Below are positions 1-64,000 of a DNA stretch of 64,000 nucleotides, piece by piece (position 1 is the first letter of the stretch; each line of letters starts with the position of its first letter). The position numbers and the translations under genes are program-made. Origin of the DNA: Myxococcus stipitatus (GTDB lineage: Bacteria; Myxococcota; Myxococcia; Myxococcales; Myxococcaceae). The notes under the pieces are model-generated. The model did no database searches. It was given only the letters and a program-made list of their open reading frames with translations, and was not told the DNA's origin. The stretch is taken from assembly GCF_037414475.1 (NCBI RefSeq), contig NZ_CP147913.1, positions 9,310,501 to 9,374,500 on the forward strand, given 5' to 3'.

Positions 1-21
1 CTGCTCGCGCGGCCCTCCCTA

Positions 22-819
22 TCACCCGACCGGTTCGAGCCGGGGTTGCTCGCCCAGCACGTGCTTCAAATCCGCGCGCAGCGCCCGCTGCACGTCCTGC
101 CTCACGGTGTTCACGAAGAAGTGGTCGCCCGGGAAGTCGCGGATGGTGAACTGGTGGTGGGTGTGTTGCTTCCAGGCGAAGACCTGCTCTTCGGTGGCCA
201 GGATGTCGCCGCGTCCCCAGAACGCGGAGATGGCGCACGACAGCGGCGGCTCGGGCGCGCAGGTGTAGTTGTCGATGACGGCGTAGTCCGCGCGGATGAT
301 CGGCAAGACCAGCTCCAACAGCTCCGGCTCCTTCGCCACTTGTTCGGGCAGGCCTCCGAGCTCGCGGACCCGCTCAAGCAACTGCGCATCCGTGAGCTCC
401 GCCGCGGGACGGAAGCGTGAGCGCAGCTGCGGGGCAATCCGCCCCGAGACTCCGAGATAGAACGGCTCGCGCTCGCCTCGCCGGCGCAGCTCCCGGGCCA
501 GCTCGAAGGCGACCAGCGCCCCCATGCTGTGTCCGAAGAAGGCGAAGGGGAGATCGAGCCGCGGTGTGAGCTGCTTCACAAGTTCGTGAACCAGCGGCTC
601 CATCCGCGTGAAGCACGGCTCCCTCAGCCGGAATTCCCGCCCGGGGAGCTGGACCGCGCTGACGGCAATCTCCTCGGGCAGCTCGTCCGCCCACCTGCGG
701 AACATCGAGGCGCCGCCGCCCGCATGGTGGAAGCAGATGAGTTGCAGTCGGGCTGCTGGCTTCCGCTGTCCGCTGAACATCAACCACTCATCAACAGTGT
801 TCTTTATTGGCAACATCAT
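22..819 (-). CDS. Type II thioesterase (GrsT/TEII family), editing hydrolase
   Basis: Alpha/beta-hydrolase of about 265 residues, the normal size for discrete thioesterases that free stalled or mis-primed carrier domains in PKS/NRPS systems. The N-terminal FHHAGGGASMF oxyanion-hole segment, the nucleophile elbow GHSMG (Ser98), Asp205 in GRGD and His233 in GDHFF form the expected triad. I chose the ATG at 819 because a purine-rich GGAGATTGAGAG stretch precedes it; the frame stays open to 873, but that extension is not conserved-looking. It is transcribed away from the E1alpha gene, so the two share the 820-1100 spacer. The role in the adjacent assembly line is inferred from family and position. 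It is not among the genes I remember being listed for the phenalamide cluster. Confidence 0.93.
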   Translation of the reverse strand: MMLPIKNTVDEWLMFSGQRKPAARLQLICFHHAGGGASMFRRWADELPEEIAVSAVQLPGREFRLREPCFTRMEPLVHELVKQLTPRLDLPFAFFGHSMGALVAFELARELRRRGEREPFYLGVSGRIAPQLRSRFRPAAELTDAQLLERVRELGGLPEQVAKEPELLELVLPIIRADYAVIDNYTCAPEPPLSCAISAFWGRGDILATEEQVFAWKQHTHHQFTIRDFPGDHFFVNTVRQDVQRALRADLKHVLGEQPRLEPVG

Positions 820-1100
820 TCGTCTCTCAATCTCCCAGTTGTTGCGAATGCGTGTCATGGACAGGCAATGCATACCCTGGGAGGTGATGTCAGTGTGTTC
901 TGCTAATGAGGGAGCAAATTCTAACGTTGAAGATGTGAGCGGCGCCTGTTAATCCGGGATTCGCTTCTAGCTTCAAAACGGGGGACGCGTCTTTACGAAA
1001 ACATAAGGCACGCTGATTTCAATTCCTTATCATTTTGGCCCAAGGGCACGCGTACAGTGTGTCTGGATGCTTCTGCTTTGGCTCCGTGTAGGGACATGTT
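820..1100. promoter_or_regulatory. Divergent intergenic promoter region between TEII and the PKS operon
   Basis: This is the only non-coding stretch of note before the 54 kb operon, and it is clearly AT-richer than its surroundings, as expected for a promoter/operator region serving both directions. Visible elements are a small perfect palindrome AATCC-G-GGATT (951-961), two ACGCGT sites (985-990 and 1048-1053), and a weak sigma70-like pair TTCAAA (972-977) / TACGAA (994-999) with 16 bp spacing facing the operon. GGGA at 1091-1094 serves as ribosome site for the GTG at 1101. None of these is strong enough to name a regulator, and no sigma54 -24/-12 consensus was found. Confidence 0.55.
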
Positions 1101-2228
1101 GTGAGTTCATCGACAGTTCTCCGAAGAGATACCTCGTCAGTGGTCTCCCCATATCGACTCATTGGCTCGCCCGGGACAGGGGATTCCGAGGCTGAGCCGT
1201 TGCCACCAGGCATCCATGAGCAGCTCGCCATCGAGCTCTATCGGCAGATGCTCTACCTGCGTGTCTTCGACGAACGGGCGCTCATCTATCACCGGCATGG
1301 TCGCATTGGCACCTGGGCCATTTCATGGGGACACGAAGCCATCCAGGTTGGCGCAATGTTTGCGCTTCGTGACCATGATTGGGCATTTCCTTCGTACCGG
1401 GAGAACAAGATAGGCCTCATGCGGGGCATGTCTCCGGCGGATGTGCTTGCAGGCTGCCGAGGCCACCCACAAGGTTGGTGGAATCCAAACATCTGGCGGA
1501 TGGGTTCCATCAGTATTCCCGTGGGCTCTCAGGTTCCCCACGCTGTTGGCTTTGCATGGGGAGAGCGTCTCCAAGGGCGCGACACGGTCGCACTGGTCTT
1601 CTTTGGAGACGGGGCGACCTCGGAGGGTGAGTTTCACGAAGGAGCCAACCTGGCGGGTGTGCTCAATGCTCCCGCCGTCCTGCTGTGCTCCAACAACCAA
1701 TGGGCCATCAGCACGCCGCTCCACCACCAGACCCGCGCCAGTTCGCTCGCGGACAAGGCGGTGGGCTACGGCATCCCAGGGGTTCGCGTGGACGGCGACG
1801 ACGTGGCCGCCGTCTATCTCGCGGTCTCCGCGGCCGTGGAGCGGGCGCGCTCGGGAGGTGGGCCCACCTTCATCGAGTGCGTCACCTACCGCATGCAGGC
1901 GCACGCCTTCCCTGATGACCCCAGCGTCTACCGGGATGACGCCGACGCCGAGGCCGCGCGCCGCGACGAGTGCCTCGTCCGCTACGAGCGCTACCTCCAG
2001 CGGCTCAACCTGCTCACGCCCGAGATGGCCAGCCGGTTCCGCGAGGAGTGGATGACCCGGATGGCGGCGGCCATCACCGAGGCGGAGGCGCTCCCCGCGC
2101 CCGACCCCAGCCTCGTCTTCGACCACACCTACGAACGGAAGACCCCGGCCATGGAGCGGGACCTGGCGCGACTCAAGGCGCTCCAAGCCCCTGGGGCCGA
2201 GGGGAAGACCCCCGGGAGGACCCCGTGA
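1101..2228 (+). CDS. 2-oxoacid dehydrogenase E1 alpha subunit (starter-unit supply, probably phenylpyruvate)
   Basis: TPP-dependent E1 alpha subunit of the pyruvate / branched-chain 2-oxoacid dehydrogenase family, 375 aa, full length. The thiamine diphosphate motif begins at GDG (Gly169-Asp170-Gly171) and ends at Asn198-Asn199 (SNNQWAIST). The later YRMQAHAFPDDPSVYR segment corresponds to the family's phosphorylation-loop region and is closest to branched-chain type E1. Together with E1beta it would decarboxylate a 2-oxoacid and acylate the lipoyl group of E2. Starting GTG at 1101 follows GGGA. Its stop overlaps the E1beta start (GTGA). Being first in an operon that continues into PKS genes, it is assigned to starter biosynthesis and not to central metabolism. 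The substrate phenylpyruvate is inferred from the predicted product and is not visible in the sequence. Confidence 0.93.
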   Translation: MSSSTVLRRDTSSVVSPYRLIGSPGTGDSEAEPLPPGIHEQLAIELYRQMLYLRVFDERALIYHRHGRIGTWAISWGHEAIQVGAMFALRDHDWAFPSYRENKIGLMRGMSPADVLAGCRGHPQGWWNPNIWRMGSISIPVGSQVPHAVGFAWGERLQGRDTVALVFFGDGATSEGEFHEGANLAGVLNAPAVLLCSNNQWAISTPLHHQTRASSLADKAVGYGIPGVRVDGDDVAAVYLAVSAAVERARSGGGPTFIECVTYRMQAHAFPDDPSVYRDDADAEAARRDECLVRYERYLQRLNLLTPEMASRFREEWMTRMAAAITEAEALPAPDPSLVFDHTYERKTPAMERDLARLKALQAPGAEGKTPGRTP

Positions 2229-3202
2229 GCGAGATGCTCTTCGTGGATGCCCTCACCAGCGCGCTCCGGGAGGAGATGGAGCGCAATCCCCAGGTCGTCC
2301 TCCTGGGTGAGGACATCGGCCGCAATGGGGGCGTGTTCCGCGTCACGCTCGGGCTTCAGGCGCGCTTTGGCCCGGAGCGTGTCGTCGACACGCCTGTGTC
2401 CGAGGCGGGCATCGTGGGCGCGGCCGTGGGCCTGTGCCTCGCGCGCATGCGGCCCGTCTGTGAGCTCCAGTTCGACGCCTTCAGCTACCCGGCGCTCAAT
2501 CAGATCATCACCCACGTGGGCCGCTATCGCTGGCGTTCGCGTGGGACGACTCCCATGCCCATGGTCATCCGGATGCCCAGCGGGGGAGGGGTGCGGGCCC
2601 CGGAGCTCCACTCGGATTCGCCCGAGGCGTACTACTGCCACACCCCCGGGCTCACCGTCGTCACGCCCTCGACGCCCGCCGACGCGAAGGGGTTGCTGAC
2701 CGCGGCGATGCGCAGTCCGGACCCCGTCATCTTCCTCGAGCCGAAGAAGCTCTACCGCCACCTGCGCGGAGAGGTCCCCGATGGGGAGCACGTGACGCCG
2801 CTCGGAGTCGTTCGCACGGTGCGCGAGGGCGAGGACGTGACGCTCTTCGCCTGGGGCGCCATGGTGGAGGTCGCCACGGCCACCGCCGACGCGCTGGCGC
2901 AGAAGGGCGTCTCCGCTCACATCTGCGACGTGCGCACGCTGTCGCCGCTGGACGAGGAGGGCCTCCTGGCCGCTGCTCGCGCCACGGGCCGCGTCGTCAT
3001 CATCCAGGAGGCGCCGCGCACCTGCGGCGTGGCCAGTGAGATCGCCGCGCTCCTCGCGGAGCACGCCATGTACGACCTCAAGGCGCCCATCCAACGAGTG
3101 ACGGGGTTCGACGTGCCACACCCCTACTTCAGCATCGAGCACCACCACCGGCCCGACCCTTCGCGAGTGCTCGCGGCCGTCCACGGCACTTTGGAGGCCT
3201 GA
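2225..3202 (+). CDS. 2-oxoacid dehydrogenase E1 beta subunit
   Basis: E1 beta (transketolase-like pyrimidine-binding plus C-terminal domain), about 325 aa. Recognisable blocks are LLGEDIGRNGGVFRVT near the N-terminus, RVVDTPVSEAGIVGAAVG (typical DTPxxExGIxGxAxG of this family) and the C-terminal DVRTLSPLDEEGL. The frame is open far upstream, but the GTG at 2225 overlaps the E1alpha stop and is preceded by GGAGGA (2215-2220); an ATG at 2234 is the alternative start. Its own stop overlaps the E2 start (TGATG). It forms the alpha2beta2 E1 with the preceding gene. No E3 follows, so reoxidation of the lipoyl arm must use a dihydrolipoamide dehydrogenase encoded elsewhere. Confidence 0.93.
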   Translation: MSEMLFVDALTSALREEMERNPQVVLLGEDIGRNGGVFRVTLGLQARFGPERVVDTPVSEAGIVGAAVGLCLARMRPVCELQFDAFSYPALNQIITHVGRYRWRSRGTTPMPMVIRMPSGGGVRAPELHSDSPEAYYCHTPGLTVVTPSTPADAKGLLTAAMRSPDPVIFLEPKKLYRHLRGEVPDGEHVTPLGVVRTVREGEDVTLFAWGAMVEVATATADALAQKGVSAHICDVRTLSPLDEEGLLAAARATGRVVIIQEAPRTCGVASEIAALLAEHAMYDLKAPIQRVTGFDVPHPYFSIEHHHRPDPSRVLAAVHGTLEA

Positions 3203-4973
3203 TGGGACTCGTCTACGTACTTCCCGACCTGGGCGAAGGTGTCGCCGAGGCGGAGATTGTCCGCTGGTTCATCACGGAGGGGGAGCGCATCGAAGAGGAC
3301 GCGCCCATGCTCGAGGTGATGACGGCGAAGGCGACCGTGATGGTTCCCGCCCCCGGCAAGGGCGTGGCGCTTCGGTTGCTCGCGGGCTTGAGGGAGAAGG
3401 TCTCCGTTGGCACGCCGCTCATCGTCATCGGCGAGCCGGGCGAGGACTCCGAGGCCATCCTGCGCGCGTCCGCCGCGCCGGTCGCCTCGGCGCACTCGCG
3501 CCCGGAGCCCGCCGCGCCCGCCGCCGTGGCTCCTTCGCGAAGGCCGCTGCAAGCGCTGCCGCGCGTTCGCAAGCTCGCCGAACAGCTCGGCGTGGCGCTC
3601 GAGTCCCTCCACAAGGAGGGCACCATCACGGAGGACGATGTCCGCGCGGCCGCATCGTCAAAGGTGGGCGCGGCGCCAGCTCGGAGGAGTGGGGCCGGAC
3701 ACACCGAGCAGCGCCTGCCCCAAGAGGGTGTCCGCTCGCGCATTCCGCTGAGTGGCCTGCGCCGCGTGGCCTCCGCGCACCTCACCCGGGCCCAGGCGGT
3801 GCCGTCGGTGGCGGTGATGGAGGAGGCCTCGTTCGACACGCTGCTCATGCTCCAGCAGTTGCTGGGAGTCGGCTACCTGCCGTTCCTCATCCAGGCGGTC
3901 GTCGCCGCGCTCCGCGAGGTGCCCGAGGCCAACGCGCTCTTCGATGAAGCCACCGAGGAGGTCGTCCTCTACGACCGCGTCGACATGGCCATCGCGGTCC
4001 ACACCGACGAGGGCCTGGCCGTGCCCGTCATCAGCGACTGTGCCCGGCTGTCCCTCCATGCGCTCGAAGCCCGTGTGCAGGAGCTTGGGAACATGGCTCG
4101 GGCCCGGACGCTGAACCCGGCGGAGAGCACGGGGGGCACGTTCACCATCACCTGCCCGGGGGACCAGGGCTCGCTGCTCGCCACGCCGCTGCTCAACGTG
4201 CCCCAGGTGGCCATCCTGGGACTCCACCGTCCGACGCGGCGGCCACTCGTCGTTGACGGTGAGCTGCGTGTGGGCACCGCGGCCCACGTCACCGTGACGG
4301 TCGACCATCGGGTCATCGATGGAATCACCGCGTGCCGCTTCATCCGCGCGGTGACGGGCTTCCTCTCCCAGCCCCTCCAGGCCTTCGCGGACGGCGTCTT
4401 CCACGCGGACAGCACCGTGCCCTCCACGCCGCCCGAAGTGACCGCCATCTTCCCTCCGCTCCAGTCGTACGCGGACGGCACGTTCCGCATGGACTCCTCC
4501 ACACAACGAGGGCCTTCGAACCCGATGACCACGGTTCGGACCGGTGGCGCGAACGTGCTCGCCGGGGACGCGGGGGGGCTCGCGCGCGAGTTGCTGGCCC
4601 TGGATGCACGGCGGCGCAAGCAGCGGCTCGAGGCGTTCATCGAGGCGGAGATCACCCAGCGCATGGGAGGGAAGAAGAAGCCCCTGGAGCGCGGGCGGAC
4701 GTGGCGTGACCTGGGGATGGACTCGCTCATCGCGGTGGGGCTGCGCGATGCGCTGGCGCTTGGACTGGGCCGTGGTCTCCCCGCGACACTCCTCTTCAAT
4801 CGTCCCACGCTCGCGTCGCTCAGCGAGTACCTCCTGGCGCTGCTCGAGTCCGCCCCTCGCGAGGAGGCCGCGACGCTCGAGGCGCCCGTTGCGTTCCTCC
4901 TGCGGTTGAAGGGGCTCCCAGAGAGAGAGGCCGTGGCGATGCTCAGTGAGCGCATCGCCACGATGGGGGACTC

Positions 4974-4977
<4 letters not shown>
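3202..4977 (+). CDS. E2 dihydrolipoyl acyltransferase fused to a C-terminal acyl carrier domain
   Basis: 591 aa, about 150 longer than an ordinary E2 with a single lipoyl domain. Order: lipoyl domain (1-80, Lys43 in EVMTAKATVMV; canonical T-D-K-A is T-A-K-A here), Ala/Pro linker, peripheral-subunit-binding domain (about 115-150, PRVRKLAEQLG), catalytic domain (about 175-390) with the active-site DHRVIDG (His369, Asp373), a linker with two copies of an LQ-x-[FY]-ADG-x-F motif (392 and 420), and a carrier domain (about 470-555) with the phosphopantetheine site GMDSL (Ser508). The tail ends in an amphipathic helix resembling the PKS C-terminal docking helices. An E2 with its own carrier domain immediately before a PKS lacking a loading module implies acyl transfer from lipoyl to carrier domain without a CoA intermediate. 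The transfer route is inference. It overlaps the next gene by ATGA. Confidence 0.92.
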
Positions 4978-11516
<6,539 letters not shown>

Positions 11517-11538
11517 CTCTTCAGGAGACGTGTCGCTC

Positions 11539-14500
11539 ATGAGCACCCCGGACTACCGAGTCCTGCTGAAGAATTCGCTCCTCAAGATTGAAGCGCTCGA
11601 GGCGCGGCTCTCGAAGCAAGAGGCGTCGAAGGTGGAGCCGGTCGCCATCGTGGGAATGGCGTGCCGTTTCCCCGGTGAGGCCCATGCGCCCGATTCACTG
11701 TGGCGCATGCTCCGGGACGGCGTGGACGCGGTCCGGAAGATTCCCGCCGAGCGCTGGCCCGTGGATGCGATTCCGGGTGAGAACCCGGCCGTGCGCTGGG
11801 CGGGGCTCCTCGACTCGGTCGATGGCTTCGATGCGTCCTTCTTCGAGGTCTCCCCGCGTGAGGCCGCGAGCCTGGACCCTCAACAACGCCTGCTCCTGGA
11901 GGTCACCTGGGAGGCGTTGGAGGACGCGGGCGTACGCCCCGAGAAGCTCGCGAAGAGCATGACGGGCGTCTTCCTCGGCCTGAGCAGCACGGACTATCGA
12001 CAACGCGTCAACGGCAAGGGCATTGACGGTGTCGAGACCTATGACTTGACCGGCACGTTGCTCTCCACCGCGGCCGGGCGGCTCTCGTATGTCTTCGGCT
12101 TCCAGGGGCCCTGCCTGTCCATCGACACGGCGTGCTCCTCTTCGCTGGTCGCGGTGCATGAGGCGGTCCAGAGCCTCCGTCGCGGAGAGAGCGAGGTCGC
12201 ATTGGCGGGTGGCGCCAACGTCATCCTCGACCCGATGAACTCGGCGATGTTGGGCCGGATGCAGGCGCTGTCGCCGGACGGACGCTGCAAGACCTTCGAC
12301 GCGGCGGCCAATGGCTTCGTGCGCGGCGAGGGCTGTGGCCTCGTGGTCCTCAAGCGCCTCTCGGATGCCGAGCGCGACGGAGATCGCATCTGGGCCCTCA
12401 TCCGGGGCTCGGCCATCAATCAGGATGGGCGCTCGACGGGGTTGACGGCTCCCAATGTGCTCTCGCAACAGGCGCTGCTGAGGCAGGCGCTCGCGGATGC
12501 GAAGGTGGCTGCGTCGGATATCGGGTACGTCGAGGCGCACGGCACCGGCACTTCCCTGGGGGACCCCATCGAGTTCGAGGCGCTCCGGGAGGTGCTGGGG
12601 CAACCACGGCCGGATGGGTCCACCTGCGCCATTGGCGCGCTGAAGACGAACCTGGGACACCTGGAGGCCGCCGCCGGCGTGGCGGGCCTCATCAAGACGG
12701 TGCTCGTGCTGCGGCGCGAGGCGATTCCTCGCAACCTGAACTTCCGCTCCATCAACCCGCGCATCTCCCTGAGCGGGACGCCGTTCGTGCTGCCCACCCA
12801 GGAGCTGCCGTGGCCTCGGGGGGCGAAGCCTCGCCGCGCGGGTGTGAGCGCGTTCGGGCTGAGTGGGACCAATGCCCATGTCGTGCTGGAGGAGGCGCCT
12901 GTTGCTCCGCGTCCGGCGGTGATCCCCGCGCAAGCGCAGGGGTCGTCTACCCCGGTCGTCCTCCCGCTGTCGGCCAAGAGCCCCGCCGCGCTTCGAGCAC
13001 AGGCGCGGCAGTGGGTCGAACATCTGTCAGCGGACAGGGCGGAGTCGCTCGTGGACCACCTCTACACGGCCAGCGTGCGGCGCGGACATCATCCCCATCG
13101 GCTCGCGGTGCTGGGGCGGTCGAAGGAAGAGCTCGCGAGTCAGTTGCAGGCGTTCCTCGCGCGGGAGCCTCAGGACCCGCAACCTGGTGACGACTCGGGG
13201 CCACGGGCTCGAAAGGCTGTCTTTGTCTTTCCGGGGCAAGGGGGCCAGTGGCTGGGCATGGGGCGGCGGCTGCTCGAGGAGGAGCGCGCCTTCCGCGAGG
13301 TCATCGAAGCGTGTGAACGGGCGATGCGGCCTCATGTCGACTGGTCGCTGCTGGAGGTGCTTCGCGGCGAGGGCCCCCGGGCGAGCCTCGAGGACGTGGA
13401 CGTCATCCAGCCTGCTGTGTTCGCGATGCAGGTGGGGCTCGCGGCGCTCTGGCGCTCATGGGGCGTGGAGCCTCACGCGGTGGTGGGGCACAGCATGGGT
13501 GAGGTGGCCGCCGCTCACGTGGCGGGAGCGCTGAGCCTCGAGGACGCGGCGCGCATCATCTGCGTGCGCAGCCGGCTGGTGAGGCGCGCGAGCGGGCAGG
13601 GCGGGATGGCGGTGGTGGAGCTCTCGGCCGATGAGGCGCGCGAGGCGCTTCGCGGCTACGAGGGCCGGCTCTCCGTGGGCGCGGTGAACGGGCCGCGTTC
13701 CCGCGTGTTGTCGGGCGAACGTGAGGCGCTGGCCGAGGTCCTGGCTCGACTGGAGAAGGCGGGCGTCTTCTGCCGCTGGGTGAAGGTGGACTACGCCTCA
13801 CACAGTCCGCAGATGGAGCCGCTTCGGGCGGAGCTGCTGCGCTTGCTGGCGGAGGTGCGGCCAGCGCGCGAGCGGGTGCCGCTCTACTCGACGGTGACGG
13901 GGACGCGGAACGAGGAGCTGCTGGGCGCGGAGTACTGGGAGCGCAACCTCCGCGAGCCCGTGCGCTTCTGGGAGGTCATCGAGCAGCTCGGAGCGGCGGG
14001 GCACGAGACCTTCCTGGAGATCAACGCCCATCCGGTGATTCTGCCGTCCATCGAGGAAGGCCTTCGCGACCGATGCGAGTCGCTCGCCGTGCTGCCATCG
14101 CTGCGTCGCGAGGAGGGTGGACGAGAGCGGCTGCTCGCCACGCTCGGGGCGCTCTACACCGTGGGCCACTCGGTGGACTGGGCCCGGCTCCATCCCGATG
14201 GGGGACGTGTCGTCACGCTCCCCGCCTATCCGTGGCAGCGTGAGCGCTTCTGGTTGGACGCCGCTTCGACGCCTGTCGCGCGGCGTGGCGGGAATCGCGT
14301 CCAGGGTGCGACCGCGCATCCGCTGCTCGGTCCTCACGTGGCGCTCAGCCATCAGCCTGGGACTCACGTCTGGCAGATGGACATCGGTGTCGCGGACATC
14401 TCGTGGGCGGAGGACCACCGGGTCCAGGATGCCGTCGTCCTTCCCGGGACCGCGTGGGTGGACCTCGCATTGGCGGCGGCGCGACAGGTCCTCGGCGAGG

Positions 14501-17142
14501 GCCGGCATGTGCTCTCGCGACTGGTCTGTGTCCAGCCCGTGTTCCTTCCGGCGGAGGGGGCTCGAACCCTTCAGGTCGTGATGACCGAGCGCCCCTCGAG
14601 CGGCGCGGACTTCCAGTGCTTCGCGCTGGACACCCGTGCCTCCGCGCGTGCGTGGGTGCCTGTCGCCGAGGGCGCGGTCGAGCTCGCTCCCGAAGAGACC
14701 CCCGAGCCGCTGCCTCCCGCGGACGTCATCCAGGCGCGGTGCCCACGCCTCATCGAAGGTGCTGCCCATCTCCAGGGGATGGCGGACAGAGGGCTGCACT
14801 ACGGCCCGGCGTTCCAGGGAGTCCAGCGGCTCTGGTTGGGGGCGCGTGAAGCCTATGCCCACCTCCGGTTGCCGGAGGTTCTGTCGGGTCACGCGAGCGC
14901 ACACATCATCCATCCCGCGTTCCTCGATGCGTCCTTCCAGCTCCTGATGTCCTTCCTGCCCATGGGCAGCACGTACGTGGGCCGGGGCGTGGAGTCGGCA
15001 CGGTTCGACGGGCCGGTTCCGGCGGAGCTCTGGTCGCATCTGAGGCTTCGCGACGGTGAAGGGGCATCCTTCACCGGAGACCTCACGCTGCGCGACGCGG
15101 AGGGCCGCCGGGTGGCGGAGGTCTCGGGCATCCAGGTCAGCCGCCTGCCAGGCGCGAACTGGCGGGCCGTGAGCTCGGAGCTCTCCGAGTGGATGTATCA
15201 GGTGGCCTGGGAGGAGCAGTCGCTGCCGGAGCCGCTCACGTGGCCGGAGACGACGCCGGGGACGTGGTTGCTCCTGGCCGACCAGCGCGGAGCGGCTCGC
15301 GGGCTTCGTGCGCTCCTGGAGGCGCGTGGCGAGTCCTGCGTGATGGTGACGCCAGGGCCTGCATATCGGGCCACGGGAGCGGGCTGCTTCGAGGTGGACC
15401 CGCGCAACGCCGAGCACCTTCGACGGTTGCTGGTGGACGCGGTTCCTCAAGGGGCACCCGCGTGCAGAGGTGTGGTGCATCTGTGGAGTCTGGACATCGC
15501 CTCGAATGAGGCACTGACGCCGGTGGCACTGGAGTCCGCGCGGCATCTGGGAACAACGGCGGTGCTGCACCTCGTCCAGGCGCTCGCGCGCGCGGGCTGG
15601 CGGGATTCGCCAAGGCTCTGGCTCGTCACGCAAGCGGCCCGCGGGGAGGGGCCTGGCCGGGAGCGGGTGAATGTGGCGCAGGCGCCACTGTGGGGGCTCG
15701 GACAGGTCATCGCCATGGAGCACCCCGAGTTGGGATGCACTCGCGTGGACCTCCACGCTGTCGCGGAGGCGGCGCCCGAGATTCTCTTCAAGGAGCTCGC
15801 GGCCCATTCGCTCGAGGACCAGGTGGCCTTGCGCGTGGGCACGCGGCGCGTGGCCCGGTTCGTCCGCGCGGTGGAGGCATTGGAGCCTCGGGACTTGTCC
15901 GAGCGAGTCGTCGCCGATGGCACCTACCTCATCACGGGCGGGCTCGGAGGCCTTGGGCTTCAGGTCGCGCGCTGGCTCGTCGAGCAGGGGGCTCGGAGCC
16001 TGGTTCTCCTCGGGCGGGGGGCTCCATCCGTCGAGGCGGAAGGCTCGCTGGGCGAGCTGCGCGGCGCGGGGGCTCGCGTGGAGGTGGTCCGCGCGGACGT
16101 CTCGGTACCGGAGGACGTGGCCCGCGCGCTGGCGGTCATCGATGGGGGCCTGCCGCCGCTGAAGGGCGTGATGCATGCGGCCGGTCTCCTCGACGATGGG
16201 GTGCTGCACAACCTCACCGAGGAACGCTTCGCGGGCGTGATGGCGCCCAAGGTCCAGGGGGCATGGAACCTTCATGTCGCGACCCGGCAGCGGCCTCTGG
16301 ACTTCTTCGTGCTCTTCTCCAGCGCCGCGGCGCTGCTCGGCTCTCCAGGTCAGGGCAATTATGCCTCGGCCAACGCCTTCCTGGATGCGCTGGCGCACGC
16401 ACGACATGCGGAGGGGTTGCCTGGGTTGAGCATTGCTTGGGGTGCCTGGACCGGAGTCGGCCTCGCGGCGCGTGCGAATCCCCAGACGCGCATCGAGGCG
16501 CGTGGCTTGCGCGGCATGGCTCCCGACAAGGCGCTCGCGGCGCTGGGGCTCCTGCTCGGACAGGACAATCCGCAGGTGGGCGTGGTGTCGCTCGATCTGC
16601 GGCAGTGGATGGAGTTCTACCTGTCGGCGGCTCGGTCGCCGTTCTTCGCGCGTCTGGTGGGCCAGCCCGCCTCCACCCGCGCGAGTGAGTCTGGACGGGG
16701 ACGGTTCCGCGAGAGGCTCGAACATGCGGGGGCCGCTGAGCGCCGGACGCTCCTGGAGCAGCACCTGCGCGAGCAGATCGCCGCGGTGCTGCGGATGGAC
16801 CCGGAGCGGCTGGGGCCACGTGTCGCGTTGGGGAGCTTGGGGCTCGACTCGTTGATGGGGATGGAGATCCGCAACCGGCTGGAGGCTTCGCTGGGGTTGA
16901 AGCTCAGCGCGACGCTGGTGTGGGCCTACCCGACGTTGTCCGCACTCGTGACGTTCCTCTCGGAGCGGCTGGGGCTCTCGTCTTCCGAGCAGCCTCCTCG
17001 CGCCGAAGACGCTTTGACGGAGGCCGTGGCTCCCGCCTCCGCGGCGGCCCTCACGAGCGCGGCGGTGAGTAGCGAAATCGAGGACCTGTCGGAAGCGGAA
17101 GTCGAGCGGCTGCTCGCCCAGAGGATGGCGCAGGGAACATGA
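11539..17142 (+). CDS. PKS extension module 2: KS-AT-DH-KR-ACP (methylmalonyl)
   Basis: 1867 aa from the ATG at 11539 (the frame is open from 11428, but GGAG precedes 11539 and the N-terminal docking helix starts there). KS (32-455) Cys199; AT (560-860) GHSMG Ser652 with the textbook methylmalonyl motif YASH (752-755); DH (925-1200) His960, Asp1130 and YGP present; KR (1461-1640) LDD type with Tyr1608; ACP Ser1771. One oddity is that the DH motif reads [10 protein letters not shown], with Asp964 where Gly is nearly invariant. Dehydration is nevertheless expected, because the product has a C14=C15 alkene with methyl at C14. The N-terminal coiled coil and C-terminal helix ([16 protein letters not shown]) are docking elements. 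The gap to gene 1 is 22 bp; the stop overlaps the next start (ATGA). Confidence 0.95.
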
Positions 17143-20100
17143 CGACGTTCGCCGAGAAGATCGCGCAGTACTCGCCCAAGCGTTTGGCGCTGTTGGCGTT
17201 GGAGCTCAAGTCCAAGCTTGATGCGCTCGAGGGGGCGCGCTCGGAGCCGGTGGCCCTCATCGGCATGGCGTGCCGCTTCCCGGGCGGAGCCGTGGACCCG
17301 GAGTCGTTCTGGCGCGTGCTGCGCGACGGAGTGGATGCCGTCACCGAGGTGCCTCCTTCCCGATGGACGCAGGAGGACGCGGCTCGGTGTGGTCCCGAGG
17401 CACGGCAGAAGCCCGGTGCGCGGTGGGGCGCGTTCCTCGACGAGGTGGACCGCTTCGACGCGGAGTTCTTCGGCATCTCGCCGCGCGAGGCCCACCACAT
17501 GGACCCGCAGCAGCGGCTCCTGCTCGAAGTGGCCTGGGAGGCTCTCGAGGACGCGGGGCAGGATGTCTCGAAGCTCACGGGCAGCCGCACCGGTGTCTTC
17601 GCGGGTGTCTACAACGACGACTACGCGAAGCTCGAGCTGGGGACTCCCTCCGATCAAGACGCGAGCAGCGTCACGGGCACCATCAACAGCGTGGTCGCCG
17701 GACGGCTCTCGTACCTGTTGGACCTTCAGGGGCCGTGCATGGTGGTCGACACCGCGTGCTCGTCCTCGTTGGTGGCGCTGCACCTCGCCTGTCAGAGCCT
17801 GCGGGCAGGGGAGTGCTCGATGGCGCTCGCGGGAGGCGTCAACCTCATCCTCTCGCCGCACTCATCGCTGCGTGTGGCGCGCGGGGATGCGCTCGCACCG
17901 GACGGGCGATGCAAGACGTTCGACTCACGCGCCAATGGCTTCGTGAGAGGTGAGGGCTGCGGCGTGGTGGTTCTCAAGCGCCTGTCGGATGCCATCGCCG
18001 CCGGTGACCCCATCCTGGCGCTCCTGCGCGGTTCGGCCGTCAATCAGGATGGCAAGTCGGCGGGCCTCACCGCGCCGAACATGGTCGCGCAGACGGAGCT
18101 TCTCCGGCAGGCGTTGAGGAGCGCGGGGTTGGAGCCGGGCGACGTCGACTGCATCGAGGCACACGGGACGGGGACCTCGCTTGGGGACCCCATCGAGATG
18201 GAGGCCATCAAGACGGTCTATGGCCAGGGGCGGACCGCGCAGCGGCCGCTCGTGGTGAGCGCGGCCAAGACGAACATCGGGCATCTGGAGGCGGCGGCGG
18301 GCATCGCTGGGGTCATCAAGGCCGTGCTCTCGCTGCGGCACCAGACGGTTCCTCCGCTCCTGCATCTCCAGCGCGTCAACCCGCGCATCGACCTGGAGGG
18401 CATGCCCATCGTCCTGCCCACCTCCGCGCGGCCCTGGCCCGCGTCCGAGCAGTCGCGCCGCATCGCCGTCAGCTCGTTCGGCGCCAGCGGCACGAATGCC
18501 CACGTGATTCTCGAGGAGGCACCCACGCCTTCCTCGCGTCCGGTGACCTCGGCACCCAGCGCTCAATTGCTGACGCTGTCGGCGCGTACGTCCAGCGCGC
18601 TTCGGGAGATGGCGGGGCGTTTTGCCGACCACCTCTCCGCGAGTGTGGAGGCTCCGCTCCAGGATGTCTGCCGGACGGCGGCGATGCGACGCACGCACCA
18701 CGAGCACCGGATCGCCGTCGTGGGTGGGACCGCGAAGGAACTGGCGGAGAAGCTCCGGGAGGCAGCCCTCGCTCCAGGACCTGCACGCAAGGGCACGGGA
18801 CCGCGGAAGGTCGTGTTCGTCTTCCCGGGACAAGGCTCCCAGTGGTTGGGCATGGGGCGGCGCTTGCTCGAGGAGGAGCCCGCGTTCCGGGACGCGCTCG
18901 AGCGGATCGACGCCGCGCTGCGGCCCCATGTCTCGTGGGGACTGTTGGAGGTGTTGCGCGCGTCGCCCGAGCAGTCCCGGCTGGGGGAGATTGATGTCGT
19001 GCAGCCGGTGTTGTTCGCCATGGAGGTGGCGCTCGCCGAGCTCTGGCGCTCCTGGGGCATCACCCCGGACGCTGTGCTGGGACACAGCATGGGCGAGGTG
19101 GCCGCGGCCCACGTGGCGGGCGCGCTGAGCCTCGAGGATGCGGCGTCCATCATCTGCGAGCGGAGCAAGCTGCTTCGCCGCATCAGTGGTCAGGGCGCGA
19201 TGCTCGCGGTGGAGCTCCCCATGGCGGAGGCTCGCACCGTCATCGCCGGGCGCGAGGCGAGCGTGGCCATCGCCGTCAGCAACAGCCCGACGTCCACGGT
19301 GTTGGCGGGGGATGCCTTGGTGCTGGAGGAGGTCCGGGCGGCCCTCGCGGAGCGCAACGTTTTCTGCCGTTGGGTGAAGGTGGACGTGGCCTCACACAGC
19401 CCTCAAGTGGACTGCCTGCGTGAGGAGCTGCTCGCGGTGCTCTCGGCGTTGCGGCCAAGGCCCACGTCCACGCTGATGCTGTCCACCGTCACCGCGTCGG
19501 CATGTGATGGCCTGGGACTCGATGCGTCCTATTGGGTGCGCAACCTGCGCGAGCCCGTGCTGTTCTCCACGTCCGTGGCCCGGCTCATCGAGGAGGGACA
19601 CACCGTCTTCGTCGAGCTGAGTCCCCATCCCATCCTGCTGCCCGCCATCGAGCGTTGCTTGCAGCATGCGAACCGCGAGGGGCTCCTGCTCGCCTCGCTG
19701 CGCCGCGAGGAGGCTGAGCGCTCGGTGATGTTGGAGTCGCTGGGGGCGCTGTACCGCGCCGAGCACCCGGTGGACTGGTCGCGGCTCTTCCCCGAGGGTG
19801 GGCGCGTGGTTCCGTTGCCGCCGTACCCGTGGCAGCGGAAGCGGTACTGGCTCGACGGCGCGGTGTTGCCCGTGTCCGCGGCGGCCGAGCGCCTGACGTC
19901 CTTGAGGGGCAGGCCCGTGCACGTGGCGCAGGGGCTCGGCGGTCATGTCTTCGAGCTGGAGCTGGGCAGCACTTCGTTGCCATGGCTTGGCGCACATCGG
20001 TTGGGCGGAGTGGCGGTGCTTCCCGCGTCGGCCTTGGTGGAGCTGGTGCTCAGCGCCGCGGCGGAAGTGTCGGGAGCGGGGAGACGCGCGTTGACGGAGG

Positions 20101-22721
20101 TGGAGTTCGAGCGTGCGCTGGTGCTCCCCGAGTCCCGTCGGCGCATCCTCCAGGTGCACCTCTCACTGGCGTCGGACGGACAGCATCGCTTCCACATCCA
20201 CAGCCGCCCGGTGGGTGGGGCGACGCGTGAGGCTTCGTGGGTGCTTCACGCTCGCGGCCAGGTGCGCCTCATGGAGGCCGGGTCCAGCGCGAGCCCGGTC
20301 TCCGTCGAGAAGGTGCGGGCGGCGTGCACGCAGCATGTGCGGTCCTCGGCTCACTACGATGCGCTCGCCCAGCGCAACGTCCAGTACGAGCAGCCGCTGC
20401 GAACGTTGGGAGAGGTCTTTCGTCGGGCCGGTGAGGCGCTCGGGCGCATCACGCTGAGCCCGGAGGTTGTCCAGGAGTCGGAGCACTATCAACTCCATCC
20501 GGCCCTTCTCGACGCGGCCTTGCAGACCCTGGCGTCCGCCGTCATGGAAGAGGGAGATGGGGCCGCGCTGTTCATGCCCGTGCGCATCGGCGCGATTGAG
20601 TGCGCAGCGGGCCGTGCCCAGGTGGAGTGGGCTCATGCGTCCGTGGACTTCTCGGGGGATGGCTCGGCACCTGCCGGCGCGCTGGAGCTCCTCGATGGAA
20701 GTGGGGCGATGGTGGCCTCGGTTCGCGGTGTCCAGCTCAGGCGCGTCCCGGCGGAGAGCATCCTCGACGCGCTCGGGGCGCGGAGCGAGGAGGAGGCAGA
20801 GGACTGGCTCTACGACGTGGCATGGGAGCCCCGGCCCGCTGCCTCCGCAAACACGGCTGACGCGGACTGGCTGGTGTTCATTGATCAGCGTGGCTGTGGG
20901 ACGGCGCTCGTCGAGGAGATTTCAAACAAGGGTGACGCTTGCGTCACCGTGACGGCGGGAAGCGCGTACCAGCGTCTGGACGAGCGACGCTTCGTGGTGG
21001 ACCCGGCGCGGCCCGAGGACTTCGTGCGTCTGCTGCGTGAGGCACCTTCCTCGGCGACGCGGAGCCAACGAGTCCTCTATCTGTGGGGGCTCGATGCGGC
21101 AGGTGACGAGGTGCTGTCACCCTGGACCTCCGCCGGGGCTCTCCACGTCATCCAAGGTCTGCTGGCGGAACGCAAGAAGGCCCGCGTGTGGATGGTGACG
21201 CGAGGGGCCCAGGTGACCGGCTCCTCGGGCGAGAAGGTCTCTCTGTCTCAGTCGTCGCTGTGGGGCTTTGGTCGTGTGGTGTCCCTGGAGCAACCGGACC
21301 ACTGGGGTGGACTCATCGACCTGGACCCGGATGGTTCGTCCGCAGAAGCGGCGGCGCTGTTCCAGGAGATCTCCTCGTCCGAGGTGGATGGAGAAGATCA
21401 GGTCGCGCTGAGGAAGGAGCGGCGCGTGGTTCCTCGCCTCGTTTCCGCCCGCTCGCGGCAGACGGTGGAGCCGCTGAGCCTTCGTCCGGATGCGTCCTAC
21501 CTGGTGACTGGCGGGCTTGGAGGGTTGGGCCTGAAGGTGGCGCGGTGGTTGGTGGAGCGGGGGGCCCGGCACCTTGTGCTCGTGGGCCGGCGCGCGCTCT
21601 CCACGGAGGGCGCCGAGTCCGATCGCAGGGAAGAGGCTCTCGAGGCGCTTCGTGCTCTCGGAGCGACGGTCACCCCGGTGGCGGCCGATGTGTCGGAGCG
21701 CGCCCAGGTGGCGGCGCTCCTGCGCGAGGTGCCCACCACGCACCCGCTGCGCGGTGTCATCCACGCGGCTTCGCTCATGACGGCACATCGCCTGGAAGAC
21801 ATGGACGTGCGGGCCCTGACCGCGATGCTGCGTCCCAAGGCACTGGGCGCCGTGGTGCTCCATGAGCTGACGCGTGGGCTCGACCTGGATTTTTTCGTCA
21901 TGTTCTCGTCGACCTCGACGCTGTGGGGGGCCTCGGGACTGGCGCACTACGGGGCCGCGAACCAGGTCCTGGAGGCGCTCGCCCACCACCGTCGCGCGGC
22001 GGGCCTGCCGGCGACCACCATTCACTGGGGCACCTGGGATGAAGTGAGCGGCGAACGCGCGGAGGGCGCGCAGGGCTTCGAGCGCTTTGGCTTGAAGGCC
22101 ATGGCCTCTCCGCGAGCACTCGGTGCGATGGGGCAGGTGATGCGGTCGGGAGCGAAGGTCCAGACCGTCGCCTCCGTGGACTGGTCCTCGCTGAAGCCGC
22201 TCTGGGAGGCGCGGCGGCGGAGGCCATTCCTCCAGCAGGTGGGCGCCCCCGTGTCAGTGCCTGGCACCTCCGCGCGAGCACAGCTGCTCACGGAGCTGGA
22301 GGCGCTGCCTCCTCCCCGCCGCTTCGACGCACTGCTGCGACAGCTCCAGCGCGAGGTGGGGCGCATCCTCGGGTTCCCGCCCGCGGAGCCTCCGCCCACG
22401 GACCGTGGCTTCTTCCAGATGGGCATGACGTCACTGATGACCGTGGAGCTGCGCAACGTGCTCCAGCGGGGTTTCGGCAGGGAGCTCCCCGCGAGCCTGG
22501 CCTTCGACTACCCGACGGTGGAGTCCCTGGCGAAGCGGCTGGCGGGGCTCGCGGAGGCAGTGGAGATACCGCTGCCCGACAGCGGGGGGCCGGCGTCACG
22601 CGCGCAGGCCCCGGTGATGGATGAGAGCGGACTGTCCGAGCGCCTGTCGCGCATGGACCAGATGTCCGACGACGAAATCGAACGGCTGATCTCCGAGAAG
22701 ATCGCCGGAAGTTCGCACTGA
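17139..22721 (+). CDS. PKS extension module 3: KS-AT-(decayed DH)-KR-ACP (methylmalonyl, hydroxyl retained)
   Basis: 1860 aa. KS (35-455) Cys207; AT (558-860) GHSMG Ser650 and VASH (750-753), methylmalonyl type; a DH-sized region (920-1190) that still has HxxxGxxxxP (His953) and LLDAALQ, but whose conserved YGP is replaced by YEQ (1083-1085) and whose flanks are diverged. The KR (1450-1640) lacks LDD and has Trp1596 eight residues before Tyr1604, the A-type signature. The ACP site reads GMTSL (Ser1765), with Thr replacing the usual Asp. A non-functional DH plus an A-type KR predicts a secondary alcohol at C13 beside a methyl at C12, matching phenalamide. The N-terminal coiled coil and C-terminal helix are docking elements. 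It follows the previous gene by ATGA overlap and ends 16 bp before the next. Confidence 0.94.
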   Translation: MTTFAEKIAQYSPKRLALLALELKSKLDALEGARSEPVALIGMACRFPGGAVDPESFWRVLRDGVDAVTEVPPSRWTQEDAARCGPEARQKPGARWGAFLDEVDRFDAEFFGISPREAHHMDPQQRLLLEVAWEALEDAGQDVSKLTGSRTGVFAGVYNDDYAKLELGTPSDQDASSVTGTINSVVAGRLSYLLDLQGPCMVVDTACSSSLVALHLACQSLRAGECSMALAGGVNLILSPHSSLRVARGDALAPDGRCKTFDSRANGFVRGEGCGVVVLKRLSDAIAAGDPILALLRGSAVNQDGKSAGLTAPNMVAQTELLRQALRSAGLEPGDVDCIEAHGTGTSLGDPIEMEAIKTVYGQGRTAQRPLVVSAAKTNIGHLEAAAGIAGVIKAVLSLRHQTVPPLLHLQRVNPRIDLEGMPIVLPTSARPWPASEQSRRIAVSSFGASGTNAHVILEEAPTPSSRPVTSAPSAQLLTLSARTSSALREMAGRFADHLSASVEAPLQDVCRTAAMRRTHHEHRIAVVGGTAKELAEKLREAALAPGPARKGTGPRKVVFVFPGQGSQWLGMGRRLLEEEPAFRDALERIDAALRPHVSWGLLEVLRASPEQSRLGEIDVVQPVLFAMEVALAELWRSWGITPDAVLGHSMGEVAAAHVAGALSLEDAASIICERSKLLRRISGQGAMLAVELPMAEARTVIAGREASVAIAVSNSPTSTVLAGDALVLEEVRAALAERNVFCRWVKVDVASHSPQVDCLREELLAVLSALRPRPTSTLMLSTVTASACDGLGLDASYWVRNLREPVLFSTSVARLIEEGHTVFVELSPHPILLPAIERCLQHANREGLLLASLRREEAERSVMLESLGALYRAEHPVDWSRLFPEGGRVVPLPPYPWQRKRYWLDGAVLPVSAAAERLTSLRGRPVHVAQGLGGHVFELELGSTSLPWLGAHRLGGVAVLPASALVELVLSAAAEVSGAGRRALTEVEFERALVLPESRRRILQVHLSLASDGQHRFHIHSRPVGGATREASWVLHARGQVRLMEAGSSASPVSVEKVRAACTQHVRSSAHYDALAQRNVQYEQPLRTLGEVFRRAGEALGRITLSPEVVQESEHYQLHPALLDAALQTLASAVMEEGDGAALFMPVRIGAIECAAGRAQVEWAHASVDFSGDGSAPAGALELLDGSGAMVASVRGVQLRRVPAESILDALGARSEEEAEDWLYDVAWEPRPAASANTADADWLVFIDQRGCGTALVEEISNKGDACVTVTAGSAYQRLDERRFVVDPARPEDFVRLLREAPSSATRSQRVLYLWGLDAAGDEVLSPWTSAGALHVIQGLLAERKKARVWMVTRGAQVTGSSGEKVSLSQSSLWGFGRVVSLEQPDHWGGLIDLDPDGSSAEAAALFQEISSSEVDGEDQVALRKERRVVPRLVSARSRQTVEPLSLRPDASYLVTGGLGGLGLKVARWLVERGARHLVLVGRRALSTEGAESDRREEALEALRALGATVTPVAADVSERAQVAALLREVPTTHPLRGVIHAASLMTAHRLEDMDVRALTAMLRPKALGAVVLHELTRGLDLDFFVMFSSTSTLWGASGLAHYGAANQVLEALAHHRRAAGLPATTIHWGTWDEVSGERAEGAQGFERFGLKAMASPRALGAMGQVMRSGAKVQTVASVDWSSLKPLWEARRRRPFLQQVGAPVSVPGTSARAQLLTELEALPPPRRFDALLRQLQREVGRILGFPPAEPPPTDRGFFQMGMTSLMTVELRNVLQRGFGRELPASLAFDYPTVESLAKRLAGLAEAVEIPLPDSGGPASRAQAPVMDESGLSERLSRMDQMSDDEIERLISEKIAGSSH

Positions 22722-22737
22722 ATCGAGCGCTGCGACC

Positions 22738-25700
22738 ATGAGCCGAGAGTTCTACGAGAAGATCGCGAACCTGCCTCCGAAGCGGCTCGCGTTGTTGGCC
22801 CTGGAGCTGAACACCGAGAACGAGGCGCTCAAGCGCACGCGCTCGGAGCCCATCGCCATCGTCGGCACCTCCTGCCGTCTGCCCGGTGGTGTCGAGAGCC
22901 CCGAGGATTTCTGGAGGCTGCTGTCCAACGGTGTCGACGCCATCCGCGAGGTGCCTCGCGACCGGTGGGACGCGGAGGCGCTGTTCGACCCCGAGCCGGG
23001 GCGGCCCGGCAAGACGTATGCGCGCTGGGGCGGGTTCATCGACGGCATCGAGCAGTTCGATGCGGGGTTCTTCGGAATCTCCCCGCGCGAGGCCTCGCGC
23101 ATGGACCCGCAGCACCGGATGTTGCTGGAGCTGGCGTGGGAAGCGCTCGAGCGGGCCGGCCAGCCCGCGGACCAGCTCGCTGGGAGCCGGACGGGCGTGT
23201 TCCTGGGTGTCATCGGGAGTGACTACGCACGGCTCCAGGCGGAGCGGCTCGGTGGCTCGCTGGACATCTACCACCTCACGGGCACCTGCCTGAACGCGGC
23301 CGCGGGTCGGCTGTCGTATGCGCTGGGTTTGCAGGGCCCGAGCATGGCCATCGACACGGCGTGCTCATCGTCCCTCGTGGCGCTCCATACGGCCTGCCAG
23401 AGCCTGCGCAATCGCGACTGCGACCTGGCGCTCGCCGCGGGCGTCAACCTCATGCTCTCGCCGGAAGGCGCCATCGCGCTGTCGAGCAGCCGGGGCCTCG
23501 CGCCGGATGGACGATGCAAGACCTTCGACGCGGCGGCTGACGGGTTCGTGCGCGCGGAAGGCGTGGCCGTCGTGGTCCTCAAGCGGCTCTCGCAGGCGCA
23601 GGCGGATGGGGACGAAATCCTCGCGCTCATCGCGGGCTCCTGCGTGAATCAGGATGGCGCGAGCAGTGGCCTGATGGTTCCGAATGGTCCAGCGCAGGAG
23701 CTGGTCATCCGGCAGGCGCTGTCGAACGCGGGGCTTGCGCCTTCGCAGATCTCGTTCATCGAGGCGCACGGCACCGGCACGTCACTGGGAGACCCCATCG
23801 AGCTCCAGGCCCTGGCCCACGTGTTCGGCGAGGGCCGGGCGGCCGAGTCGCCGCTCATCGTGGGCGCGGTGAAGTCGAACATCGGCCACCTGGAGGCGAC
23901 GGCGGGATTGGCCGGCATCCTCAAGGTGGTGCTCGCGCTTCGTCACGAGGCCATCCCGCCCAACCTTCACTTCAAGCGCCTCAATCCGAACATCGCCATC
24001 GGCAACGCGCCGGTGGTCATCCCCACGGAGCAGCGGCCCTGGCCACGCGGCGAACGTCCTCGGTTCGCGGGCGTGAGCGCGTTTGGTTTGAGCGGGACCA
24101 ATGCTCACATCATCCTTCAGGAGGCACCGGCCCCTCACGCGACTTCCACCCCCGAGCGTGGCGCGGAGTTGCTGGTGCTCTCGGCCCGAAGCCCCGAGGC
24201 GCTGGTGGCCACGGCGCGGCGCCACGCGGACTGGTTGACGGAGCACCCGGAGGCTTCGCTTCGAGACGTCTGTGCCACGGCCGCGCTTCGGCGTGCGCAC
24301 CATGAGCACCGTCTGGCCCTCACGGGGCGGACCCCGGGAGAGCTCGCGGAGAAGCTCCAGGCCCTTGCCCGAGGCGAGTCGGTGGCCGGAGGGACTGTTG
24401 GCCGCAAGGTAGGCGGCGCCCGCCGACGGGTCGTCTTCGTGTTCCCCGGTCAAGGTTCGCAGTGGCTGGGGATGGGCCGGCGCCTGTTGGAGGAAGAGCC
24501 CGTGTTCCGGGCCGCGCTGGAGCGATGCGCCGAGGCCATCCGCGCCGAGGCGGCATTCAACCTCCTGGAGGTGCTGGCGGCGGACGCGGAGCACTCGCGC
24601 CTGGGAGAGATTGACGTCATCCAGCCCGTGCTGTTCGCGATGGAGGTGGCCCTCGCGGAGCTCTGGCGCGCATGGGGCATCGAGCCCGACGCGGTGGTGG
24701 GCCACAGCATGGGCGAGGTGGCCGCGGCGCATGTGGCTGGCGCGCTCGGCTTGGAGGATGCGGTGGCCATCATCTGCCGCCGGAGCAAGCTGCTTCGCAC
24801 CGTGAGTGGCCGGGGCGCCATGTTCATGGTCGACCTCACGTTGGAGGAGGCGAAGGAAGCCCTGCGAGGCTTCGAGGACCGGGTCTCCGTCGCGGTGAGC
24901 AACGGGGTGCGCTCGACGGTGCTCTCCGGCGATCCGGTCGCGCTCGAGGAGGTGACCCGGCGGCTCTCGGCCCGGGAGGTCTTCTTCCGCCCGGTGAAGG
25001 TGGATGTCGCGTCGCACAGTCCTCAAATGGACCCGCTGCGTCCGGAGTTGCTCACGGCGCTCCAGGGCGTGCGCCCCCGCGTGGCGAGCATCCCCATGTG
25101 CTCGACGGTGACCGGCGCCATGGTGGATGGCACGTCATTCCATGCCCGTTACTGGGTGGACAACCTGCGCGAGCCGGTCCTGTTCTCCACCGCCATCGAG
25201 AGGCTCGCGACGGAGGGGCATGACCTCTTCATCGAGCTGAGTCCGCATCCCATCCTCCTGCCCGCGGTGGAGCAGCATCTGCGCCACCTGGGGCGTTCGG
25301 GGGCTGTTGTCCCATCGCTGCGCCGGGATGAGGACGAGCGGACCTCGATGTTGTCCGCGCTCGGGGCGATTCACGTCACGGGACATGCGGTGGACCTGCG
25401 CCGGCAGCATCCGGTGCGCTGCCGCCCGGTGGCCCTGCCCACCTATGCGTGGCAGCGCGAGCACTTCTGGGTCGAAGCCCCGGCCCGTGCGCGCCGTGCC
25501 CGCACGTCCGGGCGGCACCCGTTGCTCGGGGAACATGTGGCGCTGGCGGCGCAACCGGGCACGCACCTCTGGCAGACGGAGCTGGCCGCGGACAGTCCGG
25601 CCTATCTCTCGGACCACCTCGTGCACGGCGACGTCGTGTTGCCGGGCGCGGCCTATCTCGAAATGGCCGTGGCTGGCGCGGTGGAGGCCTTGGGCGCGAA

Positions 25701-28311
25701 GCGGTGGACGCTCGAGGATGTGTCCTTCCAGGCGTTGATGACCGTGCCTCGGGAGGAAGGGCTCCCGGTTCAGTTGGGCATCACCCCGGATGCGGAGGGG
25801 GCCTCCCGGTTCCAGGTCTTCAGCCGCCCCTCGGCGGAGGGCGGTTGGACGCTGCATGCCGAAGGACGGCTCCTCTCCGACGACGGTGCGCCCGGAGTCT
25901 TCTCGCTGGAGGAGACACGGACCCGCTGCTCGGAGCGGGTGGAGGGCGAGGCCCACTACCAGGTGATGCAGGAGCGCGGCGTCGACTTCGGTCCAAGCTT
26001 CCGCGTGCTGAAGGAGCTTTGGCGCACGAAGGGGGAGGCCCTCGCGCGTTTCGAGCTGCCGCCTTCCGTCGCCGCGGAGCTGTCGACCCATCAGGTCCAT
26101 CCCGTGCTCCTGGATGCGTGCTTCCAGGTCATCAACGGCGCGGCGCTGGGGGAGGCGCGGGGCGAGACCTTCGTCCCGGTGGGGCTCGACAGCCTCCGCG
26201 TCCACGGGCGCCCAGGTCGCTCGCTGTGGGGGCATGGCGTCATCCGTCGTGATGCAAGCGGCGCGGAGGGGACACTCGAGGGTGAGGTGACGCTGCTCGA
26301 CGCCGAGGGCCGAGTGCTCGTCGAGGCCCGGGGCCTGGTGTGCCGGCGCCTGCGCGCCATGCCGCGGCGTTCCGTCGATGAGATTGACGGATGGATGTAC
26401 GCGGTCGACTGGCAGGAGGCTCCTCGAGCGCCCGCCGCGCCCGTCGCGAACCGCGAGCCAGGAGTGTGGCTCCTGTTGGGAGATCGCGCGGGCTTCGGGC
26501 GGAAGGTGCAGGCCGCGCTCGAAGCGCGTGGAGAGTCGGTGGTCCTGGTTGCCCATGGGGAGTCATACCGCCGCGTCGAGGCTGGCCGGTACGAAGTGGA
26601 CCCCTCACGGCCCGAAGGCTTCACGCAGCTCTTCAAGAGCGAGTTCAGTCCTGGCAAGCCCGCGTGCCGAGGTGTCGTGCATCTCTTCAGTCTCGATGCG
26701 CCTGGATTGGACGCGCATCCAGAGGCGTTGACGGAGGCGCATCGTCTCGGAGTCAAGAGCGCGTTGCATCTCGTGCAAGCGATGGTGGAGGCGAGCTTCC
26801 GCGACGTGCCCAGGCTGTGGCTGGTGTCGGGCGGCATCCACTCCGTCAACACGGAGGACATGGTCTCGCGAGTCGAGCACGCTCCCCTGTGGGGACTCGG
26901 GCGTGTGCTGTCGGTGGAGCACTCCGAGCTGAGCTGCACCAACGTGGACCTCAAGGCCCGGGATGAGGCGGAGGCTGCTTCCTTCGTCGAGGAGCTGTTG
27001 TCTCCCTCGCTGGAGGACCAGCTCGCGCTGCGAGGCGCTTCTCGGTTCGTGGCGCGGCTCGAGCGGATGGCGCGCGAGGCGGCCCCACCTGCTGAGCTTC
27101 GCCCAGAGGGCACGTACCTCATCACCGGAGGTCTCGGTGGGTTGGGGTTGAAGCTCGCGGAGTGGCTTGCCGGCCGTGGAGCTCGTTCCCTCGCGCTCGT
27201 CGGACGCAGCGGCGCCTCGGGCGAGGCTCGAAAGGTCATCGAGAAGCTCCAGGCCTCAGGTGTCCAGGTCCAGGTGTGCAAGGCCGACGTGGCGGTGCGT
27301 GCGGACATGGAGCGGGTGCTCACGGAGCTCCCCTCCGGAGCGCCACTCCGGGGCATCTTCCACGCTGCGGCCGTCCTCGATGACGCCTTCCTGGTGAACC
27401 TCTCCTCGGAGCGCTTCGACAAGGTGATGGCGCCCAAGGTCCACGGTGCCTGGAACCTGCACTCCCTGACCATGGGGATGCCGCTCGACTTCTTCGTGCT
27501 CTTCTCCGCGGCGGGCGCGCTGCTGGGATCGCCAGGGCAGGGCAACTACGCGGCTTCGAACACCTTCCTCGACTCGCTCGCGGCCTACCGGCGTGGCCTG
27601 GGCCTTCCGGCGCTGAGCATCAACTGGGGCGCATGGGGTGAGGTGGGCCTCGCGGCCGCGGCCACGAACCGAGGTGACCGCATGGCGCTTCGCGGAATCG
27701 CGAGCATGCCACCGGACCAGGCGTTGGAGGCCCTGGGCCGATTGCTCGGAAGCCCCCGTGCGCGGGTCGCGGTGATGCGTTTCGACCTGCGGCAGTGGCG
27801 TGAGTTCTATCTCACCGCTTCGCAGTCTCCGTTCGTCTCGCGGCTCCCCGTGGAGCAGGCCGCGACGACGCCCTCAAGAGCGGCTCCGGGGGCCTTCGTG
27901 GAGAAGCTCAAGGCCGCGGCTCAGGGTGAACAGCCTCGACTCCTGGAGGCGCACCTGCGCGAGCAGATCGGCCAGGTGCTGCGGTTGTCGCCGGCGAAGA
28001 TCGACCCCCAGGTGTCACTGGGCAGCCTGGGCCTGGACTCATTGATGGGCTTGGAGATCCGCAACCGCCTGGAGGCGAGCCTCGGCCTCCGCCTGCAAGC
28101 GACGCTCTTGTGGCGGCATCCCACGGTGGAGGGTCTCGTCGGCTTCCTCGTCGAGCGGCTGCAGCTGTCTCCCTCGCCCAAGGTCGAACAGCCCCGGAAC
28201 GAAGAGGCGGCCCTGGAGGCCGCCATCGTCAACAACGTCAAGCAACTCTCGGACGCGGAGGCCGAAGCGCTCCTCGCGGAGAAGCTCGCCGCGTTCGGTG
28301 AAGAGATCTGA
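22738..28311 (+). CDS. PKS extension module 4: KS-AT-DH-KR-ACP (methylmalonyl)
   Basis: 1857 aa. KS (35-460) Cys209; AT (564-865) GHSMG Ser657 with VASH (757-760), methylmalonyl type; DH (922-1200) His960 in an intact HxxxGxxxxP, with FGP and LLDACFQ also present; KR (1458-1640) LDD (B) type with Tyr1604; ACP Ser1768 in GLDSL. Expected result is the C10=C11 E-alkene with methyl at C10. The N-terminal helix is very close to that of the preceding protein (PPKRLALLALEL versus SPKRLALLALEL), and the C-terminus carries the LSDAEAEALLAEKL docking helix. The next gene begins 2 bp after the stop, so co-translation is likely. Confidence 0.95.
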   Translation: MSREFYEKIANLPPKRLALLALELNTENEALKRTRSEPIAIVGTSCRLPGGVESPEDFWRLLSNGVDAIREVPRDRWDAEALFDPEPGRPGKTYARWGGFIDGIEQFDAGFFGISPREASRMDPQHRMLLELAWEALERAGQPADQLAGSRTGVFLGVIGSDYARLQAERLGGSLDIYHLTGTCLNAAAGRLSYALGLQGPSMAIDTACSSSLVALHTACQSLRNRDCDLALAAGVNLMLSPEGAIALSSSRGLAPDGRCKTFDAAADGFVRAEGVAVVVLKRLSQAQADGDEILALIAGSCVNQDGASSGLMVPNGPAQELVIRQALSNAGLAPSQISFIEAHGTGTSLGDPIELQALAHVFGEGRAAESPLIVGAVKSNIGHLEATAGLAGILKVVLALRHEAIPPNLHFKRLNPNIAIGNAPVVIPTEQRPWPRGERPRFAGVSAFGLSGTNAHIILQEAPAPHATSTPERGAELLVLSARSPEALVATARRHADWLTEHPEASLRDVCATAALRRAHHEHRLALTGRTPGELAEKLQALARGESVAGGTVGRKVGGARRRVVFVFPGQGSQWLGMGRRLLEEEPVFRAALERCAEAIRAEAAFNLLEVLAADAEHSRLGEIDVIQPVLFAMEVALAELWRAWGIEPDAVVGHSMGEVAAAHVAGALGLEDAVAIICRRSKLLRTVSGRGAMFMVDLTLEEAKEALRGFEDRVSVAVSNGVRSTVLSGDPVALEEVTRRLSAREVFFRPVKVDVASHSPQMDPLRPELLTALQGVRPRVASIPMCSTVTGAMVDGTSFHARYWVDNLREPVLFSTAIERLATEGHDLFIELSPHPILLPAVEQHLRHLGRSGAVVPSLRRDEDERTSMLSALGAIHVTGHAVDLRRQHPVRCRPVALPTYAWQREHFWVEAPARARRARTSGRHPLLGEHVALAAQPGTHLWQTELAADSPAYLSDHLVHGDVVLPGAAYLEMAVAGAVEALGAKRWTLEDVSFQALMTVPREEGLPVQLGITPDAEGASRFQVFSRPSAEGGWTLHAEGRLLSDDGAPGVFSLEETRTRCSERVEGEAHYQVMQERGVDFGPSFRVLKELWRTKGEALARFELPPSVAAELSTHQVHPVLLDACFQVINGAALGEARGETFVPVGLDSLRVHGRPGRSLWGHGVIRRDASGAEGTLEGEVTLLDAEGRVLVEARGLVCRRLRAMPRRSVDEIDGWMYAVDWQEAPRAPAAPVANREPGVWLLLGDRAGFGRKVQAALEARGESVVLVAHGESYRRVEAGRYEVDPSRPEGFTQLFKSEFSPGKPACRGVVHLFSLDAPGLDAHPEALTEAHRLGVKSALHLVQAMVEASFRDVPRLWLVSGGIHSVNTEDMVSRVEHAPLWGLGRVLSVEHSELSCTNVDLKARDEAEAASFVEELLSPSLEDQLALRGASRFVARLERMAREAAPPAELRPEGTYLITGGLGGLGLKLAEWLAGRGARSLALVGRSGASGEARKVIEKLQASGVQVQVCKADVAVRADMERVLTELPSGAPLRGIFHAAAVLDDAFLVNLSSERFDKVMAPKVHGAWNLHSLTMGMPLDFFVLFSAAGALLGSPGQGNYAASNTFLDSLAAYRRGLGLPALSINWGAWGEVGLAAAATNRGDRMALRGIASMPPDQALEALGRLLGSPRARVAVMRFDLRQWREFYLTASQSPFVSRLPVEQAATTPSRAAPGAFVEKLKAAAQGEQPRLLEAHLREQIGQVLRLSPAKIDPQVSLGSLGLDSLMGLEIRNRLEASLGLRLQATLLWRHPTVEGLVGFLVERLQLSPSPKVEQPRNEEAALEAAIVNNVKQLSDAEAEALLAEKLAAFGEEI

Positions 28312-28313
28312 TC

Positions 28314-31300
28314 ATGGCCAACCAGAGCGATGACTCCAGTGAGCAGTTGTCTCCCGCCAAGCGCATGCTCGTGGCGCTGGAGAAGATGCAGGCACGGCTG
28401 AACGCGGTGGAGGGCGCGGCGAAGGAGCCTATCGCCATTGTCGGCATGGCGTGCCGTTACCCCGGAGCCTCCAGTGTGGAGTCCTACTGGCGGATGCTCG
28501 AGGAGGGCCGCGACGCCGTGCGCGAGGTCCCCACCGACCGCTGGTCTCCGGAAGAGGCGGCCCTCATCGGCAACGGGGCGATGCGCTGGGGCGGATACCT
28601 GGACAAGGTGGATGCCTTCGACGCGGGCTTCTTTGGCATCTCACCGCGCGAAGCGGTGCGGATGGATCCTCAGCAGCGCTTGTTGCTCGAGGTCGCCTGG
28701 GAGGCGCTCGAGGACGCCGGGGTGGACGCGGAGAAGCTCGCGGGGAGCCGGGGAGGAGTGTTCATCGGCGCCTGCAACGACGACTACCACCTCATGCAGC
28801 TCGAGCGCCCGGAGTCCGGCGATGCCTTCAGCATCCCTGGTCTGGCGATGAGTGTGCTGTCGGGACGGCTCTCGTATACCCTCAATTTGCAGGGCCCGAG
28901 CCTCGTGGTGGACACGGCGTGCTCGTCCTCGTTGGTGTCCGTCCATCTCGCATGCCAGAGCTTGCGGGCGCGTGAGTGCAACCTGGCGCTCGCCGGTGGC
29001 GTCAACCTCATCCTCTCGCCGCTCTCGCTGGTGCTGGTGTCGAAGCTGCAAGCCCTCGCGCCGGATGGGCGCTGCAAGGCCTTTGACGCGGCGGCGAATG
29101 GCTTCTCGCGTGGCGAGGGCTGTGGCGTGCTCGTGCTCAAGCGCCTCTCCGATGCCCAGGCGGATGGAGACCGCATCCTCGCCCTCATCCGCGGCTCGGC
29201 GAGCAATCAGGATGGCAAGTCGACCGGGTTGACCGCGCCCAACGTCCTCTCGCAGCAGGCGCTCATCCAGCAGGCGTTGGAGAACGCCCGGCTCCAGCCC
29301 GCGCAGGTGACGTACGTGGAGGCCCACGGGACGGGCACTTCGCTGGGAGACCCCATCGAGGTGGAGGCGTTGCGCGAGACCTATGGCGCGCCTCGGTCGG
29401 ATGGTGGTGCGTGTGCCCTGGCCTCGGTGAAGACGAACGTGGGCCACCTGGAGTCCGCGGCGGGCGTCGCGGGGCTCATGAAGGTGGTCCTCGCGATGCG
29501 GCACCAGACGCTTCCTCCTCACCTGCACCTCAAGCAGGTCAACCCCCGCATCGGGTTGGAGGACAGCTCGCTCTTCATCCCCACGCGGCTCACGCCCTGG
29601 GCGGATGGAGGACAGCCGCGCCGCGCGGGTGTCAGCTCGTTCGGCATCAGCGGCACGAACGCGCACATCATCCTGGAGGAGGCCCCCGCGGCTTCGGTGA
29701 AGCCCTCGCTCCCAGAACGCGTGGAGGTGCTGACTCTCTCTGCTCGGGGCCGGGATGCGTTGACCGAGCTGGCGTCGCGATATGCGGAGCGGCTGGAGGG
29801 CGATGCGAACATCTCCCTGCCAACCTTCTGCCGTACGGCGGCTGTCCACCGCACGCACCATGAGCATCGGCTCTCGGTGCTGGCGGACACACGTGAGCGC
29901 GTCGCGGAGCGGCTGCGTGCGTTCGCGTCGGGTTCATCGCCGGATGAGCTGTGGACGGGACGCAAGGCCTTTGGTGTTCGGCGCAAGGTTGTCTTCGTGT
30001 ATCCGGGGCAGGGAGCCCAGCGGGCGGAGATGGGCAAGGCGCTCATGGCGGCCGAGCCCGTGTTCCGCGAGGCGCTCGCCAAGGTGGACGCGGTGCTGCG
30101 GCCCCAGCTGGGTTGGAGCGTGCTGGATGAGCTCGCGGTGGATGAGTCCCGCTCGCGGCTGCATGAAATCGACATCAACCAACCCGCGCTCTTCGCGGTC
30201 GAAGTCGCGCTGACGGCGCTGTGGCGTTCGTGGGGCATCGAGCCCGATGCGGTGATGGGGCACAGCATGGGCGAGGTGGTCGCGGCCCACGTGGCCGGAG
30301 CACTGAGCCTCGAGGATGCCGCCACCATCATCTGCCATCGCAGCCGCCTGATGCGGACGCTGGGCGGCCGCGGCGCGACCATGGCGATGGTCGAGCTTCC
30401 ACTGGCGGAGGCCCAGGAAGCCATCCTCCCGTGGACTGGCCGCGTGTGGTTGGGGGCACTCAACAGCCCGCGCTCGCAGGTGCTCTCGGGAGACCCGGAG
30501 GCCGTCAAGGAGGCGGTCGCGGCGCTCGAGAAGCGCGGCGTCTTCTGCCGCTGGGTGAAGATGGATGTGCCATCACACACGCCACTCGTGGCCAGCATCT
30601 GCGAGGAGCTGGAGGCGAAGCTGGCGCGGATTCAGCCCCGCTCGACGCACATCCCCATCTGCTCCACGGTGACGGGTGACTTCGTCGACGGCGCACGCCT
30701 GGACGCCGCGCACTGGGGGCGCAACCTTCGTGAGCCCGTCCTCTTCGCTGCGGCCGCGACTCAGCTCATCGCGAGCGAGTGTGATGTCTTCATCGAGGTG
30801 AGCCCGCATCCCGTTCTGCTCCCGGCCGTCGAGCAGACGATGCGCGCGGCGGAGAAGGAGGGCACGGTGCTCGCGTCCCTCCGCCGGAGCGAGGAGGAGC
30901 GGCGCACGATGTTGTCCGCGCTCGGTGCGCTGTATGCCATGGGGCACCGTGTCGCCTGGAGGCAGGTGTTCCCGGTCGAGGGTCGGCGCGAGGCGCTTCC
31001 GACGTATCCCTGGCAGCGCCAGCGGTACTGGATGGAGCCCGTCACCCAGGGCGTGCGTTCGTCGCGGGGCACCATCGGACATCCGCTCCTCGGTGAGCGT
31101 GTGGACCTCTCCGCACAGGGCGGGGTTGCGCGGCTGTGGCAGGTGCAGCTCGGGCCTCGGGAGCTCCCGATGCTCTCCGAGCACCGCGTCCAGGGCGTCC
31201 CCGCGCTGCCTGCCGCGGCGATGATGGACATGGCGTTGAGTGCCGCGCGGCAGGTGTTCGACGGGCCGGTGTCGCTGGTGGACCTGGGCTTCCGTTCGCT

Positions 31301-33790
31301 GCTGTCGTTCCCCGAGGACCAGTCGCGTTGGGTGCAGCTGTGGGTGACGTCGGAGCGTCCGGAGGTCAGCTCCTTCCGTCTCTTCAGCGCCCCCGTGGGT
31401 GAAGAGGGGCCCGCGGCTGCTCGTGAGTGGACGCTGCACGCGGAGGGCTCCATCCGCCATGGCGTTGCCATCGAAGGCTCGGCCCCGGTCGTGCTGGGAG
31501 AGTTGCTCGCGCGCTGCGAGACGCGCACCTCGGTGGAGTCGCAGTACGAGGCCTTCCTGGGAATCGGGCTCGACTATGGCCCGAGCTTCCGCACGGTGCG
31601 CGAGCTGCGCAAGGCGCGCGGGGAGTCGGTGGGGCGCGTTCAGCTCTCGGAGGAACAGGAGGCGGAGTCGGAGCGGTATGGCATCCATCCCGCGCTGCTC
31701 GATGGCTGCTTCCAGGTGCTCGCCGCGGCGCTGGAGGGGGTGGACGGGAAGGGTGGTGTCTATGTGCCCGTGTCGCTCGCGAAGCTGAGCATGCCGTTGC
31801 CTCCGGGAACGGCGGTGTGGAGCCACGTCCGAGTCCTGGAGGGCAGCTCCACCACCACGGGCCGCGTCGAGTGCGACGTGAGGCTCCTCGATGACCGGGG
31901 CGCGGTGGTCGTCGAGGCTCGGAGCCTGGTGTGCCAGCGTGTTGAGACGTCCCGTGCTCCCGTGGATGAGGTGGAGCGGTGGATTCACTCCATACAATGG
32001 CAGGCTCAGCCTCGCGCGGAGCGGGCGAAGGGGGGGCCCTCGGAGCGGGCTGGGCGCTGGTGGGTGTTCGCGGATGGACGAGGTGTCGGCGCGGCGTTGG
32101 CCAAGGTGCTGGCGGAGCGTTCGGAGGAATGTGTCGTCGTCGAGGAGGGCGCCGCCTACGAGCGGCTCGGCGCGGCTCGTTTCCGCATCCGGCCCGGGAG
32201 TGGCGAGGACATGCACGCCCTCCTGCGCGATGCCTTCAGCGAACAGGCGCCGTGCAAGGGGATGGTGCATCTCTTCAGCCTCGATACTCCTGACGCGAGC
32301 GCGCCCGAGGCGCTGGAGCACGCGCAGAATCTGGGCAGCGTCAGTGTGCTGCGCTTGATTCAGGCATGGGCGCAACGAGGCTGGCGGGATGCGCCACGGC
32401 TGTGGCTGGTGACGTCGGGGGCTCGAGTCGTCGCGACGGAGGATGTGTCTGGGGCGCTGGCCACCTCGTCTCTCGTGGGCCTGGCAGCGGTGGTGGGGCA
32501 CGAGCACCCAGAGCTGCGCTGTGTTCACGTGGACCTGAGCGCGCGTCCGGGGGCTGACGAAGTGGCCTCGCTCGCCGAAGAGCTGCTGTCCGATGGGACC
32601 GAGGAGCGGCTCGTGCTGCGTGGCTCGGGGCGCCAGGTGGCTCGGCTCGTGCGAGGCGCGGCCGCTGCGGCGGAGGCGAAGCCCTTCGCTGTCGTGGCCG
32701 ACGGTACCTATCTCATCACGGGGGGCCTGGGCGGGCTGGGGCTCGAGGTCGCGAAGTGGTTGGTGGGTCAGGGGGCGCGGCATCTGGCGCTCTCCGGGCG
32801 AGGTGCTCCTTCCGAGGTGGCGGGCCGCGTCTTGGAGGCCCTGCGAGGCGAGGGGGCGGAGGTTCGTGTCTACCGCGCGGATGTCTCACGCGATGAGGAC
32901 GTGGCGCGCTTGTTCGCGAGTCTCGACGCGGAGCTGCCGCCGCTTCGCGGTGTCTTCCATGCCGCGGGCATCATCGCCGATGGAGTGCTGACCCAGCTCG
33001 ACGAGAGCCGGCTTCGCGCGGTCATGGCGCCGAAGATCCAGGGTGCTTGGAATCTGCATGTTCGGACCCTGGGGCGTCCGCTCGATGTGTTCGTGATGTT
33101 CTCCTCGGCGGCGTCGGTGCTGGGCTCTCCGGGCCAGGGCAACTACGCGGCGGCGAACGCCTTCATGGACGCGTTGGCGCACCAACGTCACGCAGCGGGC
33201 CTGCCCGCGCTGAGCATCAACTGGGGGCCGTGGGCCGAGGTGGGGCTGGCCGCGGCGGCGGAGACTCGAGGGGAGCGGCTCGCGCTGCGAGGCGTGGGGA
33301 GCATGTCGACGGCGCAGGCGCTCGATGCGATGGGGCGCCTCCTCGGACGGGCCTCGGCGCAGGCCATCGTCGTCCCGTTGGATCTGCGGCAGTGGCGCGA
33401 GTTCTACGTGGCCGCGGCGCAGTCGCCCTTCCTCTCCGTCTTGATGAAGGAACAGGCGAGCACGGTCGCGCCGCGCAAGGGGGATGTGCGCGACAGGCTG
33501 GTGGCCGCGGAGCCCGCCAGCCGACGGGCGCTGTTGGAGCAGTACCTTCGTGAGCAGGTGGGCCGCATCCTCAAGCAGGACGCGGCGCGTGTTGAGGTGG
33601 ACCAGCCCTTCGGTGTTCTCGGGATGGACAGCCTGACGGGGCTCGAGCTGCGCAATCGCCTCGAGTCCGGCTTGAAGCTCACGCTGTCCGCGACGCTCAT
33701 CTACGCGTACCCGACGGTCGCGGCGCTGACGGTGCATCTCATCGAGCAGCTCGACCTCCCTGTCGTGTCCACCGTGGAGCCAGTGTCGGC
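28314..33790 (+). other. PKS module 5 (KS-AT-DH-KR-ACP) with an atypical AT
   Basis: The AT starts with YPGQGAQRAEMG where the other methylmalonyl-like ATs read [12 protein letters not shown] (or GGQW). The specificity motif is V752-P753-S754-H755, neither YASH/VASH nor HAFH. The surrounding sequence (GHSMGEVVAAHVAG) still groups with the methylmalonyl-type ATs of modules 1-4 and 8. The product needs an unbranched C8 here, so malonyl is expected. DH His957 lies in an intact HxxxGxxxxP. The KR has IIAD in place of LLDD and Tyr1611, with no A-type Trp. Confidence 0.85.
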
Positions 33791-36700
33791 TGGGGTTCTT
33801 CCTCGGGTGGTGGCGCGGGCCGAGCCTTCGAGGGCGATGGAGTCGGGGGTAGAGCCCATCGCCATCGTGGGGCTCGCCTGCCGATTCCCAGGGGGCGCGG
33901 ACAGTCCGGAGGCTTACTGGGAGCTCTTGCGCGACGGCGTGGACGCGGTGCGTGAAGTGCCGAGTGACCGCTGGCGGACGAGCGCGGATGCGGCGGAGCA
34001 CTTGGGCACGCGGTGGGGCGGATTCCTCGACCGGGTGGATGGATTCGACCCGGAGTTCTTCGGCATCGCTCCTCGCGAGGCCGTGGCGATGGACCCGCAG
34101 CAGCGGTTGTTGCTGGAGGTCGCGTGGGAGGCGCTCGATGACGCGGGGCTGCCGAGGTCGCGCCTCACGGGGACTCGGACGGGTGTCTTCGTCGGCGCGA
34201 GTGGAAATGACTACGCGATGCTTCAAGCGCGGGCGGATGTCGAAGGGGACATCTACTCGGTCATCGGTGTGTCCAACAGCGTCATCGCGGGCAGGCTTGC
34301 GTACCTGCTGGACCTGCGGGGGCCTGCGCTGACGGTGGACACGGCGTGCTCATCGTCGATGGTGGCGTTGCACCTGGCCTGCCAGAGCCTGCGCAATCGT
34401 GAGTGCGACGCGGCGCTCGCGGGAGGGGTCAACCTGGTGCTGTCCGACAGGCCGGGCCTGTGGCTCTCCAAGCTGTCGGCGCTCTCTCCGGATGGTCGCT
34501 GCCGCGCATTCGATGCGGGAGCCAACGGCTTCGTGCGTGGCGAGGGCTGCGGCGCCGTGGTGCTCAAGCGACTCTCCGACGCGGTGGCGGGCGGCGACAA
34601 CGTCCTCGCGATCATTCGCGCGACGGCGGTGAACCAGGACGGTGGTTCGAATGGGCTGACCGCGCCCAACGTGCTCGCGCAGCAGGCGCTCATTCGCGAG
34701 GCCCTGGCTTCGGCGAGGCTGGCGCCGTCGGACATCGGGTACATCGAGGCGCATGGCACGGGGACGCCGCTGGGTGACCCGATAGAGACCGAGGCGCTGC
34801 GTGCGACGTACGGCAAGGCGCGGCCGGACGGAAGTCACTGCTATCTGGGGTCGGTGAAGACGAACCTCGGCCATCTGGAGTCGGCCGCGGCGATGGCGGG
34901 ACTCATCAAGACGGTGCTCGCGCTGCGGCATCAGGCCATCCCGAAGCACCTGCACTTCAAGGCGCTCAATCCACGCATCTCGCTGGAGGGCACGCCGTTC
35001 GTCATCCCGACGCAGCTTCAGCCGTGGCCCGCTTCCGAGCGGCGCCGCTTCGCGGCTGTGAGCTCCTTCGGCATGAGCGGTACGAACGCGCACGCCATTC
35101 TGGAGGAGGCGCCGGCCGTGGCCGTGTCGGGCGCAAGCGCGGAAACGCGCGTGCGGCGCACCGTTGCAGCTTCGGGCGCGGGTGTGGATTCACGCATGCC
35201 GGCTCACGAAATGGCTGCCCCGCGTGAGGATGCCCATGGGCATACCTCTGGCGATGGATTCGTCGACTCCTCGGACCTGTCGTCGATGGAGCTCGCGCAG
35301 CCGCTTGTCCTGTCCGCGCGAAGTGATGCCGCGTTGCGTGCCTTCGCGGGGGCGTATCGGGAGTTCCTGACGGATGCTCGCAGCGAGCCCCTTTCCCTTC
35401 GGGACATCGCCTTCACCGCGGCCCTGCGTCGCGGTCATCACGAACATCGGTTGACGGTCGCTGGGCGCTCCCGGTCTGAAATCGCGGAGCAGCTTCGCGT
35501 CTATCTCAGCGGCGGGACCGCCGCGAACCTCACCACGGGCGTCGTTCCGCGCAAGCCGGGCAGGGTGGCCTTCGTCTTCAACGGGCAAGGCACACAGTGG
35601 AAGGGAATGGGGCGAGATCTGCTCGCCCGGGATGCGGTGTTCGCCGCATCACTGAGAGAGTGCGATTCGCTGTTGGCTCCGCACACCGGCTTTTCCATCG
35701 TGGAGGAGCTGGAGGCGGATGGCGCCGCGTCGAGGCTTGATGAGACACAAGTGGCGCAGCCCGCCATCTTCGCCATTCAGGTCGCGCTCGCGGCGACGTG
35801 GCGCTCACTGGGCATCATCCCCGAGGCCGTTGTCGGCCATAGCGTGGGAGAGATTGCCGCCGCGCACGTGGCCGGAGCATTGAGCCTCGCGGAGGCCGCG
35901 CGCCTCGTGGCGCACCGCGGGCGCTTGATGCAGCGGGTGACCGGCCATGGACGCATGGCCGCCGTCGAGCTCACACCGGAAGAGGCCCAGGCCGAGATTA
36001 CCCGCTTCGGAGAGCGGCTCTCCGTCGGAGCCATCAACGACGCACGTTCGGTGGTCCTCTCGGGGGAGCCCGTCGCTCTCGCGGAGGTGCTCCAGGCGCT
36101 CAAGGCTCGCGGTGTCTCCACGCGAGACCTCGGCGTCGACTACGCGTTCCACAGCCACCAGATGGTGCCGCTCCAGTCCGAACTGAAGTCGCTGCTTGGC
36201 ACCCTGGAGACCCGGTCGACCTCCCTCCCGCTTTTCTCCACGGTCACTGGCGCCATCGTCGAAGGACGCACGCTCGACGCGACCTACTGGGCCAACAACA
36301 TGCGCGAGGCCGTACGCTTCGCGGATGCAACCCACGCGATGATCGACGAGGGCTATCGGCTCTTCGTGGAGGTCGGGCCTCAGCCCGCGCTCAGCCGGTA
36401 CGTGTCTCAGGCCCTCTCGCGCCGCACCCTGGAAGGCACCGCGCTTCCGTCCATGCGCAAGGGCCGGGACGGACGCACGGTGCTCCTCGGCGCGCTGGGC
36501 GGTCTCCATGCCTGGGGCTTCCAGGTCGATTGGGCGCGAGTGTTCCCTTCTGGGGGACGAGTCGTCTCGCTTCCCGCGTACCCCTGGCAGCGGGCCCGCT
36601 ACTGGGTCGACCTCGGCGACTTCGCGATGACTGCGCGCTCGCTGACGCGGGATGCGGTCCGCGCGAATGTCTCGACCAACGGAGTCTCCGCCTCGGACGA

Positions 36701-39700
36701 ACTTGTCTACGATGTATCCTGGCAGGTGCGCCCACGTGGAGCTTCCGCCGAACGTACTCCTCCTCGCTCTGGAGCCTGGGTCGTCTTCGGCCATCGCGAG
36801 GGCATCGGTGGTGCGCTGAAGTCCCTGCTCCAATCCCGGGGCGAGAACTGCTGGCTCGTTGTCCCCGGTACCGAAGAGTCCATTCATGAGGACGTTCGCA
36901 CGCTCGATCCTCGGCGGCCGGAGCATTACGAGCAGCTGCTGCGTGGGGTGGGGGCGATCCGTGGCGTGATTCACCTGTGGGGCGCCGGTGAGGCCTCCTC
37001 CGAGGAGCCGTCGCTCGCGGACCTCGAATCCTCACAGGTGCACGGTGTTCGCTCGGCCGCGCATCTCGCGAGGGCCTTGGTGCGCATCGGAGTGCCGGGC
37101 GTACGTCTCTGGCTGGGGACTCGAGGGAGCCAGGCCGTGGCGGGGGCCGCGAGCCGCTCGCCGGTTCATGCTCCGTTGTGGGGGTTGGGGCGTGTTCTGG
37201 CCTTGGAGCATCCGGAGGTGTGGGGCGGCCTCATGGACCTCGAGCCTGGCGCACCCGTGGGGGAAGCGGAGGCTCTGTGGGACGAGCTGTCCAGCCCCGA
37301 TGGCGAGGACCAGGTCGCCTTCCGTGGTGGCATCCGCCATGTCGCGCGACTCGTCCCCGCGCCGCTGGCGCCCCTCTCACGGGCACTCTCCTTGCGCGCC
37401 GACGCGACCTATCTCGTCACCGGAGGACTGGGCGGGCTGGGTCTTCATGTCGCGCGTTGGATGGTGGAGAAGGGGGCTCGGCACCTCGTGCTGTTGGGCC
37501 GGCGTGGGCTGCCCGAACGTTCAACCTGGGCCAGCGTCCCCAGTGACAGTGACACGGGCCGGCAGATCGCCGCGGTGGAGGCGCTGGAGAAGGCCGGGGC
37601 CACCGTGCGGGCCGTCAGCGCGGACGTCGGCGACGCGGCGCGCATGGTCGCGGTCATCGACTCTGTTCGCGAAGGACCCGCTCCGCTGCGCGGCATCATC
37701 CACGCGGCGGGTGTCTCGACGCTCGTGCCGTTCGAGTCCATGGACGACGCCATGCTGTCGGCCATCCTGAGGCCGAAGGTCACGGGAGCCTGGGCCCTGC
37801 ACCAGCTCACGCGAGGGCTGGACCTGGACTTCACCATCTTCTTCTCGTCGGGCTCGGCGGTGTGGGGCTCGGCGCAGATGGCGCACTACGCCGCGGGCAA
37901 TCAGTTCCTCGACGCGTTGGCGCACTACCGTCGAGCGAAGGGCGAGCGGGCGTTGAGCATCAACTGGGGGCCCTGGGCGGCCGAGGGCATGGCCACGGAA
38001 GAGGGCCAGCGCTGGTTCGCGCGCATGGGCATGGGCTCCATCTCCGTGGACCAGGGGCTCCAGGTGCTCGAGTCCTTGATCTCATCGGACGTCACCCAGC
38101 GAAGCGTCGCCGTGGTGGATTGGGAGCGCTTCAAGACGGTCTACGAGGCGCGCGGGCGGAGGCCCTTGCTGGAAGGGCTTGGGACTTCTCGGGTACCGCG
38201 CTCCATCGAACCCTCGGCCACGGGCAGCGAGTGGATGGCGACGCTGCGCAACGCCTCCAGTGAGCGTCGCGCGGAGTTGATGACGGCGTGGGTGCGCGAG
38301 GAGGTTGCCCGGGTGCTCGGCTTCTCGTCGGCCACGGCGGTGAAGCTCGACCAGGGCTTCGTCGACTCCGGCATGGACTCGGTGACGGCGGTGGAGCTGC
38401 GAAGCCGCTTGTCGGCGCGGCTCGGTGTGCAGGTGGCCTCCACGGTCGCGTTCGACCATCCCTCGGTGCAGGCGCTCTCGACCCATCTGCTGCGCGATGT
38501 CCTCCGCGCGGAGGAGAAGGTCGTGGAGACGGAGCGGGTGGCCATCGGCGTGAATGAGCCCATCGCGATTGTCGGCATGGGTTGCCGAGTGCCGATGGCC
38601 TCGAGCCCTGATGAGTTCTGGAGGCTCCTGGAGCGTGGCGTCGACGCCATCCGCGAGGTGCCCGCCGAGCGGTGGGACCTGAGTGCCTACTACGACCCGC
38701 AGGGGGCGCCAGGGAAGAGCTACACGCGGTGGGGTGGCTTCGTGGACGGGGTCGATCAATTCGACCCACAGTTCTTCGGCATCTCTCCGCGTGAGGCGGC
38801 GAGCATGGACCCACAGCAGCGCATGCTGCTGGAGGTGACGTGGGAGGCGTTGGAGAACGCGGGCATCGCGCCGTCCCGGCTCGCGAACACGCGGACGGGT
38901 GTCTTCGTGGGCCTGGGCAGCAACGAGTACGCCTCCATCCATGGCGTGGGCACGGACAAGGCCGCGGGAGATGCGTACATCGCGACGGGCAACGACGCGA
39001 GCTTCGCCGCTGGCAGGCTCTCCTTCGTGCTGCGGCTCCAGGGCCCGGCGATGAGCCTGAGCACCGCGTGCTCCTCGTCGCTCGTGGCCGTGCACCTGGC
39101 CTGCCAGAGTCTGCGCGCGGGGGAGAGCAACGTGGCCCTCGCGGGCGGCGTCAACCTGACGTTGTCTCCGCACTCCACGGTGTACCTCGCGCAGCTCCGA
39201 GCCCTCTCGAAGGACGGCCGCTGCAAGACCTTCGATGCGTCCGCGGATGGCTACGTGCGCAGCGAAGGCTGCGGCATCATCGTCCTCAAGCGGCTCTCCG
39301 ATGCGCGCAGGGACGGCGACGAGGTGCTCGCCGTCATTCGTGGCTCGGCGGTCAACCATGACGGTCCGAGCAGCGCGCTCACCGTGCCCAACGGCGCGGC
39401 CCAACAACAGGTCCTCCGCGCCGCGCTGGAGAACGCCGGCGTGGCGCCCAGCGATGTCGACTACATCGAGGCACACGGCACGGGCACGTCACTCGGAGAC
39501 CCGATTGAAATCCGGGCGCTGTCCCACGTGCTGGGCGAGGGGCGTACGCCGGAGCAGCGGCTGCTCATCGGCTCGGTGAAGACGAACATCGGCCACCTGG
39601 AGGCGGCGGCGGGTATCGCGGGGCTCATCAAGGTCGTGCTGGCCCACCGGCACGGCGTCATTCCTCCGCACCTGCACCTGAAGCAGCTCAATCCGCACAT

Positions 39701-42700
39701 CGAGCTGAACGGCTTCCCGCTGGACATCGCGACGCAACCCACGCGGTGGCCGGAGCGCCAGCGGCCGAGAATCGCGGGCGTCAGCGCCTTCGGACTCAGC
39801 GGCACCAACGCGCACATCGTCATCGAGGAAGCCCCCGCGCCCGCGCCCGTGGCGGCGCAGCAGGAGCGTGCCTTCCAGGTCCTCGCGTTGTCGGCGAAGA
39901 CCGAGGGGGCGCTGAAGCAACTCGCGACGCGGATGAGCGAACACCTCGCGGAGCATCCGGAGCAAGCGCTCGCGGACGTGTGTGTGTCGGCGAGCACGCA
40001 GCGCTCCGACTTCCCTCATCGCCTGGGCGCGGTGGTCGACTCCGCGGCGCAGGCGCGCGAACGGCTGCTGGCCTTCGTGCGAGGGGAGGAGTCGGAGCGG
40101 CTCGTCCACGGACGCATGGGCGACGAGTCTCCTCGAGTCGTCTTCATGTTCACGGGGCAGGGCTCGCAGTACGTGGGCATGGGCCGGGAGCTGTACGCCT
40201 CCGAGCCTGTCTTCCGCGCGGCCCTCGACCGCTGTGACGCGCTGCTCGAGGGGAAGCTGGGCGAGTCCCTGCTGTCGGTGATGCATGGCTCGGGCGGGCG
40301 CATCGACGAGACGGAGTACACGCAGCCGGCGCTGTTCGCGCTGGAGTACGCGCTGACAGAGCTGTGGCGCTCGTGGGGCGTGGAGCCCTGGGGTGTGTTG
40401 GGCCACAGTGTCGGCGAGTACGTGGCCGCATGTGTCGCCGGAGTGCTTACGCTCGAAGAGGCGCTGAGGCTCATCACCGAGCGCGCGCGGCTCATGCAAG
40501 CCCTGCCTCGGGGCGGTGAGATGGTGGCCGTCACCGCGGGCGAGGCTCGAGTCTCGGCGGTGCTGGAGCCGTACGCGGGGCGGGTCTCCATCGCGGCGGT
40601 GAACGGACCGCAAGACACGGTCATCTCCGGCGAGCGCGAGGCGGTGAACGCCGTCGCCGCGGTGCTCCAGGCCGAGGGGCTCAAGACCCGGCGGCTCACG
40701 GTCTCCCACGCCTTCCACTCGCCGCTGATGGAGCCGATGCTGGAGGCGTTCGAGCGCGAGGCGAAGAAGGTCTCCTATCGGGTGCCGCGCATCCGCTTCG
40801 CGTCCAACGTCACGGGACAGGTCCTCGCGGGAGAGGCGACGCTCGATGCCGCCTACTTCCGCCGTCATGTCCGCGAGGCCGTCCGGTTCCACGACGGTCT
40901 GCGTGCGCTGCGTGAGCAGGGCGCGGACGTCTTCCTGGAAGTCGGGCCGCATCCGACGTTGACGGGCATGGCGCTGAAGGCGCTGGGGGATGAGGGGCTC
41001 ACCTGGTTGTCCTCGATGCGCAAGGGCCAGTCCGAGGAGCCACACCTCCTCACGAGCCTGGGGGCGCTCTACACGCGGGGCCTCACGGTGAAGTGGGCCG
41101 CGTTGAACGGCGACCGCCGTCGCCAGCGCGTGGCGTTGCCGACGTACCCCTGGCAGCACCAGCGGCACTGGTTGGAGGTCCCCACGGCCACGCGGCCTGA
41201 CTCGCGGCGCGCGGCGAGTGCCCATGCACTGGTCGGTCAGCGTGTGCGCTCCCCGCTGAACAAGGCGCTCGTCTTCGAGTCCCGCTTCAGCGCGGAGGCG
41301 CTGCCGTTCCTCGATGACCACCGCCTCTACGGGACGGTGGTCGTGCCGGGGTCGTGCCACATCTCGCGCATCCTCGCGACGGCGGCACAGGCGCTCGGGC
41401 CCGGGTCGTACACCCTGGAGGACTGCCTCTTCCCGCAGCCCATCGTGCTCGCCGAGGGAGAGGAGCGGCTCGTGCAACTCGTGCTCACTCCCAAGGGGCA
41501 GAACCGGTACAGCTTCGAGATCTACAGCGTGGAGTCATCCGCCGAGGACGAATCCGCGAGCTGGGTCCTCAACGGCTCCGGCGGCTTGCAGGTGGAGGAG
41601 GGCGTGGCGCGTCCAGCGCCGCTCACTCTCCACGAGATTGAAGCGCGCTGCATGCATCTCGCGGACGCGGGGATGTACGAACAGAACCGCGATATCGGCT
41701 ACCACCTGGGGCACGGGTTCCGGTGGATCGAGCGCATCCGAGGCGGAGAGGGCGAGGTGCTCTGCCAGATGCGCGGCCCTACGGACCAGGACGACCCGAG
41801 CCTGTTCATCCATCCGGGCCTCGTCGACTCGTTCCTCCAGGCGTTGGGTACGGACCTCGTGCGCGCGCAGGAGCAGCTCACCACGGTCTACGTGCCCATC
41901 TCCCTGGGCCGCTTCCGCTTCCACGAGCGCCCGACGGGGCCGGTGACGGCCTATGCCGTGCGCCGGGATGGCGGCGGAGTCACGGGGGAGATCATCTCCG
42001 GCGACGTGTACGTGGTCGACGCGGAGGGCCGGGTCCTGGTGGAGATCGAAGGACTGAAGCACAAGCGTGCTCCCCGGGAGGCGCTGATGGCGGTGCTTCG
42101 CCAGGACTCGCGCGATGCGCTCTACGAGGTGGGCTGGCAGCGTCAGGCCGTTCCCGCGGGAGTGCCCGCCCGCGGCCGCTGGCTCCTGTTCACGGACGGA
42201 GCCGGTCCTGCGGAGGCTCTCGCGGCGAAGCTGCGTGAGAGTGGATGCCGTCCCGCGCTGGTCCACGCGGGGGACTCGTTCGTTCGCCAGGATGATGACC
42301 GCTTCACCATCGACCCACGGAGGGCCGAGGACTACACGCGCCTGCTCGCGGAGGTGGCACTGCCGGGTGAGCCGCTCGCGGGTGTGGTCCATCTCTGGGC
42401 GCTCCAGGACGGTGCGCCCAAGAAGATGGGGGCGATACATGCGCTGACTTGCGGCAGCGTCCTCCACCTCATCAAGTCGTTGGCGGCGGGGGAGCCTTCG
42501 TCCGCGCGTGTGTGGCTGGTGACGCGGGGCGCCCGCGCGGTGGGAGCTGGCATCCGGCCGCTCGCGCTGGAGCAGACTCCTCTCTTGGGGCTCGGTGTCG
42601 TCTTCTCGCAGGAGCACCCCGAGCTGTGTGGGGCGCTCGTCGACCTCGACCCCGTCACCCCGGAGGGCGATGTGCTCGCGCTCTGGAGGGAGCTCAGCGC

Positions 42701-44009
42701 CACGGATGGCGAGCGGCAGGTGGCCATTCGTGATGGCCAGCGTCATGTGGCGCGAGTGCGTGCCGCGCGGGACGAGCGACGAGCCGAGGCCCCCCGTTTG
42801 CGCCCGGACGCGAGCTACCTCATCACCGGTGGCCTTGGAGGATTGGGGCTCGCGTTGGCTCGGGGCCTGGTCGACCGGGGCGCGCGGAACCTCGTGCTCC
42901 TGGGGCGCGGTGCTCCCAAGCCGGACGCGTGGGAGTCCGTCCGCGCCATGGAGGCCACGGGTGTGAAGGTCTCCGTTCTCCAGGCGGATATCTCGAAGAG
43001 GGAGGACGTGCGGCGCGTGCTCGAGGTGGCGGCGGTGCTCGCGCCGCTGCGGGGCGTGGTGCACGCGGCGGGTGTCCTGGATGACGGTGTCCTCCTGCAA
43101 CAGGACTGGGAGCGCTTCGCGCGTGTGCTCGCCCCCAAGGTGGAGGGTGCGTGGCATCTGCATGAGCTGACGCAGGGGATGGAGCTCGACTTCTTCGTGC
43201 TCTATTCCTCGGCATCCGCGCTGCTCGGTGCGAGGGGGCAGGGCAGCTACTCGGCCGCCAACGCGTTCCTCGATGCGCTGGCACATCACCGCCGAGCCCT
43301 CGGGTTGCCGGCGTTGAGTGTCAACTGGGGGCCTTGGGCCGAGGTGGGCATGGCGGCGTCGCTCGCGGCCCGCTTCCGGGCGCAGGGCATCGAGACGTTC
43401 ACCCCCGTGGAAGGACTCAAGGCCCTCTGGCGCGCGCTCGCCTTCGACAAGGCGCAGCTCACACTGATGCGAGTCGACTGGTCGCGCTACCTCTCGCAGC
43501 TTCCGCCCGGTGCGGCTCCGTCCCTGTTCTCGGAGTTGGCCGCGCGGAGTGGCGCGCAGGCCTCGGCGGACCCGGGAGCGTCGCAGAAGCTGCGTCGCCA
43601 ATTGGAGGCCGCGCCGCCTCGGCAGCGGCTGTCGATCCTCATGGAGTTCGTGAGGGCCGAGGCCATCAAGGTGCTGGGGCTCGAGCCCACGTTCCCGCTG
43701 GAGCCTCGGCAACGGCTGTTCGAGTCGGGGCTGGATTCGTTGATGGCCCTGGAGTTGCGCAACCGTCTCCAGAGCGGCGTGGGGGCGGCGCTGCCATCGA
43801 CGCTGGTGTTCGACTACCCCAGCGTCGAGTCGCTCGCGACGTACCTGCTCCGCGACGTCCTCCATCTGGAGGAGCCGCAGGCGAACGGGGAGGAGGAGGC
43901 GAAGGCGGAGGAAGCCGCCCTCGTCGGGAAGATCATGGACCTGTCGCCGGATGAGCTCGCCGCGTCGCTCGACGCGAAGCTCGCGGCCCTGATGGAAGAA
44001 AACGGATGA
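28314..44009 (+). CDS. Trimodular PKS, extension modules 5-7 (polyene-forming)
   Basis: 5231 aa protein with three complete modules in one chain. Module 5 (about 40-1815): KS-AT-DH-KR-ACP. Module 6 (about 1846-3395): KS-AT-KR-ACP with no DH. Module 7 (about 3414-5180): KS-AT-DH-KR-ACP. Carrier serines are 1773, 3356 and 5142; KS cysteines 203, 2012 and 3586; AT serines 651, 2510 and 4032. It begins with a docking helix and ends with LSPDELAASLDAKLAAL. Colinearity assigns it the three malonyl-derived units of the conjugated polyene, C3-C8, with alkenes at C8=C9, C6=C7 (Z) and C4=C5. It lies 2 bp after the upstream gene and overlaps the downstream one by ATGA. Details for each module are in separate entries. 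Confidence 0.95.
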   Translation: MANQSDDSSEQLSPAKRMLVALEKMQARLNAVEGAAKEPIAIVGMACRYPGASSVESYWRMLEEGRDAVREVPTDRWSPEEAALIGNGAMRWGGYLDKVDAFDAGFFGISPREAVRMDPQQRLLLEVAWEALEDAGVDAEKLAGSRGGVFIGACNDDYHLMQLERPESGDAFSIPGLAMSVLSGRLSYTLNLQGPSLVVDTACSSSLVSVHLACQSLRARECNLALAGGVNLILSPLSLVLVSKLQALAPDGRCKAFDAAANGFSRGEGCGVLVLKRLSDAQADGDRILALIRGSASNQDGKSTGLTAPNVLSQQALIQQALENARLQPAQVTYVEAHGTGTSLGDPIEVEALRETYGAPRSDGGACALASVKTNVGHLESAAGVAGLMKVVLAMRHQTLPPHLHLKQVNPRIGLEDSSLFIPTRLTPWADGGQPRRAGVSSFGISGTNAHIILEEAPAASVKPSLPERVEVLTLSARGRDALTELASRYAERLEGDANISLPTFCRTAAVHRTHHEHRLSVLADTRERVAERLRAFASGSSPDELWTGRKAFGVRRKVVFVYPGQGAQRAEMGKALMAAEPVFREALAKVDAVLRPQLGWSVLDELAVDESRSRLHEIDINQPALFAVEVALTALWRSWGIEPDAVMGHSMGEVVAAHVAGALSLEDAATIICHRSRLMRTLGGRGATMAMVELPLAEAQEAILPWTGRVWLGALNSPRSQVLSGDPEAVKEAVAALEKRGVFCRWVKMDVPSHTPLVASICEELEAKLARIQPRSTHIPICSTVTGDFVDGARLDAAHWGRNLREPVLFAAAATQLIASECDVFIEVSPHPVLLPAVEQTMRAAEKEGTVLASLRRSEEERRTMLSALGALYAMGHRVAWRQVFPVEGRREALPTYPWQRQRYWMEPVTQGVRSSRGTIGHPLLGERVDLSAQGGVARLWQVQLGPRELPMLSEHRVQGVPALPAAAMMDMALSAARQVFDGPVSLVDLGFRSLLSFPEDQSRWVQLWVTSERPEVSSFRLFSAPVGEEGPAAAREWTLHAEGSIRHGVAIEGSAPVVLGELLARCETRTSVESQYEAFLGIGLDYGPSFRTVRELRKARGESVGRVQLSEEQEAESERYGIHPALLDGCFQVLAAALEGVDGKGGVYVPVSLAKLSMPLPPGTAVWSHVRVLEGSSTTTGRVECDVRLLDDRGAVVVEARSLVCQRVETSRAPVDEVERWIHSIQWQAQPRAERAKGGPSERAGRWWVFADGRGVGAALAKVLAERSEECVVVEEGAAYERLGAARFRIRPGSGEDMHALLRDAFSEQAPCKGMVHLFSLDTPDASAPEALEHAQNLGSVSVLRLIQAWAQRGWRDAPRLWLVTSGARVVATEDVSGALATSSLVGLAAVVGHEHPELRCVHVDLSARPGADEVASLAEELLSDGTEERLVLRGSGRQVARLVRGAAAAAEAKPFAVVADGTYLITGGLGGLGLEVAKWLVGQGARHLALSGRGAPSEVAGRVLEALRGEGAEVRVYRADVSRDEDVARLFASLDAELPPLRGVFHAAGIIADGVLTQLDESRLRAVMAPKIQGAWNLHVRTLGRPLDVFVMFSSAASVLGSPGQGNYAAANAFMDALAHQRHAAGLPALSINWGPWAEVGLAAAAETRGERLALRGVGSMSTAQALDAMGRLLGRASAQAIVVPLDLRQWREFYVAAAQSPFLSVLMKEQASTVAPRKGDVRDRLVAAEPASRRALLEQYLREQVGRILKQDAARVEVDQPFGVLGMDSLTGLELRNRLESGLKLTLSATLIYAYPTVAALTVHLIEQLDLPVVSTVEPVSAGVLPRVVARAEPSRAMESGVEPIAIVGLACRFPGGADSPEAYWELLRDGVDAVREVPSDRWRTSADAAEHLGTRWGGFLDRVDGFDPEFFGIAPREAVAMDPQQRLLLEVAWEALDDAGLPRSRLTGTRTGVFVGASGNDYAMLQARADVEGDIYSVIGVSNSVIAGRLAYLLDLRGPALTVDTACSSSMVALHLACQSLRNRECDAALAGGVNLVLSDRPGLWLSKLSALSPDGRCRAFDAGANGFVRGEGCGAVVLKRLSDAVAGGDNVLAIIRATAVNQDGGSNGLTAPNVLAQQALIREALASARLAPSDIGYIEAHGTGTPLGDPIETEALRATYGKARPDGSHCYLGSVKTNLGHLESAAAMAGLIKTVLALRHQAIPKHLHFKALNPRISLEGTPFVIPTQLQPWPASERRRFAAVSSFGMSGTNAHAILEEAPAVAVSGASAETRVRRTVAASGAGVDSRMPAHEMAAPREDAHGHTSGDGFVDSSDLSSMELAQPLVLSARSDAALRAFAGAYREFLTDARSEPLSLRDIAFTAALRRGHHEHRLTVAGRSRSEIAEQLRVYLSGGTAANLTTGVVPRKPGRVAFVFNGQGTQWKGMGRDLLARDAVFAASLRECDSLLAPHTGFSIVEELEADGAASRLDETQVAQPAIFAIQVALAATWRSLGIIPEAVVGHSVGEIAAAHVAGALSLAEAARLVAHRGRLMQRVTGHGRMAAVELTPEEAQAEITRFGERLSVGAINDARSVVLSGEPVALAEVLQALKARGVSTRDLGVDYAFHSHQMVPLQSELKSLLGTLETRSTSLPLFSTVTGAIVEGRTLDATYWANNMREAVRFADATHAMIDEGYRLFVEVGPQPALSRYVSQALSRRTLEGTALPSMRKGRDGRTVLLGALGGLHAWGFQVDWARVFPSGGRVVSLPAYPWQRARYWVDLGDFAMTARSLTRDAVRANVSTNGVSASDELVYDVSWQVRPRGASAERTPPRSGAWVVFGHREGIGGALKSLLQSRGENCWLVVPGTEESIHEDVRTLDPRRPEHYEQLLRGVGAIRGVIHLWGAGEASSEEPSLADLESSQVHGVRSAAHLARALVRIGVPGVRLWLGTRGSQAVAGAASRSPVHAPLWGLGRVLALEHPEVWGGLMDLEPGAPVGEAEALWDELSSPDGEDQVAFRGGIRHVARLVPAPLAPLSRALSLRADATYLVTGGLGGLGLHVARWMVEKGARHLVLLGRRGLPERSTWASVPSDSDTGRQIAAVEALEKAGATVRAVSADVGDAARMVAVIDSVREGPAPLRGIIHAAGVSTLVPFESMDDAMLSAILRPKVTGAWALHQLTRGLDLDFTIFFSSGSAVWGSAQMAHYAAGNQFLDALAHYRRAKGERALSINWGPWAAEGMATEEGQRWFARMGMGSISVDQGLQVLESLISSDVTQRSVAVVDWERFKTVYEARGRRPLLEGLGTSRVPRSIEPSATGSEWMATLRNASSERRAELMTAWVREEVARVLGFSSATAVKLDQGFVDSGMDSVTAVELRSRLSARLGVQVASTVAFDHPSVQALSTHLLRDVLRAEEKVVETERVAIGVNEPIAIVGMGCRVPMASSPDEFWRLLERGVDAIREVPAERWDLSAYYDPQGAPGKSYTRWGGFVDGVDQFDPQFFGISPREAASMDPQQRMLLEVTWEALENAGIAPSRLANTRTGVFVGLGSNEYASIHGVGTDKAAGDAYIATGNDASFAAGRLSFVLRLQGPAMSLSTACSSSLVAVHLACQSLRAGESNVALAGGVNLTLSPHSTVYLAQLRALSKDGRCKTFDASADGYVRSEGCGIIVLKRLSDARRDGDEVLAVIRGSAVNHDGPSSALTVPNGAAQQQVLRAALENAGVAPSDVDYIEAHGTGTSLGDPIEIRALSHVLGEGRTPEQRLLIGSVKTNIGHLEAAAGIAGLIKVVLAHRHGVIPPHLHLKQLNPHIELNGFPLDIATQPTRWPERQRPRIAGVSAFGLSGTNAHIVIEEAPAPAPVAAQQERAFQVLALSAKTEGALKQLATRMSEHLAEHPEQALADVCVSASTQRSDFPHRLGAVVDSAAQARERLLAFVRGEESERLVHGRMGDESPRVVFMFTGQGSQYVGMGRELYASEPVFRAALDRCDALLEGKLGESLLSVMHGSGGRIDETEYTQPALFALEYALTELWRSWGVEPWGVLGHSVGEYVAACVAGVLTLEEALRLITERARLMQALPRGGEMVAVTAGEARVSAVLEPYAGRVSIAAVNGPQDTVISGEREAVNAVAAVLQAEGLKTRRLTVSHAFHSPLMEPMLEAFEREAKKVSYRVPRIRFASNVTGQVLAGEATLDAAYFRRHVREAVRFHDGLRALREQGADVFLEVGPHPTLTGMALKALGDEGLTWLSSMRKGQSEEPHLLTSLGALYTRGLTVKWAALNGDRRRQRVALPTYPWQHQRHWLEVPTATRPDSRRAASAHALVGQRVRSPLNKALVFESRFSAEALPFLDDHRLYGTVVVPGSCHISRILATAAQALGPGSYTLEDCLFPQPIVLAEGEERLVQLVLTPKGQNRYSFEIYSVESSAEDESASWVLNGSGGLQVEEGVARPAPLTLHEIEARCMHLADAGMYEQNRDIGYHLGHGFRWIERIRGGEGEVLCQMRGPTDQDDPSLFIHPGLVDSFLQALGTDLVRAQEQLTTVYVPISLGRFRFHERPTGPVTAYAVRRDGGGVTGEIISGDVYVVDAEGRVLVEIEGLKHKRAPREALMAVLRQDSRDALYEVGWQRQAVPAGVPARGRWLLFTDGAGPAEALAAKLRESGCRPALVHAGDSFVRQDDDRFTIDPRRAEDYTRLLAEVALPGEPLAGVVHLWALQDGAPKKMGAIHALTCGSVLHLIKSLAAGEPSSARVWLVTRGARAVGAGIRPLALEQTPLLGLGVVFSQEHPELCGALVDLDPVTPEGDVLALWRELSATDGERQVAIRDGQRHVARVRAARDERRAEAPRLRPDASYLITGGLGGLGLALARGLVDRGARNLVLLGRGAPKPDAWESVRAMEATGVKVSVLQADISKREDVRRVLEVAAVLAPLRGVVHAAGVLDDGVLLQQDWERFARVLAPKVEGAWHLHELTQGMELDFFVLYSSASALLGARGQGSYSAANAFLDALAHHRRALGLPALSVNWGPWAEVGMAASLAARFRAQGIETFTPVEGLKALWRALAFDKAQLTLMRVDWSRYLSQLPPGAAPSLFSELAARSGAQASADPGASQKLRRQLEAAPPRQRLSILMEFVRAEAIKVLGLEPTFPLEPRQRLFESGLDSLMALELRNRLQSGVGAALPSTLVFDYPSVESLATYLLRDVLHLEEPQANGEEEAKAEEAALVGKIMDLSPDELAASLDAKLAALMEENG
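33852..38520 (+). other. PKS module 6 (KS-AT-KR-ACP), no dehydratase, A-type ketoreductase
   Basis: The AT carries GHSVG (Ser2510) and YAFH (2610-2613), closer to malonyl than methylmalonyl specificity. After the AT the chain goes straight into the KR structural subdomain, with no HxxxGxxxxP or DxxxQ segment. The KR (3030-3235) lacks LDD and has Trp3184 eight residues before Tyr3192, an A-type signature; ACP Ser3356. A roughly 50-residue Ala/Ser/Gly-rich insert sits between KS and AT (35110-35290). Colinearity places this module at the 6Z double bond, so dehydration must be done by another domain, most simply the DH of module 7. Confidence 0.88.
38556..44009 (+). other. PKS module 7 (KS-AT-DH-KR-ACP), malonyl-specific
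   Basis: The AT has GHSVG (Ser4032) and the textbook malonyl motif HAFH (4132-4135). The DH has His4336 in an intact HxxxGxxxxP and an HPGLVDSFLQ segment, but its YGP block is replaced by YHLGHGF (from 4463). The KS active site reads STACSSS, with Ser in place of the usual Asp before TACSSS. The KR is LDD type with Tyr4979; ACP Ser5142. The module is sequence-divergent from modules 1-5, suggesting separate ancestry. It would form the C4=C5 alkene and possibly also dehydrate the module 6 hydroxyl. Confidence 0.86.
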
Positions 44010-47000
44010 GCAAGCCAGACAAGTCGACTGAACTCTCCGCGCTCCAGCGCGCCGCGCTTCTCGTGGAGAAGCTCCAGGCTCGCCTCGACGGCGTGGAGCG
44101 CGCTCGCACCGAACCGATTGCCGTCATCGGCATGGGCTGCCGTTTCCCAGGAGGCGCCTCCGATGAGGCGTCGTACTGGAAGCTCTTGCGGGATGGCGTG
44201 GATGCCGTGCGCGAGGTGCCTGCCTCCCGCTGGGACGCGGCCAGCTACTACGACCCGGAGCGAGGTGTCCCCGGCAAGATGTATGGCACTCGGGGCGGCT
44301 ACCTCGACGACGTGGAGCACTTCGACGCGCCCTTCTTCGGCATCTCTCCTCGTGAAGCGGAGACGCTCGACCCTCAGCAGCGGCTGGTGCTGGAGGTCGC
44401 GTGGGAGGCGTTGGAGAACGCGGGGCAGGCGCCGGATCGCCTCGTGGGAAGCAAGACGGGCGTGTTCCTGGGCGTGATGTCCAACGACAACATGGCGCGC
44501 CTGATGAAGCGGGAGGACAACACCCGCTTCGATGGCTACTCGGCGACGGGCAACGGCTTCTGCTTCGTGCCCGGCCGTCTGTCATACGTGCTCGGGCTCC
44601 AGGGGCCGAGCATGCCGGTGGACACCGCCTGCTCGTCCTCGCTCGTCTCGTTGCATCTGGCCTGTGAGAGCCTCCGCAACGGCGAGTCGACCATGGCGTT
44701 GGCGGGAGGCGTGAACCTCATCCTCTCTCCGGAGATCACCCTCTGCCTCTGCAACATGCAGGCGCTCGCGGGAGATGGACGGTGCAAGACGTTCGATGCC
44801 TCGGCGGACGGGTACGTGCGTGGTGAGGGCTGCGGCATCCTCGTGCTCAAGCGGCTGTCGGATGCACAGCGCGATGGGGACAAGGTCCTCGCGCTGATTC
44901 GAGGCTCGGCGGTCAATCATGATGGAGCCAGCGGAGGACTGACGGTCCCCAGCGGCCCTGCGCAGCAGACGGTGGTCCAGCGTGCTCTCGACAATGCGCG
45001 CATCGACCCGGCGCTGGTGGGTTACATCGAAGCTCACGGCACGGGCACGCCGCTGGGAGACCCCATCGAACTCAGGGCGCTCGGCGCGGTGCTGGGGAAG
45101 GGGCGTCCGGCGGATCGGCCGTTCTTCATCGGGTCGGTGAAGACGAACATCGGGCATCTGGAGCCGGCGGCGGGAATCGCCGGGGTCATCAAGACCATCC
45201 TCGCGCTGAAGAACAAGGAGCTGCCGCCGCATCTCCACTTCCGCACGCCGAATCCCCACATCGAGTGGGACCGCATCCCCGCGCGAGTCCCCACGGGGCG
45301 CACGCCGTGGCCCGCAATCGAGGGCCGGCGCATCGCGGGTGTGAGCTCCTTTGGGCTGAGTGGAACGAATGCACATGTGGTGCTGGAGGAGGCTCCGGCA
45401 TCCACCGTGGCGCCTCCGGAGGACAGCAGGGCACAGCTCGTCGTCATCTCCGCGAAGACGCAGCCGTCCTTGGCGCTCGCCGCGGAGTCCTGGCGTTCGC
45501 ACCTCAAGCAGGAGGAGGCTGAGGGCGTCTCGGTCGCGGACCTGAGCTACACGGCGGCGCTCGGGCGCGCGCATCACGACCATCGCCTCGCCTTGGTGGC
45601 CAAGACGCGGCAGGAGCTGGTCGAGCAGCTCGACGCCTTCGCCGCCGGGGAGAGTCATCCCGGGTTGTCGGTGGGGCGGCGGAGCGCGGGGCTACCTCGG
45701 AAGCTGGTGTTCGTGTTTCCGGGGCAGGGCTCGCAGTGGCAGGGCATGGGGCGCAGGCTCTACGCCGAGGATGCCACCTTCCGCGAGGTCATCGACCGCT
45801 GCCACGAGGCGATGCGCCCGTTCACCGACTGGTCGCTTCGCGACATGGTGACCTTGCCCGAGTCGCCTCCTCGCTGGAACGATATCGACGTCATCCAGCC
45901 GACGCTGTTCGCGATGCAGGTGGCGCTGGCGGCGGTGTGGCGGTCGCTGGGGATGGAGCCGCACGCGGTGGTGGGCCACAGCATGGGTGAGGTGGCGGCG
46001 GCGCATGTGGCCGGGGCGCTCTCGCTGGAGGACGGGGCGCGCATCATCTGCGAGCGGAGCAAGCTCCTGCGCGGCGTCAGTGGCAAGGGCGCGATGGCGG
46101 TCGTGGACCTCTCGAGGGCGCAGGCGGAGGTGGAGCTCCGGGGCTTCGAGGACCGGATTGCCATCGCCGTCAGCAACAGCCCTCGGTCGACGGTGATATC
46201 GGGAGACCCGGGGGCGCTGAAGGAAGTGGTGGAGCGGCTGGAGCGGCGAGAGGTCTTCTGCCGTTGGGTCAAGGTGGACGTGGCCTCACACAGCCCTCAG
46301 ATGGACCCACTGCGGCAGGCGCTGCTGGAGCGGATGTCGAGCGTCACGCCGGCCACGAGTGTCATCCCCATCTGCTCCACGGTGACTGGGGCGGTGCTGG
46401 ATGGCCAGGAGATGGACGGTGCGTACTGGGTACGAAACCTGCGAGAGCCGGTGTTGTTCGCCGATTCAGTGAAGCGCCTGGTGGCCGATGGCCATGTGAC
46501 GTTCATCGAGCTGAGCCCGCACCCCGTGCTCATCCCGTTCGTGGAGGCGATGCTGAAGGAGTGGGACTCCTCTGGCCGGGGGCTCGTTGTTCCAAGCCTG
46601 CGCCGTGAGCAGGAGGAGTGGTCCGTCCTGCTGTCGTCACTGGGCCGGCTGCACACGAACGTGGACGGAGTTGACTGGCGTCGGCTGCACCCGGTGAAGC
46701 GTCGTCCCGTCTCGCTGCCGACGTACCCGTGGCAGCGCGAGAAGTATTGGATTGATGTGGGGACAGGCGCGGGGACGCAGGGGCGGCGTGTGGGGGGCGC
46801 GGGGCATCCGCTGCTTGGGGCTTCGTTCACGACGTCCGTGCAGCGGGGGGCTCGCTTCTGGGAGTCGGCGTTGGCGCCGACGGAGCCGTCCTACCTGGCG
46901 GACCATCGGGTCGGTGGCGCGGTCATCCTTCCTGCGACCGCATATCTGGAGATGGCGCTCTCGGCGGCCCACGAGATGTTCGGTGTGGACGCATGTGAGC

Positions 47001-50000
47001 TGGTCGGCACCTCTTTCAAGGAGGCGTTGCTGTTCCCGGAGGGGCAGACGCGCACGGTGCAGACGGCGCTGACGGAGGAGGGGGAGGGGAGCGTCACGTT
47101 CCTGTTGTCGAGCCAGATGACTGGGGACGCCGCGAAGGGCTGGCTGTCGCATGCGGCGGGGCGGATCCGGAAGCCGAGCCACGAGCCGGGTCGGGTGCTG
47201 GAGTCACTCGATGCGATTCGGGAGCGCTGCGGAACACTCGTGACGCGCGAGGCGTACTACGAGGCGCTGGCGAGCCGTGGCGTCACCTATGGCCCGCGAT
47301 TCCAGGGCGTGCAGCAGGTCTGGCGAGGGAGCGGTGAAGCGCTGGGACAGGTGCGTCTGCCCGAGCATCTGGTGGCGAAGGCGGGGGCGTACCGCATCCA
47401 TCCGGTGCTGTTGGATGCGTGTTTCCAGGTGGTGGCCGCGGCCGTCGATGAAGCAGCCGCGGGCGAGCACGCGGGTCCCGCGGTCCCTGTGTTGCTGGAG
47501 GCCCTGCGGGTCCACGAGCGGCCGGGGGCCGAGGTCTACTGCCACGTGCGGTCTCGCGCGGGACAACACGGGCAAGGGGGGGCGCTCGACTTCGACCTCG
47601 TGCTCATGGATGAGTCTGGCCGGGTTCTCGTGGAGGCGCTCGGTCTGCGCATGCGGCGGCTGGAGGTCCCGGCCGCCGAGCGCGACACTCGCGAGCTGTT
47701 CTTCGGTCAGGAGTGGAGAGCGGCACCCGCTCCGGAGGCTTCGGCCGATGGGGAGCGAATCGCCGGGCGGTGGTTGCTGCTGGGCGATGGGAGCGAGCTG
47801 GCCGATGGGGTCGAGTCGTTGCTGCGCGCAAGGCCCGAAGGAGTCGTGCGGGTGGATGTCGCGGGATTGGGGGCAGAAGACTTCGACCGCGTGGTGGCGG
47901 AGGCCGGAGCAGGAGCGGGGCTGCGAGGTGTCATTCATCTCGCGAGCCACGGTGGAGTCCAGGGGACGGAGTTCTCACCCGAGACGCTGGAGGAGAGTCG
48001 GGCTCTCGGGTGTGGTCCGGTGCTGCATCTATTGCAGGCGCTCACGCGAGCGCGGCTGCGTCAGGCGCCCCGCCTGTGGATCGTGACGCGGGGTGTACAT
48101 GACAGCGGTGGGAGTCTGGCCGCGAGTGTGGCGCAGGCTCCGCTGTGGGGACTCGGGCGCACGCTGGCGCAGGAGCACCCTGAGTTCCGCTGCAAGCGCG
48201 TGGACGTGTCCGCGCGGCTGGGGCCCGGAGACGCGGGAGCGGCGCTGGTCCGTGAGTTGGTGGGTGGGGATGCGGAGGAGGAGGTGTCCCTTCGCGCCGA
48301 TGGGCGTCATGTCGCGCGCATCGTGCGAAGTGCGCCCGAGCGGGCCGAGCACGAGGCCCTGGTTCCCGCGCGGGGACGCGCCTTCCGTGTGGAGCGGCCA
48401 GAGGCGGGGCGGTTCGAGCTGTGCGCGAGTGAGCGGTGCCCGCCTGGGCCTGGCGAGATTGAGATTGAAGCCAAGGTGCTGGTGCTTCAGGGCGATGGTG
48501 AGTCGGCCCTGGGGTGTGGCGGGCGGGTCGTGGCCCGTGGCGAGGGGGTGCAAGGTGTCGAGATAGGAGAGGAGCGAATCGCCCTCGTGCCGTCGGGACT
48601 CGGGTCGCACGTGAGCGTCCCGGTTGCATGCACGGTCGGGAGACCGAGCGCGGTGCCGGTGGCCGAGGCCTCGGTCATGGCGGTGACCCTCCTTCCTGCC
48701 TGGTATGCGCTCCACCATCTGGGACGGATTCAACGCGGTGATCGCCTTCTCGTCGCCGGAGCTCCGAGCGAGATGCGGAGGACAGTGGTTGAGCTGGCCC
48801 ATCGAGTCGGGGCAACGGTCGTCGCGGAAGACCGCCAGTTGAACGATGGAGTCGACATCGCCGTCATTACGACCGGTGCGGGCGACATTGACGGCCGCCT
48901 GTTGATGTTGAGGGAGGGCGGTCGTGTGCTCGACCTCCGTGAGTCAGCAACACGAGGACGTGTGGGGGGCGCGAACGTCGCCTACTTCGCGGTCGACGTG
49001 GCGGAGCTCGCGAACCGTCGGCCCGAACGGATCGTCGCGCTATGGCGCGAGGTGATGACCTCCCTTGAAGCGAAGGATGCATGGGCGCCTCGGTTGAGGG
49101 CCGTGCCGATCTCCGAGGCGAGGACCGTCGCGCGAGACTCCGCCGGAAAGGAAGGGCATGCCTCCGGGAATCGCCGCGTGATGGCTCGAGACGTCGCATA
49201 CGGCCTCGGCGAATCAGCGGCGCGCGGAACTCAGCTGGATGCGAGCATCGGGAGTGACTCTTCGCTGGAGTCGGGAGCGCGGGCGCTGGCCGTAGAGCGC
49301 GGCCCGTTTGATTCACCGGCTCGCATCGCCTCGGAGGAGGCCGCGGCAATCGTGGATGCTCAAGGCTCCACGGCACCGGCTGTTGTGCTCGACCTCAACG
49401 ACTCACGGGCGCGTGTCGTGGTGCCAGCGAAGGAGGCACGCCGGCTGCGGCCGGAGGGCTCCTACCTCATCACGGGAGGGTTGGGTGGTCTCGGCCTCGC
49501 TGTGGCGGGGTGGATGGTGGAGCAGGGGGCCCGGCACCTCGTGCTCCTGGGGCGCGGTACCCAGTTGAAGGAGGCGCAGCAGGCGGCGGTCTCCGCGATG
49601 GAGGCGGCTGGTGCTCGAGTCACTGTCACTGGCGCGGATGTGGCGCAGCGTTCGCAACTCGCGCGTGTCTTCGCGGACATCGCCACGAGTGGCCACCCGC
49701 TGTGTGGTGTCGTCCATGCCGCCGGTGTCCTGGATGACGGCGTCCTGGCTCAGCAGACGGAAGAGAGATTCCGCCGCGTCATGGCTCCCAAGGTCCTCGG
49801 CGCGTGGAATCTGCACGAGTTGACGCTTGAGCTTCCGCTCGACTTCTTCGTGCTCTACTCGTCAGCGGCCTCGTTCTTCGGTGCGCCGGGCCAGGGCAAC
49901 TACGCGGCCGCCAATGCCTTCATGGACGCGTTGGCGCTCCAGCGCAGGGCTCGAGGCCTGCCCGCCTTGAGCATCAACTGGGGCGCCTTCTCCGAGGTCG

Positions 50001-50602
50001 GTCTGGCCGCCGCGCAGGACAACCGAGGCGCTCGGCTCGCGCGGCGCGGCGCGGGCAGCCTCACCCCGGCCGAGGGCAACACGATTCTCGGACGACTGCT
50101 GGACGGAGCCGCGACGGGAATGGGCGTCATGCCGCTCGACCTGCGCCGGTGGACCGAGTTGTCACCTCAAGCCCGCTCCTCCCCCTGGTGGTCGGAGTTG
50201 ATCCCCACCGGAGCCGGCGCGGCGCCTGGTGCCAGGGACGAAGCCCTGCTGGAGGTCCTGCGCAAGGCGACGCCTGAAGAGGGACGTGCTCGAGTCGAGC
50301 AACTCATCCGCGAGCAGATGGCGCGGGTCCTCCGGTTGGACTCCTCCCGCATCGACCGGGAGGCCCCACTTCAGAGCTTCGGCCTCGACTCACTGATGGG
50401 CCTGGAGCTGCGCAACCGATTGGAGGCCGCGCTCGGCGTGCCGTTGCCGGCCTCCCTCATGTGGAAACACCCGACGCTGGCCGCGCTCGGGGAGCACCTG
50501 ACTGGCGAAGTGATGGACCGCACCCTGGCCGAGCAGCTCGCGCAAGCGAGCCTGTCCGAGGGCGCGCTCACCACCGACGACAACGAGGTCCTGGTCCTAT
50601 GA
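44006..50602 (+). CDS. PKS extension module 8: KS-AT-DH-(dead ER)-KR-ACP (methylmalonyl)
   Basis: 2198 aa, the size of a fully reducing module. KS (36-460) Cys209; AT (567-870) GHSMG Ser659 and VASH (759-762), methylmalonyl type; DH (930-1215) His967 in an intact HxxxGxxxxP with YGP; an ER-like region (1456-1710) whose NADPH loop is lost; a low-complexity linker (1710-1812); KR (1818-2000) LDD type, Tyr1966; ACP Ser2129. With the ER dead, the C2=C3 alkene remains and C2 carries a methyl, matching the alpha-methyl enamide of phenalamide. The C-terminus lacks the helical docking element of the other PKSs and ends in a short acidic/hydrophobic tail, [10 protein letters not shown], suited to the TubC-type docking domain of the next protein. 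Overlaps of 4 bp occur on both sides. Confidence 0.95.
48371..49134 (+). pseudogene. Decayed enoylreductase domain inside module 8
   Basis: This region lies between the KR structural part and the KR and keeps the ER outline: [14 protein letters not shown] aligns with TPPGPGEVEIEVEA of module 1, then [20 protein letters not shown] aligns with TAWYAVQHLGRARKGEKILI. The NADPH loop, HSASGGTG in module 1, is VAGAPSEM here (residues 1583-1590). Segments are shortened and the substrate-pocket region is lost. It is an in-frame, non-functional domain relic; the gene itself is intact. Confidence 0.85.
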
Positions 50603-53600
50603 ACATCCGTGAGTTCCTGGTCACCCTCACCCAGAAGGGAGTGGGCCTCCGCGCAGAGGGAGACAAGCTCGTCGTCCAAGCAGGAAAGGCGGTCCTCTCG
50701 CCGGAGTTGCGCGCGGAGCTCGCGTCGCGCAAGGCGGAGATTCTCGCGTTCCTCCAGAAGCACACAGGAAGCCCGGGGCAAGGCAGTGACGGAGCCCAGG
50801 CGCCCGCGCGGCCCGAGGTCCTCCCGTTGGCCACTGGCCAGGAGCGGCTCTGGTTCCTCGACCGGCTCCTGCCGGATACGGCGCAGTACAACGTCCACCT
50901 CGGCCTCCGGGTTCGCGGGACACTCGACGTCTCGCTGCTTCGCCGGAGCCTGGACGAAGTGGTGCGGCGGCACGAAGTGCTCCGCACTCGATTCCCCGAG
51001 GTGGATGGAAGCCCTCGTCAGGTCATCGCACCCGAAGACAGCGGCGCTGCCCTCTCCATCATCGAGCGTGTGGGCCTCTCGGCGCAGGAGCGAGAGGCAG
51101 AGCTCCTGCGGTGCTCGGAGGAGCTGTCCCGGAAGCCCTTCGACCTGGCCCATGGGCCGCTGTTGCGGGTCACGCTCCTCGTGCTCGGCCCCGATGACTT
51201 CGGCCTCTTCTTCACACAGCACCACATCATCACGGATGGCTGGTCGCTCGGCGTCTTCATCCGTGAGTTCTCGGCGCTGTACGGTGCCCATGCGCGGGGA
51301 CAAGCCTCTCCGCTGCCGCCGGTCTCCATGCAGTTCGCGGAGGCCGCGCTGCGGGAACAGGCATGGCTGCGAAGCGACGCGGCGGCCCGTGAGCGCGCGC
51401 ACTGGAAGGGGAAGCTCGCGGGCATGCAGCAGCTCCAGCTTCCCGTGGACCGCGCGGTGGCCCTCCAGAGTTTCCGAGGCGCGGTGCTTCCCTTCCATCT
51501 CTCGGAGGCACTCAGCGCGGAGCTGAAGGAGTTGGCCCGGCGAGAGGGATGCAGCCTCTTCATGGTCCTGTTCGCAGCGCTCGCGGCGCTCTTCCATCGC
51601 TACTCAGGCCAGGCCGACTTCGGCCTGGGGACCGTCGTCGCGAACCGTGGAACGGTGCCGCCGGACCTCATCGGCTTCGTGGCCAATACGCTCGCGCTGC
51701 GCTGTGACCTCTCCGGCGAACCGACGTTCACACAATGGCTGGCCCGCGCGCGGACGGTGGTCCTCGAGGCCATGGACCACCAGGAGCTCCCGTTCAGCGA
51801 AGTCGTGCAGGCCGCGGGGGCTCCTCGCGACGGTGGTTTCAACCCGCTGGTGCGTGCGTGCTTCACGCTGGAGAACATCCCGGCGCCGACGCTCGACCTG
51901 CCGGGGACGAAGTGGTCGTTCCTGAGGGGCGCGCCGGATGGCAGCGTGGAGGGAACGGCGAAGTTCGACCTCGCGCTCATCATGGCCACCGCGGAGCAGG
52001 GGCTGGCCGGCATGCTGGAGTACTCGACGGAGCTGTTCGACGCGCGGACGGCCGAGCGGATGGTGGGGCATTTCCAGGTGATGCTGGAGGCCATCGTGGC
52101 GCGGCCGGATGAGCGCCTGTCGAAGCTGCCGCTGCTGACCCGAGAGGAGCGGAACCAGGTCCTCGTCGAGTGGAACGACACCGCGTTCCCCGTCCCATCC
52201 ACGAGCATCCACGGTCTGGTGGAGGCCCAGGTCGAACGCACGCCGGACGCCGTGGCCTTGGTGAGCGGGCAGCGGCGCCTCACGTATGCCGAGCTGAACC
52301 GTCGCGCCAACCAGCTCGCGCACCACCTGCGCCGCCTGGGCGTGGGCCCCGAGGTGCGCGTGGGCATCTGCGTGGAGCGCACGGAGGATGTCGTCATCGG
52401 GTTGTTGGGCATCCTCAAGGCGGGAGGCGCGTATGTTCCGCTCGACCCCGCGTATCCCAAGGAGCGCCTCGCGCTCATCCTCGAGGATGCGAGGGTGCCC
52501 GTGCTGCTCACCCAGCAGCGGCTCCTCGCGGACCTGCCCGAACACTCGGCACACGTCCTGTGTCTGGACTCCGATGGGGCCGTGCTCGACGCGGAGCGGG
52601 CGGACAACCCCCCAGGTCTGGCGGGCCCGGAGCACCTCGCGTACCTCATCTACACGTCGGGCTCGACGGGGCGGCCCAAGGGCGTGATGATTGAACACCG
52701 CAGCGCGGTGGCCTTCCTCATCTGGGCCACGCGGGTCTTCTCGAGCGATCAGCTCGCGGGGACGCTGGCCTCGACGTCGATGTGCTTCGACCTGTCCGTC
52801 TTCGAGATGTTCGCGCCGTTGTGTGTGGGCGGCAGGGTCATCGTCGCGAAGAACGCGCTGGAGCTGCCGGAGCTTCCCTCGGCCCGGGAGGTGACGCTCA
52901 TCAACACCGTGCCCTCGGCGATGAACGCGCTCCTCCTGGCGGGGGCCGTCCCTCCGTCCATCACCACCGTGAATCTCGCGGGTGAGGCGCTGGGGGCCAC
53001 GCTCGTCGAGCGCATCTACCAGCTGAGCCACGTGCAGGGCGTGTTCAACCTCTACGGCCCGAGCGAGACGACGACATACTCGACCTGGACGCGGGTGGAG
53101 CGTGGGGAGCACGTGCTCATCGGGCGCCCCGTTGGGAACACCCAGGTCTACGTGCTGGACACGAACCTGGAGCCTGTTCCTCCCGGTGTGCCGGGCGAGG
53201 TCTACATCGCGGGCCTCGGAGTGGCGCGAGGCTACCTGGACCGCCCGGAGCTCACGGCGGAGCGCTTCGTGCGTTCCCCCTTCGGGACCGAGGCCGGGGC
53301 GCGCATGTATCGGACGGGAGACCTGGCGAGGTGGCTGCCAGACGGGCGGCTCGACTACCTGGGCCGGATGGATCACCAGGTCAAGCTCCGAGGCTTCCGC
53401 ATCGAGCTGGGAGAGATTGGCGCGGTGCTCGTGAAGCACCCGGGCGTGCGTGACGCGGTGGTCATCGTGCGTGAAGACCTGGGCCCGGAGAAGCAGCTCG
53501 TCGCCTACGTGGTCGCGCGCGGGGAACAGGCCGTCGAGTCAGCGGAGCTGCGCAACCACCTGAAGACCCGGTTGCCGGAGTACATGGTCCCCAGTGTCTT

Positions 53601-55143
53601 CGTGCACCTGGCGGCCCTGCCGCTGACGCCGAATGGCAAGGTGGACCGGAAGGCCCTCCCCGCGCCGGAGGGCGCGCGAGCAGGGACTCCGAAGGAGTAC
53701 GTCGCGCCGAGGACTCCCGATGAAGAGACCCTCGGCGCCGTGTGGCGCGAGGTGCTGCGCGTCGAGCAGGTGGGCATCCACGACAACTTCTTCGACCTCG
53801 GAGGCAGCTCGTTGTCGCTGTATCAGGTCCTGACCCGGGTGCGCGCCGCGTGCTCCGTGGAGCTGACCCTGCGCGAGCTGCTCCAGGCGGCGACCCTGGC
53901 GGACCTGGGGCGGACCGTGGAGGCCGTGCGCTCGGGAGTCCGCCTGGTGCGCGACACCCAGACGGACATGGCGGCGGATGCCGTGCTCGAAGCGGACATC
54001 GACCCGAGAGGGCTCCCCGGACCCCGCACGCTCCCACCGCGCACCATTCTGCTGACGGGGGCCACGGGGTTCCTCGGGGCGTTCCTGCTGGAGGAACTCT
54101 GCCGCAAGACGGACGCGAGCATCTGGTGCCTCGTGCGCTGCTCGGATGCCCAGGATGGGATGCGCCGGATTCGCAAGAACCTGGAGGGGTACTCCCTTTG
54201 GAGCGATGCACTGGCCTCTCGCATCGTCCCGCTGCGAGGCGACATCGGGAAGCCGCTGCTGGGCCTCTCCGAAGCGGAGTTCCAGCGTCTGGCCGGAGAG
54301 GTCGATGTCATCCTCCACAACGGCGCGCTGGTGAACTTCCTCTACCCCTACGAGGGACTCAAAGCCGCGAACGTGCTGGGCACGAGGGAGATCCTCCGCC
54401 TGGCCACGCGGACCCGCGTCAAGCCGCTGCACTACGTGTCGACCATCTCGGTGCTGGCCTCGGGGCGCGCGGAGGCGATTCGCGAGGATGAACCCCTGGG
54501 GCCGCCGTCCTCCGTGGCCGGAGGCTACTCACAGAGCAAGTGGGTGGCGGAGAGCCTCGTGAGGGCGGCCTCGCAGCGGGGACTGCCGGTCACCATCTAC
54601 CGGCCCGGGCGAATCACGGGCCACAGCCAGACGGGCGCGTGGGGGGCGGAGGACCTGCTGTGCAGGACACTTCAGGCCTGCGTCCGGATGGGCGCGGCGC
54701 CTCAGGTCGAGGCGATGATCGAGCTGACGCCGGTGGACTACGCGAGCCGCGCCATCGTGGGCCTCGCGACGCATCCGGAGTCATCCGGCAAGACGTTCCA
54801 CATCGTCAATCCAAGGACCGTGCGCGCCACCACGCTCTGGAGCGGCATGCAGGCGTTTGGCTACCCGCTGCGCATCCTGGGCTTCGACGCCTGGCTTGCC
54901 GAGCTCGCGTCGGCGCAGGCGTCGGATGCGGTCCTCATGGAGCTTCACTCCATCCTCCAGCAGGTCCCCGCGGAGGACCGGACCGCCTCGGGACCTCGCA
55001 TGGCGGTGTGCGACAGCCAGAACGCGGTCAAGGCACTCGAGCCGCTGGGGACGCACTGCCCTCAGGTCAATGACAGCTTGATGTCGACATACCTCGCCTC
55101 GCTCGTCCGCCGAGGCTTCATCTCCGCACCGATGAATACGTAA
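50599..55143 (+). CDS. NRPS: TubC docking-C-A(Ala)-PCP-reductase; alaninol-forming release module
   Basis: 1514 aa from the ATG at 50599, which overlaps the module 8 stop (ATGA); the frame is open further upstream but that part is PKS antiphase. TubC-type N-terminal docking domain (1-52, [20 protein letters not shown]); C domain with HHIITDG (208-214); A domain (540-1040) with [11 protein letters not shown] from about 688; PCP with Ser1071 in GGSSL; C-terminal thioester reductase (1148-1514) with GATGFLG (near 1154) and YSQSK (Tyr1310, Lys1314). Reading the ten specificity positions by eye against PheA gives D-L-F-N-N-A-L-T-Y-K, an alanine code. It should amidate the polyene acid with L-alanine and release it reductively, to the aldehyde and then to alaninol. 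Architecture and length match MxaA of myxalamid biosynthesis as I recall it. Confidence 0.95.
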
Positions 55144-55225
55144 CCAGGCTGGGGATGTCTCATTTTCGTAAGACATTCCCGGACCCGCCTCGTTGATGGG
55201 GATGTCTGGAGCGCAGGTGGCTCCT

Positions 55226-55250
55226 GTCCGGCCAGTCCCCCTGGCCGGAC
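55226..55250 (+). terminator. Strong GC hairpin after the NRPS gene
   Basis: Perfect 10-bp inverted repeat GTCCGGCCAG / CTGGCCGGAC with a 5-nt loop, 83 nt after the NRPS stop and 22 nt before the lipoprotein start. No T-run follows, so it is either a terminator for the 54 kb operon of the kind common in high-GC bacteria or a 5'-UTR structure of the lipoprotein mRNA. The rest of 55144-55271 shows no other feature. Confidence 0.6.
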
Positions 55251-55271
55251 TTCATCCACGAGGTTTTGGTC

Positions 55272-56693
55272 ATGCTGAAGAAGTTTCTTGTCACTTGTAT
55301 CTCGGTGTCATGTGCATCCATGTTGATTTCTGGGTGCGCGGGGGAATCCAAGCCCGCGGAGGTCCTCAGGCCGAACGTCCCTGGCTCGGTCGTCCTCCTC
55401 GTCGAGCGCGAGGGAGGGGAGGGGCCCTACGTCGAGGGCGCCAAGGAGCGCTTCAAGGTCACCGCGTCGGGAGAGGGCTTCAAGTCCGTGCGCTGGAGCT
55501 CCAACGCTGGTGCCCTGGAAGCCGACGCCGAGCGCGTCGAGTGGACGCTGCCCTCGAAGGGAACGGCGTCGCTGTCCGTCTCCGTGGAGACCCTCTCGGG
55601 AAAGACGGGGGAGGGCTCATTCGACTTCAACGTGGTGGCAGCCGCGGCGGCGGGACCTGGGACGGTGGTCGACACACGGCCGGACGTCACGGGCGCCTTC
55701 TGCGACCTGGCCTTCGACCGGGCGGGGAAGGGACACATCATCTACCTGAACGACACCCACCGTTCGCTCTGGTACGCGAGCTGGGACGGGACGGTGTGGA
55801 AGACGGAGCAGATTGACGGTCCCGGGTTGAACAACGGCGGAACCTATGTGGCGAGCGCGAGCCTGGCGATGGATGAGGCGACGGGGACGCCACACGTCGC
55901 CTACGTCAAGATGGTGGGCACCCCTTCGGGTCCGACGGTGCCTCTCTTCCGCTTGGGCTATGCGGCGCGAAGCAATGGGAGCTGGATTCGGGAGGCCGTG
56001 GGGCTGTCGACCTTCGGGCAGAACGTGAAGGTCAGCATCGCGCTCAATCCGGCGCAGGGGCAGCAGCCGACCATCGCCTACAGCGAGAGCAGCACCACGG
56101 CCAACACCGGTGTGCAGGTCACCACCCGCACGGACGTGAACACCTGGGCGGGGGGAGTGATGCGCGGTGGCAACTTGATGGGCGATGTGAGCTTCGACGC
56201 CGCTGGCACCCTGTATGTGCCCTTCGCCACTCCCACGCTCGGCGATGTCTTCGTGGGCATCAAGCCGGGCGGGGACGCCGACAACATCCGCCTGTCCTAT
56301 ACGCTCTCGGACGGACACAAGTGGATGTCGACGGCCTGGGGTGACAGCCAGCACCTCCTGTTGCTTGGCAATGGCGGCGCGCCGACGGATGGCACCCGGT
56401 TCGCCTTCTATGACCTCACGGTGGCGTCACCGTATGCATCCAGCACCGTGAGCTACTCACAGGTGGACTACAAGAACCACGCGAGCGCCGTGGCGTACGG
56501 GGCTGGCAAGGTCTTCATCGTCCAGCGCCACGAGACGACGCTGGAGCTGCTCACGCCGGACGCGAGCGGCTTCTGGACGTACACCCAGCTCGGCTCGGCG
56601 GCGGCCTTGTCCCGGCCGAGCGTGGCGGTCCGCCCCACCACCGGCACGCCGCACGTCTGCTACCAGATGGATGGGAAGCTGAACTTCCAGTAG
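55272..56693 (+). CDS. Secreted lipoprotein of unknown function
   Basis: 473 aa. The N-terminus is a lipoprotein signal peptide: two Lys, a hydrophobic stretch and the lipobox I-S-G-C with Cys22. I chose the ATG at 55272 over the in-frame TTG at 55266 because GAGG lies 8 bp upstream. After the signal comes an Ig-like segment (about 30-120: VTASGEGFKSVRWSSNAG, TASLSVSVETLSGKTGEGSF), then repeated short beta-rich units with phrases such as PHVAYVKM, PTIAYSES and PHVCYQMDG, which suggests a beta-propeller-like fold displayed outside the inner membrane. No catalytic motif is visible. It is probably the 'hypothetical protein' counted in the published phenalamide cluster, but nothing in the sequence links it to biosynthesis, and the hairpin upstream separates it from the operon. 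Confidence 0.85.
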   Translation: MLKKFLVTCISVSCASMLISGCAGESKPAEVLRPNVPGSVVLLVEREGGEGPYVEGAKERFKVTASGEGFKSVRWSSNAGALEADAERVEWTLPSKGTASLSVSVETLSGKTGEGSFDFNVVAAAAAGPGTVVDTRPDVTGAFCDLAFDRAGKGHIIYLNDTHRSLWYASWDGTVWKTEQIDGPGLNNGGTYVASASLAMDEATGTPHVAYVKMVGTPSGPTVPLFRLGYAARSNGSWIREAVGLSTFGQNVKVSIALNPAQGQQPTIAYSESSTTANTGVQVTTRTDVNTWAGGVMRGGNLMGDVSFDAAGTLYVPFATPTLGDVFVGIKPGGDADNIRLSYTLSDGHKWMSTAWGDSQHLLLLGNGGAPTDGTRFAFYDLTVASPYASSTVSYSQVDYKNHASAVAYGAGKVFIVQRHETTLELLTPDASGFWTYTQLGSAAALSRPSVAVRPTTGTPHVCYQMDGKLNFQ

Positions 56694-56707
56694 CGCGCCC
56701 CATCACG

Positions 56708-56742
56708 AAGGCCTGAGTGCGCGCTTCAGCGTCTCAGGCCTT
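56708..56742. terminator. Bidirectional hairpin between convergent lipoprotein and hsp20 genes
   Basis: Perfect 10-bp inverted repeat AAGGCCTGAG / CTCAGGCCTT with a 15-nt loop, lying just after the lipoprotein stop and overlapping the last codons of the convergent hsp20 gene. Position and symmetry fit a terminator used from both sides. TTGCCTTTCTTCTC follows on the plus strand. Confidence 0.65.
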
Positions 56743-57228
56743 GCCTTTCTTCTCGCCGCCCCCGCCGATTCGGATGCGCTTGGGCTGCACCTCTGGCCGC
56801 TTGGGAATCGCGAGCGTGAGCACGCCATCCTTCATCTCCGCGCTCACGTGCTCGGAGTCCACACCCTCGGGCAGGGTGAAGCTCCGGCTGAAGCTGCCGT
56901 GGCTTCGCTCGAAGGTGAAGTAGCGCTCTCCCTCCTCGCGTTTCTCCTCGTCCCGATTGCCGCTGATGGTCAGTTGCTGGCCGGTGAGCGACACCTCGAG
57001 GTTCTCCTCCTTCACCCCGGGGAGGTCCGCCTTGAAGATGTAGGCGTCCTTCGTCTCCTTCACGTCGAAGTCGGGGACCAGGGCCCAACCTTCGCGACCT
57101 CCAGGGGCCAGGCCACGCATCAGCCCCGTCGGGTCCCCCTGGAGCAGCGCCCTCATCTGCTCGAAGGGGTCCCACGACTGCTCACTCCTCGCGAGCTCTC
57201 TCGCCTGCCGGATAGGCAGCAATGCCAT
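56734..57228 (-). CDS. Small heat-shock protein, Hsp20/alpha-crystallin family
   Basis: 164 aa ATP-independent holdase chaperone. The alpha-crystallin domain spans about 52-145: it starts at VPDFDVKETKDAYIFKADLPGV, contains ERSHGSFSRSFTLP, and closes with the DGVLTLAIPK signature (G-x-L block). The N-terminal arm (MALLPIRQ...) is followed by a variable part, and the C-terminal extension has the R-I-R-I motif that mediates oligomerisation. A GAGGTG precedes the ATG. It is a general stress gene lying between the lipoprotein gene and the iron-handling genes, in divergent orientation to the latter. No role in the polyketide pathway is suggested. Confidence 0.95.
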   Translation of the reverse strand: MALLPIRQARELARSEQSWDPFEQMRALLQGDPTGLMRGLAPGGREGWALVPDFDVKETKDAYIFKADLPGVKEENLEVSLTGQQLTISGNRDEEKREEGERYFTFERSHGSFSRSFTLPEGVDSEHVSAEMKDGVLTLAIPKRPEVQPKRIRIGGGGEKKGKA

Positions 57229-57527
57229 GACACATCACCTCGTCTGGCCGCCCGCCACACGACATGTGCGGCGCGAAATGGCCTATCGAGAACAGTGGTG
57301 GGGTTCTCTCGAGGCGCAAGGGCGGCGGCTCCCCGGTGGCACCCCGGCGGAGGGGAGTTTGTGGCTGGCCGCATCGCCGCTCTTCGTGGGGAATCGTGGG
57401 TCCATGCACACGCTCCTGCCTCGAAGACGGAAGCGATTTCAGTTGCGAAAGTGAAATTGCGAGTCAAAACTAGAATCAGAATCCAGCAGGGCATCGGCCG
57501 CCCTCGCGGTGAATGAGGAGAGCGCAC
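57229..57527. promoter_or_regulatory. Divergent spacer hsp20 / siderophore-interacting protein with an inverted repeat
   Basis: About 300 bp without a gene. The half next to hsp20 is GC-rich and featureless. The half before the FAD protein becomes AT-richer (57430-57490) and holds an imperfect inverted repeat GCGATTTCA (57433-57441) / TGAAATTGC (57452-57460), 8 of 9 positions matching, overlapped by a direct repeat TTGCGA (57443-57448, 57457-57462). This is a plausible operator. Because the downstream gene is of siderophore type, an iron regulator of the Fur kind is a reasonable candidate, but the match to the E. coli Fur consensus is poor. Confidence 0.45.
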
Positions 57528-58349
57528 GTGACGACGAGCGTGTCCGAGAAGGTGTTCCGCCGGGGCCCGTTCCCGGTGAAGTTCCGCTGTCTGGAAGTGC
57601 TCCGGGTGACGCCCATCACCCCGCACGTGGTGCGCATCACCTTGGGCGGTGAAGACATCCAGGGCTTCCACAGCGAAGGCGCGGATGACCATGTGAAGGT
57701 GTTGTTTCCGGAGGAGGGCAAGCGCCGGCCCGTCATTCCGACGATGGGCCCCACCGGCCCGGTGCTCCAGCCGGGCGAGAAGAAGCCCGACTCGCGCGAC
57801 TACACGCCCCGCAGGTTCGACCCTGTCGCGGGAGAGCTGGACCTGGACTTCGTCCTCCACGGCTCCGGCCCCGCGTCGTCCTGGGCAGCCAAGGCCAAGC
57901 CTGGGGACATGCTGGGGGTGGGTGGGCCTCGCGGCTCGCTCTTCGTGTCGAATGACTTCGACTGGTACCTGCTCGCCGGAGATGAGACGGCCATCCCCGC
58001 CATCGCCCGCAGGTTGGAAGAGCTGCCCGAGGGGGCTCGCGCCATCGTCTTCATCGAGGTGGCGGACGCCACCGAGGAGCAGAAGTTCTCGACGCGCGCC
58101 AACGTGACGCTGACCTGGCTGCACCGCAACGGCGCGGAGGCGGGCTCCACGGACCTGCTCAATCAGGCCATCCGCGCGCTCGACTTCCCGCCCGGCGACT
58201 CCTTCGCTTGGGTGTCGGGTGAGTCGCTCGCGATGCGGCCCATCCGCGACTATCTGCTCAACGAGCGCGGAACGAACAAGAGCTGGGTCCGCGTCACCGG
58301 CTACTGGAAGCGGGGCCACGCGGACCACGTCCACGACTCCAAGAACTGA
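57528..58349 (+). CDS. mxcB: Siderophore-interacting FAD-binding protein (ViuB/SIP family), MxcB-like
   Basis: 273 aa, full length for NAD(P)H-type ferric-siderophore reductases. The FAD-binding signature R-x-Y-T-x-R is present (Arg90-Asp-Tyr-Thr-Pro-Arg95), with the preceding DDHVKVLFP and the C-terminal GESLAMRPIRDYL and GYWKRG blocks typical of the family. I chose GTG 57528 because GAGGAG lies 7 bp upstream; an ATG at 57513 is in frame but lies before that ribosome site. The enzyme would reduce Fe(III)-siderophore in the cytoplasm to release iron. It converges on an aminotransferase/exporter/TonB gene set, the company expected for MxcB of the myxochelin iron regulon. The symbol is assigned by family and context only. 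It is probably the 'FAD-binding protein' listed with the phenalamide cluster, but a role there is unlikely. Confidence 0.85.
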   Translation: MTTSVSEKVFRRGPFPVKFRCLEVLRVTPITPHVVRITLGGEDIQGFHSEGADDHVKVLFPEEGKRRPVIPTMGPTGPVLQPGEKKPDSRDYTPRRFDPVAGELDLDFVLHGSGPASSWAAKAKPGDMLGVGGPRGSLFVSNDFDWYLLAGDETAIPAIARRLEELPEGARAIVFIEVADATEEQKFSTRANVTLTWLHRNGAEAGSTDLLNQAIRALDFPPGDSFAWVSGESLAMRPIRDYLLNERGTNKSWVRVTGYWKRGHADHVHDSKN

Positions 58350-58358
58350 AGTCATCCC

Positions 58359-58387
58359 CGGGGAGGCCCGATGCGGCGGCCTCCCCG
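58359..58387. terminator. Bidirectional terminator hairpin between convergent genes
   Basis: Perfect 10-bp inverted repeat CGGGGAGGCC / GGCCTCCCCG with a 9-nt loop, 9 nt after the FAD-protein stop and 12 nt from the convergent aminotransferase stop. A 50-bp gap between two convergent genes that is almost wholly occupied by a stable hairpin is best read as a shared terminator. Confidence 0.7.
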
Positions 58388-58399
58388 AGTCTCTCGGTA

Positions 58400-59668
58400 C
58401 TACGCGGACGTCGCGAGCGAGCGCAGCACTTCGCCCGCCATCTCCACGGTGTAGTGAATCTGCTCCTCGGTGTGGACCGCGCCGATGAAGTTCACGTCGC
58501 GGCGCAGCAGGACGCCCCGGCGCGCCATCCCGCCCTGGAAGGGCGTCATCTGCTTCGCGTGCTCCGCCATGTCCGGCGAGAAACGGAAGAAGGGAATCGC
58601 GTCGTAGCCCAACACGCGGAGTGGCGAGCCCGCGGCCTCGGCTTGCTGGTTGATACCCTCGCGCAGCTTGCGGCCCAGGTTCGCGATGTGCTGGATGTGG
58701 CTGTGCTGCTTGTAGAACTTCAGCACGGCCTCGCACACGGCCAACGTGAGCAGCTCGCCGCCGAAGGTGGTCGACACCTGGAGGTCCGCCAGCTTGCTCA
58801 GGTACTTCGCCGGACCGGAGATGGCCGACAGCGGCATGCCCGCGGCGATGCTCTTGGACATGCACACGATGTCCGCCCGGACGCCGAAGAACTCCTGCGC
58901 TCCGCCCATGGCCAGTCGGAAGCCCGTCACCACCTCATCCATCACGAACATCACGCCGTGCGTGGTGCACGCGGCGCGCACCTGCTGCATGAAGCCCGGC
59001 GTCAGCACCCGGTTGTAGGGAATGGAGAGCACGACGGCCGCGAGCTGGCTGGCTTGCTTCTCGATGGTGGACAGCAGCACGGCCTCGTCTGGAGGCGTGA
59101 AGAGCGGCACCCGGGTCGTCAGGCTCGCGAGCGGCGCGGGCACTCCCGGGGTGTCGAACATGAAGTGGTCATGCCACCCGTTGTAGCCCACGGTGATGAT
59201 GCGCTCCTTGCCGGTGATGTACCGCGACAGGCGCACCGCCGCGGACGTGGCATCAGCGCCCGTCTTGAAGAAGCGCGCTTGTTCCGCGCCCGGCACCAGG
59301 TCCAGCAGCGCCTGGATGGACGTGACTTCCACGGGCGTGGGCAGCGAGTGGAGGACACCTTCCTCCAGGTGCCGGCGGACGGTGTCCACCACCGAGGGGT
59401 GATTGTGGCCCAGCATGTTGGCGCCCAGCCCGCTGATGAAATCGATGTACTCCTGCCCGTCGACATCCTCCACGAGCGCCGCTTGTCCCTTGGCGAGGAA
59501 CACGGGGAAGGAGCCTGGCGCGAAGAACTCGGGCTTCTTCATCATCGACTGGGTGACGCCGGGGACAGTCTTGCGCGCCTCGGCGAGGAGCTGGTTGGAG
59601 CGCTCCAGCTTCAGCTCACCCAGGATGGGACGGGGAAGGGAGGGATGCTTCCTGACAGGCGTGTCCAC
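58400..59668 (-). CDS. mxcL: PLP-dependent class III aminotransferase, GSAM-like (MxcL-like)
   Basis: 422 aa fold-type I aminotransferase closest in appearance to glutamate-1-semialdehyde 2,1-aminomutase: GANMLGHNHPSVVD, FFKTGADATSAAVRLSR, YNGWHDHFM, MDEVVTGFR (Asp244) and the PLP lysine Lys272 in MSKSIAAGMPL. The GTG start at 59668 has AAGGAAG just upstream, so the gene truly overlaps the end of the MFS gene by 53 bp. Beside an MFS exporter, TonB/ExbBD and a siderophore-interacting protein, the likeliest role is that of MxcL, which in myxobacteria reductively aminates the aldehyde released from the myxochelin NRPS to give myxochelin B. Housekeeping HemL is the alternative, but the context argues against it. 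The symbol rests on family plus neighbours. Confidence 0.85.
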   Translation of the reverse strand: MDTPVRKHPSLPRPILGELKLERSNQLLAEARKTVPGVTQSMMKKPEFFAPGSFPVFLAKGQAALVEDVDGQEYIDFISGLGANMLGHNHPSVVDTVRRHLEEGVLHSLPTPVEVTSIQALLDLVPGAEQARFFKTGADATSAAVRLSRYITGKERIITVGYNGWHDHFMFDTPGVPAPLASLTTRVPLFTPPDEAVLLSTIEKQASQLAAVVLSIPYNRVLTPGFMQQVRAACTTHGVMFVMDEVVTGFRLAMGGAQEFFGVRADIVCMSKSIAAGMPLSAISGPAKYLSKLADLQVSTTFGGELLTLAVCEAVLKFYKQHSHIQHIANLGRKLREGINQQAEAAGSPLRVLGYDAIPFFRFSPDMAEHAKQMTPFQGGMARRGVLLRRDVNFIGAVHTEEQIHYTVEMAGEVLRSLATSA

Positions 59669-60905
59669 GGGGACTTCCTTTGGCTTGGGGTGTTGAGTTC
59701 AAGGGCAGCGCGCTCCGGCTGAACGACCACAGGAGGCACAGGGAGAGCGCGGTCACCGTCACCGCCATCCACCCCACCTGACCGAAGCCCACCAGCGCGC
59801 CATCCGACGCCGTGGTGATGAGCAGTCCGCTCAACCAGGTGGAGAGCCCCGAGGCACCGTCGCTCGCCGCCATGTTGACGGCGAGGAAGCGCCCGCGCAG
59901 CGCGGGGGGAACTCTCGCGGACACCAGGGCAATGGTGGGGATGGCGCGCGTGGACGTCACCGTCATGAACAGCACGAATGCGACGGTCACCACCGGCAAC
60001 GGAGCGGGCGATAGATGCGTGAAGAGCAGATGTGGACCGACCGTGCCCACCAGGAGCCACGCGAGCATTCGCCCCGCGCCCAGGCGGTCGGTGAAGCGCC
60101 CCACCAGCCGCGCCGCGAGGAGCGTCCCCGCGCCACCGCCCAGATACACCCAGGGGAGGTCCGTGCTCGCCAGGCCCAGGTTCGCCACCATGAAGGTGCC
60201 CAGATACGGAATCAGCAGGAAGCTGGCGAACACGACACAGAACGTCAGCAGCCAGCCCAACGCGAGGGCGGGAGATGCCAGCGTCGACAAGGGATTGCGC
60301 GGCGAGGACTCCGTACCCTGCGCCAGGTGCTGCTTCACTGGTGGCAGGACACGCAGCAAGCCCAACCAGAGCAGCCCCGCGACGCCGCCGATGACCCAGA
60401 ACGGAACGCGCCAGTCGAACTGGTTCGCGAGCCCGAGTCCCAGGGGAACACCCGCTACCGCGGAGAGCCCCAGCGCGGACATCACCGTGCCGATGGCCCG
60501 TCCCCGGCGCTCGCCCGGCACGACATCCGCGATGATGGCCATGATGACCGCGCCCATGAGCCCCGCGCAGGCTCCCGCGAGTGAGCGGGCCACGAGGAGC
60601 GCGAGGTGGCTCGACGCCATGCCACAGGCCAACGTGGCGAGGATGAAGCCCGCGTAGATGGCCAGCAGCGTGCGCTTGCGGTCGAAGCGGTCCAGCCAGA
60701 ACAGACCCAGGACACCCATGGCGGCGGAGGCCAACGTGTACGCGGAGACCAGGGCTCCGAACTGGGCCGTGGTGAGGTCGAAGCGGCGGATGAGCTCCGG
60801 CCCTAGCGGCATGATGATCATGAAGTCCAGGAGGTGGCTGAACTGGACCCCCGCGAGCAGCAGGGTCAGCAGCTTCTCCTGACGGGGCGGAGCGGCGGTG
60901 GTCAC
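59616..60905 (-). CDS. mxcK: Major facilitator superfamily exporter (MxcK-like)
   Basis: 429 aa integral membrane protein with about 12 hydrophobic segments. The loop between TM2 and TM3 has the MFS signature (LDRFDRKRTLL), and after the middle loop (about 195-215) the second half repeats the pattern (VGRFTDRLGAGRML). LLDFMIIMPLGPEL at the N-terminus is typical of drug/metabolite:H+ antiporters. GTG start at 60905 with GGAGG 5 bp upstream. The last 17 codons overlap the aminotransferase gene. It follows TonB after 31 bp, so it is likely co-transcribed. Export of a catecholate siderophore is inferred from neighbours; general drug efflux is possible. Confidence 0.88.
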   Translation of the reverse strand: MTTAAPPRQEKLLTLLLAGVQFSHLLDFMIIMPLGPELIRRFDLTTAQFGALVSAYTLASAAMGVLGLFWLDRFDRKRTLLAIYAGFILATLACGMASSHLALLVARSLAGACAGLMGAVIMAIIADVVPGERRGRAIGTVMSALGLSAVAGVPLGLGLANQFDWRVPFWVIGGVAGLLWLGLLRVLPPVKQHLAQGTESSPRNPLSTLASPALALGWLLTFCVVFASFLLIPYLGTFMVANLGLASTDLPWVYLGGGAGTLLAARLVGRFTDRLGAGRMLAWLLVGTVGPHLLFTHLSPAPLPVVTVAFVLFMTVTSTRAIPTIALVSARVPPALRGRFLAVNMAASDGASGLSTWLSGLLITTASDGALVGFGQVGWMAVTVTALSLCLLWSFSRSALPLNSTPQAKGSPRGHACQEASLPSPSHPG

Positions 60906-60936
60906 GAGTGCCTCCAGACGGTGTACGCGGGGCGCG

Positions 60937-61767
60937 CTAGGGTCGGATGAACCGCACCCGGATTGGTGGAGAGACCGCGGCGTAGGGATGCCCCTCGCGG
61001 TCCAGCGCGGTGTCGAAGCGGGCCTTGCGCGCGCAGGTGAGCGCGGCCTGCCCGAAGCCGTGTCCCGGGTCCGACAGGAGCTCGGTCGACGTCACGTCAC
61101 CCTCGGCGTCCACCGCGACACGAAGCACCACGGTCTGGTTGTCGATGCGCAGCGCATCCGCTTCCTTCGGCCATGGGCAGCTCCAGTTCCTCGCGGAGAG
61201 CTGGATGGGGCGGGCCTGGCTGCCTCCCGTCCCCACGTCTTCGGTGTCGCCGGTGGCCACAGTGTTGACGGCCGTCTTCGAGCGGCCCGTCGACGCCGTC
61301 ACGCCTCCCGCGTACTGGGGGGCATTTCCGTGGGTCAGCTCGAAGTCGGTGAAGTCGAGCGGCGCGGCGGCCTCCTTCGCGGCGACCACCGCGCCGGCTT
61401 GGGCCGGCTCCACCCGTGTGGGGCGGGGTGCCTCGCGGGGGGCGGGACTGGCCGTCTTCACCCGAGGCGTCGGCGGGTCCGCCCTGGCGACGCGCTGGGG
61501 CTGAGGCGGCGCGGGTGGCGGTGGACGGGGTGGATTGAGGTCCACCTCGTGGTCGACGCGGATGACCTGCTTGCGCGCGGTGGCCTCCTGCAGGTGTGGC
61601 TTGCTCTGACGCCAGGCTTGATAGGCCAGCACTCCCGCTCCACCGTGCAGTGAAGCGGTGGCCGCGAGTGCCCACCAGATGGCGTGGCGCTTCCTGGGCG
61701 GAGGCGGGCCCAGGACGATGCTCGCGATGTTCGCCTCACGGCGAGGGGCGGGCTCAGGGCGTGACAC
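60937..61767 (-). CDS. tonB: TonB-type energy transducer
   Basis: 276 aa from GTG 61767, which has GGAGGG (61773-61778) 5 bp upstream; the frame is open to 61881, but that part lies inside exbD. Topology: basic N-terminus, one membrane anchor (about 29-50), a Pro-rich periplasmic spacer (about 75-140, including PPRPPPPAPPQPQ), an Ala/Ser-rich stretch, and a C-terminal TonB domain (about 190-276: VVLRVAVDAEGDVTSTELLSD, then the closing IRVRFIRP). A Cys pair in the C-terminal domain (NWSCPW and LTCARK) may form a disulfide. It overlaps exbD by 14 bp. It transmits proton-motive force from ExbBD to an outer-membrane receptor; the receptor gene is not in this window. Confidence 0.88.
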   Translation of the reverse strand: MSRPEPAPRREANIASIVLGPPPPRKRHAIWWALAATASLHGGAGVLAYQAWRQSKPHLQEATARKQVIRVDHEVDLNPPRPPPPAPPQPQRVARADPPTPRVKTASPAPREAPRPTRVEPAQAGAVVAAKEAAAPLDFTDFELTHGNAPQYAGGVTASTGRSKTAVNTVATGDTEDVGTGGSQARPIQLSARNWSCPWPKEADALRIDNQTVVLRVAVDAEGDVTSTELLSDPGHGFGQAALTCARKARFDTALDREGHPYAAVSPPIRVRFIRP

Positions 61768-62188
61768 GTGTGCCCTCCTCGATGGGCTCGGGGCGCACCG
61801 TGCCGAAGGCGACGCGGGTGAGGCCTGCTTCCTTGAGCTGGTCCAGCACCGCGATGACCCGCCGGTGGGGGACGGCGCCATCCGCCTGGATGACCGCGCG
61901 CAGCTCCGGGTCCTTCACCAACGCATGCCTCGCGCTGTCCCGGAGCGCGTCGTCCGTCGTGGACTCGCCGTTCACCAGGAGCTGGCCCGCGGGGGTGATG
62001 GAGACCGCGAACACCGTCTGCACGTCCTCGCTCTGCGAAGCCTTGGGCAGGTCCAGGGGGACGGCGGGGCTGTCCACCAGCCTCGCGGTGACCATGAAGA
62101 TGATGAGCAGCACCAGCATGATGTCCACGAGGGGCGTGACGTTGATGCCCTCGATGAGCCCACCGCGTGGCGTGGTTCCTCCAGCCAT
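61754..62188 (-). CDS. exbD: ExbD/TolR biopolymer transport protein
   Basis: 144 aa. A short cytoplasmic N-terminus leads into a single TM helix, INVTPLVDIMLVLLIIFM, carrying the proton-path Asp22, followed by a periplasmic domain ending in VRPEPIEEGTRVTP. The ATG at 62188 begins 2 nt after the exbB stop. The longer open frame to 62857 runs antiphase through exbB and is not coding. Partner of ExbB and TonB in energising outer-membrane uptake. Confidence 0.93.
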   Translation of the reverse strand: MAGGTTPRGGLIEGINVTPLVDIMLVLLIIFMVTARLVDSPAVPLDLPKASQSEDVQTVFAVSITPAGQLLVNGESTTDDALRDSARHALVKDPELRAVIQADGAVPHRRVIAVLDQLKEAGLTRVAFGTVRPEPIEEGTRVTP

Positions 62189-62190
62189 GG

Positions 62191-62895
62191 TCAGGCGCCT
62201 CCCTGGCCCGCGGGCATCCGTGCGCCATGGGGAGGCTTGGCCTGCTCGCGCGCGGAGACGTAGGCCAGCACCAGGTTGGTCAGCGCCTCGGCGTCGGAGA
62301 GGATGCTGGCGATGCGCCGCTGGAAGTAGTTGTAGGCCGCGACGGCGGGGAGGGCGACGCCGATACCCACGGCCGTGGCGACCAGTGCCTCGGCGATGCT
62401 GCCCATCACCAGGTTGGAAGCGACCTGATTCGCTCCACCCACGGGGGCGCCCTTCGTCTGGCTCAGCGCCTCGAACGCGAGCAGTACGCCGATGACGGTG
62501 CCGAACAGGCCGATGAACGGCGCGTTGTTTCCCAGCGTGCCCAGGAAGGCGAGCCGGTTCTCGAGCGTGGAGCGCTCGATGGCGAGCGCGCTCTGCATGC
62601 CCTTCTCGGCGGCCGTCATGCCCTGCGGGGCCAGGCGCAGACCCGCGCGAGCGACCGAGGCGCCGACGGACGTGCGCTTCTCGAGCTTGGAGATGGCCGC
62701 CGGGAAGTCGCCGCTCGCCAGCGTCTCCTCGAGCGCGCCGGACAGCTCGCGGATGCGGTCCTGCTTGGTGCGGAAGACAAGCCAGCGCTCGACGATGACG
62801 CCGATGCTCACCAGGGAGAGCGCGAACAGGAGCCAGAGCACCCAGTTCGCGCCCCACTTCACGAAGACATCCTTGACGATTTCGACGATGTGCAT
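62191..62895 (-). CDS. exbB: ExbB/TolQ/MotA proton-channel protein
   Basis: 234 aa with three TM helices (about 17-36, 124-142, 168-188) and a large cytoplasmic loop, the ExbB topology. The conserved LGTLGNNAPFIGLFGTVIGV and the third-helix segment SIAEALVATAVGIGVALPAVAAYNYF are the family hallmarks. It is followed after 2 nt by exbD and then tonB, a standard energising trio. A TolQ role is less likely, since TolB/Pal are not adjacent. Confidence 0.94.
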   Translation of the reverse strand: MHIVEIVKDVFVKWGANWVLWLLFALSLVSIGVIVERWLVFRTKQDRIRELSGALEETLASGDFPAAISKLEKRTSVGASVARAGLRLAPQGMTAAEKGMQSALAIERSTLENRLAFLGTLGNNAPFIGLFGTVIGVLLAFEALSQTKGAPVGGANQVASNLVMGSIAEALVATAVGIGVALPAVAAYNYFQRRIASILSDAEALTNLVLAYVSAREQAKPPHGARMPAGQGGA

Positions 62896-62961
62896 GGTTG
62901 GTTTCCCGAGGTTCGGGTTCGCCGCACGTCAGGGACGCCGCGGTGACTTCCTTGAGTCAGC

Positions 62962-64000
62962 TCAACGCAGTTGCAGGAAGGAGAACACCAACCCCTGCGT
63001 GGTGAAGACGAGCTTGCCGCTCTTGTCCGTCAGCTCACGGACGTTCGTCACCGACGAGTTGTTGGTGAACTCGGTGAAGAGGACCCGATCATCGGCCGCG
63101 TCGAAGAGGAAGGTGCTGCCGGTGCTCGCGGGCAGGGTGGAGACCTCGGTCGCGGCGAACGTGCTCAGGTTGAGCTGCCAGAACTTCCACGCCGGGGCGC
63201 TGGCCATCGCGCGGGGGTGCATGCCCTCGCGCAGCGACGGGTGGGTGTCGTCCAGCACGCGCAGATACGCGGTGCCGGACGGACCGGGCAGCAGCGAGCC
63301 CGTGGCCTTGCCGTTGGTCAGCGAGCCCAGCGCCCGGAGGAACGTCTTGTCGAACGCCTGGGTCTGCGCGTCGAAGCGCAGCAGGCAGGGCTCCGGAGCG
63401 GCGGCGATGCCCGCGGTGCGGAACACGGCGGCGCCGTACGCCTCCGTGGCCAGATAGACCTGGCCATCCGGTCCCACGACGCCATCGCGCACGTAGCCGC
63501 AGCGGTCGTCGGTGACGAGGGTGATGGCGTCATTCTCGGGGTTCACCACGATGACGCCGGCCTTCGAGGTGATGCCGACGCTCGAGCTTGGGCGCCAGCC
63601 CACGGGGATGAGGATCTTGTTCGCCGTGCGCACCGGAAGCGACGCGAACGTGCTGACCGCGCCCGCGATGGTCAAGCCCGGGAGCGCGACGGCGTTGGTC
63701 ACCTGCATCGTGGTGGGGTTCCACACGATGACCTGCGCCGTGCGGCCGTCGACGTAGTACGCCTTCGTGGCCGAGGCGAACTGGAACTGGTGCTGGTACT
63801 CGCCAATGGAGCTGACGCCGCGGCCCGAGAAGCTCACCTCGCCGTCCTGTGCGAGCTTCCCGTCGGCGGTCAGCTTGTACCGCGTCACGATGGCGCCTTC
63901 GCTGCTCGCCACGTACAGGTGGCCGGACTTCGAGATGCCAGCACCCAGCGCGCGGCCGGGAATCTCCGTGGCGTTCTCCAGCGAGAGCGCCGCGGTCTGG
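62962..64000 (-). CDS. Beta-propeller-like secreted/surface protein, partial (5' end outside window)
   Basis: At least 346 codons are present. The frame continues to the window edge without a start: residues before the apparent start at 63912 read QTAALSLENATEIPGRALG and are in frame, so the gene is truncated by the window and not broken. The repeated pattern of short beta units (GHLYVASSEG, GVIVVNPENDAI, GQVYLATEAYGAAVF, GTAYLRVLDD) suggests a six- or seven-bladed propeller. Two Cys (DRCGYV, PCLLRF) are visible. It ends 66 bp before exbB on the same strand, so it is probably the upstream member of that operon and may bind or sense a substrate imported by the TonB system. I do not recognise the family with certainty; DUF4374-type proteins associated with siderophore receptors are one guess. 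Confidence 0.7.
   Translation of the reverse strand, partial: QTAALSLENATEIPGRALGAGISKSGHLYVASSEGAIVTRYKLTADGKLAQDGEVSFSGRGVSSIGEYQHQFQFASATKAYYVDGRTAQVIVWNPTTMQVTNAVALPGLTIAGAVSTFASLPVRTANKILIPVGWRPSSSVGITSKAGVIVVNPENDAITLVTDDRCGYVRDGVVGPDGQVYLATEAYGAAVFRTAGIAAAPEPCLLRFDAQTQAFDKTFLRALGSLTNGKATGSLLPGPSGTAYLRVLDDTHPSLREGMHPRAMASAPAWKFWQLNLSTFAATEVSTLPASTGSTFLFDAADDRVLFTEFTNNSSVTNVRELTDKSGKLVFTTQGLVFSFLQLR

What the first reader, a model, noticed from the sequence alone, without database searches (positions are those of the whole stretch)
33852..44009. Module 6 has an A-type KR and no DH, yet must give the 6Z alkene
Module 6 is KS-AT-KR-ACP with Trp3184 eight residues before Tyr3192 and no LDD. 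A-type KRs make the L-hydroxyl that can be dehydrated to a cis alkene, which fits the Z bond at exactly this position. All other alkene-forming modules have non-A-type KRs. The DH must act from another module; module 7 DH, itself unusual (YHLGHGF for YGP), is the prime suspect and may work twice or on a vinylogous intermediate.
Basis: partly seen in the sequence, partly recalled or inferred. Interest (0 to 1): 0.62.

Follow-up and report, generated by a model that had tools for sequence, protein, structure and literature searches.

The report
Two modules share one dehydratase
In a myxobacterial antibiotic assembly line, one station lacks its own water-removing enzyme, and the next station's enzyme, kin to one reported to remove water twice, most likely does the job for both and so sets up a pair of double bonds.

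Summary
Module 6 (33852-38553) is KS-AT-KR-ACP with no dehydratase; its KR has Trp3184 eight residues before Tyr3192 and no LDD. All 17 orthologous loci fetched with the whole module share this. The cluster has phenalamide/myxalamid architecture (cluster paper recalled, not held), so the module serves C6=C7. Its nearest solved structure is curacin CurJ DH, by sequence (5.8e-49 against 1.1e-31 for the next protein) and by predicted fold; CurJ is reported to make dienes from 3,5-diols by two eliminations. The 'odd' YHLGHGF belongs to a lineage signature (LGxxFxW) shared with CurJ and DHs in three phyla. Such DHs follow a DH-less KR module in 13 of 16 clusters whose upstream module has a KR or DH, against 6 of 26 for other DHs (p = 0.0004, but these DHs are nearly one clade). 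Best reading: modules 6-7 are a cis-AT counterpart of the trans-AT 'type B dehydrating bimodule' (A-type KR, one DH acting twice, 2E,4Z-diene). Weak points: 6Z is recalled, phenalamide F is assigned all-E, and nothing was assayed.

The parts
33852..38553 (+). Module 6: KS-AT-KR-ACP, no DH
   Evidence: Pfam; motifs; AT-KR gap 327 aa
35571..36416 (+). AT6 (YAFH)
37395..37994 (+). KR6, predicted A-type
   Evidence: nearest solved KRs are Plm1 and AmphB
37863..37889 (+). Trp3184 to catalytic Tyr3192 of KR6
38280..38492 (+). ACP6 (GMDSV)
38556..44009 (+). Module 7: KS-AT-DH-KR-ACP
   Evidence: Pfam
41205..42071 (+). DH7, CurJ-lineage dehydratase proposed to act for modules 6 and 7
41319..41348 (+). 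DH7 catalytic His4336 motif HRLYGTVVVP
41697..41720 (+). DH7 motif 2 GYHLGHGF (start of the LGxxFxW signature)
41826..41840 (+). DH7 catalytic Asp motif DSFLQ
42801..43358 (+). KR7, B-type by motif (LDD)
21483..22046 (+). KR3, second KR with W; serves the C13 hydroxyl expected to be kept

Best explanation
Modules 6 and 7 work as one dehydrating pair. KS6/AT6 add a malonyl unit and KR6 (A-type) makes the L-3-hydroxyl at the future C7; module 6 has no DH, so the hydroxyl is passed on. KS7/AT7 add the next malonyl unit and KR7 (B-type) makes a D-3-hydroxyl at the future C5, giving a 3D,5L-dihydroxyacyl-ACP7. DH7 removes the C5 hydroxyl (C4=C5, E) and then, by vinylogous elimination through the new enoyl system, the C7 hydroxyl (C6=C7). 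In the frame of module 7 the product is a 2E,4Z-dienoyl chain, which is 4E,6Z in the phenalamide/myxalamid numbering. Shown here: domain anatomy, KR types by motif, intact DH7 active-site motifs, CurJ kinship, conservation of the arrangement. Inferred: both eliminations, their order, and the Z outcome.
For: Module 6 lacks a DH and KR6 has the W motif in 17 of 17 orthologous loci with the whole module; the KS, AT, KR and ACP active-site motifs of module 6 are present. KR6's nearest solved chains are the KRs of Plm1 (4hxy) and AmphB; Plm1 is described as pairing an A-type KR with cis-bond formation (PMC3962154 and PMC5331325, passages), and AmpKR2 (5xwv, one of the AmphB entries) is called A1-type (PMC11228615, passage). 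The W rule is checked inside this PKS family: KR3 has W here and in four other loci (L149, L151, L152, L154), and C13 in phenalamides is given as R, by analogy with phenalamide A2 (PMC13148359), which by my CIP analysis is the L hydroxyl. DH7 alone against the PDB finds CurJ first (5.8e-49) over AlnB DH (1.1e-31), CurF, CurK and CurH (6.2e-10) (the name of 7tzl). The predicted fold (pTM 0.83) also puts CurJ first. CurJ is reported to do sequential eliminations from 3,5-diols (PMC12828468). The LGxxFxW DH class follows a DH-less KR module in 13 of 16 clusters whose upstream module has a KR or DH, other DHs in 6 of 26 (60% clusters, Fisher p = 3.6e-4; with no-KR contexts counted, 13 of 20 against 6 of 42, p = 1.0e-4). 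In one of the three LGW exceptions (L081) the upstream DH has Lys for the catalytic His. In trans-AT PKSs the same logic, A-type KR plus one DH eliminating twice, is described as a type B dehydrating bimodule giving 2E,4Z dienes (PMC8456789, passages).
Against: No enzyme was assayed. Curacin's diene is reported E,E, so CurJ shows two eliminations, not the Z outcome. The LGW DHs are nearly one clade (4 label changes among 102 rows; 3 independent pairs on starred branches, no significance), so the context association has few independent origins. The set is a sample: the phylum searches scored 6 to 12 candidates per genome, one search's list was cut, and from it I chose the places to fetch, so controls are hand-picked. 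Some LGW DHs follow proteins without a KR (4 of 26 clusters) or a module with an apparently intact DH (2 of 26, L081 set aside), so the class is not only double-acting. Nearest-neighbour tests do not show that the KR or KS partners travel with the DH (KR 7 of 16 against 14 of 51; KS 6 of 23 against 9 of 81). Phenalamide F is assigned all-E. Only 5 of 42 KRs paired with Z-type DHs carry W in a published survey, and W is of moderate accuracy outside actinobacteria (PMC11228615). The AlphaFold alignment held a CurJ-like sequence (L013), which may favour CurJ in the fold ranking.
Confidence: 0.6

Rival explanations
1. DH7 reaches back and dehydrates the L-3-hydroxyacyl chain while it is still on ACP6, before extension, giving a plain 2Z-enoyl that KS7 then extends. 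One DH still serves both modules, but no vinylogous step is needed.
For: Same anatomy. Epothilone modules 4/5 are recalled as a precedent for a downstream DH making a cis bond; no text on it was found here (listings, passages).
Against: Closest kin CurJ is reported to use 3,5-diols, and type B bimodules are described with both KSs elongating and two eliminations by one DH.
Confidence: 0.17
2. Another DH acts for module 6, most likely the canonical DH5 on the same polypeptide.
For: DH5 has intact His, YGPSF and Asp motifs and lies on the same protein.
Against: DH5 lies outside the LGxxFxW group in the tree; nothing seen in its sequence sets it apart.
Confidence: 0.08
3. The C6=C7 geometry is not set by the pair: an E bond is made and isomerised, or Z and E forms interconvert after release.
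For: Phenalamide F is assigned all-E over 2,4,6,8; PMC5331325 lists cis bonds that arise by isomerisation (passage).
Against: None of the 10 non-PKS and NRPS proteins of the window given to Pfam matched an isomerase family (one match to 3-beta HSD/isomerase in the NRPS is its reductase domain), but one of them (55266-56693) matched no family at all, so this is weak; an A-type KR at exactly this step would then be without purpose.
Confidence: 0.08
4. This strain's product differs and keeps a 7-hydroxyl, so no dehydration is missing.
For: No chemistry is held for this genome; KR modules without a DH ordinarily make alcohols (general knowledge).
Against: DH7 is 93% identical to that of G129, whose length (10350586 bp) equals, by recall, that of the phenalamide producer M. 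stipitatus DSM 14675; gene order fits the phenalamide cluster as recalled.
Confidence: 0.07

Closest known systems
Phenalamide PKS of Myxococcus stipitatus (Park et al. 2016, recalled; paper not held; phenalamide-negative mutant MYSTI_04326::pSH109 in passages of PMC13218925)
   Same: E1/E2-ACP starter genes, eight PKS modules, NRPS ending in a thioester reductase, SIP-type flavoprotein; DH7 93% identical to that of G129.
   Different: No difference of kind found; strain identity and product of this genome are untested.
Myxalamid PKS (Silakowski et al. 2001, recalled)
   Same: Loci with 65-71% identity in DH7, some of which I take to be myxalamid clusters, carry modules 5-7 on one protein with the same DH-less module 6.
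   Different: Different starter (recalled).
CurJ DH of curacin biosynthesis (3kg8, 5tz6)
   Same: Nearest solved DH to DH7 by sequence and fold; HLGQSFRW signature; double elimination reported.
   Different: Curacin diene reported E,E; the visible end of the KR upstream of the curJ-like gene in L013 lacks W; 35-37% identity.
trans-AT type B dehydrating bimodules (PMC8456789, passages)
   Same: KR-only module, usually with an A-type KR, followed by a second elongating module whose DH eliminates twice to a 2E,4Z diene.
   Different: Here cis-AT, in one polypeptide and not split, and order KS-AT-DH-KR-ACP in the second module.

Membership tests
A-type ketoreductase (KR6) | Trp eight residues before the catalytic Tyr, no LDD | tested here: met
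A-type ketoreductase (KR6) | makes an L-3-hydroxyl | not testable with these tools
   only an internal check by KR3 and the reported 13R
Active PKS dehydratase (DH7) | HxxxGxxxxP His and DxxxQ Asp | tested here: met
Active PKS dehydratase (DH7) | GYxYGPxF motif | tested here: not met
   GYHLGHGF; but CurJ, reported active, also departs (HLGQSF)
CurJ-like DH lineage | closest to CurJ among solved DHs, LGxxFxW | tested here: met
Type B dehydrating bimodule | DH-less KR module before an elongating module with a DH | tested here: met
Type B dehydrating bimodule | trans-AT PKS, split as KS-KR-ACP-KS//DH-ACP-KR | tested here: not met
   own AT domains, one polypeptide; hence 'works like', not member
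Type B dehydrating bimodule | DH makes two eliminations, 2E,4Z diene | not testable with these tools
   needs assay
Phenalamide cluster | PDH-like starter genes, eight PKS modules, one NRPS module (recalled abstract) | tested here: met
Phenalamide cluster | strain makes phenalamide | not testable with these tools
   no chemistry held

The most novel reading that the evidence does not exclude
LGxxFxW is a readable marker of a whole class of cis-AT dehydrating bimodules in Myxococcota, Cyanobacteria and Chloroflexota: a DH-less KR module followed by a double-eliminating CurJ-type DH, where the type of the upstream KR (A or B) writes the geometry of the distal alkene (Z or E). Of the 13 LGW clusters after a DH-less KR module, by my reading have an upstream KR with W (A-type), 6 one with an Asp of the LDD kind (B-type) and 2 are unclear. 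The two product families I can name fit: phenalamide/myxalamid (W, 6Z recalled) and curacin (no W, E,E reported).
Probability: 0.35. Interest if true: 0.65.

Novelty: new variant of a known kind. Interest (0 to 1): 0.5.

Why it matters
How PKSs make Z alkenes is still debated; [quoted passage not shown] A cis-AT pair on one polypeptide, with a DH of the CurJ lineage and an A-type KR placed where the Z bond is expected, gives a compact system to test whether the upstream KR alone sets alkene geometry. A sequence marker for shared DHs would also correct product prediction, which would read such a module as alcohol-forming.

Tried and rejected
Rejected: that DH7's motif marks a dead DH. CurJ, reported active, departs in the same way, and DH7's His and Asp motifs are intact. 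Rejected: that the motif's His is the important change; it varies among orthologues.

Tried without clear result: nearest-neighbour tests for co-inheritance of KR6 or KS7 with DH7; independent-pairs test on the DH tree, too few pairs. For a published note on the missing DH in myxalamid or phenalamide I made four library searches and saw listings only, reading passages of three of the 20 papers that hold 'phenalamide' (with 65, 84); none of what I saw reports it. Park 2016 is not held and Silakowski 2001 was not looked up, so whether the missing DH is already in print is open. For epothilone modules 4/5, listings and passages gave nothing usable.

Rows left out: DH pieces under 180 aa; rows with upstream 'unknown' or 'KR_incomplete' are outside the Fisher tables. 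The 240-aa cut dropped none (102 clusters, 102 rows). Some fetched stretches overlap (for example L112/L113, L133/L134, L070/L147), so the raw counts hold duplicates; the clustering merges them. All 27 places listed and all 11 were fetched;'s cut list I chose a part: the orthologues, high scorers, and lower scorers as controls.

The review PMC3962154 (passage) says CurJ pairs its DH with an A-type KR and makes a cis bond; the curJ-like gene in L013 has an LDD-type KR (curJ-like by eye) and PMC12828468 says E,E. Not resolved.

Full report
What was checked. The window lies in a 10.3 Mb single-contig genome at 9310501-9374500. ORF 28314-44009 encodes three PKS modules, counted 5 to 7 from the first PKS gene. 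Pfam finds KS, AT, KR and ACP but no DH in 33852-38553. Among the eight KRs only KR3 and KR6 carry the W; the other six keep LDD, or in KR5 its second Asp. A DH is found in modules 1, 3, 7 and 8 by Pfam, of the five modules given, and in modules 1-5, 7 and 8 by own-seed search. DH3 keeps its His and Asp motifs but has a broken motif 2 (VQYEQPLRTL), as expected where the hydroxyl stays.

What the cluster is. Three pyruvate-dehydrogenase-like genes, the last fused to an ACP, lie before the PKS genes. The line ends in an NRPS of condensation, adenylation, carrier and thioester-reductase domains. This matches the phenalamide cluster as I recall its abstract (Park et al. 2016); the paper is not held, but a phenalamide-negative mutant of MYSTI_04326 appears in PMC13218925 (passages). 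Genome G129 is 93% identical in DH7 and has the length I recall for M. stipitatus DSM 14675. Counting modules, module 6 processes C7 and so should make C6=C7. That phenalamide A1 and the myxalamids are 6Z is recalled. In the text I read, phenalamide F is assigned all-E over 2,4,6,8, argued mainly from J8,9, with H-6 and H-7 unresolved (PMC13148359, section 6 part 2), so Z at this position is not secure for every member.

KR6. Its nearest solved chains are the Plm1 and AmphB KRs. Plm1 is described as pairing an A-type KR with cis-bond formation (PMC3962154, PMC5331325, passages). An internal check supports the W rule in this family: KR3 has W in the window and in four other loci, and C13 is given as R. 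At C13 the C14 side outranks C12, so the L hydroxyl is R (my CIP analysis). A survey warns that W is of moderate accuracy outside actinobacteria and that only 5 of 42 KRs working with Z-type DHs have it (PMC11228615, passages).

DH7. Alone against the PDB it finds CurJ first at 5.8e-49, then AlnB DH 1.1e-31, CurF 2.7e-26, CurK 2.9e-23 and, lower, CurH 6.2e-10 (7tzl is named AlnB). An AlphaFold model (pTM 0.83) ranks CurJ first by Foldseek and by VIA-align 2 (Z 36.4, against 32.5 for the next protein); the alignment held a CurJ-like sequence, so the fold ranking is not wholly independent. Aligned DHs show that Leu for the YGP Tyr, and Trp two residues after the Phe, are shared by DH7, its 18 orthologues, the curJ-like DH of L013 and DHs of Symploca, of Chloroflexota and of a genome in the genus of Archangium lansinium. 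[quoted passage not shown]

Context test. Of 204 DHs in the fetched loci (overlapping stretches counted twice), 69 are of the LGW class: not Tyr or Phe at the YGP Tyr, Trp two after the Phe. Their upstream modules: 39 KR without DH, 6 with DH, 9 without KR, 15 unresolved. Of the other 135: 8, 56, 26 and 45. Clustered at 60% identity (84 clusters), LGW: 13 KR without DH, 3 DH, 4 no KR, 6 unknown; others: 6, 20, 16, 16. Fisher p is 3.6e-4 for KR-without-DH against DH, and 1.0e-4 with no-KR added; 70% and 50% clusters give p of 1.6e-4 and 5.3e-4 for the first comparison. One of the three LGW exceptions, L081, follows a DH with Lys at the catalytic His. The four no-KR clusters follow a fatty-acyl-AMP-type loader, an NRPS, an acyl-CoA-dehydrogenase protein or, in the L060 group, a bare N-terminal ACP (by reading the sequences; names mine). 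On a tree of 102 representatives the LGW label needs 4 changes (shuffle mean about 26), so it is nearly one clade and only 3 independent pairs stand on starred branches. The association is a property of a lineage; it is not proof of repeated adaptation.

Mechanism. The best reading is a cis-AT pair that works like the trans-AT type B dehydrating bimodule, in which, per PMC8456789 (passages), both KSs elongate, one DH removes two waters and a 2E,4Z diene results, usually with A-type KRs. DH7 would remove the C5 hydroxyl and then the C7 hydroxyl through the new enoyl. I do not file it as a member of that family: it has its own ATs and is not split. The plainest rival is that DH7 acts on ACP6 before extension.

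Confidence. That DH7 is the enzyme: about 0.77 (pair model plus reach-back rival). That it does both eliminations on the extended chain: about 0.6. That the LGxxFxW class is a general marker with KR-coded geometry: about 0.35.

Noticed in passing
48416-48826 (module 8): Module 8 holds a decayed enoylreductase remnant: about half of ER1 still aligns, but no zinc-ADH Pfam model matches; fits a retained C2=C3 alkene.
   Followed up: partly
19944-20756 (module 3): DH3 keeps His and Asp motifs but has a broken motif 2 (VQYEQPLRTL) beside a KR with W, in the module expected to keep its hydroxyl; it sits on a long branch with its counterpart in L151.
   Followed up: partly
L113 (7537 on) and L104: Chloroflexota module with order KS-AT-KR-DH-ACP: a KR with W followed, not preceded, by an MGPSFRW DH in one module.
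   Followed up: no
L081, ORF from nt 3593: DH with Lys in place of the catalytic His, directly before an LGW-type DH module.
   Followed up: partly
35148-35303 (module 6): The KS-AT linker of module 6 has an insertion of about 50 aa; its KS match alone of the eight is split there.
   Followed up: no
30567-30581 (module 5): AT5 has VPSHT where the other seven ATs have xASHS or xAFHS, although a malonyl unit is expected there.
   Followed up: no
3202-4977: E2 acyltransferase of the starter complex fused to an ACP, joining a 2-oxoacid dehydrogenase directly to the PKS.
   Followed up: partly
L013, curJ-like gene from nt 999: Its own KR has LDD, against a review that calls CurJ's KR A-type with Trp (PMC3962154).
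   Followed up: no
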